Positions 1 to 64,000 of a stretch of DNA of 64,000 bases are shown here, one piece after another. Source of the stretch: a virus. Below the pieces are notes generated by a model that worked only from the letters and a program-made list of their open reading frames with translations, had not been told where the DNA came from and made no database searches. The stretch lies in the IMG/VR virus record IMGVR_UViG_3300025057_000004, positions 24,920-88,919 of that record. One strand, given 5' to 3'. Positions within the stretch are counted from its first letter, which is position 1. The number at the start of each line of letters is the position of its first letter. Both the position numbers and the translations under genes were made by a program.

Positions 1-1
1 G

Positions 2-439
2 ACGATCATATTCAATAATGATCTGTCCACACTTGAGAAGGTTACTGCAAATGTGGTGCGTTCTGCAAAGAAAGGTGAGACAAAGAAACAGCGTGATGAG
101 TTGAACTTTGACCTCCGCAATAGATTTGACAAAGGTAATATACGTACCATCGGTTCGTTCAAGATGCTCAAGCAGGGTGCAAACCTCAAAGGAGCAGACA
201 ACGTGATAATGATGTCATACTATAGTAGTTCCATAGATATGATACAGCGTATAGGCAGATTGCGTAAGAACGGAAACAAGAAAGGAAGCGTGTTCATCTT
301 TGTTACAGTCGGTACACAAGAGGAGAAGTGGTTCAAAAAGATGACAGAGACAATTCCTATGGAAGAGTTCAATGTCATTACTCATTTGGACATTGATCAA
401 TTTGTAAAGACCTATGGTAACACTACAGATGATAAGTGA
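2..439 (+). CDS. SNF2/SF2-family helicase, C-terminal part only
   Basis: The reading frame is open to the left edge, so the true start and the ATPase lobe with Walker A lie outside the window. What remains is the second RecA-like lobe of an SF2 helicase. It has the motif V-like stretch FKMLKQGANLKGADNVIMMS followed by motif VI, QRIGRLRKNG, where the arginines act in ATP hydrolysis. SNF2-type helicases are a standard member of the crAss-like replication block and probably remodel or unwind replicating phage DNA. The gene overlaps the start of the next one, implying one transcript. An SF2 helicase is confident; the SNF2 subfamily relies partly on context. Confidence 0.8.
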   Translation, partial: TIIFNNDLSTLEKVTANVVRSAKKGETKKQRDELNFDLRNRFDKGNIRTIGSFKMLKQGANLKGADNVIMMSYYSSSIDMIQRIGRLRKNGNKKGSVFIFVTVGTQEEKWFKKMTETIPMEEFNVITHLDIDQFVKTYGNTTDDK

Positions 440-623
440 TGTTCTCTGGTCAGATATGCTTGATGCTGATGACTATGAGGGTATTGCAAACTCTATTAAC
501 ATGAGAGAGGGTGTCGGTACCACGTGTGCCGAACATATAAGGGAGTTGATGCAAGATGAAATTGTTGATGTTCCTGATATTGATATGATAACACAGATGA
601 ATAATCTAAAAATTGTTTACTAA
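414..623 (+). CDS. hypothetical small acidic protein
   Basis: A 69-residue acidic protein (many Asp and Glu) with no domain I recognise. It begins inside the end of the helicase gene; an in-frame ATG at 429 would shorten the overlap from 26 to 11 bases and is equally plausible. Its position between the helicase and a second unknown gene, with no gap for a promoter, places it in the replication operon. No membrane segment or signal peptide is visible. Reality as a gene rests on tight packing and strand agreement. Confidence 0.55.
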   Translation: MVTLQMISDVLWSDMLDADDYEGIANSINMREGVGTTCAEHIRELMQDEIVDVPDIDMITQMNNLKIVY

Positions 624-636
624 TGAAGAAATACTA

Positions 637-1197
637 ATGGATATAATAGGTGTAAATGTGAAGTTGATGGAAGCGAGAGGAATGACACCTAATGAGGTCT
701 TTTTTCTTAAAGGTTTGTGTGAGAATATTGAATTTACAGTTGGAAATATCTGTAATATTAACTATCTTCACAGTCTTGGTTACGTTGGTGATGACGGTGC
801 TATAACCGATAAAGGTAGAACTATTGTAAAGGCTCTATTCAGAGAGAAGAGGAACTTTGTTCCACCTACTACTGATGAGATAAAAGAGCTTGCTGATAAG
901 TTCAGAGAGTTCTTTCCAAAAGGTGTAAAGACCAACAATCATCCCGTAAGAGGCAATATGACCAATATCATACGTAAGTTCAGGAAGTTCAAAACTGAGT
1001 TTCCGCAGTATGATAACGACACGATACTTAAAGCAACCGAAAAGTATGTCAAAGCAAAGGCGAAGGAGAACTATGCGTTTATGAAAGTAAGCGAATATCT
1101 CATTTACAAAGATGGTACATCCATGCTTGCTTCTCTTTGTGATGCTATACTTGAAGATGAACCTGAAAAGGATGTCAAGTGGGGACGGCATATTTGA
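637..1197 (+). CDS. hypothetical replication-block protein
   Basis: About 186 residues from the ATG at 637; a TTG at 613 would add eight residues and overlap the upstream gene, so I prefer the ATG. The N-terminal third (TPNEVFFLKGLCENIEF... LGYVGDDGAITDKG) has the helix-turn spacing and 'LGY...ITDKG' ending often seen in winged-helix domains. The middle is Lys/Arg/Phe rich. Its place directly before the DnaB-like helicase makes a helicase-loading or DNA-binding accessory role possible, but that is inference. The 3' end overlaps the helicase start by 26 bases. Confidence 0.65.
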   Translation: MDIIGVNVKLMEARGMTPNEVFFLKGLCENIEFTVGNICNINYLHSLGYVGDDGAITDKGRTIVKALFREKRNFVPPTTDEIKELADKFREFFPKGVKTNNHPVRGNMTNIIRKFRKFKTEFPQYDNDTILKATEKYVKAKAKENYAFMKVSEYLIYKDGTSMLASLCDAILEDEPEKDVKWGRHI

Positions 1198-2284
1198 TGC
1201 AGCTCTGTCTCAGATAAAACAGAGACAGGAAAGAGCTGCTTTAGGACATGTGAACTGCATTCCTTTTCCTTTTGAACGAACATCAAGGTTCTTTCCTGGT
1301 ATAGAACGAGGTACATACGATATATGTACAGCAAACTCAGGCGTTGGTAAGTCCAAGCTTGCACGTTTTCTGTATGTTATCGTCCCTTACACGTTCATCA
1401 AGGAGAACCCTGAGACGGATATCAGATTGAAGATATTCTATTTTAGTTTAGAAGAGAGTAAGGAAAAGTTCATGATGTCCATCATATCATATTGGCTGTT
1501 CGTCAAACACAATATGCGTGTGTCCATCAAGGAGTTACGTTCTGTCGGTAAGGTAGGCTACTATCTGCCTGACAGTGTGATTCAAAAGATCGAAGAAGCA
1601 AAGGATTACTTTGCTGATCTTGAGAAATACGTGACCATTGTGGATGACATACATAATCCTACAGGTATCTTCAAGACGATGAAGACATACAATGAGCAGA
1701 GGGGTAGTTGGACAAAACGAAAGATAACCATTGACGGTATTGAGAAAGAGGTCAATGATTCGTATACTCCAAACGATCCTAATGAGTATGTCATCTGTAT
1801 CACAGATCATATCGGTCTGTTGAGAACAGAGAGAGGTCTTACAAAACACGAGACGATAAGCAAATTCTCATCTCAGCACTGCATTGAACTGCGTAACAAG
1901 TATGCTAACATAGTTGTGAACGTTCAACAGCAGAGTTCAGATAAAGAGAAGAAGCAGTACACTTTCAAGGGTCAATCAATTGATGAGAAACTTGAGCCAT
2001 CATTGGACGGTCTTGCAAACAACAAAGAGACACAGCGTGATGCTGATAATGTCTTCGGTCTGTTTGCTCCTGATCGTTATCAGATGGAAGAGTGTGACAA
2101 CTATCGTGTTGATGTATTGCAAGATCACTTCAGAGTATTATTGATACTTAAGAGTCGTGACGGTGAGTCAAACATCAGAACTCCGCTTTTCTTTGACGGT
2201 GCCTGTAGTTACTTCAAAGAGATGCCGAGATCAGAAGACAGTACAGAGGTAGAAAAGGTCTACCAGTACGTACAGAACCTTTAA
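1172..2284 (+). CDS. DnaB-like replicative helicase
   Basis: A 370-residue RecA-fold ATPase of the DnaB/phage replicative helicase type. The Walker A motif ANSGVGKS lies at about residues 54-61, preceded by the usual 'PG..RG.YDI.TA' lead-in. A Walker B-like strand YVICITDHIGLL and a later NVQQQSSD segment resemble DnaB motifs 2 and 3. It would unwind the fork together with the primase encoded downstream. I chose ATG 1172 because the domain begins soon after; frame extension upstream to 1112 would only add a hydrophobic stretch overlapping the previous gene. No long DnaB N-terminal primase-binding domain is apparent, as in several phage helicases. Confidence 0.85.
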   Translation: MSSGDGIFDAALSQIKQRQERAALGHVNCIPFPFERTSRFFPGIERGTYDICTANSGVGKSKLARFLYVIVPYTFIKENPETDIRLKIFYFSLEESKEKFMMSIISYWLFVKHNMRVSIKELRSVGKVGYYLPDSVIQKIEEAKDYFADLEKYVTIVDDIHNPTGIFKTMKTYNEQRGSWTKRKITIDGIEKEVNDSYTPNDPNEYVICITDHIGLLRTERGLTKHETISKFSSQHCIELRNKYANIVVNVQQQSSDKEKKQYTFKGQSIDEKLEPSLDGLANNKETQRDADNVFGLFAPDRYQMEECDNYRVDVLQDHFRVLLILKSRDGESNIRTPLFFDGACSYFKEMPRSEDSTEVEKVYQYVQNL

Positions 2285-2295
2285 TTTTAAGAAGA

Positions 2296-3009
2296 ATGAG
2301 CGCAATTGGCGTGTTGGTCGTAGGACCATCAGGTGCAGGTAAAAGCACCTCAATGATGAATCTTGATCCTAAGAGTACATACATTGTGAATGTACAAGGA
2401 AAGGCATTGCCGTTTCCTAAAGGTAGAGATTACAAACGTGTTCCGAAAGGAGGAAGACCTGATTCAGGTAATATGTACAGCACAGATGATGTACCTACAA
2501 TTTTGCAGGTGCTTCAGTATGTGAGTGACAAGATGCCTGATATGAAAACAGTAGTGATAGACGATTGGCAGTATTGTGCTGCTAACGAGTTTATGCGTAA
2601 AGCAGAGGTGAAAGGTTTTGAGAAGTTTACACAGATAGGTAAACATATCTGGGAGCTTGCTAATGCACCTACTAACTTACGTGATGACCTTACAGTTATC
2701 TATCTTACTCACGAAGAGGAACTTACGGACTCCACAGGTGCTCGTAAGAAGAAAGCGAAGACCATTGGTAAGCTTGTAGATGATAAGATCACACTTGAAG
2801 GTATGTTCACCATTGTATTGTATGCAGATGTTGAGACAAAAGAAGAGGGTGGTAGCAAGAAACTATGGAATCACTTCGTAACTCAGAATGTGGGTGATAC
2901 TACTGCAAAGTCCCCAATGGGAATGTTCAGTGAACTCAAGATCGATAACGATCTTAAGACAGTCGTTGATACTATCAACGAATACTATGGGAGAGGATCC
3001 CAAAATTGA
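2296..3009 (+). CDS. Sak4-like RecA-family ATPase (recombination mediator)
   Basis: A 237-residue P-loop NTPase with Walker A GPSGAGKS at residues 10-17 and Walker B KTVVIDDW near residue 90. Later comes a strand ending YLTHEEE, the sensor-like position of RecA-core proteins. Size and motif spacing match the phage AAA_24/Sak4 group, single-domain RecA relatives that anneal or exchange strands with SSB. The SSB-like gene lies one gene downstream, and this pairing is typical of phage recombination modules. Only 11 bases separate it from the helicase gene, so they are probably co-transcribed. The P-loop ATPase is certain; Sak4 is likely. Confidence 0.8.
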   Translation: MSAIGVLVVGPSGAGKSTSMMNLDPKSTYIVNVQGKALPFPKGRDYKRVPKGGRPDSGNMYSTDDVPTILQVLQYVSDKMPDMKTVVIDDWQYCAANEFMRKAEVKGFEKFTQIGKHIWELANAPTNLRDDLTVIYLTHEEELTDSTGARKKKAKTIGKLVDDKITLEGMFTIVLYADVETKEEGGSKKLWNHFVTQNVGDTTAKSPMGMFSELKIDNDLKTVVDTINEYYGRGSQN

Positions 3010-3040
3010 TCAATTTTAATCTTTAATTATTAACTAAGAA

Positions 3041-3388
3041 ATGGAAAACTCCAATTCTAAAAAACAGATCTCTATCAGCGAGATCATCACCCTTATGGGA
3101 GCAGGATACACACGAACTAATACAGCTCGTAATTACAATCCAGAGATCGGATGTATTCAAGATTACTATGACCTACCGAAAGATCAGGTAAGACTTTTGT
3201 TCGAGCATCCAAAATTGGCGAATGTTAAGACGACAAAGGTTGTTGTTCCTATGTTCGATCTTGTAGATGACACTACTACTACAAGTAGTGAAGATGAGAA
3301 TGCCTCTGCTATTCCAGGTGTAACAGCTAATGAAGAGCCTGTAACAGAGACGTTTACTAACACTAACACTTATAATACTTTTAACTAA
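3041..3388 (+). CDS. hypothetical protein between recombinase and SSB
   Basis: A 115-residue protein with an ordered N-terminal half and a Thr/Ser/Glu/Asn-rich low-complexity tail beginning near residue 80 (runs of TTTTSSEDEN and TNTNTYN). I do not recognise a family. The stop codon overlaps the next start as TAATG, so translation is coupled to the SSB gene and a partner role in ssDNA handling is conceivable. A 31-base AT-rich spacer precedes its start, with no Shine-Dalgarno sequence. Confidence 0.7.
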   Translation: MENSNSKKQISISEIITLMGAGYTRTNTARNYNPEIGCIQDYYDLPKDQVRLLFEHPKLANVKTTKVVVPMFDLVDDTTTTSSEDENASAIPGVTANEEPVTETFTNTNTYNTFN

Positions 3389-4182
3389 TGGCGATCGGAG
3401 TAAGAGACAGTGCAGAAAAGGTAACAGGAGGAGTAAAATTGATGACAGGTGCAAACTTCGTATATGTCAAAGCAATTGCTCCATCTGTTGAGGAGATGAA
3501 GAATGTTCTCGGATTCGAAGAACCAAAGGCACCAACACCATCAGTTGATACAGACGCAGAGGGTAACACCCGTGTACGTATTGATATGTGGTTGAGTAGA
3601 CCAGAAGATGACTTCCTATATCGTGAGTCTTTCTTCATTACAAAGAAGGATGTAGTATCTCAGAGTGGTAAAGTTCAGTTCGTGAACAACTTTGCTCAGT
3701 TCTGTTATGCAGATCCTGAAGAAGGACCTCAGTATGAGTGGTTCAACAAGGAAGGTCTGAGAAGAGCTTTCAATGGCGAAGAGCAGTTTATGAACTTCAT
3801 CCGTGTATGGGTAAACCATAAGGGTGGTAAGAAAGGTGAGCAATTGTTCTTTGATAATTGGGATGCTATCTTCGCAGGTAACTTCGGAGAGATCAAAGGT
3901 ATTCTACAGATGACCAATGATGGTGAACCTAATCGTGTAGGCATGCTATTCGGTGTGAAGACAACTGACGATGGTAAGCAGTATCAGACATCATACAGAA
4001 AACTGTATGTACGTCCTTATCAGAATGCTGCTACTGAGTTTCAAAAGTCTTTGAACGATGAGTATGGTGCATTCAATCACGATTATCAAGGAAGCCTTGT
4101 GTGGCAGGACTACAATCCTACCGCAGTAAAAGACCCTGTGGGTTCTGAAGCACCAGGTGCATCAGATTCTCCTTGGGGATGA
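3388..4182 (+). CDS. single-stranded DNA-binding protein, crAss-like type
   Basis: A 264-residue protein that fits the SSB slot of crAss-like replication blocks. It has a beta-rich core with many aromatic and basic positions and an acidic, disordered C-terminal segment ending ASDSPWG. That ending resembles the tail with a terminal aromatic that SSBs use to recruit partners. It follows the Sak4-like ATPase and precedes the primase, as expected for a protein coating the lagging strand. The overall fold is not provable by eye, so the call rests on position, length and tail. Translation is coupled to the upstream gene by TAATG overlap. Confidence 0.65.
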   Translation: MAIGVRDSAEKVTGGVKLMTGANFVYVKAIAPSVEEMKNVLGFEEPKAPTPSVDTDAEGNTRVRIDMWLSRPEDDFLYRESFFITKKDVVSQSGKVQFVNNFAQFCYADPEEGPQYEWFNKEGLRRAFNGEEQFMNFIRVWVNHKGGKKGEQLFFDNWDAIFAGNFGEIKGILQMTNDGEPNRVGMLFGVKTTDDGKQYQTSYRKLYVRPYQNAATEFQKSLNDEYGAFNHDYQGSLVWQDYNPTAVKDPVGSEAPGASDSPWG

Positions 4183-4211
4183 TAAACAGTTAATATTCAT
4201 TATGCTATACT

Positions 4212-5150
4212 ATGCCTGTAAACGTAAGAAAAGAATTGAGTATCGAAAAGATACTCAGCAAAACATCACAGCTTGACATATATAGAAAGTACATCGGAGA
4301 TGTTTCTCCAAAGAAGATGATATCGTCACCTCTACGTGAGGGCGACAGTACACCTTCATTCAGACTTTACTATGGTAACAACGGTGATCTGCGATTCGTT
4401 GATTACGGTACAGGTATAAGAGGAGGAGTATTTGATCTCGTATCAATGCTTTATCCTTATCTCACTTTCGGGGAGTTGCTTGAAAAAGTATGGGAGGATC
4501 TGCAATGCAGGTCTCTCCCGCAACTTCCGATAGTATCAAACAAGAGGATAAAACCTAAAAGCTTTCCAACGATACTCATAAAGAAACGTCAGCCCACAGA
4601 GGATGATGTACAGATGTGGAAACAATGGGGAATCTCTACTGATACACTCAATCACTTCAGAGTAAGTCCGATATCTAAGTTCTGGATAGACAGGTCTTTG
4701 TTTAAATGCAAGACCCTCTCTTATGCTTATGATCTGTTCACAGAGTTTAAGATATACAGACCTCTTGAAGAAAGAATGAGATTCATATCAGGTGGTATGG
4801 AACTGCAAGGTTACAGATTGCTACCTCATAAAGGTGAGATATGTGTGATACAGAAGTCTTACAAAGATGTAATGCTGATGCATGAAATGGGAATACCTTC
4901 ATTTGCACCACAGGCAGAATCTATTGATGTGCCAGAGGATAAGATGGAGAGTATCATGTCACGTTTTGACCGTGTATTCATTTGGGGTGATCCAGACACA
5001 GCAGGTAATCTGTTCGCAGATAGACATGTTGAGAAGTATGGTGTAACCCCTGTATTCAATGATGACGGTACAAAAGACATTACTGATTCTTATGCAATGC
5101 ACGGTAAGTATCACGCTTATGGTATGATGGAAAAGCTGTTGGGTATCTGA
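4212..5150 (+). CDS. DnaG-like primase (Toprim)
   Basis: A 312-residue primase that makes RNA primers at the fork. Residues about 37-78 match the N-terminal DnaG zinc-ribbon region by layout (SPLREGDSTPSF ... DYGTGIRGGVFDLV). The metal-binding cysteines and histidine of the classical CHC2 ribbon are absent. The Toprim domain lies in the C-terminal half, with the metal-binding DxD in WGDPDTAGN (D260, D262). There is no separate helicase-binding domain. It sits after the SSB gene and before the junction nuclease, the standard order in this phage group. Start ATG 4212 follows a 29-base spacer. Confidence 0.85.
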   Translation: MPVNVRKELSIEKILSKTSQLDIYRKYIGDVSPKKMISSPLREGDSTPSFRLYYGNNGDLRFVDYGTGIRGGVFDLVSMLYPYLTFGELLEKVWEDLQCRSLPQLPIVSNKRIKPKSFPTILIKKRQPTEDDVQMWKQWGISTDTLNHFRVSPISKFWIDRSLFKCKTLSYAYDLFTEFKIYRPLEERMRFISGGMELQGYRLLPHKGEICVIQKSYKDVMLMHEMGIPSFAPQAESIDVPEDKMESIMSRFDRVFIWGDPDTAGNLFADRHVEKYGVTPVFNDDGTKDITDSYAMHGKYHAYGMMEKLLGI

Positions 5151-5170
5151 TGGCAAAGTGAAGTTGAAAA

Positions 5171-5518
5171 ATGGCAAACCGCAATAGAAATGCAGGTCAT
5201 TCGTGGGAGAGAGAGTGCGTAAAGCTGTTATCAGAGTTTTTTCCAGACGTTGTGACATCACGTTCGGAGTCAAGAAGAAGAGACGACCAGAAGGTTGACC
5301 TCTGCTACACTGACTACCTGAATGTACAGTGCAAAACACTGAAAGACCGTGTAGATTATATATCTGTACTTAAGACTATGCCTGTAGAGGAAGGTCAACT
5401 CAATGTGATATTTGAGAAGAAGACCACTAAAAGTCCTAAAGGAAGATTTGTAACACAGGGCAAATATGTACATATGACGCTGGATGATTTTATTAACTTA
5501 ATCCGTAAGACATGTTAA
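5171..5518 (+). CDS. PD-(D/E)XK Holliday-junction-resolvase-like nuclease
   Basis: A 115-residue protein of the archaeal-Hjc/PDDEXK type. It has an early Glu in HSWERE (E13), the catalytic Asp in QKVDLCY (D43) and the Q-x-K strand in NVQCKTL (Q53, K55), in the expected spacing. Enzymes of this family cut four-way junctions and resolve recombined or branched DNA before packaging. The context of recombinase, SSB and primase supports this. It overlaps the next gene by seven bases. A general nuclease role cannot be excluded. Confidence 0.8.
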   Translation: MANRNRNAGHSWERECVKLLSEFFPDVVTSRSESRRRDDQKVDLCYTDYLNVQCKTLKDRVDYISVLKTMPVEEGQLNVIFEKKTTKSPKGRFVTQGKYVHMTLDDFINLIRKTC

Positions 5519-5865
5519 ATCTATCAATATCATTTGCAATACTGCATACGTTTGTAACGGCAACATGCTATCAAGCAGTTCCTGAACAATGTGATGCAGA
5601 TCCGTATGTTACAGCATTCAACTACCGTATTGATCCTAAAGATCCATTATCACACAGGTATGTGGCGATAAGCAGAGATCTTGAGGCATTCTATTCACCA
5701 GGTGATTCCATATATATTGTGGGAGTAGGTGAGTATGACGGTATGTGGATGGTTGCTGACAGAATGAATAGAAGATGGTCTAACAGGATTGATCTTCTTG
5801 TAAATAATGATTCCTATGTTGACAGATTTACGGACGTAAGAATCATAGAACATGTTCGGAAATGA
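5512..5865 (+). CDS. exported 3D-domain (double-psi barrel) protein
   Basis: A 117-residue protein with a hydrophobic N-terminus (about residues 1-18, then TATCYQ) that looks like a short signal peptide. A 3D-type double-psi beta-barrel follows: an early T-x-Y-x(n)-CD, a central GDSIYIVG.G and a final DRMN.RW.NRIDLLV. In the 3D family that closing strand carries a catalytic-type Asp and the NRIDL signature of MltA-like wall lyases. The domain suggests action on peptidoglycan in the periplasm. Its place in the replication block, rather than with lysis genes, is unusual. The domain is fairly confident, activity is not. Confidence 0.6.
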   Translation: MLNLSISFAILHTFVTATCYQAVPEQCDADPYVTAFNYRIDPKDPLSHRYVAISRDLEAFYSPGDSIYIVGVGEYDGMWMVADRMNRRWSNRIDLLVNNDSYVDRFTDVRIIEHVRK

Positions 5866-6124
5866 ACTGTCGGAAACGACAATCTCCAAAACATGTGAAG
5901 TATTGAATCGTGACAGGGAATCCATTGAGAACTGTAATGTTAGCACATTGCGGTTCGAAGTGGAGGAACTGTACGATATCTCACATGACCACGTACTTTC
6001 ATCAGCAATGGCAGGAGATGCTATTGAAGCTGAGATAAAGTACAAAAAGAATGTTGATGAGCTGTATTCACTGCTTATGAACGATATTGAAGCCCACCTT
6101 GATACAGGTGGCATTTTAATCTGA
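5852..6124 (+). CDS. hypothetical small protein
   Basis: A 90-residue, mainly helical, acidic protein with no recognised domain. It overlaps the 3D-domain gene by 14 bases and ends 15 bases before the ubiquitin-like gene, so it is in the same transcription unit. No membrane segment. Function unknown. Confidence 0.65.
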   Translation: MFGNELSETTISKTCEVLNRDRESIENCNVSTLRFEVEELYDISHDHVLSSAMAGDAIEAEIKYKKNVDELYSLLMNDIEAHLDTGGILI

Positions 6125-6139
6125 CAAAAAACTATAATA

Positions 6140-6574
6140 ATGTCAAGAGCAATCTATATTAAATCAGAAGGTAACGCAAGACCAAAGAAAGTAACTGACT
6201 TCGAAGGAACTACATTCGGTGAGTTGAAAGCTCACGTAACAGATGTAAACTTTGAGAACGCGAATGTGATCATTCACTCTACAAAGACAACATTGTTCGA
6301 TGATACATCATTGATTCCTGCAGAAGGTGATGTCATCTTGCTTGTGGTACCAAAACAAATGAAAGCAGGTAATGATGAACTACAGGTATCTGATACCGAT
6401 GAGTTCAGCGACCTTATGGAGTGCTACAACGAGCTTGTAGATGCCTCATCTCGTTTTAACGAAGCACTTAAGGCAGTAGGAGAACTTATTGTAGAGGATG
6501 AAGAAAATGTTGAAGTTGGTGGTAGCACTCTTGCTGCTATTAACAGAGCATTCAGAAACTTCTCAGGTAAGTAA
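6140..6574 (+). CDS. ubiquitin-like (beta-grasp) protein
   Basis: A 144-residue protein whose first about 76 residues follow the beta-grasp pattern: strand, hairpin, one helix (TFGELKAHV), then strands ending in LFDDTSLIPAEGDVILLVVP. The 'DDT.L..GD.I.L..P' ending is typical of ThiS/MoaD/ubiquitin-like proteins. Residues about 85-144 form an acidic, helical extension with an internal Gly-Gly at 127-128. The protein ends FSGK, so a free terminal Gly-Gly is not encoded. The next three genes look like E2, JAB and E1 partners, which is the main reason to read this as the modifier. Processing before conjugation, or non-covalent use, are both possible. Confidence 0.6.
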   Translation: MSRAIYIKSEGNARPKKVTDFEGTTFGELKAHVTDVNFENANVIIHSTKTTLFDDTSLIPAEGDVILLVVPKQMKAGNDELQVSDTDEFSDLMECYNELVDASSRFNEALKAVGELIVEDEENVEVGGSTLAAINRAFRNFSGK

Positions 6575-6581
6575 TTGATTA

Positions 6582-6618
6582 GGAGACCCTTCTGAAATAC
6601 GGAGGGTCTCCATTCATT
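6582..6618 (+). terminator. hairpin between Ubl and E2-like genes
   Basis: A 9-base perfect stem (6582-6590 pairing with 6603-6611) with a 12-base loop, followed by a moderately T-rich stretch. It starts seven bases after the Ubl stop codon. It could be a weak intrinsic terminator or attenuator lowering expression of the downstream enzymes relative to the modifier, or an mRNA 3' end stabiliser. Confidence 0.6.
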
Positions 6619-6631
6619 TAAAACGATAAAT

Positions 6632-7714
6632 ATGCGACCACTTGCGTTTAAAATTAAGGGTGATTTCGGCACAGTATATATTACAGAGGGTGGTATCAAA
6701 GATGTTGCTCCTGAAGGTGTATTGTACGTAGCTAATATTCATCCTGATGATGACATCATAGACAGAGATAGTTTTAAATATCATATTATTTTGAAACATC
6801 TTTATGATATATTGGATCATAGATACAAATGTGATGGTGATATAAGTAATATTGATATTGATGTAAGGTATATACATTATTCTGATGCATATAATATCAA
6901 TATAAAAATGTATCATGGTGATATTGAGATCATTAATAGTTTGGGTCATAAAGCTTTGATCAAAGAAGTGTATACTAAAACGTTTATCATAGCAGATGAA
7001 AGAGGTATGAAGTTTCGAGATCTTAATATACTTCGCACTTGTATCAACACCATCGAAGCAGAAAAAAAATTCTGTCATTCTCATGCTCCTGGTTTATCAA
7101 CATTTCGACCTAGTTGGAGTTCTATGTGTTTAGGTGATTCTGAATTGTATAAACATTTCTTTAAAAGAAAGAGAAAGCATACAGATATGAGCCTTTATTC
7201 AGTATATCTTGATACTTATCTTGCTTGGGAGAGTAAAGAAGGTGGACCTTACAGCACTATTGAAAGTGTTTATAATTGTCCTATTAATGATTCAAGTGTT
7301 AATATAAGTATTGACGATGTGAATGTTGATAATCTTATATACAAGTATGCAGATGTGTTTCAAGTAGTTGATTATAACGGTAAACTTACCGTATCATCTG
7401 ACTTTATGAATCATATTGAAATAGAAGGTGTACGTAAGACCAATTCATATGGTAATTACTTTGATTTTGACATTTTTAAAACAACCACTAGTTATACAGG
7501 AGGTAATGATGTTGAATGTTCATCCGCAACATTCAGGGGTGTTCCGTTAAGAATGGCTATAAAGGATATTGACAAAGATGAACTGATGTCATATATGCCT
7601 ACTATTTATAACAGACCGCCAGGAAACCTAATGGATACAATAAAAAATAGAGTTTCTTCAATTATAAATCTTAATTATGAAAAAAGTAACAGAGAAGAAG
7701 TACGAAACGCTTGA
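6632..7714 (+). CDS. putative E2-like conjugating enzyme
   Basis: A 360-residue protein placed between Ubl and JAB genes. Residues about 147-170 contain FCHSHAPG, then MCLGDSEL (H149, H151, C166), with W199 further on. This resembles the HxH...G..CLG active-site block of prokaryotic E2-like proteins, where the Cys carries the modifier as a thioester. The N-terminal 140 residues are beta-rich and the C-terminal 160 residues are of unknown fold. The gene is visibly more AT-rich than its neighbours, which could mean separate acquisition. It overlaps the JAB gene by 38 bases. The E2 call is motif plus context only; a structure prediction is needed to be sure. Confidence 0.5.
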   Translation: MRPLAFKIKGDFGTVYITEGGIKDVAPEGVLYVANIHPDDDIIDRDSFKYHIILKHLYDILDHRYKCDGDISNIDIDVRYIHYSDAYNINIKMYHGDIEIINSLGHKALIKEVYTKTFIIADERGMKFRDLNILRTCINTIEAEKKFCHSHAPGLSTFRPSWSSMCLGDSELYKHFFKRKRKHTDMSLYSVYLDTYLAWESKEGGPYSTIESVYNCPINDSSVNISIDDVNVDNLIYKYADVFQVVDYNGKLTVSSDFMNHIEIEGVRKTNSYGNYFDFDIFKTTTSYTGGNDVECSSATFRGVPLRMAIKDIDKDELMSYMPTIYNRPPGNLMDTIKNRVSSIINLNYEKSNREEVRNA

Positions 7715-8789
7715 GCTGAAAGAAAAAGGTAAGCTCATTATTACAGAAGATGTAAAGAAAAAGATCGATCAGATGCATGATCGTGTAGGTAATACTGAAT
7801 GGTGTGGTTTTATCTTTTATGAAAAAGTTGAAGGTAGCATCAGTGATCCTGAAACATATGTGGCTAAGACTACAGATGTCTATATGATGGATATCGGCAG
7901 TCATAGTTATACTGAGAGTGATAATCATACTGATGATGTTGTTAGTATGGTAGATCGTATTCCTGCATATATGGAAAACAGATATGGTCTGATACATACG
8001 CATCATAATATGAGTGCTTTCTTTTCAGGTACTGATATTCAAGAGTTGCACGATAACGTTCATCTATATTCTTATTATCTGTCACTGATCGTTAATTTCG
8101 ATGGTAAGTGGTGTGCTAAGATTGCTAAGTTGATAGATGTTGAAAGCAGTTCTTATACCATTACTGAAGAAGATGAGGATGATGTAATTGTAAACATTCC
8201 ATCAAAGAAGGTGATGATCACATTTGATCTTGACATTGAGTTTGAACAGCCTGAAGCTTATGATGATGTAGTTGAATTACGTATTGCTGAGATCAGAGAA
8301 CGTAAGAAGAAGGAAGAAGAAGAGAAGAAGAAAAACAAATCTCTTTTCAACAATCCTTATCAGACAAACATGTTCAAAAACACTGATTACTACAGTCACT
8401 CAAGTCTTAATGCATACAATAATTGGTATGCTCAATATGATGAATTGGTACAGCAACCTAAAACAGGTTTTACAGAAGATGATGAGATAGAGTGGTTCAT
8501 ATCATCTCTTATTTATCTTGATCCTTATGCTGATGAACCATTGCACGATGCATTATCAGATCTTAAGGATCATGAATCAGATCCTTATTTCAATGTGTAT
8601 GTAGATCAATTGAATGACAATGCAGTAAACTATGCTATCGATCATTTTGATATTACTGGGGCATACGAGGGTGTATGCAGTACATTAAAAAAGCTGAAGC
8701 CTTACTCAGGTAAAGGTGTTGAGAAGCTTAGAGAAGCACTTGAGTTAGCTAAACACGAGTTAAATAAGAATAACGAATACTCACTATGA
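7677..8789 (+). CDS. JAB/JAMM metallopeptidase (deconjugase-like)
   Basis: A 370-residue protein with a complete JAMM zinc site in the N-terminal domain: the upstream Glu in TEWCGFIFYE (E41), then H107-x-H109-x7-S117-x2-D120 in IHTHHNMSAFFSGTD. JAMM enzymes cut isopeptide bonds or trim C-terminal tails of ubiquitin-like proteins. After about residue 195 comes a highly charged Glu/Lys coiled stretch (about 205-222), an Asn/Tyr-rich linker and a helical C-terminal region of about 110 residues without a known match. Its stop overlaps the E1-like start as ATGA. All metal-binding residues are present, so activity is expected. Confidence 0.85.
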   Translation: MKKVTEKKYETLELKEKGKLIITEDVKKKIDQMHDRVGNTEWCGFIFYEKVEGSISDPETYVAKTTDVYMMDIGSHSYTESDNHTDDVVSMVDRIPAYMENRYGLIHTHHNMSAFFSGTDIQELHDNVHLYSYYLSLIVNFDGKWCAKIAKLIDVESSSYTITEEDEDDVIVNIPSKKVMITFDLDIEFEQPEAYDDVVELRIAEIRERKKKEEEEKKKNKSLFNNPYQTNMFKNTDYYSHSSLNAYNNWYAQYDELVQQPKTGFTEDDEIEWFISSLIYLDPYADEPLHDALSDLKDHESDPYFNVYVDQLNDNAVNYAIDHFDITGAYEGVCSTLKKLKPYSGKGVEKLREALELAKHELNKNNEYSL

Positions 8790-9475
8790 TAGAAGTACAA
8801 CACAAGGATTCTCATACGAGATTCAATAGTGTTGACTGGTTCGGTGATTTCAGAGAGATAACTATCGGTGGTGTCGGCACTATCGGTAGTTGGCTTTCTC
8901 TGTTATTGGCAAGAACTGGTGAACACGAATTGATCATGTATGATGATGATCAGGTTGAAAGCATCAATCTATCAGGACAACTGTTCTCGAAAGATGATGT
9001 TGGCAGATCTAAAACGGACAGTGCACGTGATAACATATTCTCATTTACTGAGATATCAGATCAGAAAGTGCATTCGATGAATCAGAAACTTACGAGCGAA
9101 TCGTATGTATCTGCAATCTCATTCTCTTGCTTTGACAATATGAAAGCACGTAAAGAGATGTTCAACAAATGGAAGACCCTTGAGAACAGAGAGCTTTTCA
9201 TTGATGGTCGTATGACCATTGAAACATACGAAGTGTATGTTGTAAAGAAAGGAGATGAGAAACGCTACGAGCAGACACTGTTTGATGATTCACAGGTAGC
9301 AGAACAGATATGTTCTTTGAAGAACACATCACATACAGGTGCGCTCATTGCTGCAAGAATGGTAACTTCATTCACAAACCATATTGCCAATCAGATAATG
9401 GGCATTGATATACGTGAAGTACCATTTCATTTTAGAGAAGATATGCAATTACAGTTAATTACTATGGAATGTTAG
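8786..9475 (+). CDS. E1/ThiF-like adenylyltransferase
   Basis: A 229-residue single-domain E1-type enzyme. The nucleotide-binding loop ITIGGVGTIGSW (residues 26-36) is followed by the acidic MYDDDQVESINLSGQLF block (D53-D55, N61, Q65) and DVGRSK (D71, K76), all standard for the ThiF/UBA fold. SFSCFDNMKARK near residue 112 corresponds to the conserved Asp-Asn strand. Candidate thiol positions include C115, C176 and the last residue C229. Such enzymes adenylate the C-terminus of a ubiquitin-like protein. It is translationally coupled to the JAB gene and overlaps the next gene by seven bases. ThiF-family membership is confident; its substrate is inferred to be the Ubl at 6140. Confidence 0.85.
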   Translation: MIEVQHKDSHTRFNSVDWFGDFREITIGGVGTIGSWLSLLLARTGEHELIMYDDDQVESINLSGQLFSKDDVGRSKTDSARDNIFSFTEISDQKVHSMNQKLTSESYVSAISFSCFDNMKARKEMFNKWKTLENRELFIDGRMTIETYEVYVVKKGDEKRYEQTLFDDSQVAEQICSLKNTSHTGALIAARMVTSFTNHIANQIMGIDIREVPFHFREDMQLQLITMEC

Positions 9476-9957
9476 CAGAAATAATAAAACATTATGATGA
9501 TCCTTATAAAATTGATCTTTATGATTTTAGACGTTTATATCTTTCTAATGAAAAACAGTCTTTTAAAAGATTGTCTCCTATAGTACATAATACACTTGTA
9601 CCTGTTATTTATGCTATTACAGGTACCAATAAAATAAATGATCGTCAGGTAAATGGTATATACGAAAGTATATATGATTCTAATCGAGGCTTTTATGTAA
9701 ATGCTGTTGCGTGTATAGATCATAGAGAAGTAAAGAAAGTGCGTGAGAATTTTATTCATGCATTACTTAACCACCACGATTTTATGAAAGTGACAAATAT
9801 CACGTTTGTTCTTGAAAATGATAACGCTGAAGTAGCTATTCCAAGTGATTTTATAGCTAAGAAAGAAATGCTTGCTGATGTACAGAACAATCTGTCAACT
9901 ATGATCAAGCAGTCTATTGAGAAAGATAATGAATTAGGTTTAATGATAGTAGAATAA
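9469..9957 (+). CDS. unknown protein coupled to the E1-like gene
   Basis: A 162-residue protein overlapping the E1-like gene by seven bases and the next gene by one (TAATG). I do not recognise a family. It has alternating hydrophobic and charged segments, a central YAITGTNKI stretch and a helical C-terminus, and no Cys-rich or membrane region. It is AT-rich like the E2-like gene, which hints that it may belong to the same acquired module. Confidence 0.7.
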   Translation: MLAEIIKHYDDPYKIDLYDFRRLYLSNEKQSFKRLSPIVHNTLVPVIYAITGTNKINDRQVNGIYESIYDSNRGFYVNAVACIDHREVKKVRENFIHALLNHHDFMKVTNITFVLENDNAEVAIPSDFIAKKEMLADVQNNLSTMIKQSIEKDNELGLMIVE

Positions 9958-11030
9958 TGGAAAGAAACAATTATTTTGAAAGGAAGGCAGTGTCACGTTC
10001 ACTGCTTTCCGAATTTGCTCGTCATCCACAACGAGCTAAAGCAATGCTTGACGGTACTGCAGTAAAAGTAGAGAGTGATGCGATGAACTTCGGTAGCATG
10101 TTCGATTCTTTGATGTTTGATACAGCACAGGAGTTTTCTTCTAAGTATCGTGTATCGCAATATGAGAATCCTTGGACAGACAGACGTAAGAATACAGGTA
10201 AGTTTACATATGCTCTTGAGCAGATAATGCAGGAGACACTTGCTAATGATGCGACTGCAGACCTTGAGACAATGTTTATGCAAGCATATACACAGTCAGG
10301 TATCAAGAGTCCTAAAGTATATGATCTTATTGCTGAGTTTGTAGAAGTAGGAGGTAGAGATTGGGCATCCGAGTATATGATGGCAAGTAAGATCACTCTT
10401 ATTACTCAAGAAGAGTACAACAAAGCTGCTGCAATGAAAGCAATGCTTATCAACAATAAGTATGTAGGTGATATGTTTGTAATGGATGTACCTGAAAGTC
10501 ATAGTGTGTTGCGTGATAAGGTTGAAATCATATATCAAATGGATATATCATTTGAAATGGAAGGCGTTCAATGTAAGGCACTTCCAGATATTGTTATTAT
10601 TGATCACGAGACGAAGGTTATACAGGTTGTAGACCTTAAAACAACATCTTCTTACGATCATAGTGTGATGTCATCATTTATGAAGTTTGGATATGATTAT
10701 CAGGCTGCATGGTATACACTTGCTATTGAGATGATCACACAGCAAGCAGGACCATTGCAAGGCTATACAGTATCTCCTTCATTCTTATTTGTATTTGTTG
10801 ATACAGTACAAGGTAATGAGCCTATATGTGTAAAGATGTCAGAAATGGATGTTGATTGTGCTATCAATGGTGGTTATAGATACAACAGAAAACGCAAAGG
10901 TATTCTTGACGTATTCAGAGACTATCTATGGCATGTCAATAATGATCTGTGGGATTATCATAGAGACTATTACGAGAACGATGGTGTTATCATAACTGAT
11001 ATTTACGACAATGTTCTTGAAGGAGTCTGA
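9957..11030 (+). CDS. RecE/PDDEXK-type exonuclease
   Basis: A 357-residue nuclease of the PD-(D/E)XK superfamily. The catalytic core is at about residues 203-252: CKALPDIVI (D211), then QVVDLKTT (D226, K228), then the helix FGYDYQAAWY that follows in RecE/YqaJ-like exonucleases. The N-terminal LLSEFARHPQRAKAM and NFGSMFDSLMF also match the opening of these proteins. They degrade one strand from a dsDNA end to give the 3' tail used by annealing recombinases, so the Sak4-like ATPase and SSB would be its partners. It overlaps genes on both sides. Confidence 0.8.
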   Translation: MERNNYFERKAVSRSLLSEFARHPQRAKAMLDGTAVKVESDAMNFGSMFDSLMFDTAQEFSSKYRVSQYENPWTDRRKNTGKFTYALEQIMQETLANDATADLETMFMQAYTQSGIKSPKVYDLIAEFVEVGGRDWASEYMMASKITLITQEEYNKAAAMKAMLINNKYVGDMFVMDVPESHSVLRDKVEIIYQMDISFEMEGVQCKALPDIVIIDHETKVIQVVDLKTTSSYDHSVMSSFMKFGYDYQAAWYTLAIEMITQQAGPLQGYTVSPSFLFVFVDTVQGNEPICVKMSEMDVDCAINGGYRYNRKRKGILDVFRDYLWHVNNDLWDYHRDYYENDGVIITDIYDNVLEGV

Positions 11031-11790
11031 GATAAAAGGTGTCATTACCTATACAGGCTTTCACATTCAGATAAGTGTAAAAGAAGATGGTGAGATTGAA
11101 GAGATGGAAGACGAAAACGGTTTTTTCTATGAAATTAGAAAGAACGGAAAACGTTTATTCTTCAAAGGAGACCATATCTATGTCAAAGATGTAGGTTGGT
11201 ATCAACTCAACGATATTGCTCTGATGCGTTCTCATAACGGTATCAGAGTATATCGCGGTCTTACTATGGAGAGATCAGATACATCACTCTTGATACTGCC
11301 TGTATATGGTGGTACAAGAGCTGATGTGTCATTCTCTACACATCTTATGAATGCTTATCTATATCGTGAAGGTTGTATGGATGGTTGCATATGGGTTCTT
11401 ATGAAAAGACCTTATGTTGTTGACAGTAGATATGAGAATGCAATGCATTTCTTCAGGTCATCTGATCACTTTATGCGTGAAGAAGAACTCGGTAGTGAGT
11501 ATGTAATGCTTACACTTGCAATACCTGATGACTTTGTTGAAGATCTTGTACGCATTCGCGTTGGTAAATTTTCAGAGATCAGTGAGTCTCATAAAAAGCG
11601 TATTTATGATTTTCATATGATACGTGATAAATACAACAAGATTCGTCTTGAATTGGAGAAGAGTCCTCTTCTGCGTGATAAGATGGAGAAAGAGTATGAT
11701 ATTGAGATTCCAGAAGGTAGTGAATTACGCTCACGTATGGATGAAGATAGAGAAACATTTTATGATAAATACATAATATATGAGCGTTGA
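11011..11790 (+). CDS. hypothetical protein
   Basis: A 259-residue protein without a recognised domain. The first half is beta-rich with many Gly and aromatic residues; the last 70 residues are charged and probably helical. It overlaps the exonuclease gene by 20 bases and the glycosylase gene by 11, placing it firmly in the DNA-metabolism transcript. No signal peptide. Confidence 0.7.
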   Translation: MFLKESEIKGVITYTGFHIQISVKEDGEIEEMEDENGFFYEIRKNGKRLFFKGDHIYVKDVGWYQLNDIALMRSHNGIRVYRGLTMERSDTSLLILPVYGGTRADVSFSTHLMNAYLYREGCMDGCIWVLMKRPYVVDSRYENAMHFFRSSDHFMREEELGSEYVMLTLAIPDDFVEDLVRIRVGKFSEISESHKKRIYDFHMIRDKYNKIRLELEKSPLLRDKMEKEYDIEIPEGSELRSRMDEDRETFYDKYIIYER

Positions 11791-12487
11791 AAAGGTAATG
11801 ACAGACCTTTTCGGTATCGGTTGGTATGGTGCTATGAGGACATATCTTCAGTCTCAGGACTTTGCAAACTTAGGTCATTGGTTGATGGCTGAACGTAAGC
11901 AAAGAGTAGTATATCCTGAACAGAAGAATGTCTTCAAGGCATTCCAATTGACACCGTATGAAAAGGTAAAAGTAGTATTCTTAGGTCTTGATCCTTACAT
12001 CAGAAAAAATCAGGCAACAGGTTTGTCTTTTGGTGTTGATATTGACAAGACAGACAGAAAGATACCACCATCACTGAAGACCATCATTAAAGAGTTGGAG
12101 GAAGATCTTGATACATTGTGTCTTGATTTTGATTATTCTTTGGAAGGATGGGCAAAACAGGGAGTGCTTATGCTCAATACATCATTGACCGTACAGGATG
12201 GACAGACGAACTCACATTTGAATATGTGGAAACCGTTCACACTGGAGGTAATTGATGCAATAAATGATATGAATGAGAATGTCATATTCATTCTATTGGG
12301 TAGAACAGCACAATCCTATGAGAAATATCTTGACCCTGATTCTACAAGAATCATAAAAGCACCACACCCTGCAGCAGAAGCATACGCAGGAGGCAAGGCA
12401 GGATTCTATGGGAGTAAGATATTCAGTAAGTGTAACAGCATGCTGTATATGCTTGGAAAAGAAGAGATAAACTGGAATATAAAATAA
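11780..12487 (+). CDS. uracil-DNA glycosylase, family 1-like
   Basis: A 235-residue glycosylase that removes uracil from DNA and is a recurrent gene of crAss-like phages. The water-activating motif reads GLDPYIRKNQATGLSF (D71, Y73) in place of the usual GQDPYH...GLSF. The uracil-recognition strand is LMLNTSLTV (N133). The leucine-loop region is APHPAAEAYAGGKAGFYG (H196). The SH..MW..FT segment between them is also family-like. The catalytic Asp and His are kept, while the normally invariant Gln and His of motif 1 are changed to Leu and Ile. It may protect phage DNA or act with replication. Confidence 0.8.
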   Translation: MSVEKVMTDLFGIGWYGAMRTYLQSQDFANLGHWLMAERKQRVVYPEQKNVFKAFQLTPYEKVKVVFLGLDPYIRKNQATGLSFGVDIDKTDRKIPPSLKTIIKELEEDLDTLCLDFDYSLEGWAKQGVLMLNTSLTVQDGQTNSHLNMWKPFTLEVIDAINDMNENVIFILLGRTAQSYEKYLDPDSTRIIKAPHPAAEAYAGGKAGFYGSKIFSKCNSMLYMLGKEEINWNIK

Positions 12488-12490
12488 ACT

Positions 12491-12724
12491 ATGTATTTAG
12501 ACTATAAGTGTACAGTTTGGAGAAGGATACATTTTTCTGAAAAACAGAATGATGTAGACAAAATCCTTGAAGATATCAAGGGAGGGTATCATCCTGATAT
12601 TGTAGATGCAGAGTATGAAACTCTATATGATACTTCAGAAGATATGACAGTAGATGAGAATGGAGGTTCTTCAACTATTGAATTGTATGATAATAATGAA
12701 TTAATATTTCAAAACGGAGAGTAA
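12491..12724 (+). CDS. hypothetical small protein
   Basis: A 77-residue acidic protein with a strand-rich pattern and no known motif. It starts three bases after the glycosylase stop and its own stop overlaps the next start (TAATG). The first of six tiny genes read as one run. Confidence 0.65.
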   Translation: MYLDYKCTVWRRIHFSEKQNDVDKILEDIKGGYHPDIVDAEYETLYDTSEDMTVDENGGSSTIELYDNNELIFQNGE

Positions 12725-13092
12725 TGGGAAGATATTATAACGGAGATGTAGAAGGTAAATTCTGGTTTGCCATTCAAGGCAGTGATGCACCTGAAAGATT
12801 TGGTGCGTTTGAAAGAGATCGGGAGTATATAGACTATGCTATTGATCGTGAATCTTTACCTGAGATCATAGAAGAAATAAAAAGCATTGAATCAAACCCT
12901 AAAGTTCAATTGCTTATGAAGCTATGTGATGAATCAGACACGATATCTATAACAGATGCATGGCAAAAAGAGAACGGTGTATCAAGAGAAGACCTTGCAG
13001 AATATGCAGATCTTACTCTTGGTAGAAAGATACGTGACTTCTTTGAGTCTGATTCAGACAATGATTATTGTGAAATACAAGCAGATCTATAA
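12724..13092 (+). CDS. hypothetical small acidic protein
   Basis: A 122-residue acidic protein, largely helical after an N-terminal GKFWFAIQGSDAPERFG hairpin. No family recognised. Both ends overlap their neighbours by a single base. Confidence 0.65.
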   Translation: MGRYYNGDVEGKFWFAIQGSDAPERFGAFERDREYIDYAIDRESLPEIIEEIKSIESNPKVQLLMKLCDESDTISITDAWQKENGVSREDLAEYADLTLGRKIRDFFESDSDNDYCEIQADL

Positions 13093-13328
13093 TGAGTAAA
13101 GAAAAAACAATACGACCCGAGCTATTTGAAATAATAGTTGAGCACGGTACATACTATGTAGTAGCTTACGATGCAGCTCATGCTATTACATCATTGATTG
13201 AAAAATGGAGTAGTGAAAAAGATATTAAATCAGTAAAGAAATTGACGGATGATGTATTGAAAATTCTATTCGTAGCTAAAGAATGTTTACCTCAAGGGCT
13301 TGTAAATAAAACTATAGAAAATGAGTGA
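13092..13328 (+). CDS. hypothetical small protein
   Basis: A 78-residue helical protein, starts by one-base overlap with the preceding stop and overlaps the next gene by eight bases. No motif recognised. Confidence 0.6.
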   Translation: MSKEKTIRPELFEIIVEHGTYYVVAYDAAHAITSLIEKWSSEKDIKSVKKLTDDVLKILFVAKECLPQGLVNKTIENE

Positions 13329-13530
13329 TGTAATAATGACGAATAAGCTTGAGCTTGCTTCAGAACTTGCTCATAGGATGCTTGTGATAGAATGGGATGA
13401 CCGTTCTGAGAGCATATATGAAGATGATACCGCAGGCGTGACAGTATATACTGAGAACGCACAGGACATCTTCAATGACTATTACGATATGTTTTTAACA
13501 ATTATAGAAGATACACGTTATGACAAATAA
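13321..13530 (+). CDS. hypothetical small acidic protein
   Basis: A 69-residue strongly acidic protein rich in Asp, Glu and Tyr. An in-frame ATG six residues in (MTNKLELASEL) is an alternative start. Overlaps both neighbours. Function unknown. Confidence 0.6.
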   Translation: MSDVIMTNKLELASELAHRMLVIEWDDRSESIYEDDTAGVTVYTENAQDIFNDYYDMFLTIIEDTRYDK

Positions 13531-13768
13531 AGATTCTATTATCAACCATGTTCAAAAAATATCATGGTTCGATCACGATGAAACTGATGGTAACAAGCTT
13601 ACTTTCAGTACACGTGAGAACGGTAATGTCGGTGATGAAGAGCCAGGAGATAAAGATATTCAAATGGCACACCGTGTAGCTGGTGATATACGTCATCAGT
13701 ATGATGTGAAGAATATTGAAGTTTCTTCAGTAGATGAATGGGTATACCTTGAATTTGAAATAGTATGA
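13520..13768 (+). CDS. hypothetical small acidic protein
   Basis: An 82-residue acidic protein beginning with MTNK, like the alternative start of the gene before it. Its C-terminal half alternates helix and strand (IRHQYDVKNIEVSSVDEWVYLEF in short pieces). No family recognised. Stop overlaps the next start. Confidence 0.6.
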   Translation: MTNKDSIINHVQKISWFDHDETDGNKLTFSTRENGNVGDEEPGDKDIQMAHRVAGDIRHQYDVKNIEVSSVDEWVYLEFEIV

Positions 13769-13935
13769 AAAGAACATATGCATATATTGTAACGCTTACC
13801 AATGATGGTGGAGATACACAATTTAAAGTTGCTATTGCAGCTACTGATGATGATGGATTAAAAAAGCAAGTTGCTGAATTATATCCTGATTACGAGTGGT
13901 ACTCGCATGTTGATGAAAAATATCCGTTAGTGTAA
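13765..13935 (+). CDS. hypothetical 56-residue protein
   Basis: A short frame that fits the overlap pattern: its ATG lies across the preceding stop (ATGA) and its TAA falls 31 bases before a strong terminator. The product starts MKRTYAYIVTLTND and ends HVDEKYPLV, with a beta-hairpin, DDDG turn and helix, which resembles small phage 'prokaryotic-hairpin' proteins in layout only. It closes the run of tiny genes. Confidence 0.6.
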   Translation: MKRTYAYIVTLTNDGGDTQFKVAIAATDDDGLKKQVAELYPDYEWYSHVDEKYPLV

Positions 13936-13966
13936 AATTAATTGATATTTTATTTGCAAAACCTAT

Positions 13967-14003
13967 AAGGGAGGCTGTATATTCGCAGCTTCCCTTTTTT
14001 ATT
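13967..14003 (+). terminator. intrinsic terminator
   Basis: An 11-base stem (13967-13977 with 13986-13996, one G-U pair) with an 8-base loop, followed by a T-run broken by one A. A classical intrinsic terminator. The next gene starts only about 10 bases later, so either read-through or an unseen internal promoter must feed the genes downstream. Confidence 0.85.
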
Positions 14004-14011
14004 TTTTGAAT

Positions 14012-14191
14012 ATGGCAAATTTCTATAGTATACAAGGTCAATGCGCAGCTTTTGTGGCTGGTAGACTCAGTGACCTTCAGTGGAAGAATATATCTCATGT
14101 AAAGAGGGGTAAAAAGCAGTGTATACTGCATATGAAGAATGGAGATAGATATGAACTCAAGATTGAAAAACTAAAACGTAATGAAAGTTAA
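14012..14191 (+). CDS. hypothetical small basic protein
   Basis: A 59-residue basic protein (MANFYSIQGQCAAFVAG...), starting at ATG 14012 immediately after the terminator's T-run. Two beta strands and a Lys-rich end are visible; no family recognised. It overlaps the MazG-like gene by 11 bases and so is probably translated with it. Confidence 0.6.
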   Translation: MANFYSIQGQCAAFVAGRLSDLQWKNISHVKRGKKQCILHMKNGDRYELKIEKLKRNES

Positions 14192-14690
14192 TCCATTACA
14201 CTCGTACATAACAGTGTGGTTAGAAAAGATCGGCATGAAAAAGCCTAATAGACCATCCCTTATGACACCTGAACAGAAAAAGATGAATATGATGCTCATC
14301 GATGAAGAAGTTCAGGAACTTATGATTGCATTGTCAAAGAATGATGACATTGTAGAACTATGTGATGCGTACTTTGATGTACTATGGGTAGTTACTCAGT
14401 CAGCAATGATGAACGGTATCAATATCAATGATATTGTACGTGCAGGAGCTGCGAGTAACCTTAGTAAATTCTGTGATACGCATGAAGAAGCTATTCAAAC
14501 AGTCACAGCATATATGAATGGTACACATCCTAATAAAAAAGGTGTATTTATTGAAACCCGTATTGAGGAGGTCAACGGTTCTTATGTTATTAAACGTACT
14601 AAAGATGGTAAAGTACTGAAGAGTATCAGTTTCAGAGAACCTGATTTCAGCTTTATTGAAAACCGTATGAAAAAAACAGAAGCCGTATGA
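14181..14690 (+). CDS. MazG-like nucleotide pyrophosphohydrolase
   Basis: A 169-residue all-alpha NTP pyrophosphatase. The metal-binding pair of helices is clear: DEEVQELMIAL (E42, E43, E46) and VELCDAYFDVLWV (E59, D62, D66), the EExxE...ExxD arrangement of MazG/dUTPase-2/HisE proteins. After it, GININDIVRAGAASNLSKF gives the usual third helix and 'N.SK' signature. It hydrolyses NTPs or dNTPs to monophosphates. Adjacent to the ribonucleotide reductase, with overlap ATGA, it probably tunes the nucleotide pool; phage MazG relatives have also been linked to alarmone control. Confidence 0.8.
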   Translation: MKVNPLHSYITVWLEKIGMKKPNRPSLMTPEQKKMNMMLIDEEVQELMIALSKNDDIVELCDAYFDVLWVVTQSAMMNGININDIVRAGAASNLSKFCDTHEEAIQTVTAYMNGTHPNKKGVFIETRIEEVNGSYVIKRTKDGKVLKSISFREPDFSFIENRMKKTEAV

Positions 14691-17221
14691 ATAGCAAGGA
14701 ATATTTCAATGATGATGAACTTGCCGCTTCCGTATGGGAAGGTAAGTATGCTGCAGAAGGTGAAAACAATCCTGATGACATGCATAGACGCATGGCAAAA
14801 GAGTTTGCGAGAATTGAAGAATCGTATCTTAAAAATGACGAACCGATAGAGATCGTTGCAGTAAAACATTCAAATCTTAGCAATTACGGTAAGAGCAGAA
14901 GCTTTCTTACAGCAGATAAAATATATATGCTGTTCAAGAATTTCAAATACATAGTTCCTCAAGGTTCTATTATGTCAATGCTCGGAGTAGATAAGATAGG
15001 TTCTCTGTCTAACTGCTTTGTAATAGGACAACCTGAAGACAGCTACGGTGGTATCCTTCAAAAGGATGAACAGCTTGTACAGCTTATGAAGAGGCGTGGA
15101 GGTGTCGGTATAGACATCTCTACACTTAGACCAAGTGGTACAGATGTTACCAATGCTGCTAAGACATCTACTGGTGCAGCTTCATTCATGGAGCGTTTCT
15201 CTAATAGTACAAGAGAGGTAGCACAAGGAGGTCGTAGAGGTGCGTTGATGATTACTATTGATGTACGTCATCCTGATGTCTTTGAGTTTGTCAACATCAA
15301 GAAGGACAGAACAAAAGTTACAGGAGCTAACATCTCAGTTATGCTTCGAGATGATTTCATGGAAGCTGTCAAGAATGATGAGGATTACATGCTTAGATTT
15401 CCATGTAATCTTGAAAATAGGGATATTATAGGGACTCTTGAAGAATCTGAAAAAGTAGTTACTAAAAAGATCAGAGCCAAAGAACTCTATGATTCGATTG
15501 TAGAGAATGCATGGGAGAATGCAGAGCCAGGACAGATGTTCATTGATAGACATTGGGATTATAGTCCTGATGGTGCATATGAACAATATCGCGGTGTAAC
15601 TACAAATCCTTGCGGTGAAATATTCATGCAACCTTATGATGCATGTAGATTGATGGCTATTAATCTGCTCAGTTTTGTAGAGAATCCTTACACAGATGAG
15701 GCGTATATTGATTGGGTAAAACTGTATGAAGTTGCTTATGAACAACAAAGACTCGCTGATGATCTGGTCGATCTTGAACTTGAACACATATCTCGAATCC
15801 TTGCTAAGATACACTCCGATGAAGAATCTGATGAAGTTAAAAGAACTGAAATTAAACTTTGGGAAAAAGTGTATGATGTTGCTTCTGCAGGTAGGCGTAC
15901 TGGTTGCGGGTTTACTGCTCTCGGTGATATGCTTGCTGCTGTGGGGGTTGCTTACGACTCTCAACAAGGTTGTGATTATATTGAGAAAGTAATGCATACC
16001 AAGATGGAAGCAGAGCTTGATTGTACTATTGATCTTGCTATTCTTAGAGGTTCGTTTGAAGGTTGGGATTATAATGAAGAATTTGTAAAAATGAGTTCTG
16101 TTGGAACTAATGATTTTTACCAAATGCTTTGTGATGAATTTCCTGAACAAGCTGAGAGAATGTATATTTATGGACGCAGAAACGTTTCGTGGAGTACAGT
16201 TGCACCTACAGGTTCAGTAAGTATCCTGACACAGACTACATCAGGTTTAGAGCCTTTATTTGCTCCTTACTACATGCGTAGAAAGAAAGTGAATCCAGGC
16301 GAAGAAGGTGTACGTGTTGACTTTGTAGATCAGAATGGTGATAATTGGATGGAATATCCCGTTATGCATCCTCAATTTATTGAGTGGTGTAAAGAACATG
16401 AACCTGATGCAACTAAAGATGTATTGGAAAGCTTAACTAAAGCTCAATTAGACTCTTTATTTGAAGAGTCACCGTGGTATAACTCATGTGCTCCTGATAT
16501 TGATTGGAAGAAACGTGTAGATGTGCAAGCTATCATTCAGAAGTATACATCACATTCGATAAGTTCAACTATTAACTTGCCGAATGATGTTACCAAAGAA
16601 GAAGTAGCTGAGATCTACATACATTCCTATGATAAAGGTCTGAAAGGAGTTACAGTATATCGTGACGGTTGTCGTACAGGTGTGCTTGTAACAGAAACTG
16701 CAAAATCAAATGATAAGTTTGAGTATCACGATGCTCCTAAACGTCCTGATTGTTTACCTGTAGATATTCATACTACAGTATCAAAAGGAGTAAAATGGAA
16801 TGTCATTGTAGGACTGTTCGATAGTAAGCCGTATGAGGTCTTTGCCATTCCGCACTTTACGAATGAAACTGAACTCGAACTGTGCAAGATCAAAAGAGGT
16901 AGATACGATCTGCTGAAAAACGGTGATACATACAGTGAAGATATAACCTCTCAGATTACTGATGAGCAGGATGTATTGACACGTATGGTAAGCACAGCGT
17001 TAAGACACGGAGCTGATATAACATTCATTGTTGAGCAATTGAATAAGTCTCACGGTGATATTACCAGTTTCAGCAAAGCTATTGCAAGAACTCTTAAAAA
17101 ATACATCGATGAAAAGAAGATGGTATCAAGAGCAGCCTGTACCGAATGCGGAAGTAATAATGTCGTATTTGAAGAAGGTTGTCTTATGTGTAAAGACTGC
17201 GGTAGCTCGAAATGTGGATAG
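14687..17221 (+). CDS. nrdJ: adenosylcobalamin-dependent (class II) ribonucleotide reductase
   Basis: An 844-residue class II reductase converting ribonucleotides to deoxyribonucleotides with vitamin B12 as radical source, with no oxygen or second subunit needed. The redox Cys is in SNCFVIGQ (C110). The active-site NPCGE block gives N307, C309 and E311. GGVGIDISTLRPSG and APTGSVSILTQTTSGLEP are conserved substrate and barrel segments. The C-terminal CTECG...C..C...SSKCG (about 825-844) is the Cys-rich tail that re-reduces the active site. Length is normal for monomeric NrdJ. It follows the MazG-like gene as a translationally coupled pair and is closed by its own terminator. Confidence 0.95.
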   Translation: MNSKEYFNDDELAASVWEGKYAAEGENNPDDMHRRMAKEFARIEESYLKNDEPIEIVAVKHSNLSNYGKSRSFLTADKIYMLFKNFKYIVPQGSIMSMLGVDKIGSLSNCFVIGQPEDSYGGILQKDEQLVQLMKRRGGVGIDISTLRPSGTDVTNAAKTSTGAASFMERFSNSTREVAQGGRRGALMITIDVRHPDVFEFVNIKKDRTKVTGANISVMLRDDFMEAVKNDEDYMLRFPCNLENRDIIGTLEESEKVVTKKIRAKELYDSIVENAWENAEPGQMFIDRHWDYSPDGAYEQYRGVTTNPCGEIFMQPYDACRLMAINLLSFVENPYTDEAYIDWVKLYEVAYEQQRLADDLVDLELEHISRILAKIHSDEESDEVKRTEIKLWEKVYDVASAGRRTGCGFTALGDMLAAVGVAYDSQQGCDYIEKVMHTKMEAELDCTIDLAILRGSFEGWDYNEEFVKMSSVGTNDFYQMLCDEFPEQAERMYIYGRRNVSWSTVAPTGSVSILTQTTSGLEPLFAPYYMRRKKVNPGEEGVRVDFVDQNGDNWMEYPVMHPQFIEWCKEHEPDATKDVLESLTKAQLDSLFEESPWYNSCAPDIDWKKRVDVQAIIQKYTSHSISSTINLPNDVTKEEVAEIYIHSYDKGLKGVTVYRDGCRTGVLVTETAKSNDKFEYHDAPKRPDCLPVDIHTTVSKGVKWNVIVGLFDSKPYEVFAIPHFTNETELELCKIKRGRYDLLKNGDTYSEDITSQITDEQDVLTRMVSTALRHGADITFIVEQLNKSHGDITSFSKAIARTLKKYIDEKKMVSRAACTECGSNNVVFEEGCLMCKDCGSSKCG

Positions 17222-17230
17222 ATAATAATT

Positions 17231-17263
17231 GAAGGGGAGGGAAACCTCCTCTTCTTTATTTTT
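17231..17263 (+). terminator. intrinsic terminator after nrdJ
   Basis: A 10-base GC-rich stem (17231-17240 with 17245-17254, one G-U pair) closed by a GAAA tetraloop and followed by a T-rich tail. It lies nine bases after the nrdJ stop. The next gene starts six bases after its tail. Confidence 0.85.
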
Positions 17264-17268
17264 ATATT

Positions 17269-17655
17269 ATGGAAGATATTATAAAAAAGTGGCAGCATAT
17301 TCTTAGGCTTAAGGATTGGATTATTAAAACCAATAAGATTTATCCAGAGAGTATAATCTATAATGGCGAGAAGTATTTTATAGGTATTCATAGAGATTTT
17401 GGTAGAAAACTTGGAATCATATACCACGATGTAGATCTTACAGAAGAAGACATAATACACGAACTCCTTCACATCGTATTTCCTATACCTCAAGAAGATG
17501 AGTCTTATGAAGACTATGAGCGTTGGATAACTGAGGCTGCAGAGAATCTTGCTCAATCTGAAGATGTTTGGAAACCTGTTTGTAATATTCCAAAAATGTT
17601 TACAGGATTTCAACCTTATCATCACTTAGAAGCATTCAATAAAAATGAAAAATGA
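17269..17655 (+). CDS. HExxH metallopeptidase-like protein
   Basis: A 128-residue protein with a zinc site DIIHELLHIVF (H64, E65, H68) and a downstream helix WITEAAENLA whose Glu (E89) is suited as third ligand, as in gluzincins of the ImmA/IrrE-like and phage peptidase groups. The N-terminal strands (YFIGIHRDFG) fit the same compact fold. No DNA-binding domain is attached, unlike ImmA repressor proteases. It could cut a host or phage regulator; the target is unknown. Confidence 0.65.
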   Translation: MEDIIKKWQHILRLKDWIIKTNKIYPESIIYNGEKYFIGIHRDFGRKLGIIYHDVDLTEEDIIHELLHIVFPIPQEDESYEDYERWITEAAENLAQSEDVWKPVCNIPKMFTGFQPYHHLEAFNKNEK

Positions 17656-17782
17656 GATACGGATATATAGGATATTCTTATGTATCCTTCTCATTATTCT
17701 TATAATAGTATCACATAAATATTATAGACTTAAAAATGAATCCACAACTACACGTAGAGAGAGTGCTAAAGAGATGCTTTGA
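17645..17782 (+). CDS. putative small membrane protein
   Basis: A 45-residue frame starting at ATG 17645 inside the end of the HExxH gene and running 47 bases into the next gene. The product is a single membrane span: short basic start (MKNEIRIYR), about 14 Ile/Leu/Val residues, then a basic Lys/Arg tail. It fills an otherwise empty 80-base gap. Small size and double overlap keep confidence low. Confidence 0.4.
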   Translation: MKNEIRIYRIFLCILLIILIIVSHKYYRLKNESTTTRRESAKEML

Positions 17783-17954
17783 AGTTTACCCACCCAAGGG
17801 TAAGGAGCATCGTAAGTTTTTTAAGAACCTTGTTAAGCAGGGTAGTATGCCTGAGAAGATGGCGAGTATGATCGTCAGGATCATTGAGAACCCGAACTGT
17901 GTGTACATAGTGAAGGCTGACGGAACGCTGAAGATATTAGATAGTGCGGAATAA
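17736..17954 (+). CDS. hypothetical small basic protein
   Basis: A 72-residue protein, basic N-terminal half (KGKEHRKFFKNLVKQG) and a short beta-hairpin end (CVYIVKADGTLKIL). No family recognised; nucleic-acid binding is possible from charge. The last codons and stop lie within an inverted repeat (17943-17960) that could terminate or regulate its own transcript. Confidence 0.6.
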   Translation: MNPQLHVERVLKRCFEVYPPKGKEHRKFFKNLVKQGSMPEKMASMIVRIIENPNCVYIVKADGTLKILDSAE

Positions 17955-18025
17955 CGCACTTTATCGTAAATCGCAATTTGCGAATCACGAATTGAAGTCA
18001 AATAGTGCGGTAAATCACACTAAAC
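17941..18025. repeat. paired inverted/direct repeats in gene-free region
   Basis: Two related copies of a hairpin-forming element, TAGTGCGG followed by an A/T loop and CRCACT, begin at 17942 and 18003 (61 bases apart). The first is a perfect 6-base inverted repeat (17943-17948 with 17955-17960); the second has one mismatch. Between them lies TCGCAATTTGCGA (17971-17983), a perfect 6-base palindrome around a single central T. Three symmetrical elements within about 80 bases suggest protein binding or an initiation site. Confidence 0.55.
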
Positions 18026-18257
18026 AAATAAGATATGTAGTGCTTTGAGTATTTTAATTGATAAGCTTAAATGTGGTGAATCCAACCCAGCTACATTACT
18101 CAATAAATGCAAATATTTTACAAAAAAGGCGTTTTGAGTGCAGTTATTTTACAATCTTTACAGTTGTCGAATTAACTAAAAGTAACCCAGTAGTTACAGA
18201 ACCGTCAAAAAACGAACAAAATGTAACGAGGTAGTTACACTTTAAACCAAAACAAAG
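18022..18257. promoter_or_regulatory. gene-free stretch with two operator-like repeats
   Basis: The longest intergenic stretch in the window is 17955-18257; this is its right part. Two copies of GTAACnnrGTAGTTACA occur at 18182-18198 and 18223-18239, 41 bases apart (about four helical turns). Each is itself an inverted repeat (GTAAC...GTTAC). The second ends 18 bases before the start of the zinc-ribbon gene. The remainder is AT-rich with T-runs near 18049-18056, 18113-18120 and 18144-18151. No clear TAnnTTTG promoter was found. Likely an operator pair, possibly with an origin. Confidence 0.5.
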
Positions 18258-18509
18258 ATGAGTAAAGAAACAGAATGCCCTTTCTGCCATAAGGTAGGAT
18301 TCCATAAGCTGAGTTGCCCAACGCAGAAGGTGACGGTGTTCCTGTCAGATGTGAAAGTTGAGGGAGTAACTGCTGAAAGTGAGGGAGCAACTAAAAGACG
18401 CTGTAAGAATCATGTATGGCGCAAGGACTACTTAAACGGTGGTAAGAAGTGTCAGGTGTGTGGCAAGGCACGGGAAGAAGTGAAACGAAGTAAAGACGTA
18501 GAAGAATGA
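18258..18509 (+). CDS. double zinc-ribbon small protein
   Basis: An 83-residue protein with two probable zinc sites: ECPFCHKVGFHKLSC near the N-terminus and CKNHVWRKDY...KKCQVCGKA near residues 50-75. Such small phage proteins usually bind nucleic acid or host polymerase, but no specific family is recognised. It is the first gene after the operator-like repeats, so it may be regulated by, or act on, that region. Overlaps the next gene by four bases. Confidence 0.65.
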   Translation: MSKETECPFCHKVGFHKLSCPTQKVTVFLSDVKVEGVTAESEGATKRRCKNHVWRKDYLNGGKKCQVCGKAREEVKRSKDVEE

Positions 18510-18787
18510 TGTTTTTCTTAAAGATAATCGCACTTGCTTATATACAGAATATCAGTTTTGCGTTAATATCAAGAGCAAGGAACAGAGACAATATGTATTA
18601 CCATGCTGTAGCATCAGTGTTCAGTAATGCAATATGGTTTCTCACAATGAAAGAGATAGTAATAAATGATTTCAGCCTTGATCTGTTCATACCTTATACA
18701 TTTGGTACAGTAGCAGGAAGTCTTACTGGTGCCAAGGTATCAATGAGAATAGAGAAGTGGTTGGATGCAAAAGCAGACAGTAAATGA
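18506..18787 (+). CDS. small membrane protein
   Basis: A 93-residue hydrophobic protein with about three membrane spans (near residues 2-20, 34-52 and 62-82) and a charged C-terminal helix. The central helix with FSNAIWFLTMKEI and the Gly-rich third span (FGTVAGSLTGAK) are reminiscent of short phage membrane proteins of unknown role. Holin activity cannot be excluded, though it is far from the lysis genes. Overlaps both neighbours by four bases. Confidence 0.6.
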   Translation: MMFFLKIIALAYIQNISFALISRARNRDNMYYHAVASVFSNAIWFLTMKEIVINDFSLDLFIPYTFGTVAGSLTGAKVSMRIEKWLDAKADSK

Positions 18788-19116
18788 AAATAGATTGGAA
18801 AGAAATACTCAGCCCTATTAAGATAGCTGAGTTAACATATGGAAAGGATGCATCAAGATTCAATGGTCTTGATATCATTGTAAAAGAGATCAATGATGTA
18901 TCAGAAAGATGGCAAGAGTTTGTAAAAGAGAACTTTATACCAAAGACAAAAGCTGATAAGGAACGTAAGGAAGCATTGGAAGCACTGCTTGCAGTTGTAG
19001 AAGATATTCAAATGCTACGTACAGGCACTTGGGAGCCAGATAATGATAGTTGTGATGCAACTACTGATAATTTAAAATTGGTTATCAAGTATATAGAAAA
19101 AACAAAGGGGTCTTAA
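18784..19116 (+). CDS. hypothetical protein, last gene of + strand block
   Basis: A 110-residue, mostly helical charged protein with no recognised domain. Its stop codon lies in the loop of the hairpin that ends the + strand block. Coupled to the membrane protein gene by ATGA overlap. Confidence 0.65.
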   Translation: MKIDWKEILSPIKIAELTYGKDASRFNGLDIIVKEINDVSERWQEFVKENFIPKTKADKERKEALEALLAVVEDIQMLRTGTWEPDNDSCDATTDNLKLVIKYIEKTKGS

Positions 19117-19130
19117 TTGACCCCCTTTTT
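19104..19130. terminator. bidirectional terminator between the two convergent blocks
   Basis: Stem 19107-19112 with 19119-19124 (GGGGTC/GACCCC), 6-base loop, flanked by AAA on the left and TTTTT on the right, so it can terminate transcription arriving from either side. It overlaps the + strand stop codon and lies 36 bases from the end of the last - strand gene. It marks the switch from replication genes to virion genes. Confidence 0.85.
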
Positions 19131-19152
19131 GTTGTTCACAAGTGAGTAGTTA

Positions 19153-19389
19153 TTACTTCTTACGAGCACCACCCATCTTCATCATCTTTTTAGCACCACC
19201 GTTTTTCATATAACCCATTTTGTTACGTACAGATGTTGGTAGTTTTTTAAGACCAGTTTGACTTGCTGCAGGTTTCTTAAGACCTGATTTAGCTTTAGGT
19301 GCAGATTTCTTAGCACCTCCTGATTTGTAAGTTGACTTTTTCATCATAGAAGATGCTCCACCTCCCATGTACTTCTTTTTTGACATCAT
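19153..19389 (-). CDS. small Lys/Gly/Ala-rich basic protein
   Basis: A 78-residue very basic protein, low in complexity: repeats of SGGAKK, AKSGLKKP and KMGGA. Histone-like H1-type composition suggests nucleic-acid binding or condensation, possibly inside the virion. The last gene of the - strand block and of a run of five basic genes joined by one-base overlaps. Confidence 0.65.
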   Translation of the reverse strand: MMSKKKYMGGGASSMMKKSTYKSGGAKKSAPKAKSGLKKPAASQTGLKKLPTSVRNKMGYMKNGGAKKMMKMGGARKK

Positions 19390-19646
19390 TATTTCTTAGA
19401 TTTTTTTCTGATTGATGAAGTACGGTTACCCATACCTACTCTTCTTTTTTCTGCAACAACTGCAGACTTTCTCTTGCCTACACCTTTCCAGGTGACAGGT
19501 GTTTCCTTACTAACACTTTTAGAAGGACGGCATTTTTTTACACCTTTTGTCTTTGAAGAACCACAAGGTCTCCCATGTTGGTCTGTCCATTTTTCTTTAA
19601 ACCAACGTTTAAGGTTAGCTCCTGCTTTTGTTTTACGAACAGCCAT
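19389..19646 (-). CDS. DUF5872-like small basic protein
   Basis: An 85-residue basic protein with the recognisable order GANLKRWFKEKWTDQHGRPCG, then KKCRPSKSVS and TPVTWKG. This matches the DUF5872 family as I recall it from aquatic phages and large viruses. The two Cys may bind metal. Function unknown. Shares one-base overlaps with both neighbours. Confidence 0.75.
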   Translation of the reverse strand: MAVRKTKAGANLKRWFKEKWTDQHGRPCGSSKTKGVKKCRPSKSVSKETPVTWKGVGKRKSAVVAEKRRVGMGNRTSSIRKKSKK

Positions 19647-19813
19647 TATTTCTTCTTTTTTGGTTTCATTCCGCGCATTTTCTTTCCTTTTGCAGCAGCT
19701 TCTTGAAACTTCTTCTTACCGTATTTCTTACGACCTATGGATGCAGCAATAGCAGCACCTTTTTTACCTCCACCAAGTTTCTTTGCTAGTTTTTTAAATC
19801 CTACGTATGCCAT
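19646..19813 (-). CDS. 55-residue basic protein
   Basis: A short frame (MAYVGFKKLAKKLGGG...) filling exactly the space between two genes, with overlaps of one base on each side. More than one third Lys/Arg plus Ala and Gly, ending MKPKKKK. An amphipathic N-terminal helix is possible. Composition and coupling support a real gene; DNA binding is inferred from charge. Confidence 0.7.
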   Translation of the reverse strand: MAYVGFKKLAKKLGGGKKGAAIAASIGRKKYGKKKFQEAAAKGKKMRGMKPKKKK

Positions 19814-19956
19814 TATTTTTTTCCTTTATTCTTCCTACACTTAGCGATTGCTCCACTTGCATACGCTGAAGGAAACACCTTATATTGTGCTTTTACCTTG
19901 TGGTAGCAAGCATCGTGTAAGGCTTTGTTCTTTTTGTTCATTTTCTTTTTTGCCAT
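19813..19956 (-). CDS. 47-residue basic protein (CYHKVK...AKCRK type)
   Basis: A short frame with the pattern DACYHKVKAQYKVFPSAYAS followed by GAIAKCRK, a small family I recall from aquatic phages and other viruses (two Cys flanking 'VFPSAYASGA'). The N-terminus is MAKKKMNKKNK. Overlaps the downstream gene by one base. Role unknown, likely nucleic-acid related. Confidence 0.75.
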   Translation of the reverse strand: MAKKKMNKKNKALHDACYHKVKAQYKVFPSAYASGAIAKCRKNKGKK

Positions 19957-19960
19957 AATA

Positions 19961-20257
19961 CTAACATTTCCATCGTCTTCTTGCAGCACAAATACGTTTA
20001 TCAGGTGTTTTACTGCAACTGATGTTGTGCATCTTCATCTGTCCTGCAGATCTTGAACAATACGAACTTCTTCGTTTTGCAGCTTTAGATCCTGCTTTTA
20101 CCTTTCCTGTAACTGCGCCTTTCAGTTTAGATCCAGGATTGGCTCTTCTATGTGCAGCTATACCTTTCTTGGTCATTCCTGCACCACTCTTAGTAGATCG
20201 GAAGTTACCTCCCTTACCTACTGTTCGTCTTACATTTTTTTGTCTTCGAGCAGCCAT
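19961..20257 (-). CDS. 98-residue Arg/Lys-rich protein (VTGKVKAGSKAAKRR type)
   Basis: A basic protein with the recurring viral signature GMTKKGIAAHR, LKGAVTGKVKAGSKAAKRR and SYCSRSAGQMK, ending RRRWKC. I recall this family from marine phages, with no known function. Four Cys in the C-terminal half could form a metal site or disulfides. First of the five basic genes, starting one base after the 2,077-residue gene ends. Confidence 0.75.
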   Translation of the reverse strand: MAARRQKNVRRTVGKGGNFRSTKSGAGMTKKGIAAHRRANPGSKLKGAVTGKVKAGSKAAKRRSSYCSRSAGQMKMHNISCSKTPDKRICAARRRWKC

Positions 20258-20258
20258 T

Positions 20259-23200
20259 TTACATGTTTGTAAAGAATCTTAATCTTTCTTCAGGGTAGAA
20301 TACATCTTCTATTGTATCTACCATTGGTATCTGCCTCTTTGCCCAAACACCTAATTTAAGATCACCTTTATTTCTTCCAGCCTTGTACTCTGAAAAGAAA
20401 GGGTCATCATTGTAGAACCACCAAGGGTTGATGGTTCTTGTAATATCAAGAAGGTTTTCAAATTGATCAACCGCAGCAGATGGTGATTTAAGAATCTTTG
20501 TTGCTTCTTTAATATTCCAAACGGGAATGAATATACCAAGTTCTGTACTAAATCTATTTACCTGGTAAGCAAGCATATTCAAAGCCCAATTATCATCATC
20601 ATCTCCAGCTAAAGCAGCGAGAAACCCACCTGCTATGACAGCAGTTAAGAAATAACCTACCTCAACCATACTTCTTTTAATATTTGCTTTTTCCATTGGA
20701 GATAACTTATCAAAAGCATCTCCCGCAGAAGCAAATGTAAATTGACCTTCTTTGATCTCTTTTACAAGTTGTAACATAAAACGACCAGAAGTTCGATACA
20801 TACCTTCTATTTCGTCACCTATCATATAGTTACGATATTTTCTTTCAAAACGTCTATGAATACCTGTTGGCATCCACTTTCTAAACAACATTCCTGCTCT
20901 ACCGAGAGCTGATTTTTGAATAGCGTTTCTATCATTTATATTATAGATACCATGCAGTCTTTGATTTACAGATTGCATTTTTAGAATAAATTGGTTCTTA
21001 TCTGCGTCCGTAAAATCAGAACCGTCAAGATTCTTAACACCATCACGCACTTTTAATCTATTATTTTCTACTTCAAGAACATCATAGAAATCTACCTTTT
21101 TACCATCAAGCAATACTTTTTTATTGAATGCCATACCAAGTGCCATGCGTGATTGCATTTGGTGTTCACCCATATGGTTTAGCAAAAAGAAAGCAGATTC
21201 TGTCATTTGTCTTCCGAATCTATTACGATCTGTATTTGCTTCACTTACACGATTTTCAAAATCTTGCAATACATCAAAATCTTCAAGAAATAATCTAAGT
21301 TTATTATCGGATCTTGTTTTACCAGTATCTCCCATAAGACCTGCTAAACCATCGTTTGTATCAGTCCAATACGCTTTACGCGCTTTAGAAAGATCTTCTT
21401 GAGTTACAAACTGTTTTGCAAATGCTTCTTCTCTTATAAGTGCATTACCAAGAATAACGTTTGACATACCAGAGAAAACGTTGAGAGCAAGATTATTAAC
21501 AGAAGTATACTTTATAAGACCATCTATGATTTTTGCTTCGCTTACACTATCAGGAAGAATAAGATTCTTATTATCTTTTAGTTCACCATAAAATATCATA
21601 TCAATATATGATTTATATCTATCATAAACATTTCCACCTTCTGTAGATTCTACATTTATACCTCCTAACTTTTTTGCTTTTGCTAATAGACTTTCATCTA
21701 CAACTTTACGTTCCCTCATTACATCAGCACCTATTTCTATTACGCCTACGATTGAATTGAGTTCACGATGTCTGTTTGCCATGTTTGCAAATAGAACCAT
21801 TGAGGCTGTTGCGTCTGTAGACAGATCATTCATATTCTTTAAAGGACTGCTGTAATAGATAGGAACCTGTTTAATCGGTCTTCCCATTTCATCAAGCATA
21901 CCGAATGCTGTGTCATCCTGCTGGATCCTTAATATATCATTCAATGTCTCTTGAGCAGTATTCTTAGGGTCACTTTTAAGACGTTCCAATATATCTTTAC
22001 GTATCTGTGGAGCTAACATCTTATTGCGATACCTATCATTCATATGTGACATCAAAGATGTACGCATGTTCATATACTTCTCATAGTACTCTTTTTTAGG
22101 AGCACTACTCATAATTTCAGCATACTGACGATTCTTATATTTATTGGCAGGTTGAGCAAATTCTTTTCGATATCGAATATTACCATCTATATCTTTCCAA
22201 ATACGCTCGTTTTTCCAACGGTTATAATTTTTCAGTGCTCTTACTGTATTATTATATACAACCTTGTTTTCTTTTTTAAGCTTGTCAAGAAAGTCTTCAG
22301 GGTACTTGTTCTTTATTTCATAATAAAGATCAATGTCCTTTTTAAATTTTAAAGTATTCTCTATAAACTCCTTTCTTTTTTGCTGAAGAGCTTTTTTATA
22401 TTCAGGATTAAGCTGTGAATTTTCTTCATACCACCTGTTTTCAGCCTCAATATAATCCTGATCAAGATTAGGATTATTTGATCTGATCTTAAATCTCTCA
22501 AGAGAATCCTCGTGAGGTAAATTCAATCTTTCGTGTAATTCTTTATAGAATTTCTCTTTTGCTTTCTCATACTCACCTTGATTATATTCTGAAACAAGAT
22601 TACCTGTAAGGTTTCCGTCAACATCTCTTTCATAAATAAATTCTGTATTTGGAACACCAGCAGCTTTTAATTTAGCATCCATATCAAAAAGATCACGCAT
22701 GTCACGGATCGTAGATGTCTGAGCGTTTAGAATACGGTCTTTGACAAGACGGTCTGTAAGCCTAAGAAGTTCATCAGGATTTTCTGCCATAGAAGAAATA
22801 AGACGATTCCAATGAATTATATCAGGAGTGACCTCTTCAGTCATTCTCAATAACTCTTCAAGCTCAAGATTTACCTGATTTGATAGCTCATCTTTTGATA
22901 ACCCTTTATCTTTATGATAGGTTTCAAGAAACGGTCTCATAGTATGAACAAATATATTACGGGCATAAAACTTATAATCATTTTCCATTTGTTCTATACC
23001 TGTACTAATATTTTCAAGGGCTTCAATAAGTGCATTATGCCTATCAAGAGTATCTCCTGACACACCTGCGTTAACTAATTTACGTTTATCAAAACGTGTT
23101 TCCTGAAGAACAGACGTTACAATAGGTTTGTATATCGTAATGAATTTGCTCATATCATTTACTATAGTTGAAAACTCTGCAAGTTCATCATTATACATAC

Positions 23201-26200
23201 CAGATGAAAAAGCATCACGCATATACAATAATCTATTCATTACTTTATCAGCTTCACTTTCAGCATGATTGATAAATTTGATAAGACCTTGTGTTACTCT
23301 TATATCCTGTGTATCAACAGCATATCTATCATTAAATACTTTAGCCCTCTTACCAAGAACAAGAGATTCCCACGCTTTCTTTTCATCAGCAGTAAGTTGT
23401 GTTAACGGTTTTGATACTGCTGTTGAAAGTTTTTGTATTTTAAAGAAAGCTCCTAAAAGAGAAGGTTCTATGTTTTTATATTCAGGCTCTACAGTCATAC
23501 TTTCAACTACATTCTTATCATTGAGCTTTATTTCTGCAGCTTTTTCACCTTTATATATTACATCATATACACCAGGCTCAGATCTTTCTACGGATACTTT
23601 CTTTTCAAATTGCGTAAGCGCATTTAGATCTCTGTTCAAAGCTCTTATTAAAGCTTTTTCTTCTTGTAAAAATTCTGAACTACCTCTTTGTTTGTAAGCA
23701 TTTATACGTGTGCCAAGAACGTCAACTGCTTTTTCAAGTTCTTTCTTCATGCCATCAAGCATTTTAGAGTTCTTGAACATTTTAGGATCTATCTGAAAGA
23801 ATTGTGCATCTTCTTTCATATCTTCCATTGCATCAATTCTATCTTTTACAATAGATGGAGATTCAAGTGTTTCAGCTACCAATGCGTCAAGACCTTCACG
23901 AATACGTCTTTCTTTTGCTCTATTACCTATTCTAAAGAATGACATAAAAGCATTGAATATTCTTGAAAGAAGAGTTTTCCATTTAGGAGTAATGCTTCCA
24001 TCAGCTACTTGATCCAATAAGGAATCATTAAGCATTTTACCAACAATCTCAAGTTTTACTTTCTCAACATCATTGTTATATGCTTCCATATATTGCTCAG
24101 AGTATTGTTCCCAATATTTAGTTGATTCTACACCATTAAGTGCTTCGAGAACTCTCGGATCTTCCTTCATTGCATATACAATAAAGTGAGAAACTTCCTC
24201 GCCTAATGTGTCTTTTCTTCTAGTACCTTCGCGTACAGCAATAGACCTGTTAAGTATATCCGCTACTGCATTTGCAGTAAGAGGTTTGCCGTATCTTTTT
24301 TCATACCATGACTTATATTCATCATAATTAACAAGTGATATACCAAGGTCATTCATTAATGACATCAATCGCTTGTCAAGTTTTTCATCAGGTACCGTTT
24401 CTTCTCTAGACTCTCTTTGAAAAAATGAAGGAGAAGGGTTTATCTTAATAAAGAATATCTCACGACCTCCTCTACCGAATTTACTTGATTTATGTACTGT
24501 TACAGCTTTTGATCCTATCTGTCTGTTTACACGACCTACCTTGTTTACTGCATCTACATAACCGTTCTTAGTTATCATCAAGCCACCTTGATATCTTTTA
24601 ATGCCAGGTGATCTGAGCAGTTCAGTTTCAATTTCAGCTATCGTATTAAGGGAAGGTTCTTGAAAAAATATAGGAGTGTCAAGTTCTTTATTTACATCTA
24701 ATATTATTTCATTCCAAGTGTTACCATATTCATCAGTAATTACTTTTACATCGTATAATTTGTTAAGGATATTGGTTACTCTATTAGTATAGAAAGCTTC
24801 TATAGGCTTAAGTTTTTCTAAACCTTCTGTTTTTGCCCGATCTATTCGTGCTTGTTGTGCTTTTTTTATTTCCTCAAGTTCATTGCGTTTTATGTTATAA
24901 TCTTCTTCTGGGTCATAACGATATCCAGTCTCTTGATCGTATAAAGGAACACTGTTTTTACCGATAGTTAATGTCCATTCACCGTTTATTTTTTTGTATT
25001 TTCGAGAACCATAATTAAAAGATTCTACTGTATCAAAAGGTTTTATAGCTTTAAGTTTTTTATTGACAGAATTAATTGATTCTTGTGCTGATTTGATATC
25101 TTCAGCAATAGTTTGATGTCCTTCTATTTTAGCAGCAGTTTCTCCTGTAGGAAATAATACTTTTTCATAGCCTTTTTTAGCAGAGTCTTTTACAATAGAT
25201 TGTATAAAAAAATTAACCCATTTACCATCTTTGTTTAGAAGTTGTAGGAATTGATTTTCCTTCTCGCCTTTTTTTAAAGTTTGTTCTTTATATTTTTTAA
25301 AACCTCTTTTATTAGCTATTTCTAAAGTAGGGGCTTTTCTACCTGTAGGATTACCATTTTCATCTATTTCTACTAACCAAGCTTTAATATAATTATCTGT
25401 TAAATCCTTTTTATCTCTACCTTTCTGAAATAAATCAGATTGTACTTCAAGAATACGCCTTGTTTTAATGTTTTTAGAAGGCTCCTCTTGAGCCTTTTGT
25501 AAAGCAGTTATAAACTCGTCTTGAGATATAAGTTCTTTGTTTTTCCAAAAATCATTGATTTCATAACCTAGTTCAAAATCTTGTTCAAAAACATGCTCGT
25601 ATACATCTCCATTATATACAAATTTCTTACTATTACCTTTATAGCTATAATCTTCCAGTGGGTTACTACTATATCTTGATAATGAACTTTCAGACAATGT
25701 TGATTTATCATCACTTCTAAACCACCCAATACCTTGATCTGTAGCAAACTGAGCATGTCCTTTAATGTTAGGAGTAATAGCAGGTGTAGCTATTTCATTT
25801 TCTGTATAATTGGTACCTCCTGGAACTGTTAGGTTAGAGTAATACTGAGAAGGCTTCATAACAGATTCATCATAAGCACTTCTAAATTCTTTATATGATA
25901 TTTCTATCCCATTCTTAAAATATTTATTACCTTTTCCAAGACTATATGATGAAGAATAAGAATCTTCATTTAATAAAAATCCTTCTCCAGTATTGGGAGT
26001 TACTTGTGTTCCAGTTGGGCGACCTTTAGCAATATTAATCTCAACAGTAAAACTATTATCGGCTAATAATACAGCTATCATATCCTCAACAGGCATTTCT
26101 TTAATGTTGTTAGTCTTCATATAATCAAATACTATATCTATTTGATTATTACTAACTCCTTTATTTTGAAGCCGTTTTCTTAAATTGCTTTCTAAGTTAG

Positions 26201-26492
26201 GACGTTCTTTAGTATTGAGTCTTAATGTCAGTCTTTCAGGACCTGAAGTTTCTCCATATTTTCTTGTCCTTTTTGTATCTTCAGGTTTTATAAACTCACG
26301 TAAAGCTTTTGTAACATTCATAAGATACTTTACTTCTTGATCTCTATACTCAAGACTATCTGCAGTAGGAAACTCATCAGAATTATTTTCTTGTTGCCAC
26401 TCCATTATAGACATTTCAAGATCAAAAGATCTCATTCCTGTCTCAACAAGAAGATCTTTAAATTCGGTACTTGATGTATTTATACAACTCAT
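20259..26492 (-). CDS. giant polyvalent-type virion protein
   Basis: A 2,077-residue protein starting at ATG 26492, directly after the stop of the polymerase gene; an upstream in-frame start at 26540 would overlap that gene and is less likely. Residues about 345-600 resemble large polyvalent-protein domains: ILEVQSDLFQKGRDK, GYEKVLFPTGETAAKIEG and AFYTNRVTNILNKLYDVKV, in that order. Near 767 is GEEVSHFIVYAM, a zincin-like helix in which the first His is missing. The remainder is a long helical body; a hydrophobic stretch near residue 1950 (VGYFLTAVIAGGFLAALAG) could insert in a membrane. It probably enters the host with the DNA. No catalytic activity can be assigned with confidence. Confidence 0.7.
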   Translation of the reverse strand: MSCINTSSTEFKDLLVETGMRSFDLEMSIMEWQQENNSDEFPTADSLEYRDQEVKYLMNVTKALREFIKPEDTKRTRKYGETSGPERLTLRLNTKERPNLESNLRKRLQNKGVSNNQIDIVFDYMKTNNIKEMPVEDMIAVLLADNSFTVEINIAKGRPTGTQVTPNTGEGFLLNEDSYSSSYSLGKGNKYFKNGIEISYKEFRSAYDESVMKPSQYYSNLTVPGGTNYTENEIATPAITPNIKGHAQFATDQGIGWFRSDDKSTLSESSLSRYSSNPLEDYSYKGNSKKFVYNGDVYEHVFEQDFELGYEINDFWKNKELISQDEFITALQKAQEEPSKNIKTRRILEVQSDLFQKGRDKKDLTDNYIKAWLVEIDENGNPTGRKAPTLEIANKRGFKKYKEQTLKKGEKENQFLQLLNKDGKWVNFFIQSIVKDSAKKGYEKVLFPTGETAAKIEGHQTIAEDIKSAQESINSVNKKLKAIKPFDTVESFNYGSRKYKKINGEWTLTIGKNSVPLYDQETGYRYDPEEDYNIKRNELEEIKKAQQARIDRAKTEGLEKLKPIEAFYTNRVTNILNKLYDVKVITDEYGNTWNEIILDVNKELDTPIFFQEPSLNTIAEIETELLRSPGIKRYQGGLMITKNGYVDAVNKVGRVNRQIGSKAVTVHKSSKFGRGGREIFFIKINPSPSFFQRESREETVPDEKLDKRLMSLMNDLGISLVNYDEYKSWYEKRYGKPLTANAVADILNRSIAVREGTRRKDTLGEEVSHFIVYAMKEDPRVLEALNGVESTKYWEQYSEQYMEAYNNDVEKVKLEIVGKMLNDSLLDQVADGSITPKWKTLLSRIFNAFMSFFRIGNRAKERRIREGLDALVAETLESPSIVKDRIDAMEDMKEDAQFFQIDPKMFKNSKMLDGMKKELEKAVDVLGTRINAYKQRGSSEFLQEEKALIRALNRDLNALTQFEKKVSVERSEPGVYDVIYKGEKAAEIKLNDKNVVESMTVEPEYKNIEPSLLGAFFKIQKLSTAVSKPLTQLTADEKKAWESLVLGKRAKVFNDRYAVDTQDIRVTQGLIKFINHAESEADKVMNRLLYMRDAFSSGMYNDELAEFSTIVNDMSKFITIYKPIVTSVLQETRFDKRKLVNAGVSGDTLDRHNALIEALENISTGIEQMENDYKFYARNIFVHTMRPFLETYHKDKGLSKDELSNQVNLELEELLRMTEEVTPDIIHWNRLISSMAENPDELLRLTDRLVKDRILNAQTSTIRDMRDLFDMDAKLKAAGVPNTEFIYERDVDGNLTGNLVSEYNQGEYEKAKEKFYKELHERLNLPHEDSLERFKIRSNNPNLDQDYIEAENRWYEENSQLNPEYKKALQQKRKEFIENTLKFKKDIDLYYEIKNKYPEDFLDKLKKENKVVYNNTVRALKNYNRWKNERIWKDIDGNIRYRKEFAQPANKYKNRQYAEIMSSAPKKEYYEKYMNMRTSLMSHMNDRYRNKMLAPQIRKDILERLKSDPKNTAQETLNDILRIQQDDTAFGMLDEMGRPIKQVPIYYSSPLKNMNDLSTDATASMVLFANMANRHRELNSIVGVIEIGADVMRERKVVDESLLAKAKKLGGINVESTEGGNVYDRYKSYIDMIFYGELKDNKNLILPDSVSEAKIIDGLIKYTSVNNLALNVFSGMSNVILGNALIREEAFAKQFVTQEDLSKARKAYWTDTNDGLAGLMGDTGKTRSDNKLRLFLEDFDVLQDFENRVSEANTDRNRFGRQMTESAFFLLNHMGEHQMQSRMALGMAFNKKVLLDGKKVDFYDVLEVENNRLKVRDGVKNLDGSDFTDADKNQFILKMQSVNQRLHGIYNINDRNAIQKSALGRAGMLFRKWMPTGIHRRFERKYRNYMIGDEIEGMYRTSGRFMLQLVKEIKEGQFTFASAGDAFDKLSPMEKANIKRSMVEVGYFLTAVIAGGFLAALAGDDDDNWALNMLAYQVNRFSTELGIFIPVWNIKEATKILKSPSAAVDQFENLLDITRTINPWWFYNDDPFFSEYKAGRNKGDLKLGVWAKRQIPMVDTIEDVFYPEERLRFFTNM

Positions 26493-26493
26493 T

Positions 26494-29400
26494 TTATCCG
26501 TAACATTTTTTAAGGTATTGATCAAGAAGATTAAGACCACTCTTACCTTCTGAATCCCATTTATTAACCCATTCTTTTAAAACATCAGCAGTAGTATCTG
26601 GATGTTTTGCGTTTATTTGATCTTGATACTTTTCAAATAACTTTTCAATAGCTTCGTTTTGCACAGTACCAACCTCTGTAAAATTATTGAGTATTGCTTC
26701 AAGTATCATATAACCAGTTCGAGATGTTGATCCTACAAGATTTTTTAATTGTACTTTTTTATCATTAGGTAAAGCTTCTATCTTTTGAATAAAAGGATGT
26801 GTCTTTACCTCTTTTACATTCTCTACAGGTCTTATCTCATTAATGTTAAAATCAGGAATGATATTCATCATTTCAATCATTGTTTGAGCAATACCTACAT
26901 CTGATATATTAAGATCTTTAGCCTCTGTTTCTTCTTTTGTGGGAATATATTCAAGAGATGCCATTTGAGATACTAAAGGTTTATTTAATACTGCAGAATC
27001 ATAGTCAAACTCCATCATTTCATTATGCAGACCTAATGGTTGAACTTGCTCATATATTATATAATCTCCTTCAGATTCAATCGCTTTCATTAATGCTGAC
27101 CGCATTCCTTGCTTGTCATTTATGACAGTCTTTATGTATTGAAGTTGAAATGTTTCACCTTTTTCTTTTTTTGTAACATCTTCATACCATACTTTTTGTC
27201 TGTAAGTACCGTTTACTTTATACGGCTTTACTTCATCAGGATTAATATATTTTACAAAACTAAAGCTTCTATACATATTTCTTAATATCTGATCTATCAT
27301 TTGCAAAACTACAGGTCCAGAATTTTCATAATCAAACATATCTTTAGAATATATGTCTTCAATAGATTCCACAAATCTTTTCTTTCCTGGCTCTCTTAAA
27401 TCTGAAGTGTACATAACAGGAATCATATCAGTAAACTTAAATGGAGTTACTACATATCCTGAAGTCGCAAAAGCATATTTAACAAGGTCATTTGCAATTT
27501 TTGAAACATTAGGATCAGAATCATTAATCATACTATACCAATCATTCTTAATATCGGTCTGTTGTATCTTGTCAACTCCATTTCTTGTAAACTTCATTAT
27601 AGCAAGTGCTTTCTGTTGTTTTGAAGGTATTGCCATGAAATGTCTAAGAAAAGGTACATACGGACTATCCTCATTTGCAGATATAAAATTACTTATCTCA
27701 GAAGGAAGATTTTCTATTACACGTTTTAGTTCAACAGGTTTGAATGTTTCATAAGATGTAGCTATCAGCGTTTCAATAGCACGATAAATCTTATTTGTAT
27801 CATCTGGATTTATAGATCTACCTTCAGGTGCAATATATTGTTTTATTGTCTTTTCTGTAAAATTGAAAATGTTAAATTCATCTGTACTAGCATACGGAAT
27901 ATTTGTAACTTCCCCTATAATTTTAACAGCTTCTTTTAAACCATATTCTCTAAAGGCTGCAACATATCGTTCTGGGTTTGATTCAATATCTGATATAAGT
28001 TGTCTAAAACCTGCAATACCTTTTACTTCTAAAGCACTGTCGTATCGATCAAGTTTATTTTTTGTATGAGCTACAGTAGGTCCTGCTGCATTTTTACTTG
28101 AATCATATCTCATTGCAGACATTACAGTTTTAAGATCTGATGCTTGATTGTTCATTAGGTTTCTGAATGAACTGATAACGTTAAGTCTAAGCTTTATCTC
28201 ATTAAGATCTTTCTCTTTAATAAGATCTTCAGTACTCATATTTGATTTTTTAATTGAATCAAGAAGATTACCTTTTTTAGTTTTTCTGTCGTAAGTAAGA
28301 TATAAAGAGCTTAATCCTTTATCTAAAATCTTATCTGCTTGGGTACTTCCTGCAACTTTTCTAAGAGCGACCTTAAGCTCTGATTCAATTTCATTGATTG
28401 TATCATTTATTGTGCTGCTATATGTATTACCTGCTTTAGACAATCTATTTGTAAAGTCTTTAAGCGTAGGATTTGCGGTAAACATCATTACTGATTCAAT
28501 AGGATGTCCCACACGAACCATTGAGGCAACAAGGTCTGCTGTAATAGTTGTTACATTTAAGAATGAAGCAACAGGGTCTTTACCGTTATCAACAGCAGCA
28601 GCAAGGAACTCTTTAAGGTCTGCAATGTTAACATCACCTACCATCATTTGACTAAGACCTGCAAGTTCTTTACCATTGAACTTTATTGGTTTTGTAAATG
28701 CTACATTACCAAGAGTCATAAGAGAATGATTGACCGTATGGTTTGCAAAGATTCCGATAAGATCAAGACCTGTCATCATACGATTATGAATCTCTCTAAC
28801 AGTAGAATTAAGCATTGGGTTGATCTGACCTTTATCTGCACCTTGTGCTTTAAGAATCATATCTACAAGGTCTTTTAATGTTTCAAATCCACCAGGAGTT
28901 GTCTGCTCAACGGCAGTTCTTTTATTTGAAAGTATAGAAAATGCAATATCAAGTTTTAAATTATCTCTGCCTTTTTTAGTGTCCATACTGGATTCTACCT
29001 TTCGCAAAGACTTTTTAGTAAATACATTTTCATCGGCATTCCATCTCAGACCTTCTTTAGCTGCAAATTCTCTACGTGCTCTTGCGTCATCAAAATTTGG
29101 AATATTCTTTCTTATGATGTTTCTTCCTAATTTCTTAGAAAAATTAGATGAGTTTATATAATTCTGATATGCAATTTCTTTTTCAGGAAGAGGTTGACCA
29201 TATACTTCTATATTGTACAATAGACCGTACAATTTATCAATATCGAAGTCAAGACCTGCAAGAGTAGTAGCTTCATCAGGTAGAATAATTTGCCCTGCAA
29301 CACCTTGAGGTAGGAATCCTATGACCTTAATATGGAACATAGAATACTTATGCTCTGTAGGAATACGATAAAATACACCTTTAAGTAGATCAGGTTCTAT

Positions 29401-32400
29401 TTCTTCGATCTTTTTGATATCAATGAATCCATTTTCGTCAGCATAATCTAACAATGCTTCAGACGTAACAGGCATGATAGCTTCCATATATTCGATACCT
29501 CCATCTTCACTCCATTTGATCTTAGGTTTTCTAAGCCCTTTAGGATTCTCATTTTCAAACCCCCAAGAAGAAGCATTGTACAACGAAGCACCTGCAGACT
29601 TATCAGTTCTTTGTTTTGTTACTCTATTCTTAAAGAAAGAGTTCATCATACTTTCAACCTGATACACAATATCAGGATGCCATAATGGAAGAACAGTTAC
29701 TTGAGATGCTTTTTTTAGATTACCGTTTTCATCAACAGTATATCCTTCATTATTTTCAAGAAAATCAAGAGCTGTAAGAAAATCATCTGGAAGTTCCTGT
29801 TCAATAGCTTGTTCTCTAAGTGCTGTAAGAATTTTGTTATTATCAGGAAGACCTGTTTCTTCATCGTAGAATAACTTCTTAAGTTCTTCATACGATTCCT
29901 TTACATTCAGGTATACAGCTTCGTTGAAATCTTTTACAAGTTTATCACCTTTTACTTTAGTACCATCAGGTAAAGTATATTCAGCATTAGGGTCTACATT
30001 CTCAATAATAAGCTTTCTGTATTGAGTACCCTCCATAATATCTGTATCAATATGATGCTCTGGTGTTTCCATCTGAATACGATAATTCGCATTTTTAAAT
30101 GTATGAGCATCTGTTTCTACAGCATCTTCAATATTATCAATCGTACCTTTTTCTCCAACCTTAACTGCTGTTGTATACATAACAGCATCGGTAATACGCT
30201 TAGATGAATCGTATGTCCAAGAACCGTCTTTTTTAAATACATACCCAAACTTTTCCATCATTTTTTCAAGCTTTGGATTACCTACAGCCATAGATGGTGT
30301 GATTAAAAATTCAGCATTCTTGTGTTGTACTGGATTGAATCGTGTAGTATTATTCGTATCAGTACTTTTTTCAAACATGAATTGGAAAGGTTTGTAAACG
30401 ATCGATGTAGCTTCTTCTCCTATATGTCTGATAGTTTTTCCTGTCATCAAAGAATCATACATTTCATATAAAGAGGCATTGAGACCTTTAGAACCCAAAT
30501 GTATCTCTCTTGCTCTTATGGGGTCTATGATCGTAGCAGCATCTGTATTGTTCAGTTTTGAAAAAGCATCGATTATCTGATCTTTTTTAGGATTGTTCTT
30601 ATGAACACGTTCAAGTTCTTTTATGCTTTCAGATACAATGTTTTCTACTTCACCTGGATCTTTTACATATATTACTTTATAATCATTTCTTACTTTTACT
30701 TTTTCTGAGGTCTCTCCTTCTTTAACATGTGTATATACAGCATCTGTATTGATATAGTCACCTGGTGACCATATCTCTTTAATACGTTTATATACATCTG
30801 TAAAATCAGTCAGACCGTCTTTTCCAGCTTTATAAAAAGCAGTGTCACCACCGAAAGTAACAAGGGTCTGAATGTTCATAACCATCGTATTATAAACGTA
30901 TTGAGTAAGATTATCTCTTCTTACTTTTTCGTCAAGAATACGCTCATCTAGCATATCTGTAGCATCATTACCGTCTTTATCAAATATGCCTTCTTCTATT
31001 AAAGATCTCAGTTCACTGTTCAAATTTTCTTGAATCATATTCATTACAGCATCTTCAAACTGACTTTCTGTAGAAAGATCCATATCATTGAGTCCTCTGA
31101 ATATCTGATACTTAAGACCATTCTTAAGCATGTTGTATTCAATATCTTTTAGTTGTTCAGGTAATTTTGCTTTTTCTTTATAAGGCTTGTTGCGATCATT
31201 TTGATCTGCTAACCACTTGTTGTACTCTTTTTGTACAGGTTTTATTCTACCTTCTAACCATTCAATACGTTCTCGTTCCTGTCTTGCAGAATCTACTAGT
31301 GCAGCTTTTGCCTCTTCAGTAGTATACTTCTTAAATCTTAGGAACGCAGACGATGTAGAATCTGAGAATATAGGCATCATAAAATACCCATATGCAGTAT
31401 CTGTTTTACCTCCAAATTGAAGATTGAAGAAAGCATTTATTTTCAATGCCTCAAGCTGTTGTCTTGTAAGTTTAGTATAAGGGATAGCACTTCCGTCATT
31501 TGTTCTTAATGTATCAAATACAGCCATTCGCATATTTCCTGCAAGATCTGGTATTTCAAGTATCTTACTTAAGAAAGGAGAATTTTTGTAAAAAGGATCC
31601 TGCATCCTTTCTTCAATGTAAGCATCTCTTTCTTTTTTGTTTGGATTTTGCAGTTCACGCATAAAGTTCTGCATAAATCGTGATTGTAGAAATGAATAAG
31701 CAAGTTCTCCTTCTCCAGTTCTGAATGATGATTGATATGTTTCAGGATACGCTATCATATAGACTTCCATCATATCATTAAAGTTATCACTAGCTTCCTT
31801 ATTACCGTCATAAGGATTTTCTCCTTTTTTGATCCTGTTCATATAATATGTAAGACCAGAAGCAAACTGCAGGAATCTCTCTTTACCACCTTTTACATTT
31901 TCTCCATTATCAGGAGTAGAGAACATATCGATTACTTCATTTCTTGTAACAGGTATGTTCAAAAACTTTAAAACGTTATATATTTCACCTGCTTGAGATC
32001 TTGATATGTTACCTTCTTTATCAAGCCTTTCTGTTTTCTTCTTTTTTTCTATATCATCAACAATACGTGATAATACTTCGTACTTTTCATCAAACCTAGC
32101 AGTAGGTGCAATAATATTATTTGATACATCATAGAACGGAGAATCGAAGAAGTTCTGTTGCCAAGTAGCTTTTAAATCTTTTCTTGCATCCTTCTCATTA
32201 CCTATAAATGTACGGGTTCGTTTACCATCATTTTGCAATACAAGGAATGGTGTAAATTTTCGCTGCCCAATGTTTTTCCAAAACTCTGTTGCTATTGTAG
32301 AATCTTCACTGGTCAATGCATTTTTAATAACCTTATATCCTGGATTATAATTGATAAGATCATCTAACTTTCTTTTCATATCCTCAAGATTCTTTGAGTC

Positions 32401-35400
32401 TGAAAGTCTTGAACTTAACTTATTGAATACATGTGCAGGAGTTTCAAATACAGGAAACCCTCCGAACTTAGCATTCTTTACAGGAACCATTGAAAAAAGA
32501 GCTTTTGATTTTTGAGAAAACTTTTCTTTTGCAGAAATGAATTTCTCTTTTACCATCCAGTTTTCAATTACATCTTCTGTTTCTTCTAAAAGGTCTGATT
32601 CCTCAATATTATCATTTGTTGTGTCTACACTACCTGTATCATAAGCCATTCTGATACCGTAGTATTGTAATGAACGTGCTGCTTTAATATACAGACGTTT
32701 CATTTTAAGAGTATTACCTTCTTCTGTAGCAAAACTATTAAGCAACCTACCAAGAGTTTTCCTATCATTTTCACTACGTCTTTTATCCTCAGATGCAGTT
32801 TTAAGGAACTGATACACATTAGTATATAAAGCCTGTACTGAATATCTTGGATCATTATCACGAATACCTTTTTTAATGATTGCTTTTATTATTTCAGTAT
32901 CATCTGCATGAGGCATATTAAGCAGGGTTTTATATCTTGGTAATACATCACTTATAAGTATACCATTCATTAAACGTTTTGCTACATCTGCTTCACGTGC
33001 ATTTAACAACCCATTATTTTCTATTTCCTTTGGTCTAAAACGAGTGACGCTGTTTCTGAATTTTACATTACCTATTTTACGGATAAGACCTTTGTTGTAA
33101 AGACCCCTACTTACACGATACATATAATCATTCATAGAAGCAGGACTTGCAAAACCTACACGTTCTGCAGCAATACGTATCATATGCCATAGGCGTTTAA
33201 AGAAATCAGCAACTTTTGCAGGAAGCGTGTGTGCGCTTGCACCTTCTGACAACTGATATTCCATATATTCATCTGCCCAATACTCTTCAATAGCAACAGC
33301 TCCTTTTGCTTTTGTAGCACCTTCTTCAAGAATTTGTTTACGTTCAGCATCAGTAAGCATAAGGTTGAATACAACGTGAAAAGCTTCGTGATATAATGTT
33401 CCTGTTTTAGCATTTGTTGCTATGAATACAGAAGCATTACGGAACATTCCCCACAACTCAGGACCTCCTTTACCTACAACTTCACGAAGGTCATCAAGGA
33501 CTTCCAACGGTACATTCGGATAGTTTTTTTTGAACCATGCTACTTCTTTTTCTTGATCCCATAATTCATATGAACCATCAGGGTCAGTAATTTCTCTAAG
33601 TCTTTTAACAACATCAGACTCTGAAAATGGCTCGTTATCATCATCATCTTTCTTTTTATCTTCCTCCTCTGTAGGTTCTTGACCTAAAGTATCAAGTGAT
33701 GATGTTTGACCTGTAAAATCAATAGCAGTATTCATAGACACATTTACAGTAGGTTCTTCTGCAGATACATCATTCTGTTCTGTCTGCTTTGCAACTTCCT
33801 GTATACGCTCTTCTACTTCTTTTGCACGACCTTCAAGAATTTTTTGTTCACGGATTGATAACCCTTCGCCTTTAATAATCTTATCAGCAATAGTATTTAT
33901 ACGAGCTTGATCTACTGTACCATCATTTACAAAAGCATCGTATTCTTTTTTAGAAATAACTTCCCCTTCTTCTGCTGCTTTCTGTTGCGCATCAAATTCC
34001 TGTGCTCTTTTAACAGCAGCTTCATAAGTAGGTAAGTAGTCTCCAATAATACCTTCACCTTCATATTCTACATCAAATAAACCATCAGTTTCATATATAG
34101 ATGCCTTCTCTGGCACTTGAAGTTCTGTTGTAGTTGTTTTAGTAAGTAGTCTTTCTAAATCTTTATATTCTTTACTTGCTTTTACTTCCGCTTCTGCTTG
34201 GTCATATTCTTCTCTACTTTCAAAAGCATCTGGAGGAGGGAGCATTGCATCCATTGCGGCTTTAATTGTAGCTCGTTCTGCTTCTGCTATTCCTTGTTCT
34301 CCAGATTCTGCTTCTCTAAGTTGTTGTGTTGCTGTAGATCGAGCAGAAGTTTGTTGTGTTGGCTGTACAGGTGCAGGTACTTCTCCTGCTTGTTCAAGTA
34401 TACTTGTTCTTTGCTTTGAATCTTTTATCCATTTTTCTTTGCCAGTATTTGATTTTGACATCGAAATAATACGATTATCAGAAAGAATCTTATATTCTGT
34501 ATTATTGTATGTAGCTGTTCTTATAGTACCCTGTTGTGTTTCATATCTTACAAGTGCTTTATTTACCACTGTTTCTTCAGTAACAGGATTACCAGAAGTC
34601 TTAAATGTCATCTCACCCGTCTGAGGGTTGTAGACAATAGTCATATTATTTACAGGTATATCTACAGTTCCTTCAGTAGTAGATTGAGATTTTAAAGCTG
34701 CTAGTTCTGCATCGTATTGTTTTATTAATCTATCTGCTATTTTTTGTCTTAAATTAAATATAATACTATTACCCTCTTTGCTATTTTTATTTCGTCTACT
34801 GAGTCCTCTAGAAAATTCTCTCCATTCATCTATAGAGATTTCTATAGAATCTGTTAATTTTTTACCTGTAATATCTATATAATAAGCTATAGTTTTATTA
34901 GAATCATGCCTAGAAGGAAAACTTAATTTATATTCATTATCTTTAAGTAATTCTGCTAATACTTTTCTTCTTTCTATATCAGCTTTCTTAGCATCAATAT
35001 CAGTAGTTGGTGCTGTTGTAGTATCAAACTCACCTCTTCTCCATGCAGCAAATGATTGTTTGTTATTACCGATTTCAGGAGCATCTGAAGTTCTATCATT
35101 AATATACGCAGCTATTGAATCCATCTCATTAACGAGAAATGCATATTCTCTAGAAATCTGCTCTATTGCTTGCTGCGCTGTTATCTTGCCACTTAAAACA
35201 TTTTGGATTTTGTTTTCAATACGTATTTCATGTCTTTTTGCATCTAGTCCTGTTGCAATCTCGTCACCCCACGATTGCCCTTCTTTTATTCTCGTTCTAA
35301 TAGAAATACCGTATCCTTTAGGTAAGTTACCCCTTTTAGCATTCTTTTTAGCAACATCTAAATCTTTACCAAGCTGTTTAAACTCAGCCACATTTTCTTT

Positions 35401-38400
35401 AGGAACAGTACCATCTTCTCCTCTTAGAGCTTGTCTTTTTTCTTCTATTTCTTTTACTTTATTTTCTAACTTCTCTTGTCTTTTTGTATCTGTATCACTA
35501 GTTTGTTGCGTAGGTTGTGCTTGAACTTTTGTAGCTTTGATATCAGGAACTGAATCAATATGCATAGTTATCATAGAGTTGATAAAAGGCATCTCAGGAT
35601 CAATATTCACTTCATACCATCCTTTTTTAGAAAGGTCAGCATTGTACGAACCTGTATTCATTTTATCAACATTGAATCGCATTACCTTTTTAGAAGCAAT
35701 ATCTTTTGCTTCAGCACGATTGATATAACCTGTCTTAAATACCCGAACACCATCTTTTCCTTGACGGTATTCTTTTATCTTTCCTTTATTTCCATCGTAA
35801 TAAAGAGTGTAAGGAATGTAATCAAGAGATTTTTTATTAAACTCTTTTATAGCTTGAAACTTTTGACTGACTGAAAGAGCAGGGTCTTCAATCTTATCAT
35901 AAAGAGCATCTATTAATGAGTTTACGACAGCTTGCTCTTTTGGTAATTGAGAAAGCTTTTTAGGCTTCATTCTTACAGGTTTAAAATCACCATTAGGTGT
36001 TTGAATAAGAATGAATACGTTACCTTTTTTATCTACAAGTTTAGAATTATCATTGTAATCTATATCTGTACCTTTAGGTAACTGAGACCTTGCGTTGTCG
36101 TCAATAAGTTTTACGGTACCATCGGCTGTAGTATCTGTAATGACTACAAGATAATTTTCATTTAAAATATGAGGAGGTATGGATTTCTTACTAAAAGTAG
36201 AATTGAATTTTTCATTTACACGACCTCCAGAACGTACAGTATCTATAGATGATTTGAATACCCCACCTGTTTGTCCTGAGTTTTTAAATTCATTGAATAT
36301 ACTTTGACGCAACTGTTTGATAGGGTCGGAGCCGAGTAGTCCTCTACTATTCTTTATCATACCCACCTTAAGTTCTTTCTCTACACCGTTAACCTCTGTT
36401 ACAAGACTTACCATGATAAGAAGGTCATCAGCATTACGAGCAGAATCTTTATTGAAATCAACATCTGCAGGTACTGAAAATATCAACTGCTTTCCAAGCA
36501 TATCTACAGAAGGATCATTCAACGCAGCAATCTCCTCATCTGTAAATACTTCAACATCAACACCATTTATTTTTACAGTGCTTTGAGCGTGTTTTACAGG
36601 AATACCTTCTTTAGTAAATAGTACACGCTGACCTGGAATAAAATCATCATAACCTAATTTTCTTGCATCCTCAATAGACATTCTTCTATTGTTCTCAGCA
36701 CCAATGAATTGTACAGTTCCTTCTTGAGCGTTATATACATATAGAGCGTTTTGCTGCGCAAGAAGCTTTGACATTGTACGACCTTCCTTTGCAGGATTCG
36801 CATCTTCAGAAGCATCAGCAGGAGGTTCATTACTTTCAGCATCCTGCATTTCAGTATAATTATCCTCCTTGTAATTTATTTCATCGTCCTCTTTTTGTTC
36901 CTGTTTTTTTTGAAGTTCAGATGTAAGGTCTTTGTATACCTTTCTCACATCAGCATTATTGCTATATAAATTGTAAAACTCTTCAGCAGTTTCTACTTTG
37001 TCAAGAGCACTTATTGCTTTTGTGTTTCCTTTGGCAAGAGCCTTCATTTTTTGAATCTCTCTATACAATAAAGGTGTAGAACGATAACGCTGTTTAAAAT
37101 CCTGCTCAAATGTTTCAGAACCTTCTTGTGGAATTTCACTTGACATTTCAGCAAGAGTTGCAACCCCCTCAAGCTTTTTCATAAGGTCACTATAACCTGG
37201 AGTATCCTTTTCGTTCACAAGAGATTTTACAGCATTCATCGTCATGCTAGGTCTGATACTACGTTTTGTCATATCAAGCTGACGTTGCTCATGCTCTTTT
37301 TGAATTTCTGCTTTACCTTCTACTGTATTTGCATTTTGAATAACACGCTGCGACTCTTGCTGACGCAGGTCAACATAAGCTTCTTGATCATTCATATTAG
37401 CAAGGTCTACATCTCTTGACGTTGTAGGAATTACAGCATCTCCTGTACGCTCTTCAAGTTGTTGTTTTTCTTCAGCAATCTCTTTTTCTAACTGCTCAAT
37501 TTTATTATCAAGATAAGATACGACACCCTCAGAACCTTCTTTCTTTCCTACTTGCTCTTTATATTTATCTCGGTATTTCTTATAACTATTAAGTTTATAT
37601 TCTTTATTTTTTATACTGAGCTGATTTGTATCTATCTGATTTGATATTTCTTCTTCAATCTTTGTTTTTTCAGCAGCAATAACGTCATTTGCCTGTGCAA
37701 GCTTATGCTTTTCATATAAAGAACCTAACTCTTCAATCTTAACAACATTATCTTTAGAAGCGTCTTCTGTAAGTCTTGAATACTCTCTCTCCAAAAAGTC
37801 AAGATCAGAAAGTATTTCAGCATCTTTTTTTCTTTTATCTTCTATCTGTTCTGGAGTAAGTCCTTCTGCTTCAAGCTCTTGATCTGTTTTATCTGCAAGA
37901 TCCTGATAAAAACTTCTAAGTGAAGAAAACTTACCTGCATTACCATATTGAACAGCTTGGTTCATAAGAATAGAACCGTCTACAAGATATGAGTTAGTAA
38001 CGTCTAATTTATCTAAGAATGTACGTTTAGCAAGATCAGCATCCTGTGCTTCATATACTCCTGCTAATCTGTTATATAATTGACCTGTACTACCAGCAGC
38101 TTTAAAGAATGTTCCACCTACAGCACCTAATAAAGCAGATGCCTGTGCTTCAGGATCTTTTACATAATCTGACATTCTTCTGTCAAGACCTTCAAGTTCA
38201 AAGAAACTTCTATCGTTCTTTGCTGCTCTTGCTGATTCCTGTGATATTACATACTGTCCAAACTCTTCAAGACCTTCCCCTGCTGCATTCTTAATATAAT
38301 CATACCCTCCTTTTGCAAGTTGTTTTCTAAGACCTTTAGCAGCAGGTGCTGCGTAATTCAATCCTTTTGTGAGAGAACCGTATTGAACAAGATCTGTAGC

Positions 38401-39321
38401 GATATTTATCCAGTTTGCTTTCCAAGTATTAGCTGCTGCTTCCCCTGCTTTTAAACGTGCTTCTTGATCGCTTACTCCTTCAGCAATAAGTTCTTGATAT
38501 ACAGAATTGAAAGTCTCATTTGCTTCCATTGTATTTTCCATATATCTTGATATGGTAGCAGAAGCACCCGTTCTAAGTAAACTTTCAGCCTTCTCACCAT
38601 ACACAAGCTTATTAAGACCTTTTGTTATTTTAGAAGCATCTTGAGCTACGTTAGCAATTCTTGTAGTATTAAGAAGCCCTCTAGCTGTTTTACCAGCAAA
38701 AGCTAGTGCTCTCATTATACCTGCAGTAGGAATGAACATAGAGGCAGTTGTTGCAATACTTTCTATGTTGTTTGCCCACCATGTAGCAGAATCCCACGCA
38801 AAATCCTGTTGACCTCTTTCAGAACGATATATAGGAGTTACCTCACGTACTTCTTCCTGTGCTTTTTCCATAAGATCAGCAAACCAGTTGCTATAATCTT
38901 TTTCACCTTCCTGCAACGCCATACCGATATTCTCAGCATCAGCAAAATAAGATAATGCCTCTGCACCACCTAAGACCACTGTAGAAGCTCCTCTGGCAAT
39001 TGTATTTGCAAATAGACCGAATGCAGATTGATCACGTTCTAACTGCGCTTCAATATTACTATCAGCATAAATAGGAAGGTCAATATTTTTCAGATCTAGA
39101 TCAAAACCTTGAGTACTAATAGGACCTCCCATAATCTCTGGCATACCTTGCAATGCCTCACGTGGAGTCATTTCTGAGGTCGGAGGTTTAGGTTTTGCTG
39201 CTCTTGTTATATTAAGTGGAGCACTATTTCTGCTTTCTTCTACGGGAAGATTATTCTCATCAAGCTGTGCCTGAGTATCAGTACGTCCCCTCATCGGACG
39301 AGTGATCTTAATGTTTCTCAT
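26494..39321 (-). CDS. giant virion RNA polymerase of crAss-like phages, fused to a zincin
   Basis: A 4,275-residue protein. The catalytic beta'-like double-psi barrel is plain: RIPTEHKYSMFHIKVIGFLP, then LAGLDFDIDKLYG, with Asp at 3358, 3360 and 3362 binding the catalytic metal. Upstream, near residue 3085, NANYRIQMETPEHH and GTQYRKLI belong to the accompanying beta-like part known in crAss-like polymerases. At 1978-1982 is HEAFH, a zincin site, with EEYWADEYMEY following. The N-terminal 400 residues hold hydrophobic segments (about 97-130 and 190-215) suitable for membrane passage. Residues about 480-860 are coiled-coil rich. Relatives transcribe early genes after ejection; this protein is about twice the length I recall for the Cellulophaga phage phi14:2 enzyme, implying fusion of neighbouring virion proteins. 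Confidence 0.85.
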   Translation of the reverse strand: MRNIKITRPMRGRTDTQAQLDENNLPVEESRNSAPLNITRAAKPKPPTSEMTPREALQGMPEIMGGPISTQGFDLDLKNIDLPIYADSNIEAQLERDQSAFGLFANTIARGASTVVLGGAEALSYFADAENIGMALQEGEKDYSNWFADLMEKAQEEVREVTPIYRSERGQQDFAWDSATWWANNIESIATTASMFIPTAGIMRALAFAGKTARGLLNTTRIANVAQDASKITKGLNKLVYGEKAESLLRTGASATISRYMENTMEANETFNSVYQELIAEGVSDQEARLKAGEAAANTWKANWINIATDLVQYGSLTKGLNYAAPAAKGLRKQLAKGGYDYIKNAAGEGLEEFGQYVISQESARAAKNDRSFFELEGLDRRMSDYVKDPEAQASALLGAVGGTFFKAAGSTGQLYNRLAGVYEAQDADLAKRTFLDKLDVTNSYLVDGSILMNQAVQYGNAGKFSSLRSFYQDLADKTDQELEAEGLTPEQIEDKRKKDAEILSDLDFLEREYSRLTEDASKDNVVKIEELGSLYEKHKLAQANDVIAAEKTKIEEEISNQIDTNQLSIKNKEYKLNSYKKYRDKYKEQVGKKEGSEGVVSYLDNKIEQLEKEIAEEKQQLEERTGDAVIPTTSRDVDLANMNDQEAYVDLRQQESQRVIQNANTVEGKAEIQKEHEQRQLDMTKRSIRPSMTMNAVKSLVNEKDTPGYSDLMKKLEGVATLAEMSSEIPQEGSETFEQDFKQRYRSTPLLYREIQKMKALAKGNTKAISALDKVETAEEFYNLYSNNADVRKVYKDLTSELQKKQEQKEDDEINYKEDNYTEMQDAESNEPPADASEDANPAKEGRTMSKLLAQQNALYVYNAQEGTVQFIGAENNRRMSIEDARKLGYDDFIPGQRVLFTKEGIPVKHAQSTVKINGVDVEVFTDEEIAALNDPSVDMLGKQLIFSVPADVDFNKDSARNADDLLIMVSLVTEVNGVEKELKVGMIKNSRGLLGSDPIKQLRQSIFNEFKNSGQTGGVFKSSIDTVRSGGRVNEKFNSTFSKKSIPPHILNENYLVVITDTTADGTVKLIDDNARSQLPKGTDIDYNDNSKLVDKKGNVFILIQTPNGDFKPVRMKPKKLSQLPKEQAVVNSLIDALYDKIEDPALSVSQKFQAIKEFNKKSLDYIPYTLYYDGNKGKIKEYRQGKDGVRVFKTGYINRAEAKDIASKKVMRFNVDKMNTGSYNADLSKKGWYEVNIDPEMPFINSMITMHIDSVPDIKATKVQAQPTQQTSDTDTKRQEKLENKVKEIEEKRQALRGEDGTVPKENVAEFKQLGKDLDVAKKNAKRGNLPKGYGISIRTRIKEGQSWGDEIATGLDAKRHEIRIENKIQNVLSGKITAQQAIEQISREYAFLVNEMDSIAAYINDRTSDAPEIGNNKQSFAAWRRGEFDTTTAPTTDIDAKKADIERRKVLAELLKDNEYKLSFPSRHDSNKTIAYYIDITGKKLTDSIEISIDEWREFSRGLSRRNKNSKEGNSIIFNLRQKIADRLIKQYDAELAALKSQSTTEGTVDIPVNNMTIVYNPQTGEMTFKTSGNPVTEETVVNKALVRYETQQGTIRTATYNNTEYKILSDNRIISMSKSNTGKEKWIKDSKQRTSILEQAGEVPAPVQPTQQTSARSTATQQLREAESGEQGIAEAERATIKAAMDAMLPPPDAFESREEYDQAEAEVKASKEYKDLERLLTKTTTTELQVPEKASIYETDGLFDVEYEGEGIIGDYLPTYEAAVKRAQEFDAQQKAAEEGEVISKKEYDAFVNDGTVDQARINTIADKIIKGEGLSIREQKILEGRAKEVEERIQEVAKQTEQNDVSAEEPTVNVSMNTAIDFTGQTSSLDTLGQEPTEEEDKKKDDDDNEPFSESDVVKRLREITDPDGSYELWDQEKEVAWFKKNYPNVPLEVLDDLREVVGKGGPELWGMFRNASVFIATNAKTGTLYHEAFHVVFNLMLTDAERKQILEEGATKAKGAVAIEEYWADEYMEYQLSEGASAHTLPAKVADFFKRLWHMIRIAAERVGFASPASMNDYMYRVSRGLYNKGLIRKIGNVKFRNSVTRFRPKEIENNGLLNAREADVAKRLMNGILISDVLPRYKTLLNMPHADDTEIIKAIIKKGIRDNDPRYSVQALYTNVYQFLKTASEDKRRSENDRKTLGRLLNSFATEEGNTLKMKRLYIKAARSLQYYGIRMAYDTGSVDTTNDNIEESDLLEETEDVIENWMVKEKFISAKEKFSQKSKALFSMVPVKNAKFGGFPVFETPAHVFNKLSSRLSDSKNLEDMKRKLDDLINYNPGYKVIKNALTSEDSTIATEFWKNIGQRKFTPFLVLQNDGKRTRTFIGNEKDARKDLKATWQQNFFDSPFYDVSNNIIAPTARFDEKYEVLSRIVDDIEKKKKTERLDKEGNISRSQAGEIYNVLKFLNIPVTRNEVIDMFSTPDNGENVKGGKERFLQFASGLTYYMNRIKKGENPYDGNKEASDNFNDMMEVYMIAYPETYQSSFRTGEGELAYSFLQSRFMQNFMRELQNPNKKERDAYIEERMQDPFYKNSPFLSKILEIPDLAGNMRMAVFDTLRTNDGSAIPYTKLTRQQLEALKINAFFNLQFGGKTDTAYGYFMMPIFSDSTSSAFLRFKKYTTEEAKAALVDSARQERERIEWLEGRIKPVQKEYNKWLADQNDRNKPYKEKAKLPEQLKDIEYNMLKNGLKYQIFRGLNDMDLSTESQFEDAVMNMIQENLNSELRSLIEEGIFDKDGNDATDMLDERILDEKVRRDNLTQYVYNTMVMNIQTLVTFGGDTAFYKAGKDGLTDFTDVYKRIKEIWSPGDYINTDAVYTHVKEGETSEKVKVRNDYKVIYVKDPGEVENIVSESIKELERVHKNNPKKDQIIDAFSKLNNTDAATIIDPIRAREIHLGSKGLNASLYEMYDSLMTGKTIRHIGEEATSIVYKPFQFMFEKSTDTNNTTRFNPVQHKNAEFLITPSMAVGNPKLEKMMEKFGYVFKKDGSWTYDSSKRITDAVMYTTAVKVGEKGTIDNIEDAVETDAHTFKNANYRIQMETPEHHIDTDIMEGTQYRKLIIENVDPNAEYTLPDGTKVKGDKLVKDFNEAVYLNVKESYEELKKLFYDEETGLPDNNKILTALREQAIEQELPDDFLTALDFLENNEGYTVDENGNLKKASQVTVLPLWHPDIVYQVESMMNSFFKNRVTKQRTDKSAGASLYNASSWGFENENPKGLRKPKIKWSEDGGIEYMEAIMPVTSEALLDYADENGFIDIKKIEEIEPDLLKGVFYRIPTEHKYSMFHIKVIGFLPQGVAGQIILPDEATTLAGLDFDIDKLYGLLYNIEVYGQPLPEKEIAYQNYINSSNFSKKLGRNIIRKNIPNFDDARARREFAAKEGLRWNADENVFTKKSLRKVESSMDTKKGRDNLKLDIAFSILSNKRTAVEQTTPGGFETLKDLVDMILKAQGADKGQINPMLNSTVREIHNRMMTGLDLIGIFANHTVNHSLMTLGNVAFTKPIKFNGKELAGLSQMMVGDVNIADLKEFLAAAVDNGKDPVASFLNVTTITADLVASMVRVGHPIESVMMFTANPTLKDFTNRLSKAGNTYSSTINDTINEIESELKVALRKVAGSTQADKILDKGLSSLYLTYDRKTKKGNLLDSIKKSNMSTEDLIKEKDLNEIKLRLNVISSFRNLMNNQASDLKTVMSAMRYDSSKNAAGPTVAHTKNKLDRYDSALEVKGIAGFRQLISDIESNPERYVAAFREYGLKEAVKIIGEVTNIPYASTDEFNIFNFTEKTIKQYIAPEGRSINPDDTNKIYRAIETLIATSYETFKPVELKRVIENLPSEISNFISANEDSPYVPFLRHFMAIPSKQQKALAIMKFTRNGVDKIQQTDIKNDWYSMINDSDPNVSKIANDLVKYAFATSGYVVTPFKFTDMIPVMYTSDLREPGKKRFVESIEDIYSKDMFDYENSGPVVLQMIDQILRNMYRSFSFVKYINPDEVKPYKVNGTYRQKVWYEDVTKKEKGETFQLQYIKTVINDKQGMRSALMKAIESEGDYIIYEQVQPLGLHNEMMEFDYDSAVLNKPLVSQMASLEYIPTKEETEAKDLNISDVGIAQTMIEMMNIIPDFNINEIRPVENVKEVKTHPFIQKIEALPNDKKVQLKNLVGSTSRTGYMILEAILNNFTEVGTVQNEAIEKLFEKYQDQINAKHPDTTADVLKEWVNKWDSEGKSGLNLLDQYLKKCYG

Positions 39322-42300
39322 TTATAAAGATTTGCTTTTACAGAATCAGGATTTGCATTTGATTCATTTAAGATGACAGCAATAGCATACATCCAATCTG
39401 GAATGTTGGAATCGTTAATATTGGTTTCAATTGTACCATTACCTTTTGCTGCTCTGTAAGATGACATTTGGCTGAATTGGCTATACACTACATCTACAAG
39501 TCTATTATCGTTAACAGATGCATTTTCAATTTCAGTGAATTTATCTTCAATATTAGCTTTCAATGTATTTACATCTCTATTACCATCTTCATCTAAAGAC
39601 TCTTCGAATATGTTCTGTAGTTTCTGAACATCGGATACAAATTTAGCATCTTTTCTTTTAACTACATCCCAATTGTTCCAACCACCGTTCTTTTCTCCTA
39701 TTTTAGTATTGGCAACTGTTCTTGCTGCAAATTCTATATTCTGTTCATGACTCATATTAGCAGGAGCAATAGGTGATTGATTTGCAGAAATGAATCCTAT
39801 CTCACTCTGTACTCCAGAGTTCTGATATATATTTCTATCATTCAGACCGAATAAACCTACGTTAAAACTTTCTATTTCATCAGGATTATTTATCTGACCT
39901 GTAGCTTTAAGATTGTCTATTACAGGTTGATACTCTTGATAATTCATAGGAATCTGAGATTCTGTTTCTGAAGTTTGTAAAGAACTATAAGCATCATAGA
40001 TGTCAGATATCATAGGAATTATTTTTTGTTTTGCCTGTTGCAATGTCAGATTTTGAAAATCTGTAGCATTAGGTAGATTCTCTATAGATTGAATAGTTGC
40101 ATTTTCTGATGCACCATCAATACCAGGAGTCCAAAGAACTGTACTACCATTTATATTATAACTATTGTCTGAGTTCTTGCTTATAAAAAGATTGAAATTA
40201 TCGTCAGCTACTTCACTCATTTTTGTAACAACGCTTTCAGGTAAAAATGATTCATTACCAAAAGCGTCAAGGTTGAATATTTTATCGTTAATCATATCAG
40301 AGAATCCCACATAAGCACGTTCTTTAGGATTAAGATAAAACTCTGAATTTTGTAAAAACTGATCTGTTACATCAATATCAAAATCTTCTTGTGTAGCCTG
40401 TTTTTCTCCGTCTTTAGTAACTGTATATTTACCTTTTACATATACAGAATAAGGTCTTGAATTACCATCACTACTTTGAACATCGTTATAATCAAACATA
40501 AGATATTCGGGTTCAAATTTTATATTCTTTTCAAGATCTTCTGGAAGATCAGCAAAACTATTATATATATCATTTTTACTTACAATATTTGCTCCGTCTT
40601 TAAATATTCTGACAGGTTGTTCGATATCATCAGCACGTTTAACTGCAGTTTCTGCAATTAACATGTGTTTTGGGTTTTTAGTTTTATCTGTTCTTGAAGG
40701 GTCTACTGTAATATCCAGTTCGATCATATCATTTACATATTCTCTTTCTCCATATGCAGTTTTAACATTAGCATCAAGAGCATCTATAAATTCAGTATTG
40801 ATACTGTATTTTTTAAATGCTTTTTGTTGTGCGTCATTTTGAATACCAACTACAAAATCTCTATAATTTTGTTTTTTAGAATTAGATACTGATGTTCCTC
40901 CTACAGGTGTATTTACCCATTGTTGTTCTGTTACAGTCCCTTCAATAGAACCCATTTCAGTTATAATATCATTGATATTTTCTGTAATAAAGTTTTCATC
41001 AAAGCCGTTTCTATATGCTTGAACAATTTTACTATTAGGACCTAACGCTTGAATAATTGCTTTTTCTCTATTTGCAATTTGTTCTTCAATAGGTTGAAAA
41101 CTTGTCATTGAAACAGAAGGCATTTGTTTTCCATTTATAATAATATCTTCTGGAAAAAATCCATACTTCATAATTGTATTAGGATCAGCAATAGTAGCTT
41201 GGTCTGTTAATGCTGCAATATTAAAAATATCACCAAGCATAGGAGATATTGTTTCTGCAGACTTTCTATTTACATCTCTTGTAACAGCTTCTTGTTGTGC
41301 AGGTGTTATTTGAGGTATACCGTTTACAACATCTTCTTGTTTAAACTTCCCACGTAATTGATTCTTTGTTTGTACAGCTTGAGATCTGAGATTCATAGCT
41401 ACATTGAATCTTGCATCAGCTTCTCTTTTTGCTCTTTGCATTTTTGCTTCATCACTGAACTCATTTGAAACAACTTCTTTTCCATTTACAAGTTTTGTTA
41501 TTTTTTGATTTAAAGAAGGTCTGTTAAGTTCTTGTTCAAGCATTTGATCATAAAAAGCTTTTCTGTCTTCTTTTGTAAATTCTGCATCAAACAAACCAGT
41601 TTCAGAAAGATATTGTATTCCTTTATTACGATCAGTAAATTGAAAATCTTGTATAACATAATTAAGCAGTCCGTCATCTCCTCCTAAACCGTTTTTTGAA
41701 ATTTTTTCATTTACTACTTTTTCATATGCTTCAGATTGAGTTTTAGTATAAGCAAGACCTTCGCTGCTATTATATAAAGAAGGTCCTTGCGCTACGTTTG
41801 AAGGTTTTGTTACTGTACCGCCAGTTTGTGCAGTACCTCCTTCATTTGAAAATCCTTGCCAATAAGTATATAATTTAGCATCTTGCGCAAAATCGTTTAT
41901 AAGATTGGCAACACCGTAATTAGGATTCTTAGCTTTTTGAAACTCAATATACTTTACAAGTTCAGGTTCAGTTGATTCAAATTGATCAAGATTTATACCG
42001 TCACTGCTTAACGATTGAATACTTGGTAATCCTTTACCCATAATGTTATCTAATGTAAGTGCTTTACCTTCATAAGTATAGTAACTTCCTTTACCATCAG
42101 GTTTAACTTGTAACTCGCGTCTCTTAAGAACATCAGGTTCTATAGATTTATGTATCCATTCAAATGCTGTATGTCTACCTGGATTACTTATAAAGTTATA
42201 GGTCTCAGGAGTAACTGTCATACCTGCAGCTATCTGTTCTGGTGTAAGACCTAATGTAAATTCTCCTGTATTAGGATTAAGTTTTTCATAGATCTTAGTA

Positions 42301-42698
42301 GTACCAAAATCAGGATCTGCCATATTCTTAAGAACAAGATCTTTAAGTGCAGCATCGCTTTCTACAAACTTTACACGTGGATCATTTGCCCAAGTAGAAC
42401 TAAGACCTGAAAGATCACGCATTGCTTGACGCACGTTACGTGATTCGTAAAATCTATTTGATATATCCTGAAGCTGTTGCTTTCTTTCTTTATTGATTGC
42501 AGCAGCAGTTTCCTTACTTTCTTTTGAAAGACCAGGCATTATAACTGAATCAGCTTCTGCTTTTCCTATAGCAGCATCAATAGCATCAAAACGTTTCTGT
42601 TGATGTTGAGCTAACGGTAACAGTTTTTCAATAGGGTACGGATCGTATGCCTGTACAAACTGAGGTGCTGTATATTTTGTAAATCTATTTATTGCCAT
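39318..42698 (-). CDS. large virion protein, probably ejected cargo
   Basis: A 1,126-residue protein with helical N-terminal 130 residues (LLPLAQHQQKRFDAIDAAIG) and a long mixed body; no catalytic motif is seen. It lies between the peptidoglycan hydrolase and the polymerase and overlaps the latter by four bases. That arrangement matches the cargo proteins beside RNA polymerase genes in crAss-like phages. Composition is polar, with many Asn and Gln, and no membrane helix is obvious. Function is inferred from position only. Confidence 0.65.
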   Translation of the reverse strand: MAINRFTKYTAPQFVQAYDPYPIEKLLPLAQHQQKRFDAIDAAIGKAEADSVIMPGLSKESKETAAAINKERKQQLQDISNRFYESRNVRQAMRDLSGLSSTWANDPRVKFVESDAALKDLVLKNMADPDFGTTKIYEKLNPNTGEFTLGLTPEQIAAGMTVTPETYNFISNPGRHTAFEWIHKSIEPDVLKRRELQVKPDGKGSYYTYEGKALTLDNIMGKGLPSIQSLSSDGINLDQFESTEPELVKYIEFQKAKNPNYGVANLINDFAQDAKLYTYWQGFSNEGGTAQTGGTVTKPSNVAQGPSLYNSSEGLAYTKTQSEAYEKVVNEKISKNGLGGDDGLLNYVIQDFQFTDRNKGIQYLSETGLFDAEFTKEDRKAFYDQMLEQELNRPSLNQKITKLVNGKEVVSNEFSDEAKMQRAKREADARFNVAMNLRSQAVQTKNQLRGKFKQEDVVNGIPQITPAQQEAVTRDVNRKSAETISPMLGDIFNIAALTDQATIADPNTIMKYGFFPEDIIINGKQMPSVSMTSFQPIEEQIANREKAIIQALGPNSKIVQAYRNGFDENFITENINDIITEMGSIEGTVTEQQWVNTPVGGTSVSNSKKQNYRDFVVGIQNDAQQKAFKKYSINTEFIDALDANVKTAYGEREYVNDMIELDITVDPSRTDKTKNPKHMLIAETAVKRADDIEQPVRIFKDGANIVSKNDIYNSFADLPEDLEKNIKFEPEYLMFDYNDVQSSDGNSRPYSVYVKGKYTVTKDGEKQATQEDFDIDVTDQFLQNSEFYLNPKERAYVGFSDMINDKIFNLDAFGNESFLPESVVTKMSEVADDNFNLFISKNSDNSYNINGSTVLWTPGIDGASENATIQSIENLPNATDFQNLTLQQAKQKIIPMISDIYDAYSSLQTSETESQIPMNYQEYQPVIDNLKATGQINNPDEIESFNVGLFGLNDRNIYQNSGVQSEIGFISANQSPIAPANMSHEQNIEFAARTVANTKIGEKNGGWNNWDVVKRKDAKFVSDVQKLQNIFEESLDEDGNRDVNTLKANIEDKFTEIENASVNDNRLVDVVYSQFSQMSSYRAAKGNGTIETNINDSNIPDWMYAIAVILNESNANPDSVKANLYK

Positions 42699-42701
42699 AA
42701 C

Positions 42702-45074
42702 TTAAGCGTTACTATATTTATCTTTAAGGTAGTTACCAAATTCATCACCAAAGACATTTGAAAACATCTCTTTCACAATAGCATCATTACGTCTCATATT
42801 AGCTTCTCTAAGACTACCTTGACCCATCTCACTCATTGCAGCAAGTGCTTGATACTTCATTGTCTGTGCAGCACCTTTGTTAGCAGCAGTATCTGCCATC
42901 TCCTGCATAGTTATCTGATTATTTAACTGTTGTGCCTGATTAAGTAATCCTACTCTTTCGTTAGCTACATTCTCTTCTACACGTGCAGTCTCTTTAGCTT
43001 GCTGAGTGGCAAGTGCAGATAATGTACCTAAGTCAAGTTTGCCTTGTTGTAAAGCTGATTGTTGTGCTGTAGCAAACGCATCTCGTACATCACGTTTAGG
43101 TAATGTAGCTGTAGGAAGTATAGGAGCAAATCTTGGATATCTTTCTTCATCATAAGAAGATGCTTCTCTCATTGCTCTCATTAAAGGACCCATACGTGCA
43201 GCATAACCACCTATGTCTGAAAGAAGACCCATATAGTCCTGACCTTTGAGTTTAGATAGGAAATTACGATCTACAGTTTTAGGTCTTACATCAGGATTAT
43301 CATAATTACCTTTAGGCTGTGCCATCCTTGTTGCTGGTGGTTGATAAGGACTTACTTCTTTTTCAATAAATTCATCAAGTGCTCTGTCTCTAATAGTAGC
43401 ATCTTCTTCAAGCATATTAGGTTTTCTCATAGGAAAATCAGCTCCTCTTTCAGCAGACACAACAACTTCAGGTAATAAATTTGAAAGTTCTTGACCTTCT
43501 TGCATACGTCTAGCAAGAAATTGAGGTGCTTGAGGACCTTCTTCAAACTCTCCAGAAACAAGAGCAGGAGGAACACCTGCTGCGGCTGCAGCAGCATCAG
43601 CTTCTAATAGACCTTGATAGATGTTTTGAAGATCTTGAGCTGACATACCTTCGTAACCTGATGCTCTACTTGCAGCTTGTGCTTCTGTAGAACGATCAGT
43701 GCTAGGAGGTGAAGGTATATTATCTGCACCTTGAAAGTAATCAGCAAGTTCTGGGTTAAATTCTAAGTACTGCTCAGATATTGATCTGTCAGGATCATAA
43801 CTTTGATTCGGTAAAGGAACTACTATACTAGGGTCTGAAGCAGCAAGTTCTTCATAAGCTTTAATATCATTGTAAGCTTGTAATTGAGTTTTGACATCAT
43901 CTGATGTAGGTAATCCTAAAGCTTGTGCTGTATTATCAAGAGTACTGTCAATATTAAAAGAAGATAAAGCATTTCTTACAGAAGTTTGAGGTAATGCATT
44001 TTTATAATAATCAATAGCTTCTTTTCCCCCTTCTTGAATAATCATAGAAGCAACAAGATCATCTATTTTTTCCGATGAAACTTTATCATCAGGATCAACA
44101 CCTATTGATTTTGCTATATTATTGATATAAACATCTGTTTTATTTTCTGTAGGAGGAGCGTATTTGTTTAAAAACTCTTTAAGTGTCATCCCTCTTTTTA
44201 TAAGATCAAGACGTAATTGCTTTTTCATTGCTTCAATACCTTCTTCTATTGTATTGAATTTTGCAAATCCTGCATCTCCTTTTGTAGCTCCTTCTAAAAC
44301 ATACCCTGGTTTTGTAAGATTTTCTGAATACCTTAAATTACCAGGGTTGTTGTTTCTAACAGATAATACAGGAGTATTATCAACACCACCAGTAGCGTAA
44401 TATCTTTTCATGTTATTTGCGTTTCTTGCTCCACCTTGAGCAAAATAATTCATTTGTTGTCCTGCAAGAGCAAGATCATTCATTATATCATTTAAATTAA
44501 GATCTATATATTCTTTCGTAGGATCTTTTTCAATTACATTTACAGGAGGTAATACATAACTTCGAAATGTCTCAGAAGCATAAGGTTTTGTATTCTGTGC
44601 TTCTATTTGAGTTAAAAGATCAGGAACATACTCCAACCTTTTTTCTGCTTGTTTAAACCTGTTCTTGGGTCTTTCCCAATCTGTAGTAAAATACCTTGAA
44701 GCGTCTTCTAATGTATCAAACTTTTTATCAAGATATTTTTTTGTTTCAGGCTCTGATAGAGCGAAGTCAATTTGACCTTTCCAGTTTGTTTGCCAATCTG
44801 GAACTGCTTCTACAAATTTCTTACGTCTTGTAGGTTCTGTATATTGAAATAAACCTATACCTTGCCTTCCTTTAGAATGATCAGGGTCATACTTTGCATC
44901 GTTTTGAATCCTATTATAGATGAACTCTGATTCCTCTACAATATTAGGAAGCATACCCATAGCATGCTCATGAGATAACCCTTTATCTATAGTAAGATAT
45001 TTGTATATCTCATCAGGAGTAACCGTAGCATTTGCTAACTTTTTTTCAAGAGATGTCTTTCTAGTAGGAGGCAT
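42702..45074 (-). CDS. two-domain virion peptidoglycan hydrolase
   Basis: A 790-residue protein with two wall-cutting domains. Residues about 20-155 match phage tail lysozymes: LPNIVEESEFIYNRIQND (likely catalytic E48), then GIGLFQYTEPTRR and WKGQIDF. Residues about 237-355 are the second: SVRNNNPGNLRYSE, GFAKFNTIEEGIEAM and YAPPTENKTDVYINN, a domain common in phage virion lytic proteins. A YFAQGG and a YYATGG motif sit between them (about 210-230). The C-terminal 400 residues are Ala/Gln/Arg rich and helical. It would open the wall during DNA entry. Confidence 0.8.
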   Translation of the reverse strand: MPPTRKTSLEKKLANATVTPDEIYKYLTIDKGLSHEHAMGMLPNIVEESEFIYNRIQNDAKYDPDHSKGRQGIGLFQYTEPTRRKKFVEAVPDWQTNWKGQIDFALSEPETKKYLDKKFDTLEDASRYFTTDWERPKNRFKQAEKRLEYVPDLLTQIEAQNTKPYASETFRSYVLPPVNVIEKDPTKEYIDLNLNDIMNDLALAGQQMNYFAQGGARNANNMKRYYATGGVDNTPVLSVRNNNPGNLRYSENLTKPGYVLEGATKGDAGFAKFNTIEEGIEAMKKQLRLDLIKRGMTLKEFLNKYAPPTENKTDVYINNIAKSIGVDPDDKVSSEKIDDLVASMIIQEGGKEAIDYYKNALPQTSVRNALSSFNIDSTLDNTAQALGLPTSDDVKTQLQAYNDIKAYEELAASDPSIVVPLPNQSYDPDRSISEQYLEFNPELADYFQGADNIPSPPSTDRSTEAQAASRASGYEGMSAQDLQNIYQGLLEADAAAAAAGVPPALVSGEFEEGPQAPQFLARRMQEGQELSNLLPEVVVSAERGADFPMRKPNMLEEDATIRDRALDEFIEKEVSPYQPPATRMAQPKGNYDNPDVRPKTVDRNFLSKLKGQDYMGLLSDIGGYAARMGPLMRAMREASSYDEERYPRFAPILPTATLPKRDVRDAFATAQQSALQQGKLDLGTLSALATQQAKETARVEENVANERVGLLNQAQQLNNQITMQEMADTAANKGAAQTMKYQALAAMSEMGQGSLREANMRRNDAIVKEMFSNVFGDEFGNYLKDKYSNA

Positions 45075-45077
45075 TAT

Positions 45078-47561
45078 TTAAAATGTTGAAGAAGGGTAAG
45101 AAGAAGTCTTGTTATAATAAGGGTTTACCTTTTTTGCTTCCATTTTTCTTTTTGGTATTGTGATATTTATAGGTGCTTTAGATCCTTTTTGAACAGACAT
45201 TGCTTCAGCATCTGCAAAAGGCGACATGTTCCACAAATAAGCAAGATAATCAGCTCCTTGAAGATCGTCCCAATCTTTTTCTTTTGCAAAATCATAATCT
45301 GATTGTATAATGTAAGCGTCATCAGTCTCTTGTACTGATCCTTTACCTGTTAAAAACTTAAGTGCGGTAGGATCATGAAATAAAGCTTTTATAAAATGCT
45401 CAGGATCATTAAGTATCTTTTCTGCATATGCAGCACTAAACCTATTAAAATCATCATAACCTAACCATTTTTTATCATCGTAAGCTACTCCTTCGTTCAA
45501 TCTTGTTGCAGTTTCTTTATGTCGATCTTGCAGTTCTCTGTTCTCAAGAATATCTTGAAATACACTTATTTCTTCATCAGAAAGTTGTTTTTCTGTAAAC
45601 GGTTCTGTACCACCGAACATTGTATATAAATATTCCGCCATATGAGGAGGAAGAATTGCATCTGCTACTCCTCTATTACGCTCAGAAAACTCAACATAAG
45701 GTTCTGCAAAATCTTTAACATAACCTTTTAATTTATCGGTAAACGAGTCTTCATCTTCTTTTTTTTTACCTCCACCGTTTTGAAATTTTTTTGGCAAACT
45801 ATAAGGATCGCTATCTGATATTACTACTCCAGGATAAGTTTCTTCGTCTCTTATTTTATCAAGCATTAATTGTTTTGCTTCTCTATCAAAAAGAACATCT
45901 TCTATCATTGACGCTCCTACATAATTGTTATAAGCATCTTGAGCTGCTTCTGTTAAAGCATCAACTAAACCCATTCTATTAGTAGAAGGAGCAGCGAATT
46001 CGTGACCTACACCTGCAATTGTAGAACCTGCAATAGCAAGTTTATTAGCTACAGATTCAGGCATCCAATCAGGCATTTTTTTCTTCATAGCATCTGCAGT
46101 ATAATATCCTGCCATACCATGTCTATAAGGGTCAAGATACATATCGTCACCTCTTAATCTTGGATTATTTCGCAATTCATTGCTAAAATCATCAAAAGCT
46201 TTATTCATAGGATTACCAAGAGATTGGTTGAGATCGTCTTCTGCATCTTTTATTTTGTCAGTATAACTCTTACCACCTCCATTTGCATAGTAACCATAGA
46301 TAGGTTTTGCTCCACCATTTTTAAGCACAGTGACATTAGAGTATCTACCAGGGTCTGCAAACATAGGACTAGAAGAAAATTCTATATTAGCAGAGGGATC
46401 TAAATAAGGATTAAAATAGTTTTGACTTCCGTATGAAGAAGAGTTTAGATCCATAGCACTTGGTTTAAGACCAAAAGATTCTCCTTGATTTAAAATAGGC
46501 TGCTCTTCTGCTTGTTTTGTATTTTTAGGAGGAATAGCTAAACTACCGCCTCCCATAGTTTGTCGAGGACCCCCTATTTTATCAGTAATGTATTCTTCAC
46601 CCATTTTGCTTGCAATAGTTTGATCCATTGCTGAACCAGCAAGTTGAGCACTAGAGTCCTTGATTCCCTTAACAGCTTTTACTATTTGTATCCAAGGCAT
46701 ACCTCCTCCCATTTGATATATATCTTTAGCACCACCTTGAGCATACTTATCTTTAGGCATTGCACCTCCGTCAGCCATACCACCTAAAACTTGCCCTCCC
46801 ATATTACTTATAACATTTTGAGATTGCATTTGACCGTAACCGAAAGCAGTACCTGTCATAGTATCATCACCTACCATACGTTTAGTAAGGTCAGAAGAAC
46901 TATAACCTTCATCTGCCATTACTGTCTCACTAAATGATTTACCAGTAAATGATGCCATCGGATAACCAAAAAAGATATCTCCAATAAGAAGACCTGCTTC
47001 TTTTGCAGCTCCTACCTCTTTAAAAGCTTTTCGAGTAGGTTCTTCACGCATTGCTTGAGTACCAAAAGAATCTCGCATACGTGATTCTCCTAATGTTTGC
47101 ATTTGATGCTCTTCCATTGTCATTGGAGCATAAGACATAGAAGTATTATATTGAGCACCAGGATTTACATTTGGAACTTCTGCAGGATTCATCATAGGTC
47201 CTCCTGTAGCATACTTTACACCACCGTTAGCAGCTTGACCTCCTTGATCGTACATATTACGGAAAGGATCTATACCTTTCTCGTTTACAGAACGTTGTGC
47301 GTGTTTAAGAGCTTCTTCTCTTGCTATCTGATCAAATGCCTCTAAAGCAAGAGGGTCATCTTCAGTGAGACGACCGTTCTTATCAAGTTTCTTATATTCT
47401 TTGGAAAGCCTTTCCCCTTCGGAAGAGTTCTTATCAAAGATGTATTCGTTTCCGCTTTTACCTATCTGTACTGCGAACTCTCCCCCTTCTACTTCGGAAC
47501 CTTCAGTGTAATCAATTCCACCGAACTCATGGGGCATTCCTTTAAAGGCTTTTAACTCCAT
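45078..47561 (-). CDS. Gly-motif virion protein
   Basis: An 827-residue protein of unknown fold. The N-terminus (HEFGGIDYTEGSEVEGGEFA ... EYIFDKNSSEGERLS) resembles the opening domain of several phage virion proteins, where it is followed by glycine motifs. Here motifs such as KYATGG, KYAQGGAK, YYANGGGK and KNGGAKP recur about every 100-150 residues. It is the first gene after the only promoter-sized gap in the virion block. Because the predicted transcript start falls on the annotated ATG, the Met nine codons in (47537) may be the real start. Probably an internal or ejected protein. Confidence 0.65.
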   Translation of the reverse strand: MELKAFKGMPHEFGGIDYTEGSEVEGGEFAVQIGKSGNEYIFDKNSSEGERLSKEYKKLDKNGRLTEDDPLALEAFDQIAREEALKHAQRSVNEKGIDPFRNMYDQGGQAANGGVKYATGGPMMNPAEVPNVNPGAQYNTSMSYAPMTMEEHQMQTLGESRMRDSFGTQAMREEPTRKAFKEVGAAKEAGLLIGDIFFGYPMASFTGKSFSETVMADEGYSSSDLTKRMVGDDTMTGTAFGYGQMQSQNVISNMGGQVLGGMADGGAMPKDKYAQGGAKDIYQMGGGMPWIQIVKAVKGIKDSSAQLAGSAMDQTIASKMGEEYITDKIGGPRQTMGGGSLAIPPKNTKQAEEQPILNQGESFGLKPSAMDLNSSSYGSQNYFNPYLDPSANIEFSSSPMFADPGRYSNVTVLKNGGAKPIYGYYANGGGKSYTDKIKDAEDDLNQSLGNPMNKAFDDFSNELRNNPRLRGDDMYLDPYRHGMAGYYTADAMKKKMPDWMPESVANKLAIAGSTIAGVGHEFAAPSTNRMGLVDALTEAAQDAYNNYVGASMIEDVLFDREAKQLMLDKIRDEETYPGVVISDSDPYSLPKKFQNGGGKKKEDEDSFTDKLKGYVKDFAEPYVEFSERNRGVADAILPPHMAEYLYTMFGGTEPFTEKQLSDEEISVFQDILENRELQDRHKETATRLNEGVAYDDKKWLGYDDFNRFSAAYAEKILNDPEHFIKALFHDPTALKFLTGKGSVQETDDAYIIQSDYDFAKEKDWDDLQGADYLAYLWNMSPFADAEAMSVQKGSKAPINITIPKRKMEAKKVNPYYNKTSSYPSSTF

Positions 47562-47565
47562 TTTA

Positions 47566-47596
47566 CAAATATAATTTATTGCGTTTCATTTGTCAA
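47566..47596 (-). promoter_or_regulatory. promoter for the ejection-protein operon
   Basis: On the - strand TTGACA (47596-47591) is followed after 17 bases by TATATTTG (47573-47566). The second element fits the Bacteroidota -7 box TAnnTTTG as well as a sigma70-type TATATT. It occupies the largest gap (51 bases) in the - strand block and faces the 827-residue gene, whose ATG lies only five bases past the box. The resulting mRNA would be leaderless or start translation at a later Met. Confidence 0.7.
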
Positions 47597-47612
47597 GTAC
47601 ATTTTTATAATA

Positions 47613-50600
47613 TTATTTCATAATCTTTCTAAAAAGATTCATTATATAATGTAGCCTGAACTCTTTGTCGTTGTTATTTAAGAACTCAAACTTCTGTCTT
47701 ACGTAGTGACTTCTGATTCTGTTCTTTGTACCGAACTCATACTGAATAGCATGTTTCCATTCTCGCATCAATCTTCTGAATTGAGTACGTACACCTGTTG
47801 TCTGATACGTATTGAATGTTTCTATTGACGATACTGTTTCATCTGATACCTCTGTACCATTAGGTAAGAATATTTCACTGAACCATCTGATATTATCAAA
47901 TATCTTTGTGATGAATGGTTCTTTATTCACTACTGTAGTAATAGATGATGTTGTAGGAGGATTGTCATAGAAAACACCATAATCTCCTTCTTCATGTATA
48001 TATACTTCTGAAGGTATGCTAAAAGGTTTAGGTGTGAATATGTTCTTGTTATCATTGATATACATAATAGGTTTGAACGATCTGAATGATGTGAATACAT
48101 CAGACGTATCACTATATGCAATTGTAAATGAATCTCCTATAAGGTTAAGACTACCAGACTCTGTATAAGGATCTCTATCAAAAAATGTAATAAGAAACTC
48201 TTTATTTACATAATCGTATGTAGAAGACATACCTGCATAGCCTATAATAGGATTTGAACCTATAGGTGCATCATACAAAAGAACATTACCTCTTGTATTC
48301 TCGTGTAACCAAGAGTTGATCTTACCTGCTGAAACATCACGCAATCCTTGTGGGCTATATAGATACAGACCTCCATCTTTACCGTCAAAGAACAATACAC
48401 CCATAGGAGATACTGCAAAACTGAACTGATGCCAACTACCTACATATTGAGATACATAATCAAATCTTGGAAGTATTCCTGATTTACCGAGTATGATACC
48501 TGCACCGCTTTGATCATTAAGAATAGATCTTTCATTTACAGATGCAATACCAAAACCTCTTTTTTGCCATGCAAGTAAAGTATTATCTCTATTTACAAGC
48601 TGTCGTATCTCTCCAAGATCTCCTTGTATATCAATATATGTTTCGTTAGTAAACTGTCTCCAACTGTCAACACGTTCTCCGTGTGTTTTTGTTTCTGATG
48701 CCCAAATACGATGAGGATGTTCACTGATCTCTTCAAATCCTATAGGTTTAGGAAATGATCGTTGAGTATCCATTTCTTCTGAGAACAGATAATTGTATTT
48801 AAAATCTTCACCGTAATCCAATGGATATTCATCAGGGTCAGGTGCACCATTCTCATCATCTGATCCAAATAAACCTCCTGCAGGATTGAATCTGCCGTTC
48901 AAATGATACCCTTCTCGTAAATAAGTATTCACAAAAGACTCACAAGGGTAGTATAGTCCTACTGCTGTAGTAGGATTCTGTTGATCATTCGGAGAAACAA
49001 TTCCAAAATTTCTATGTAGTTTGAAAGCATCAAACACATTCACGAATGTATCTCCACCGAACACTCTTACATTATTAAAAGTTGTCTGCCCATTAAGTTG
49101 AATGTCACAACCAGTATTTATATACACGTTTTTAGAACGTGCAGAATATCCCTGCCCTCCGTATTGATTCTCTCTTAGTCTTACATAGTTGCATAAGTAT
49201 TTATCTGGAGCGTCTTCTGTAATATTTCCATCACCACCACCGTTAGGTGCTTGTATGGGATTTCCTATACGATTTCGTGAGGAAGAGAATTGTGCTCCAG
49301 TACCTGCAGTATTATCAGTTTCTATCCTGAAAAAACCTCTTGTTCCTAGTTTTATTACTGTAGTATCAGAACCTATACTTAATGGATTGTCATTATAACT
49401 ACCATCGTATCTTGTAGTATTTCTATATTGTGTGCCATCTACAGTGATATCTCCATCATAAGGACATTGTGCAGCTCCTATTATGGTCTTATATATATCA
49501 AATTCAAATCGATTGTTAGGTTCAGGACTTATATGCCAATTCACAGGAGCGTAGTTATAAAGCTTCCACGCACTAAAATTATACCCTGGAGGACTATAAG
49601 TATTACCATCTTCATCCTCCAATCGAGGTAATGAATAAGTACCTGCTGCTTCTACAAGACCTCCTACGATCTTCAATACATCTCCTGGTACAAAATTCGG
49701 TGATTCACCAAAAAGGAAGTCAGGAGAATGGAATGACACTAAGGGATGACTTGCCTTATTAGTACTTCCTGAACCGCTTGACTGATTCTCAGGATCGACC
49801 ATATTAGGAGAATATCCAGTATAGAAATTGTATTGAGGAGTGTTTACCCAAGATTCTAAACCTCCACTTGAGTTCAATCCGTATGTAGGATTTCCGTTAC
49901 TGTTCCAATGTCCTACAGGATGATATCTTGTTGTAGGAGAAATCTGATCATCCTCTTTCATACTTAAGTGTACAATACCTTGAGCAACGATAGTTCTATC
50001 TTCTGGCTCTAATTTCACACGTTTGATACGGAAACCGTCTATTTGATCTGCAACAGATTGCGGTATGTCTACACTGAACTCTACGCCTAATGAATTGGCT
50101 ACCCATGCAGATAGATCGTTATTGTACTCCAAAGGTCTGAATATTTGATCCTCATTATTCGGGTGCTCAAATATCTCAGGCATTTTAATATCAGCGATCC
50201 ATTTGGCATAACCTTCTACACCATCTTTTACAGGAACCCATGAGAAACGATATGTCTCACCTCTGCGATATCCTCTAAAAATGTGTTTAGTATTAGGTGA
50301 TTTAAAATCAGGAAAAGGAACACCATTATAATAATCATAAGTATCATTCAAAAATGGAAATTGATAGTTAGGTACATTGTAAGGTAATTGAAAAGGGTAT
50401 GACCATCCATTATTAGTATTGGCATCTGTAACTCTATCTTTCTGTGTAAACTTATAACTGATGTGAGGACCTTCACCTCCAAGTGTAATGCCGTCTGCTT
50501 GAAACTTGAATACTGATTGATCAGGATTAATAGCATCCTCATCTTCAGGTATTCCAAATGGTGTAAGTAATTCAGATGAAGAGTATTGAACCTCTGTACC

Positions 50601-51989
50601 CGCTTCGTCTTGAAGTTTTGTTATAGCTCCATTTAAAGCTTTTCCGAACCTATAAGCACGAGCATCAAAATCAACATCAAAAACTCTTTTCACGGTATTT
50701 GCCGCAAATAGAATATTATCTTTTTGAGCAATTGTCTGACACTTTTCAAAGAATATTCTAATTCTATTAAAATCAGCTTCCGTAATAATAACCTGTGGTT
50801 CATTACCACTATGTGTGTAAGTAAATGTGCTTGATGTAATAGGTAGGTCTGTTATCTTTCCTATTACTGCTGTTGCATTAGCATTGTCTTTTCTAAGAAC
50901 TACAAGGTCAACAAACTCATAATTGGTGTCAATATCCTGTATTTCAATAGTAAATGATTTACCTGTAAGAATACCGCTATCATTACCTTCGCATAAAGCA
51001 TAGCCATTGAGGTTTGCTACGAATATGTCAAAGTTGTTCGATGTGTGTGAATAAGGTGTTGTAGCACCGTCTGCATTACGCAGATTATATGCAACCTGAT
51101 ATACACCTGTAAGCAGCTCTCCTCCGTTCTGTACTGATTTCAATACAGGCTTTTTCATAGATGTTGACAATCTCAGATCAAGATCTTCTGGATCAAAACA
51201 CATTACATTGTCATCAGCAATGTTTATTGTACGCAAAGGATTAAGTCTGTCTGTCCAATATATACGTGATGTCTGAGAGTTTTCAAGTATTGTTTCAATA
51301 CCACCAGGGTTTGCAATAAGATTCTGTGTAGTAAAATTCAAGAACTCAGAATACTTGAGTTCTATAGCAGGATCGAGTGTTACTTCATTGTATGTAACCT
51401 TCCAAAATGTACCGTAACCTCCAGTAGAAGAACTATCATTTGTAGTAAGCAGATATATCTCATCTCCTATATTATCCCATCCTATTATCTGTTGAGATGT
51501 TTGAGGAGCCTGTACTGTAAACTCTATATCTGTACTATTGGATATCCATAGTGCAGTATTAAGTGTTATTTGATCAGTGTTAGACCATACACGAATAGTA
51601 GTACCTATTCTATGTACATTCAGATTCAAAGAACTGAAAGCTGCGTTTGTTTTTAGTATCTCTTCAAGCTGATCAAAGAATGCGTTCAGCGTATTTGCTT
51701 CTACATTCTCTGTTGCATATATATTAGTAGAGTTTACAGTTATGTGAGGTGTGTATATTTGATTTTCAATATATTTATCACCTGTTGCTTTTACTTTGCA
51801 TATCTGTGGAACATCAGGAACAGTAAAGGATAGCTTATTACCTTTTACGTTAGATATAATATATTCAGATGCACTGTTACCTGCATTGAGCTTCATGTCT
51901 TGCGCATCCTCGTATGAATCTTCAGGACGTAGCGTTTCTGCTACATCTTTTATCATTCCCTTTGCAAATGTGTTAAGCGTATTATCCAT
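47613..51989 (-). CDS. tail muzzle/stabilisation protein, P22 gp10-like group
   Basis: A 1,458-residue beta-rich protein. The N-terminus (TFAKGMIKDVAETLRPEDSY and DAQDMKLNAGNSASEYI) is the opening seen in large tail-tip proteins of Bacteroidota podoviruses: a short helix, then 'N..N......N..G'. Many segments such as GWDNIGDEIYLLTT and VYQVAYNLRNADG suggest propeller or jelly-roll blades. In crAss-like virions a protein of this size forms the muzzle at the tail end. It follows the ring-type gene with a one-base overlap. The C-terminal 100 residues have a basic, helical pattern. Confidence 0.7.
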   Translation of the reverse strand: MDNTLNTFAKGMIKDVAETLRPEDSYEDAQDMKLNAGNSASEYIISNVKGNKLSFTVPDVPQICKVKATGDKYIENQIYTPHITVNSTNIYATENVEANTLNAFFDQLEEILKTNAAFSSLNLNVHRIGTTIRVWSNTDQITLNTALWISNSTDIEFTVQAPQTSQQIIGWDNIGDEIYLLTTNDSSSTGGYGTFWKVTYNEVTLDPAIELKYSEFLNFTTQNLIANPGGIETILENSQTSRIYWTDRLNPLRTINIADDNVMCFDPEDLDLRLSTSMKKPVLKSVQNGGELLTGVYQVAYNLRNADGATTPYSHTSNNFDIFVANLNGYALCEGNDSGILTGKSFTIEIQDIDTNYEFVDLVVLRKDNANATAVIGKITDLPITSSTFTYTHSGNEPQVIITEADFNRIRIFFEKCQTIAQKDNILFAANTVKRVFDVDFDARAYRFGKALNGAITKLQDEAGTEVQYSSSELLTPFGIPEDEDAINPDQSVFKFQADGITLGGEGPHISYKFTQKDRVTDANTNNGWSYPFQLPYNVPNYQFPFLNDTYDYYNGVPFPDFKSPNTKHIFRGYRRGETYRFSWVPVKDGVEGYAKWIADIKMPEIFEHPNNEDQIFRPLEYNNDLSAWVANSLGVEFSVDIPQSVADQIDGFRIKRVKLEPEDRTIVAQGIVHLSMKEDDQISPTTRYHPVGHWNSNGNPTYGLNSSGGLESWVNTPQYNFYTGYSPNMVDPENQSSGSGSTNKASHPLVSFHSPDFLFGESPNFVPGDVLKIVGGLVEAAGTYSLPRLEDEDGNTYSPPGYNFSAWKLYNYAPVNWHISPEPNNRFEFDIYKTIIGAAQCPYDGDITVDGTQYRNTTRYDGSYNDNPLSIGSDTTVIKLGTRGFFRIETDNTAGTGAQFSSSRNRIGNPIQAPNGGGDGNITEDAPDKYLCNYVRLRENQYGGQGYSARSKNVYINTGCDIQLNGQTTFNNVRVFGGDTFVNVFDAFKLHRNFGIVSPNDQQNPTTAVGLYYPCESFVNTYLREGYHLNGRFNPAGGLFGSDDENGAPDPDEYPLDYGEDFKYNYLFSEEMDTQRSFPKPIGFEEISEHPHRIWASETKTHGERVDSWRQFTNETYIDIQGDLGEIRQLVNRDNTLLAWQKRGFGIASVNERSILNDQSGAGIILGKSGILPRFDYVSQYVGSWHQFSFAVSPMGVLFFDGKDGGLYLYSPQGLRDVSAGKINSWLHENTRGNVLLYDAPIGSNPIIGYAGMSSTYDYVNKEFLITFFDRDPYTESGSLNLIGDSFTIAYSDTSDVFTSFRSFKPIMYINDNKNIFTPKPFSIPSEVYIHEEGDYGVFYDNPPTTSSITTVVNKEPFITKIFDNIRWFSEIFLPNGTEVSDETVSSIETFNTYQTTGVRTQFRRLMREWKHAIQYEFGTKNRIRSHYVRQKFEFLNNNDKEFRLHYIMNLFRKIMK

Positions 51990-52750
51990 TATCTTCTGTT
52001 TCTGTAACTAGAGTTTCTACTTAGGTTTGAATGGTTTCTAATGGTCTGCATCACACTTGTTGACTTGTAACCACCAGGATGTTCATTCTCAAATGATACA
52101 ATTCTTCTGAACTGATTCTTGATACTTTCGATCTTATCTCTATTAGGAATAAGCGGTTTAGTGGTAGCTCTTGCTACATACCAATCTCTTTCCTGTTTAA
52201 GTAACTGATAAGCACCTGCCTGTATCTTACTGCGCATAAGTAATCTGAATCCTATACGTTCTGCTACATAAGCAGTTGCTGCCTGTTTGAACACCTCATC
52301 ATCAGGCACCATAGGATAGCCTCTCTCATCAGTAGGAAAGGCAAGGTATGCCATACGTATCTTACCTTCTTTGAAGTTGGTAAAGATGTAATTGTTGTTC
52401 AGCTTGTATGTGAGGTCACCACTGCACGTAAGATCTCTACAACCTTCAACATGACTTGCATAATGAAAACTGTCTGTTGAGTATCTTACAGGTGCACCCT
52501 CGCAGGTTTGCGTTTGAATAATACGTATCAGATCGCATGGAAGCTCTCCTCTACCGTTCACTATCTCAATGTAGGGTTTATCTACATCATCAGTTATTCT
52601 TTCAATGTACTGCATGGGAGCGTTGATCAGATCAATAACACTACCGATCCATTCAGCTACATCGATCCAATCTACATCAATTTCAAAACCTGTATCTCTA
52701 TATACACGTTCTACAATTGACTCTAAACTCACATACTTTCCGTTCAACAT
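51989..52750 (-). CDS. tail ring/connector protein, gp4-like position
   Basis: A 253-residue protein beginning with a helical repeat-like segment (LESIVERVYRDTGFEIDVDW ... DVAEWIGSVIDLI), a pattern shared by head-tail ring proteins of crAss-like phages. A beta-rich middle (YIEIVNGRGELPCDLIRI) and a C-terminal helical, Arg-rich tail follow. The gene directly precedes the muzzle gene. Assignment rests on this order and the N-terminal pattern. Confidence 0.6.
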   Translation of the reverse strand: MLNGKYVSLESIVERVYRDTGFEIDVDWIDVAEWIGSVIDLINAPMQYIERITDDVDKPYIEIVNGRGELPCDLIRIIQTQTCEGAPVRYSTDSFHYASHVEGCRDLTCSGDLTYKLNNNYIFTNFKEGKIRMAYLAFPTDERGYPMVPDDEVFKQAATAYVAERIGFRLLMRSKIQAGAYQLLKQERDWYVARATTKPLIPNRDKIESIKNQFRRIVSFENEHPGGYKSTSVMQTIRNHSNLSRNSSYRNRR

Positions 52751-52751
52751 C

Positions 52752-53042
52752 TTATAACATATCTATGATTGCAAAAACATCTTCGCGTGTCATATCACGC
52801 TCTTCTTCCTCTTGCTTTGCCTCTTTGTTCAAAGGGTTCTCCTTTGAGTAAAATCTTTTAGTTTCATCAATGTATTCACCATCACACTCACTACAGCCCT
52901 CTCCTGAAGACTTCATTCCGTATTTGTGAATACTTACAATAAAACCGTTTTCGATTTCTTCAACGTTTACAGACTTTGTAATACCATCAACGGTTTCACT
53001 CATACTGCTTACGCCTTCTGTTTGGTTCATCATTCCGTGCAT
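52752..53042 (-). CDS. hypothetical small acidic protein
   Basis: About 96 residues from the ATG at 53042 (MHGMMNQTEG), two bases past the upstream stop. Contains GEGCSECDGEYID, which could bind a metal with only two Cys, and an acidic helical end. Located between two connector-type genes. Function unknown. Confidence 0.55.
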   Translation of the reverse strand: MHGMMNQTEGVSSMSETVDGITKSVNVEEIENGFIVSIHKYGMKSSGEGCSECDGEYIDETKRFYSKENPLNKEAKQEEEERDMTREDVFAIIDML

Positions 53043-53043
53043 T

Positions 53044-53553
53044 TTACTTTCTTTCAAAAAAATCAACTTTTATCAACGGATCTTTCATTGCTTTTGCAAG
53101 ATCCCTCTTTGCCTGTTTTACAGGTACAAACTTATAACCGAATATATTCTTTGTCTTTGCTCTACTTTTCAACCATTTGAACGAAGCTATATATCCTCCT
53201 GAATGACTATTTGTATGATACACGTATCTTCTATTGTCTTTTGCTTCAGGATTATCTCTCCACAATTTATTCGTCTCACCGTAATCAATTGCAAGATTAA
53301 GGTTTCCGTTTTCTTTTCTTTTTACTTTAGGTTGATGTTTCAGTATTGCCAGGTTTCCCAGATTATATGGCAGACTTATGAATTTGTTCTTCATTATCAT
53401 ATTTTCTACCAATCTTTTATTCAGATCGAATACAGCAGCATTTATTACTCTTTGAGGTAATAGATACCCCTGTGCTCTTTCAAACGAGTCAAGGTCATCT
53501 ATATAATGCTCATAGATGTGATTCGATCCTATGTCAAGACTGTTTTTAGCCAT
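53044..53553 (-). CDS. hypothetical virion-associated protein
   Basis: A 169-residue basic protein from ATG 53553 (MAKNSLDIGSN), chosen because a longer frame would overlap the upstream gene extensively. Helix-rich start, then a basic region (HQPKVKRKENG) and a beta-type end. No family recognised. Overlaps the upstream gene by eight bases. Confidence 0.6.
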   Translation of the reverse strand: MAKNSLDIGSNHIYEHYIDDLDSFERAQGYLLPQRVINAAVFDLNKRLVENMIMKNKFISLPYNLGNLAILKHQPKVKRKENGNLNLAIDYGETNKLWRDNPEAKDNRRYVYHTNSHSGGYIASFKWLKSRAKTKNIFGYKFVPVKQAKRDLAKAMKDPLIKVDFFERK

Positions 53554-54253
53554 TGTTCTGAGGAGCTGGAGCTGCACCACCCATAGTGTGTGTAGCATCG
53601 TTAGTAGTATCATTTGGTATCTGATACTTCATCATCAACTGTTTTACAACAAACTCTTTCATATATCCCCACATCCAATCTGTAAGAGGATATTCCATAT
53701 CATCTGAATAGCAAGGGTCTCCACTGCAATGATTAAACTTTGCGGCTTCTGTAGGGTCTGATGCGATCAAACGTACATTGATATGTGTCATACCATCTAT
53801 CAATGCATTTTTTGACATTATATATATTCTGTCGTTGTAATAAAAAGCTGTTGTAAGTTTCTGATTAAATCTACCGTTACCGAAGAAAACCGCATTCTTA
53901 TAGCTTTTAAGCGAGAATGGTTTCTGTGTAATATCAATCGGTCCCACACGCTCAATAGAGTCTCTGTGATGCAGATTGATAGGTTTAGGTATTACAAGTT
54001 TTGTTCGCAGTATCTTGCAGTCAGAACTAAAATCGCAGCACTCTGCAGTAGATGCTTTCTCAAGCTCTACACAACCGAGATCCTGAATGAGTTCTTCAGG
54101 AATACTACGATTTTTATTCAATTCTTGACGTATCCAAATAGAACGCTGATTGTGTATTAGCTCTTTTACCAAACGCAGATCAACGACATCATCATCGTGA
54201 AACTCTGGTCTGATGGCTTCTACAGTTTGATATGCAAGTTCATTAAGAGTCAT
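53546..54253 (-). CDS. ring/tail-tube-type connector protein
   Basis: A 235-residue protein with an N-terminal helical opening (LNELAYQTVEAIRPEF...RLVKELIHNQRSIWIR) like that of tail tubular A/gp11-type connector proteins, where a helix pair packs on the portal. Four Cys between residues 69 and 85 are unusual for this group. Likely one of the rings between portal and tail; the exact ring is unknown. Overlaps the metallophosphoesterase gene by 11 bases. Confidence 0.55.
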   Translation of the reverse strand: MTLNELAYQTVEAIRPEFHDDDVVDLRLVKELIHNQRSIWIRQELNKNRSIPEELIQDLGCVELEKASTAECCDFSSDCKILRTKLVIPKPINLHHRDSIERVGPIDITQKPFSLKSYKNAVFFGNGRFNQKLTTAFYYNDRIYIMSKNALIDGMTHINVRLIASDPTEAAKFNHCSGDPCYSDDMEYPLTDWMWGYMKEFVVKQLMMKYQIPNDTTNDATHTMGGAAPAPQNNG

Positions 54254-55427
54254 GTCCGTATGTTATTCTTGAGCGATATATCTCTTCACCATTAAGATCC
54301 ATTATCTCATAATTTACTCCTGCTTTACCGCTACCGAAGTTTGAGTGAATCCATTTAGATGAACCGTACATGCTCATATTATTGCAGTATCTGAATTTTT
54401 TACCGTAGTTGATAGATGACTGATGAAGGTCTCCCTTCTGCACGTGCACATACTTGCTACGGATTCTTTTTCTATCAATGTAGTCATTGATAAAATTCTC
54501 TGTCTTTATATCAAGATTCAAAGGAAGACCGCTTTTCATATCGTGATCATCTTTACCGTGACCGAAGATGATAGTGTGCTTACCGAACGTAATGTGATCA
54601 AGAGGTTTTCCTGTTACAAATGTCTTTACAAGTTCAGGGTGTTTAGCCTCTATATACATTTGTATTGCTCTTAATGCACCGTGACCGAATGAACCTGCAT
54701 GATTGTCATTGCTTGTTGCAATAAACCATATTTCATCTGCAATATCATTTTTGACAAGTGCGTCTATCGTCATTATGGTAACCTCAATAAAAGTATCTAC
54801 TTGCTCTCGGTCATCCATGTTCTGAGGAAGACTGTGACCTCCTCTTACGGTCTTATTGTCTGCACCATCAAGAGCATCTCCAAGATCGAAATAGCAGAAC
54901 TTCTTGAACTTGCCAAATTTCTTTTTCTGTTCTAAAAGTCTGTCAATCATCTTATCGTGTCTATCAAATACTTCTTCACGATCGTAATCGTTTGAATAAA
55001 GACTGTTAAAAGGAGTACGTGCACCTATATGCTTATCACTTGTAAACACTGACAACATCATATCATTTGTAGACGGTTCAGTATTTTTAGGTTGATAAGG
55101 AGTTACGTTTTCCTTTATAAGTTTTTCTACAGCATCGTATACATCCTTGCTTGCAGTTTCAACTTGGTCTGTAATGTATGACACTCCCATTTTACCTCCA
55201 GGAGTAAACCATACCTTTTTGACTTTCATATCACTTGTAATGCCATTAGCATCACTAGGATGAGAGTACTTTATCTTCTGCCTTGCCTCTGCTTGAAGTT
55301 TTCTTACATCATCTATATCAGTTGGCATATTCAAGTTCTCCAATCTTGAAACAAGATCTTTTGGAGACTTTTTTATCCACCCTCTGTGTGAGTAAAGAAA
55401 CTCAAGTACCTCTTCTTTATGAATCAT
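54243..55427 (-). CDS. calcineurin-like metallophosphoesterase
   Basis: A 394-residue protein. The two-metal site of the family is intact: SDKHIG (D131, H133), DLGDALDG (D184), TSNDNHAG (N242, H243), IFGHGKDD (H290) and KGDLHQSS (D333, H335). The N-terminal 125 residues include a helix-turn-helix-like opening and a linker. Family members hydrolyse phosphodiesters or nucleotides; nuclease, phosphatase or nucleotidase activity are all possible. Its place among connector genes suggests a virion-assembly or ejection-linked role. Coupled to the upstream gene by ATGA. Confidence 0.8.
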   Translation of the reverse strand: MIHKEEVLEFLYSHRGWIKKSPKDLVSRLENLNMPTDIDDVRKLQAEARQKIKYSHPSDANGITSDMKVKKVWFTPGGKMGVSYITDQVETASKDVYDAVEKLIKENVTPYQPKNTEPSTNDMMLSVFTSDKHIGARTPFNSLYSNDYDREEVFDRHDKMIDRLLEQKKKFGKFKKFCYFDLGDALDGADNKTVRGGHSLPQNMDDREQVDTFIEVTIMTIDALVKNDIADEIWFIATSNDNHAGSFGHGALRAIQMYIEAKHPELVKTFVTGKPLDHITFGKHTIIFGHGKDDHDMKSGLPLNLDIKTENFINDYIDRKRIRSKYVHVQKGDLHQSSINYGKKFRYCNNMSMYGSSKWIHSNFGSGKAGVNYEIMDLNGEEIYRSRITYGHDS

Positions 55428-55735
55428 TCGTTATACCCTATGATTGAACCTGCCGTGTCTAAATCTATTGTTGCTACAGTAACACCTAATTTTGTTGTAA
55501 GCAATGCTCCTTGCTTAAGAGTCTTTCCTGAGATTCCCCAATAAGCAATAAGATCACTACCATCACTACCTGTAATAGTTGCAAAATCAGTATCCTCTTG
55601 TACTACAATACTTGAGAATCTTACGTTTGAAACAGAACCGTCAGCAACATTGATATGCTTACAGCCTTTTGCTCCTGTTACACGATTAAAAAAAGATGCA
55701 ACTACGGAATAAATGTTTGGTACCATTTTTTTCAT
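55424..55735 (-). CDS. small beta-rich protein, possible head decoration
   Basis: A 103-residue protein with a helical N-terminus (NIYSVVASFFNRVTG), then repeated short strands with turns (VADGSVSNVRFSS..., ATITGSDGSD). The pattern fits small structural or decoration proteins, but no family is recognised. Overlaps neighbours by four bases on both sides. Confidence 0.55.
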   Translation of the reverse strand: MKKMVPNIYSVVASFFNRVTGAKGCKHINVADGSVSNVRFSSIVVQEDTDFATITGSDGSDLIAYWGISGKTLKQGALLTTKLGVTVATIDLDTAGSIIGYNE

Positions 55736-56220
55736 TTTAAGACCGCATACAGTACACCTGCAATACCTATTCCGATTGCAACGCTTCCTGCGATGGTCAT
55801 TATTTTACCATTTATCGCTTTGCCTTCAAGTTCCTTTATGGTTCTATCGGCAATCATATTTCGCTTAACTTCATTGTTAAGCATTTGATCACTAAGATCA
55901 AGTTGTCTTGAAAGATCAAGCTTATCATTTACAAGGAGTGTAACTTGTTTGTCACACTCTTGCAAAGTGTTTTTATATATAGAGTTTAAGGACGATAGTG
56001 AATCAGCAAGTGCTACAGCAGCCTTTCTATCAGCATGTATCTCACGGATGATCTTCATACCAATTTGATCGGTACGCATCAAATATTTCTGTACCGTATT
56101 ATCATAGACCATATCAAGATGGTATTCTCTACCGTCTGCTGTGATTGCTGAAAATGTTTGAGACTTCACCAATGTCACCATTGATATTAGAGTCAGCAAT
56201 GTCAATAATGTCCTTCTCAT
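55732..56220 (-). CDS. spanin-like protein with signal peptide and C-terminal span
   Basis: A 162-residue protein with a clear signal peptide (MRRTLLTLLTLISMVTLVKS, cut before QT), a helical, coiled-coil middle and a C-terminal membrane span (KIMTIAGSVAIGIGIAGVLY). There is no lipobox Cys. Its 5' end overlaps the upstream coiled-coil gene by 92 bases in another frame, the layout of Rz/Rz1 pairs. It may connect the two membranes during lysis. Confidence 0.6.
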   Translation of the reverse strand: MRRTLLTLLTLISMVTLVKSQTFSAITADGREYHLDMVYDNTVQKYLMRTDQIGMKIIREIHADRKAAVALADSLSSLNSIYKNTLQECDKQVTLLVNDKLDLSRQLDLSDQMLNNEVKRNMIADRTIKELEGKAINGKIMTIAGSVAIGIGIAGVLYAVLK

Positions 56221-56497
56221 ACTCTATGTCAATTTCTTTAAGTTCTTTTTCTTTTTCTGCAATTTTTACTTCAAGAAGCTTTCTTTCGTCTAAAACTTTT
56301 TCAAGTTCTTTCTTTCTTTCTTTTAGTATTTTATCAAGACCTTCTTTTTCTTTCAGTAATTCTTTATTGTTACTTTTTAAAAGGTCTCGTTCGCTTTCAA
56401 GATATTTTATGTGCTTCCATCCAGCAAATAAAGAACCTGCACTTGCTGTTATAAAAACAAATATAATAACAATATATATAAAATCTTTTTTAAACAT
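56129..56497 (-). CDS. i-spanin-like coiled-coil membrane protein
   Basis: A 122-residue protein with an N-terminal membrane anchor (about residues 7-28) and then a long Lys/Glu/Leu heptad coiled coil (about 30-95), ending with a polar tail. This is the layout of inner-membrane spanins (Rz). The coding overlap with the following signal-peptide gene supports it. It might alternatively be a membrane-bound assembly factor. Confidence 0.6.
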   Translation of the reverse strand: MFKKDFIYIVIIFVFITASAGSLFAGWKHIKYLESERDLLKSNNKELLKEKEGLDKILKERKKELEKVLDERKLLEVKIAEKEKELKEIDIEYEKDIIDIADSNINGDIGEVSNIFSNHSRR

Positions 56498-57482
56498 ATT
56501 CTAAAAAGAACTGAAATTTATATGTTTTAGTAGCTGCATCAGCAGGTATTAACATTCCAAATGTTACATAGTATCTTGAAAATTGCCCACCAAGACCCAT
56601 TTGATCTGAAATTCCGTTACCGCCACCTATAAAGCCTACTTGCTCATAATACATTGTATTTGTATCACCTATTTCAGGTGGACTACTTAAAACACCAACT
56701 GGTGCAAAATACGTAGATGTAGATGGAGATGGGTTGAAATTAATATATGATCGGATTCCAGAAGTTGAGCTATTTACAGCAGTTTTGTATGCTTGATAAA
56801 CACCTACTTGAATATAATTAGAAGCTAAATCTGACTGAAGTATATTCGTATAAACTTTAAGCCTTGTCATTGTAGCTAATTGATTTAGACTTATCCACCC
56901 AGCCACTGCTGGAGTTAAAGTTAAATTTTGATTACCATCAATTCCAGAACCTACACCAGTTCCAAGAGTAGCAGTAGTTATTCCAAATCTATTTGTAGCA
57001 ACACCATTTGTATGAGCAACTTCAATTTCTAATCCCTCATACTGCGATGTAGCAGGTGGGGCAATAACATTCCATTCTCCTGGTAGAGGGTTCTCTGTAC
57101 ATATAAACTCATAAGCTTTCCCGTCATTTGGTATAACTAATGGTTGATCTACAGGTAGATTGTTTATCCTTCCCCCCACATTAGATGGATGTACACTAAT
57201 AGCCTGAGTAGACATATTTACAATAGTTGACCTTTTGCCTGTCACAGGTTGAGGTAGCTTAGTGCAAAAGTCTGTTTGTGAAGCAGTAGTAAATAGATTT
57301 ACACCGTAACTCATTATAGATGTAGTTGTATTGTCTATCCCTTGTGCTGATAAATTTTGAGATACATCTTCTACATTAGAATATGATTTAATTATATCAG
57401 AAAACAAATTAATTTGCTCTGGAGTATCAAGTAATCCTAATCTACTAAATAACTGTTTTGATTTACCGTCAGTATTTAACAT
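56490..57482 (-). CDS. fibre or decoration protein
   Basis: A 330-residue protein with a helical N-terminal 55 residues, followed by beta-rich Ser/Thr/Gly-laden sequence with jelly-roll-like spacing (SYINFNPSPSTSTYFAPVG, YYVTFGMLIPADA). The ending YKFQFFLEYV is hydrophobic, common in trimeric fibre heads. No enzyme motif. Starts 17 bases after an AAAAAAT-repeated leader. Confidence 0.5.
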   Translation of the reverse strand: MLNTDGKSKQLFSRLGLLDTPEQINLFSDIIKSYSNVEDVSQNLSAQGIDNTTTSIMSYGVNLFTTASQTDFCTKLPQPVTGKRSTIVNMSTQAISVHPSNVGGRINNLPVDQPLVIPNDGKAYEFICTENPLPGEWNVIAPPATSQYEGLEIEVAHTNGVATNRFGITTATLGTGVGSGIDGNQNLTLTPAVAGWISLNQLATMTRLKVYTNILQSDLASNYIQVGVYQAYKTAVNSSTSGIRSYINFNPSPSTSTYFAPVGVLSSPPEIGDTNTMYYEQVGFIGGGNGISDQMGLGGQFSRYYVTFGMLIPADAATKTYKFQFFLEYV

Positions 57483-57499
57483 TTTTTATTTTTTATTTT

Positions 57500-57955
57500 T
57501 TATTCGGGTGAATATTTACCACCATTTCCGCAGATTTCAACTGTTATTTCATCAGGCATAATAGCCATCAACTTTTTAAATGTAGTTTTTGACCTTAGTA
57601 TCTCATCAATACCATCACCTGTTATGTCTTTAAATCCAGTACCTGTAAGAATACATCCTCTAATATCAGGACTTCCTGTTTTAGGATTTACAGAACCTGC
57701 ATAGTTTCCCCAATGTATAAGAATCAGTGAACGACCTTCTACATCTGTTATATGCATATGGTTTTTGTATTTTTTAGAATATCTACGCTTGGCAATATAA
57801 ACACCCTCTGGAATACAACTTACGTTTGTAGCGTTATCTTTCCAAGGAAGCTCTAAAGTGTCAAGCGTAAATATGACAGTTCCTTCAGCATCAAATACTG
57901 CTGCATAACCTTTGGTCTGCTTTTCTTCGTATGTCCTATCAATGCTGATTTTCAT
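57500..57955 (-). CDS. DUF5675 family protein (lysis-region)
   Basis: A 151-residue protein matching DUF5675: TLELPWKDNATNVSCIPEGV, YIAKRRYSKKYKNHMHI, then LIHWGNYAGSVNPKTGSPD and RGCILTG. The H-x(n)-WGN-x(n)-GC pattern resembles the active-site region of cell-wall L,D-peptidase or transpeptidase folds, which is inference. Placement between spanin- and holin-like genes makes it the best endolysin candidate in the block. Confidence 0.7.
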   Translation of the reverse strand: MKISIDRTYEEKQTKGYAAVFDAEGTVIFTLDTLELPWKDNATNVSCIPEGVYIAKRRYSKKYKNHMHITDVEGRSLILIHWGNYAGSVNPKTGSPDIRGCILTGTGFKDITGDGIDEILRSKTTFKKLMAIMPDEITVEICGNGGKYSPE

Positions 57956-58067
57956 TTCTATCTTTCTTTTTAGGTTCTCTTCCTTTCCTTGAACACGTTC
58001 CTGTCATCAAACATTTCTTATCGCATTCGGCAGGAACAATTTCACACCATTTCTTTTTACTTTCCAA
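57939..58067 (-). CDS. putative Cys-rich microprotein
   Basis: A 42-residue frame beginning at TTG (MESKKKWCEIVPAECDKK...CLMTGTC) filling most of the 101-base gap between the DUF5675 gene and a membrane-protein gene, overlapping both. Four Cys are spaced like a small zinc or disulfide knot, with a basic C-terminus. An earlier TTG at 58112 would give 57 residues. Weak start, hence low confidence. Confidence 0.35.
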   Translation of the reverse strand: MESKKKWCEIVPAECDKKCLMTGTCSRKGREPKKKDRNENQH

Positions 58068-58350
58068 TCCTTTCTCTAAACATCTTTCTATGGAATAGAT
58101 ATGCCCACACAAACGTCAAGGCTAATCCTACATTAAGTACAACTTCAGTTAGCGGAGGATCTGATAATGTAAGAACATTCAATGCGCTTCCACATATGAT
58201 ACCTACCAATCCTAACTTCAGAGTCCAGTGACCTACAAATGACCACTTATGTACAACCTTTGTCTTGTCACCGTATAGATACACGTACATCATTATTACG
58301 CTAATACACATAACAAAGTTTGATACCTCGTTAACTACTACTGCTATCAT
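58057..58350 (-). CDS. holin-like membrane protein
   Basis: A 97-residue protein with about three membrane spans (residues 8-28, 44-64 and 69-87) and a basic C-terminal tail (HRKMFRERIGK). Size, topology and the overlapping neighbour fit a small holin or an antiholin. Confidence 0.6.
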   Translation of the reverse strand: MIAVVVNEVSNFVMCISVIMMYVYLYGDKTKVVHKWSFVGHWTLKLGLVGIICGSALNVLTLSDPPLTEVVLNVGLALTFVWAYLFHRKMFRERIGK

Positions 58351-58624
58351 CTTCGTGGAATATTTTCTTTGATAATTTTTCTACGCCCTTGAGTCCGATG
58401 TATCCAAGGATAAATGCAAGACCGTACTCTGTCTTCCCATTTAAACCTGTTATCTCAACAACTACCTGAGTGAGATAGTTAGCAGAGAATGTACCTGCAA
58501 TGATACCAGCAATAGAAGACTTCAGATTCTTCGTAGCATCGTTACTTACAGTTACAAGTGATCCAGCAAGTCCTGCCAACACAAAGGCAATGTTAATCCC
58601 TATTTCTTCTAAAAATTCTTTCAT
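58331..58624 (-). CDS. holin-like membrane protein
   Basis: A 97-residue protein with two or three spans (about 10-28, 36-57 and a weaker 66-79), charged ends and a Ser-rich C-terminus. The Gly/Ala-rich first spans (IAFVLAGLAGSLV, AGIIAGTFSANYL) match phage holin families. It overlaps the other membrane gene by 20 bases; one may be holin and the other antiholin. Confidence 0.65.
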   Translation of the reverse strand: MKEFLEEIGINIAFVLAGLAGSLVTVSNDATKNLKSSIAGIIAGTFSANYLTQVVVEITGLNGKTEYGLAFILGYIGLKGVEKLSKKIFHEDDSSSS

Positions 58625-58839
58625 AACACTACGTTTCCTTCTTCATCAACATCTGGAATAATACCGTACTCTGCTAATCTTGCAAGCCAAACTGCTTCGT
58701 CAGTTGTAGTCTCCCAAACGTGAATTGTATCTGTTCGTTGGTTCGGGTCAGTCCATCCGTAACCTAATACAGATTCTTTGTCTTCACCATCAAAAGTGAT
58801 CCAATACGTTCTAACTGGTGGGTGATCTATTGTGTTCAT
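58621..58839 (-). CDS. hypothetical small acidic protein
   Basis: A 72-residue acidic protein, no spans or motifs. Its WITFDGEDKE and WVETTTDEA-like strands suggest a small compact fold. Lies between the adhesin and holin genes. Function unknown. Confidence 0.5.
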   Translation of the reverse strand: MNTIDHPPVRTYWITFDGEDKESVLGYGWTDPNQRTDTIHVWETTTDEAVWLARLAEYGIIPDVDEEGNVVL

Positions 58840-58851
58840 TTTTTCTTTTTT

Positions 58852-61236
58852 TTAAACTGCTCCTCCGTCTGTAATTGTCCAACCGAACACGTTAACTAAA
58901 TTGTAACGTGCTTCTCCTACATTCATTAATGCACTTGAATATTGACTGTTGCCAAATCGTGCACTTATAGTATGTGGATAACCTGCACCGCCTGGATAAG
59001 CCGCTTGAAGTGTGGCTTCCCAACCAACTAAAAGGGCATCGTAGTTTGATGTGTTGAAGTTGGTTGATAACATAAAGTTATTTAAGGTAGTTACGTTGGT
59101 AATATCCCAACCTGACAAATCTTGCTCAAACAAGGGTAAAGCCCAAAATACACTATCCATATTTGTAACTGAGCTTGTATCCCAACCACTAATGTCAGGA
59201 TTGAAATTCGGGTTATACTGAAACGCTTTTCTAAGACTCGTCAAACCACTTGTATTCCAGCTGTCAAGACCAGTCCCCGTAAAAGCATTCATTACTGAAA
59301 AAGTTAACTCGTTGAATGATCCTTTTACAGTCCATCCAGCTAATGATCCATTAAATGCAGATGCATTTCTCATAAACTCGCTCCATGATGTCACATTACT
59401 AACATCCCAAGAGTTTAGATCTTGATTGAAAGAAGTTGCGCCATTGAACATCCTTGAGACATTTGTAGCGTTTGACATATCAAACAGATTAACTGGTTGA
59501 TTGAAAGAAGTTGCGGCTTGGAACATAGATTGAAAGTTAGTAGCTGACGATGTATCCCAACCGTTTACTGTGCCATTGAAATTCGTGCAATTTGTAAAAC
59601 AGTTTCTGAATATAGTTACGGTAGATGTATCCCAATGACTAAAATCTTCATTCGTCAATGATGTGCAAGATCTAAACGCAGTATCCAAAGACGTTCCTAT
59701 GTTTGGTGCATCTGTTGCTGATATTGTTAGATTTTCACAACCATCAAATACTCGTGCATCTCCTACACTTGAAAATTTGAAGATTCCCCAGTTGCTTATG
59801 TCTGTTATTTTTCTTCTATCTCCAGCAAATACAAACCTCCAAGCATCAAACACATCTCCACTTATAGTTATTGTGTACGTTCCACTACTTGCGTAAACGT
59901 GAGTTCGGTTAGCATAGCTTAAAGCTGAAGTAGTAGAATCGCCCCAGTCAATAGTACCACTATATACACCACCACTAAGAAGAGGAAGTACAACTGTGTC
60001 ACTCGCAGACCCTGCTTGTGTAGTATCCCAAGTTGATACGAAGTCACAATTTACAGATACATCTTGACCACCATCTGTAATTGTCCATCCAAATGTGGTA
60101 ATAAGACTATTTCGTGCAGTAAGTGATTTGCAGCTATATTGACTTCCTCCAAAATTTATGTTAATAGTCGCAGGATACCCAGATCCGCTTGGGTATGCTG
60201 CTTGCAATGTTGCTTCCCATCCTGTCAGAAGATCGTCATAATTTGCAGTAGATAAGGCAGTTGAACCTGACATAAAGTTTGTAAAATTACTTACATTGGT
60301 AATATCCCAAGCACTTAGGTCTTGATTGAATGAGGGATCACTGGCGAATGTGTTCTCCATATTAGTAACACCACTCACATCCCACCCACTAACATCAGGG
60401 TTGAAAACAGGGTTAGATCCGAAAGCTGATCTAAGACTGGTTATACCGCTTGTATCCCAACTGTCAAGACCAATTCCTGTAAATGAATTCATTATTGAAA
60501 AAGACAACTCGTTTAATGACCCTTGTACGGTCCATCCTGCCATAGATCCATTAAATGCGCTTGCACCTCTCATAAATTCATACCAACTCGTAACACCACT
60601 AACATCCCAACTGTCAAGATCTTGATTGAAGTTTGTAGAGTTTATAAACATCCTGAATAAACTCGTAACACCGCTATGAACCCAATTAGCTACATTACCA
60701 TTGAATAAATTACATCTAGCAAGAGCATCTCGCATATTGCTCACACTACTCGTATCCCAATTGCTGAAATCTGGAGTAGTTAATGCATCACACTCGTTAA
60801 ATATGAAAGCAAAAGATGATGTAGTAATTATTGGAGCATCTGTCGCAGTTATATCTAAGTTAGAACATCCATTAAATGCGTTATCGGTTGTAATTGTAAA
60901 AAATCCCCAATTGCTGATGTCGATGAATTTTCGCCTGTCTCCGCTATTTGCTACCCTCCAACCCTCAAACGTATCTCCACTTATAGTTATTGTGTATGTA
61001 CCGCCACTTGCATAGGTATGCTGTCTGTTCGCATATGATAATGAGCTTGTACTGCTATCCCCCCAATCAATAGTGCCAGAGTATGTACCTCCAGATAATA
61101 ATGGTAAGATAATAGTATCCGATGCTGATCCTGCCTGAGTAGTATCAACTTCAATAACGAAGTCGTTGTTGACAGAAGGTCCTCCTCCTGCTTTATTTAC
61201 AAAAGGTAATCCTATACCTGCGCCTATACCTATCAT
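58852..61236 (-). CDS. BspA-like adhesin with PKD-type domains, tandemly duplicated
   Basis: A 794-residue protein made of two similar halves of about 373 residues. Each opens with a PKD-like domain (GTIDWGDSSTS...HTYASGGTYTITISG) and continues with many copies of a 22-26 residue repeat, W-x3-x-V-T-N/S-M...F-N-x-D-L-S-x-W-D, the BspA/DUF285 (surface-protein 26-residue) type. These repeats form solenoids on bacterial surface proteins; in a virion they would bind carbohydrate or a receptor. The N-terminal 25 residues are Gly rich. It probably is the tail fibre tip or a head fibre. Confidence 0.8.
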   Translation of the reverse strand: MIGIGAGIGLPFVNKAGGGPSVNNDFVIEVDTTQAGSASDTIILPLLSGGTYSGTIDWGDSSTSSLSYANRQHTYASGGTYTITISGDTFEGWRVANSGDRRKFIDISNWGFFTITTDNAFNGCSNLDITATDAPIITTSSFAFIFNECDALTTPDFSNWDTSSVSNMRDALARCNLFNGNVANWVHSGVTSLFRMFINSTNFNQDLDSWDVSGVTSWYEFMRGASAFNGSMAGWTVQGSLNELSFSIMNSFTGIGLDSWDTSGITSLRSAFGSNPVFNPDVSGWDVSGVTNMENTFASDPSFNQDLSAWDITNVSNFTNFMSGSTALSTANYDDLLTGWEATLQAAYPSGSGYPATININFGGSQYSCKSLTARNSLITTFGWTITDGGQDVSVNCDFVSTWDTTQAGSASDTVVLPLLSGGVYSGTIDWGDSTTSALSYANRTHVYASSGTYTITISGDVFDAWRFVFAGDRRKITDISNWGIFKFSSVGDARVFDGCENLTISATDAPNIGTSLDTAFRSCTSLTNEDFSHWDTSTVTIFRNCFTNCTNFNGTVNGWDTSSATNFQSMFQAATSFNQPVNLFDMSNATNVSRMFNGATSFNQDLNSWDVSNVTSWSEFMRNASAFNGSLAGWTVKGSFNELTFSVMNAFTGTGLDSWNTSGLTSLRKAFQYNPNFNPDISGWDTSSVTNMDSVFWALPLFEQDLSGWDITNVTTLNNFMLSTNFNTSNYDALLVGWEATLQAAYPGGAGYPHTISARFGNSQYSSALMNVGEARYNLVNVFGWTITDGGAV
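58885..61165 (-). repeat. tandem duplication within the adhesin gene
   Basis: Matching segments (for example cctgcYtgWgtagtatc at 60011 and 61130) are 1,119 bases, or 373 codons, apart, and the flanks ccacttatagttattgtgta occur in both halves. The copies have drifted, with better match in the PKD-like opening than in the repeat units. Confidence 0.75.
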
Positions 61237-61937
61237 TAGTTACAACTTTTACAATAATCATCCACTACTCTTTTCATTGCACATAACTGCGCTTCTGTAA
61301 AACAAGCAGATGATGTTATGGTACTGTCCTGCGTATAACTTTCTACCTCAGTAGTACTGTCAAAAGGCACTGTAGCTCCACCACCTATATCACTTGCAGA
61401 TAAAGATCTTTCATCATTATCCCCCCAAGTTGAATCGTGATATATATCAACAGAAACAATATTAGGATTTGCATCTCCTGGAACTACAACGTATTTAGCA
61501 AACGCAAAAAAAGTATTAGTTGTTTGAGATTTTCCCCAATCGTCTATCTTTTCAGCAAAAGCTTGACTTACAGCATCCATATTAGCTAAAACTCCATAGT
61601 TACCTTTAAAGCTTAAAGGTGTTGTACTTTGAGCACCATCATAACTTGTTAAAGTCACTGAACCACTTGTAATAATAAGATCAGATGCAAAATCATATTC
61701 TGCAGGTGTTTTACTTGAATACTCTAATTTTAATACTGCATGATACCAAGTAGTACCACTTACGTCAGAACTACACTGCATCATCTTTAAAAATGTTTGT
61801 GCTCTAAAATCTTTAGCTACACAACACAAAGCATCTTCGCTACCGTACCTGATCTTTCTATCTGTCTTTACTGTATTTGTAGCAAGACAGCAGATCTTAT
61901 TGGTAGTATATCTTTTTACTATTTGTGAATTTGCCAT
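61236..61937 (-). CDS. Cys-rich virion-type protein
   Basis: A 233-residue protein with an opening helical, Cys-paired segment (KICCLATNTVKT, DALCCVAKDF, KMMQCSSD) and a C-terminal CFTEAQLCAMKRVVDDYCKSC. The middle is beta-rich. The N- and C-terminal Cys may bridge. I recognise the 'N..CCL' opening as common beside fibre genes of Bacteroidota phages but cannot assign function. Overlaps both neighbours by one base. Confidence 0.6.
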   Translation of the reverse strand: MANSQIVKRYTTNKICCLATNTVKTDRKIRYGSEDALCCVAKDFRAQTFLKMMQCSSDVSGTTWYHAVLKLEYSSKTPAEYDFASDLIITSGSVTLTSYDGAQSTTPLSFKGNYGVLANMDAVSQAFAEKIDDWGKSQTTNTFFAFAKYVVVPGDANPNIVSVDIYHDSTWGDNDERSLSASDIGGGATVPFDSTTEVESYTQDSTITSSACFTEAQLCAMKRVVDDYCKSCN

Positions 61938-62659
61938 TAGATTCCTTTCTTAGTGTATCTTACATACCAACCATTTACAACGCAAGTACAGTTATTGTCA
62001 GCTTTTATCTTTAACTGTGCAGCATTATTTTTTACATCCTCACTCCCTATATAAAGTCCCTGATATCTAATAAGATTATATGTCCCTGCCGTCTTAAAGT
62101 TTTGAGCAGATATGAATGGAACATCAATAGACCCACCAAAACCCATAAACAAATCTACGTCTACCGCAGTATTGTTTGTTACGGTTGTAACAGAAAGATC
62201 AAGTCGTATATCAATCATATCTCCAACCTTCAACTCGCTCCAATCAAAAGAGTTTGTGGATGAATCCCAAAGCTGTGTAACTCCTTCTGGCAGGTATGCT
62301 GTGTTTGTATTTACACCAAGACCGTCATTGGTAATTACGCTGTAAACAGCAGTAACATTCAATGGTGTTCCTGTCGTAGCAAAATCAGCATAGTCTGCCC
62401 ATCCACCTGAGAAGCTATCTCCACCATCTGTTTGAAGATACGCCTTGATTGTAGTAACAAGTTCATAAAGACCGTTGAACGCAGGAAGATCTATTTTAGA
62501 AACATCATCATTGATGATACTCTGAGAGCCGTTACTTAAAACTACTCTACCTTCAGACGCTGATACACTGAGATTTGATTTGGGATAGTAATTGATACTT
62601 TTAGTATCAGTATTATAAATAAGAAGTTCTGTTGCCTTATTCTCTATTCTATAACCCAT
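61937..62659 (-). CDS. fibre-type structural protein
   Basis: A 240-residue beta-rich protein. The N-terminus (YRIENKATELLIYNTDTKSI) and the helix PAFNGLYELVTTIKAYL resemble a base domain, followed by a jelly-roll-like C-terminal region that ends WYVRYTKKG. Order within the fibre run suggests an attachment or assembly part. No family recognised. Confidence 0.55.
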   Translation of the reverse strand: MGYRIENKATELLIYNTDTKSINYYPKSNLSVSASEGRVVLSNGSQSIINDDVSKIDLPAFNGLYELVTTIKAYLQTDGGDSFSGGWADYADFATTGTPLNVTAVYSVITNDGLGVNTNTAYLPEGVTQLWDSSTNSFDWSELKVGDMIDIRLDLSVTTVTNNTAVDVDLFMGFGGSIDVPFISAQNFKTAGTYNLIRYQGLYIGSEDVKNNAAQLKIKADNNCTCVVNGWYVRYTKKGI

Positions 62660-63711
62660 TACGTTCTCTTAGTATAAATTGCAATGTTATATGCTCCTGA
62701 AGTCTGAGTAGTTTTAGATACTTCTATTAAAAGATTTTGAATTGTAGGATAACCTGTAAAACTGTTATTACTTGATAACGGAGAAGCTGCGCTTGCTAAT
62801 GTTGCTTTATTACCTATTGACATTGCCGTAGTAACATCTATTGAACCCATTGATGCACCACCGTTATCCTTGAATACAAATGTTGTATCATCATCTGCTG
62901 CTGCTTCAAGAACTGTAATTACAATATGTGTGATGTCACAATCATAAGGCATTGTAAAGTTTACATTTCCTGTGGCTGCTGCAGATTTAGTATCCAACCT
63001 GATGTTGAACATATCATAAAGCAACTTGTCTTCAAGCTTTGCAAGAGTTATGTCTCCATCTGTAATCTTAGCTGTAGTAATCGCATTAGCTGCAATTGTC
63101 AATGCTCCTGATTTAGCAAGAGTTGCGTCACCGCTTACTGCTACAGAAACTAAACCTGTAGAGCTATCTCCGATAACTATTGTGCTGTCTGCTACACTTA
63201 AAGCAGTAGGTCTATTTGATGCATTTCCAAATATGACATTACCAGTAGCAAGCTCATACATTTTAGCAAGTGTAACAGCGTTATCTGCAACTTTACCTTC
63301 TGTAACAGCAAGGTCTTTAATATTCCCTGTTTCAATAAAACCTGTAGCAGAAATATCAGGAATAATAATTACTGTCCAAGCTGTAGCAGTTGAGTCATAT
63401 ACACACTCTGCCATAAACTCTTGAGTTGCAAGAGCATTAGGTACTGCTTCACCGAAGATCGTGATATCAAATGCTCCTACAGTAACTGTAGCATCAAATA
63501 ATATCCTGATACGTATCTTATCGTGTAAAGTACCTGTCGAGGTAACTTGCATATCTGCAATCAAAGTAGAAGTACCTGTTAATCTGTAGTACGTATACTC
63601 ATCATTAGGTGCTGCAGGAAACGTAAAATCACCTGTATCGATCTGAATCGGAGAACTACCGTCATTAACGGTAAGATCTTTTATGGAATATGCTTTTGCT
63701 GATAATGACAT
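62659..63711 (-). CDS. fibre protein with kinked-repeat stalk
   Basis: A 350-residue protein with a beta-domain (about 1-125), a stalk-like middle with TEGKVADNAVTLAKMYELA, NRPTALSVADSTIVIGDSS and NAITTAKITDGDITLAKLED, and a beta-rich C-terminal head (about 245-350). The 'A-x-T-x-A-K-I/L' repeats are common in trimeric phage fibres. Probably a head or tail fibre. Confidence 0.6.
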   Translation of the reverse strand: MSLSAKAYSIKDLTVNDGSSPIQIDTGDFTFPAAPNDEYTYYRLTGTSTLIADMQVTSTGTLHDKIRIRILFDATVTVGAFDITIFGEAVPNALATQEFMAECVYDSTATAWTVIIIPDISATGFIETGNIKDLAVTEGKVADNAVTLAKMYELATGNVIFGNASNRPTALSVADSTIVIGDSSTGLVSVAVSGDATLAKSGALTIAANAITTAKITDGDITLAKLEDKLLYDMFNIRLDTKSAAATGNVNFTMPYDCDITHIVITVLEAAADDDTTFVFKDNGGASMGSIDVTTAMSIGNKATLASAASPLSSNNSFTGYPTIQNLLIEVSKTTQTSGAYNIAIYTKRT

Positions 63712-63713
63712 GA

Positions 63714-64000
63714 TTATGCTTTAAGTAGTTTAATTACCTCACAGAACATAAATGAGATGTTTGAAGTACCATCAGTACTCTTCAATGAGAGTTCCAATGT
63801 ATTATTTGAAGAAAGATCTGCTACTGATATGTTTGAAAGTATCGAATTATAATAAGAGATTCCTGAACCCATTATCTTTGCTGAACGATCCCCAAAAGAT
63901 CTTATCTGTGAAAGAACAGGGGTCAATGTGTTTGATGCTGAGACAATAAGATCCAATGATATCTTAGTAGCATTATTTCCACCCTTACTGAAATTAAAAT
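63714..64000 (-). CDS. structural protein, partial (C-terminal end)
   Basis: The frame continues off the right edge of the window; only the last about 95 residues are visible. They are Ser/Asn-rich and beta-forming (SNNTLELSLKSTDGTSNIS), ending VIKLLKA. No start is seen within the window other than a weak TTG at 63956. Likely another fibre or coat component. Confidence 0.55.
   Translation of the reverse strand, partial: FNFSKGGNNATKISLDLIVSASNTLTPVLSQIRSFGDRSAKIMGSGISYYNSILSNISVADLSSNNTLELSLKSTDGTSNISFMFCEVIKLLKA

Follow-up and report, generated by a model that had tools for sequence, protein, structure and literature searches.

A predicted ubiquitin-like conjugation cassette in the replication block of a branch of crAss-like phages

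Known ubiquitin-like systems and the phage locus

The best-studied bacterial ubiquitin-like (Ubl) pathways, those of CBASS and Bil, are anti-phage defenses. At the locus described here, phages themselves carry what appears to be a whole Ubl pathway, fixed in their replication block. As judged from sequence comparisons, the closest known kind of system is the PRTRC-type bacterial operon, although the phage Ubl and E2-like proteins do not match it. The PRTRC operon C-F-B-A-ThiF of plasmids and mobile elements apparently corresponds to row 6d in Table 1 of Iyer et al. 2006, with separate genes for a Ubl, a helical protein, an E2-like protein, a JAB protein, and an E1 (PMC1779556). The features of the phage locus are as follows, with positions given in the window, that is, the whole 64,000-nucleotide stretch that was analyzed.

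1112-5518, + strand: replication block, left part (PHROGs; order kept across loci)
1112-2284, + strand: DnaB-like helicase (PHROGs)
2296-3009, + strand: AAA (PHROGs)
3388-4182, + strand: SSB-position gene (PHROGs, conserved order)
4212-5150, + strand: primase (PHROGs)
5171-5518, + strand: RusA-like (PHROGs)
6140-6574, + strand: Ubl precursor, 144 aa; predicted beta-grasp domain at residues 1-72, invariant Gly77, 67-residue helical tail
6368-6370, + strand: Gly77 codon of Ubl, predicted processing and conjugation site
6582-6611, + strand: terminator-like hairpin separating Ubl from the enzyme genes; stem of 11 bp, z -5.9; also picked up by a terminator scan
6632-7714, + strand: E2-like protein, 360 aa; H149-S-H151 at 7076-7084, candidate catalytic C166 at 7127-7129
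7677-8789, + strand: JAB/JAMM metallopeptidase, 370 aa; E41, H107, H109, S117, D120; predicted Ubl-processing/deconjugating enzyme
8786-9475, + strand: ThiF-family E1, 229 aa; candidate thioester C176 at 9311-9313
9469-9957, + strand: gene X, 162 aa; overlaps the end of the E1 gene, possible function suggested by position
9957-17221, + strand: replication block, right part (PHROGs; order kept across loci)
9957-11030, + strand: PD-(D/E)XK exonuclease (PHROGs; homologue of the annotated crAss001 exonuclease)
11011-11790, + strand: ORF between the exonuclease and the UDG-position gene
11780-12487, + strand: UDG-position gene (homologue order versus the annotated crAss001 UDG)
14687-17221, + strand: ribonucleotide reductase (homologue order versus the annotated crAss001 RNR)

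The initial annotation had compared the gene order with that of PRTRC and Bil-type operons, and the order Ubl-(F)-E2-JAB-E1 is indeed common to the phage cassette and the PRTRC plasmid operons, as is a stand-alone Ubl. In hhalign comparisons, the E1 matched PRTRC ThiF with an E value of 2.7e-18 and the JAB protein matched PRTRC_A with an E value of 1e-4; the JAB motif H-S-H...F-F-S-x2-D and a C-x-G at the E2 cysteine are also shared, and a terminator-like hairpin lies behind Ubl in 2 of 10 plasmid operons. However, PRTRC_C ends mostly at, or a few residues past, GTKG, whereas the phage Ubl is always capped; the His of the phage E2-like protein precedes the Cys, whereas that of the PRTRC E2 follows it; and the phage cassette has no ParB, E, or F partners and sits in a phage replication block. 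Direct homology of the Ubl and E2-like proteins to PRTRC_C and PRTRC_B was rejected, as hhalign comparisons with 11 plasmid operons yielded no significant match; of six matches, that between E2 and PRTRC_B ranked first (E value of 0.09) but covered the C-x-G motif only. The PRTRC models likewise gave no match for Ubl or E2, and scores for PRTRC_A (15 bits versus a cutoff of 101.8) and PRTRC_ThiF (34 bits versus 144.75) fell below threshold.

The Bil system (BilABCD) also encodes Ubl, E2, JAB, and E1 as separate genes, but its E1, BilD, has two domains and BilB carries a CEHH motif (PMC11354881), whereas the phage E1 consists of one ThiF domain and the motif of the phage E2-like protein is different. 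CBASS type II shares the E1, E2, and JAB activities through Cap2 and Cap3; there, however, E1 and E2 are fused in Cap2, and it is the cGAS-like enzyme that acts as the tag (PMC10097602), while the phage cassette has E1 and E2-like proteins of their own and encodes a beta-grasp Ubl. The PADLOC models for Bil and CBASS type II gave no Ubl or E2 match, a weak JAB match, and a partial ThiF match, with BilD covering only part of the window ThiF (E value of 1.4e-4). The lambdoid tail proteins I (Ubl) and K (JAB) offer another phage parallel, with an internal conserved Gly, an extra C-terminal part, and a neighboring JAB gene (PMC1779556), but they lack E1 and E2 and belong to a tail module rather than a replication block. 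The cassette was therefore not assigned to the tail I/K system, and the match of the window JAB protein to a PHROG tail family was weak (E value of 0.007).

Position and distribution of the cassette

Homology to crAss001 identifies the window as part of a crAss-like phage genome, with TerL (38.5%/701 aa), MCP (41%/507 aa), and portal (37%/683 aa) homologues in crAss order, as the initial annotation had supposed. The four open reading frames that it listed (6140-6574, 6632-7714, 7677-8789, and 8786-9475) are present, and its placement of them in a replication block was borne out by the flanking helicase, primase, exonuclease, and RNR-type genes; homologues of the crAss001 UDG, exonuclease, and RNR follow the same order across loci.

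Scans of viral contigs with the single ThiF and JAB proteins of the window found nothing, and loci were therefore gathered by an alignment-based search of viral contigs. Of the 86 phage loci with sufficient sequence, 85 have the order Ubl-E2-JAB-E1, and with few exceptions the cassette lies within the replication block, in agreement with the co-occurrence expected for related phages. The initial annotation did not count the cassette among the known standard parts of crAss-like phages; it is in fact standard in one branch, comprising the Steigviridae members examined, the Flavobacterium Fpv phages, and many uncultured relatives. These crAss-like carriers are gut and water phages and include the cultured phages crAss001 and DAC15, and annotations of the cassette in cultured phages read only "thiamine biosynthesis," "metalloprotease," or "hypothetical." The papers on crAss-like phages that we read, among them the crAss001 paper and the crAss genome paper of 2021, describe neither ThiF nor a ubiquitin-like pathway. 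With its position fixed, the idea that the cassette is accessory cargo was dropped. Among GTDB genomes, a first scan returned none and a second only a single 3.7-kb MAG contig, which shows 85% identity to ThiF of crAss001 and is probably phage DNA.

The initial annotation had also called the four-gene set complete. All four genes are there, but a fifth member, gene X, is likely to belong with them. In 83 loci, ThiF is directly adjoined by an ORF of >100 aa, and three clusters of gene X, accounting for 55 loci in total, are homologous to one another. The gene X of the window had no significant link to these three clusters, and gene X had no match to PRTRC parts or other cassette proteins. From its position, it could possibly be a substrate adaptor.

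Protein features and the hairpin behind Ubl

A beta-grasp fold had been suggested for the product of 6140-6574, and structure prediction lends it good support. The AlphaFold2 model of the Ubl domain is a beta-grasp (pLDDT of 89 to 95) with a break at 77-79 and a helix at 86-117, and in Foldseek searches it matched ubiquitin, ubiquitin-like domains, and MoaD. No Pfam family was found for Ubl among the 58 members searched, and a profile search against the PDB gave no relevant match. Gly77 is present in 85 of 85 Ubl relatives and is never the last residue: one or more highly variable residues always come after it. The cap is exactly one residue in 11 nonredundant phages and a long helical tail in most precursors; in some loci gene fission has occurred directly behind the Gly, and L030, L059, L061, L064, and L066-L068 have no tail ORF at all. 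Since Gly77 is invariant and always capped, we read Ubl as a capped precursor for trimming by the JAMM peptidase, with Gly77 as its predicted processable C-terminal Gly.

The JAMM and ThiF assignments of the initial annotation proved secure on sequence grounds. E41, H107, H109, S117, and D120 of the JAB protein each occur in 88 of 91 aligned sequences, with gaps or fragments of split genes accounting for the others, and the Pfam Prok-JAB match (E value of 1.1e-4) scores 22.5 bits, just below the cutoff of 25. The E1 matches PF00899 (E value of 3.8e-18; 66 bits versus a cutoff of 28.1), and its residues R12, G29, G31, D53, D55, N61, Q65, K76, D117, and C176 are 98 to 100% conserved, with C176 aligning with the PRTRC ThiF Cys.

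For the product of 6632-7714, the proposed H-x-H...C-L-G block is present (H149-S-H151 and C166-L-G168), whereas its designation as E2-like holds as a probable one. H151, C166, and G168 are found in 87 of 88 sequences, the remaining one being a truncated fragment, and N102, H151, C166, G168, E200, S201, G204, and P206 are each found in 86 to 87 of the 88. Close relatives have HPH-x7-CLG, and in L017/L018 the motif is HPHSSREGVMCLG, with the ubiquitin-E2 (UBC) spacing; most relatives have HSH with variable spacing, not HPH. The topology of the model (DSSP: helix, four strands, Cys loop, helices) fits UBC. Foldseek searches with the model returned no E2 among PDB structures and only phage proteins from a viral structure library, Pfam E2 families did not match, and a profile search against the PDB gave no relevant match; the protein does match PHROG 15310. 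The invariant Cys, the motif spacing of the relatives, the model topology, and the operon slot make an E2 probable and, if the pathway conjugates, probably one of a new E2-like family.

A hairpin of -12 kcal/mol or better lies at the Ubl-E2 junction in 51 of 58 testable nonredundant loci and is specific to this junction; the T-run of the copy in the window is weak. A terminator-like hairpin at this place suggests that Ubl should be made in excess.

A proposed pathway and its alternatives

Taken together, we consider it likely that the cassette encodes a self-contained pathway for conjugating and deconjugating a ubiquitin-like protein and that it belongs to the core of the replication block in a large crAss-like branch. 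The chemistry that we infer for it would begin with a Ubl precursor capped by one residue or a helical tail and produced in excess over the enzymes because the hairpin behind Ubl attenuates the transcript. The JAMM peptidase would cut after Gly77 and expose the C-terminal Gly, which the ThiF-like E1 would adenylate with ATP and then bind as a thioester on Cys176. Ubl would be handed to Cys166 of the E2-like protein and then joined to amine groups on its targets, which gene X perhaps selects, and the JAMM peptidase could take it off again; no E3 was identified for the cassette. As targets, we would guess at proteins of replication and DNA processing, from the phage or the host, since the cassette lies among the genes for such proteins. 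A fuller version of this proposal has, in our view, roughly even chances of being right: a large branch of crAss-like phages, crAss001 among them, would encode a complete Ubl pathway as a core function of the replication block. Its capped Ubl would be in transcriptional excess, and a JAMM processing peptidase, an E1 with one domain, an E2-like protein of a new family, and possibly a substrate adaptor would act with it on proteins of replication or host takeover. If conjugation does occur, it would offer a tractable phage ubiquitin-like system and explain why abundant gut phages hold these four genes together. Since crAss001, DAC15, and the Fpv phages are cultured, the proposal can be tested in the laboratory at once.

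A ThiF-type Cys enzyme and a JAB protein could also serve sulfur transfer, and the Ubl might then carry a thiocarboxylate, as in ThiS-ThiF and MoaD-MoeB, delivering sulfur for a modification of nucleotides, bases, or tRNA that the replication block carries out, with the 6632-7714 product acting there as a Cys enzyme rather than an E2. The E1 does score best against ThiF/MoeB-type models, UDG and ribonucleotide reductase homologues lie in the block, and JAB is present in some sulfur-transfer operons (PMC1779556). We nevertheless regard such a role as rather unlikely, since a capped precursor and an E2-type motif fit conjugation, we noticed neither a cysteine desulfurase nor a rhodanese in the crAss001 block as annotated, and Iyer et al. 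2006 described thiamine/MoCo operons as lacking JAB and E2-like genes as confined to conjugation-type operons (PMC1779556). The initial annotation suggested that the system could modify virion or host proteins or counter a host defense built from the same parts. In the second case, the phage would use the whole cassette, or chiefly the JAMM peptidase and Ubl, to disrupt CBASS or Bil conjugation or another defense, and the same parts build CBASS type II and Bil (PMC10097602, PMC11354881). Such a counter-defense role is improbable in our judgment, as removing a host tag needs no complete attaching branch, and the whole set is fixed at one place across very divergent phages. Anti-defense genes are usually patchy and accessory, and the fixed position in the replication block speaks rather for a core role.

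The long helical tails raise a further alternative, in which the JAMM peptidase frees a functional tail protein from Ubl, as Iyer et al. proposed for the processing of phage TAPI by TAPK, the lambda-type tail proteins I and K (PMC1779556), and the E1 and E2-like proteins do something else. The single-residue caps and the loci without a tail ORF make this very improbable, as do the location outside the tail module and the retention everywhere of an E1 whose active-site residues are intact and of an E2-like protein with an invariant Cys. For the conjugation pathway that we favor, the same series of precursors, from one-residue caps through helical tails to split genes, provides natural material for the study of Ubl maturation.

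Organization and conservation of the cassette

The virus record containing the window is 88,919 bases long. Its TerL (38.5% identity, 701 aa), MCP (41%, 507 aa) and portal (37%, 683 aa) resemble those of crAss001 and follow the same order, which by sequence comparison makes this a crAss-like phage. An ORF check showed that the coordinates of the four genes in the initial annotation were exactly right, and a fifth ORF, gene X, adjoins them.

6140-6574, + strand: ubiquitin-like protein (Ubl)
6632-7714, + strand: E2-like protein
7677-8789, + strand: JAB (JAMM) peptidase
8786-9475, + strand: E1/ThiF protein
9469-9957, + strand: gene X, overlapping the end of the E1 gene

The E2-like/JAB, JAB/E1 and E1/X pairs overlap by 4 to 38 bases, and only Ubl and the E2-like gene are separated, by 57 bases. 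An alignment-based search yielded 323 related viral contigs, the best 80 of which were fetched and combined with phage-record loci and the window; of these loci, L034, L055 and L062 are truncated, L010 duplicates part of the record that contains the window, and L009 comes from a different phage. Co-occurrence of the four genes elsewhere was borne out: of the 86 loci whose upstream sequence is long enough, 85 keep the order Ubl-E2-JAB-ThiF, the exception (L054) having no recognized Ubl and nothing else missing. Nearly all loci read helicase-AAA-(SSB position)-primase-[cassette]-exonuclease/RusA/UDG/RNR, while in L060, L063, L074 and L086 the cassette lies 5' of the helicase.

Cultured carriers are crAss001, where gp79-gp75 are annotated as hypothetical, hypothetical, metalloprotease, thiamine biosynthesis and hypothetical, DAC15 and the Flavobacterium Fpv phages. 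Since the listed ThiF matches do not include other Crassvirales found by TerL, such as cr4, cr6, cr55 and cr60, the cassette seems to be restricted to one branch of Crassvirales. Within the sensitivity of the scan patterns, GTDB species genomes gave one short contig only, of phage-like DNA. This 3.7-kb contig (L105, SABI01000248.1, from a MAG labelled Spirochaetia bacterium) encodes a ThiF 85% identical to that of crAss001 and is probably crAss-like phage DNA within the MAG.

Assignment of the four products

The 8786-9475 product belongs to the ThiF family (Pfam, 3.8e-18), and its profile matches structures of UBA5, MccB, ThiF, MoeB and Cap2. Neither JAB nor E2 is fused to this single-domain protein. 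Of 91 sequences, 90 to 91 keep the N-terminal Arg, the Gly-rich loop, D53, D55, N61, Q65, K76 and D117, and 90 keep C176. When the full-length profiles are forced into alignment, C176 falls opposite the conserved SCS cysteine of PRTRC ThiF proteins. The JAB product matches Prok-JAB at 1.1e-4, falling short of the curated cut-off, and carries the full JAMM residue set, conserved across relatives. The JAB gene is split into two ORFs in L001:5713-8005 (Flavobacterium phage FpV21), L015:7372-8989 and L024:6639-8954; in FpV21, the break lies just 5' of the H-x-H motif and the insert, which carries an opposite-strand ORF, resembles an intron that encodes a homing endonuclease.

The Ubl matched no known family by sequence. 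However, the beta-grasp fold proposed for it does appear in the AlphaFold2 model (58 sequences), with residues 1-70 at pLDDT 89-95, a break at 77-79 and a helix at 86-117. Foldseek matched the model to ubiquitin-like domains, ubiquitin, archaeal ubiquitin and MoaD; the E-values, 3e-4 to 1e-2, are modest, which is typical of small domains. Gly77, mostly within K-x-K-[SA]-G, is present in 85/85 sequences; across 64 non-redundant loci it never varies (entropy zero), and 15 different residues occur right after it. None of these ORFs terminates at Gly77, 11 stop exactly one residue beyond it (KSGK, KAGA, AAGH and so on), 5 stop two to five residues beyond, and 47 have tails of >50 residues. Several one-residue-cap phages encode the helical tail as its own ORF directly behind Ubl, and one group lacks it altogether. 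This pattern is as expected for a precursor cleaved after the glycine, for which the JAMM peptidase would be the obvious candidate enzyme. In L004:8295-8972 and other Steigviridae loci (L002, L005, L006 and L007), the last residues of the precursor tail form a conserved acidic motif that includes Phe (for example, YSDDEIDDMFAEMGIN and YSDAEIDEMFDFV) and somewhat resembles the C-terminal tip of single-stranded-DNA-binding proteins.

The 6632-7714 product falls in PHROG 15310, annotated "unknown function." C166, H151, G168, E200-S201, G204 and P206 occur in 87/88 sequences and N102 in 86/88, the exceptions being gaps. Most members have Y-x-H-S-H...C-x-G, where 8 to 37 residues separate H151 from the Cys; L019 has HPHV...GICLG, and L017 and L018, among the closer relatives of the window, have HPHSSREGVMCLG, identical in spacing to the H-P-N-x7-C-L motif of classical ubiquitin E2s. 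The AlphaFold model (core pLDDT about 90-97) shows a helix, four strands, a Cys loop and helices, an element order like that of E2s. The conserved H-x-H...C-L-G block and the E2-like order of elements are consistent with an E2, but Foldseek against the PDB returned no E2, no Pfam E2 family matched, and similarity to PRTRC_B is insignificant. For these reasons, we propose with reasonable confidence that this protein works like an E2 and do not claim membership in the UBC superfamily.

A parallel comes from Xanthomonas phage PhiXhv-16 (L009, 2730-6606), retrieved through ThiF, with relatives PhiXhv-12, PhiXhv-15 and Erwinia phage Ep032 (jumbo phages of 227-229 kb). In these phages ThiF neighbors an 892-aa protein with Cys-rich ends and RIHPHMAVPSSQESHGSLCLGSF (E2-type motif RIHPHM...HGSLCLGSF). 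The E2-like profile matches this protein at the H-x-H...C-L-G block (E 0.0074), which gives weak support for reading the block as an E2 site. Also next to ThiF is a 140-aa protein whose sequence ends in ASGG and whose gene is followed by a terminator-like hairpin; no JAB was noticed nearby. The locus is possibly a second, independent phage ubiquitin-like operon.

Relation to known systems

The closest known kind is the PRTRC-type operon, whose E1, JAB and gene order agree with the phage cassette; PRTRC_A and the window JAB share an H-S-H...F-F-S-x2-D pattern (hhalign E, 1e-4). In contrast, the phage Ubl and E2-like proteins are unmatched by sequence, and PRTRC cut-offs are missed. This type apparently corresponds to the operons of Iyer et al. 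(2006) with separate Ubl, helical protein, E2-like, JAB and E1 genes (PMC1779556). Bil, with its two-domain E1 and CEHH E2 (PMC11354881), and CBASS, with an E1-E2 fusion and a cGAS-like enzyme as the tag (PMC10097602), were ruled out. Taken together, the four-gene observation is confirmed and strengthened, and a ubiquitin-like pathway is probable, the E2 being its weakest link. None of the openly accessible papers covered describes such a pathway in crAss-like phages, so priority is uncertain.

Hairpin behind Ubl, gene X and other ORFs

A strong hairpin (6582-6611, z -5.9) occupies the spaced junction. Hairpins of -12 kcal/mol or better occur in 51 of 58 non-redundant loci with a Ubl-E2 gap of at least 30 bases, differing in sequence among loci; 43 of the 51 continue into a T-rich tail, with textbook examples in crAss001 and its relatives. 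The remaining replication-block junctions are mostly <30 bases or without a hairpin, RusA>exo (4/9) being a partial exception. The arrangement recurs in the jumbo phage of L009 and in 2/10 PRTRC operons; in plasmid operons L093:7225-7319 and L101:5719-5819, intrinsic-terminator-like hairpins with long T runs lie directly 3' of PRTRC_C (Ubl), as in the phages. In the simplest reading, the hairpin would attenuate the transcript so that the stoichiometric Ubl outnumbers the catalytic enzymes; termination is less certain in the window, since its T-run is weak.

In 83 loci, ThiF adjoins or shares bases with an ORF of >100 aa, and three mutually homologous clusters account for 55 of them. The window gene X is shorter, with no significant link to these clusters, and no version resembles a PRTRC part; by position only, gene X is a candidate adaptor.

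Elsewhere in the window, a 794-aa ORF (58855-61236, - strand) resembles repeat-containing "surface" or BspA-like proteins, with matches from very different phages (Synechococcus, Prevotella, Listeria and jumbo phages). Two giant neighboring ORFs of 2093 and 4275 aa (20259-39321, - strand) are, from their size and place, possibly virion RNA polymerase subunits of crAss-like phages.
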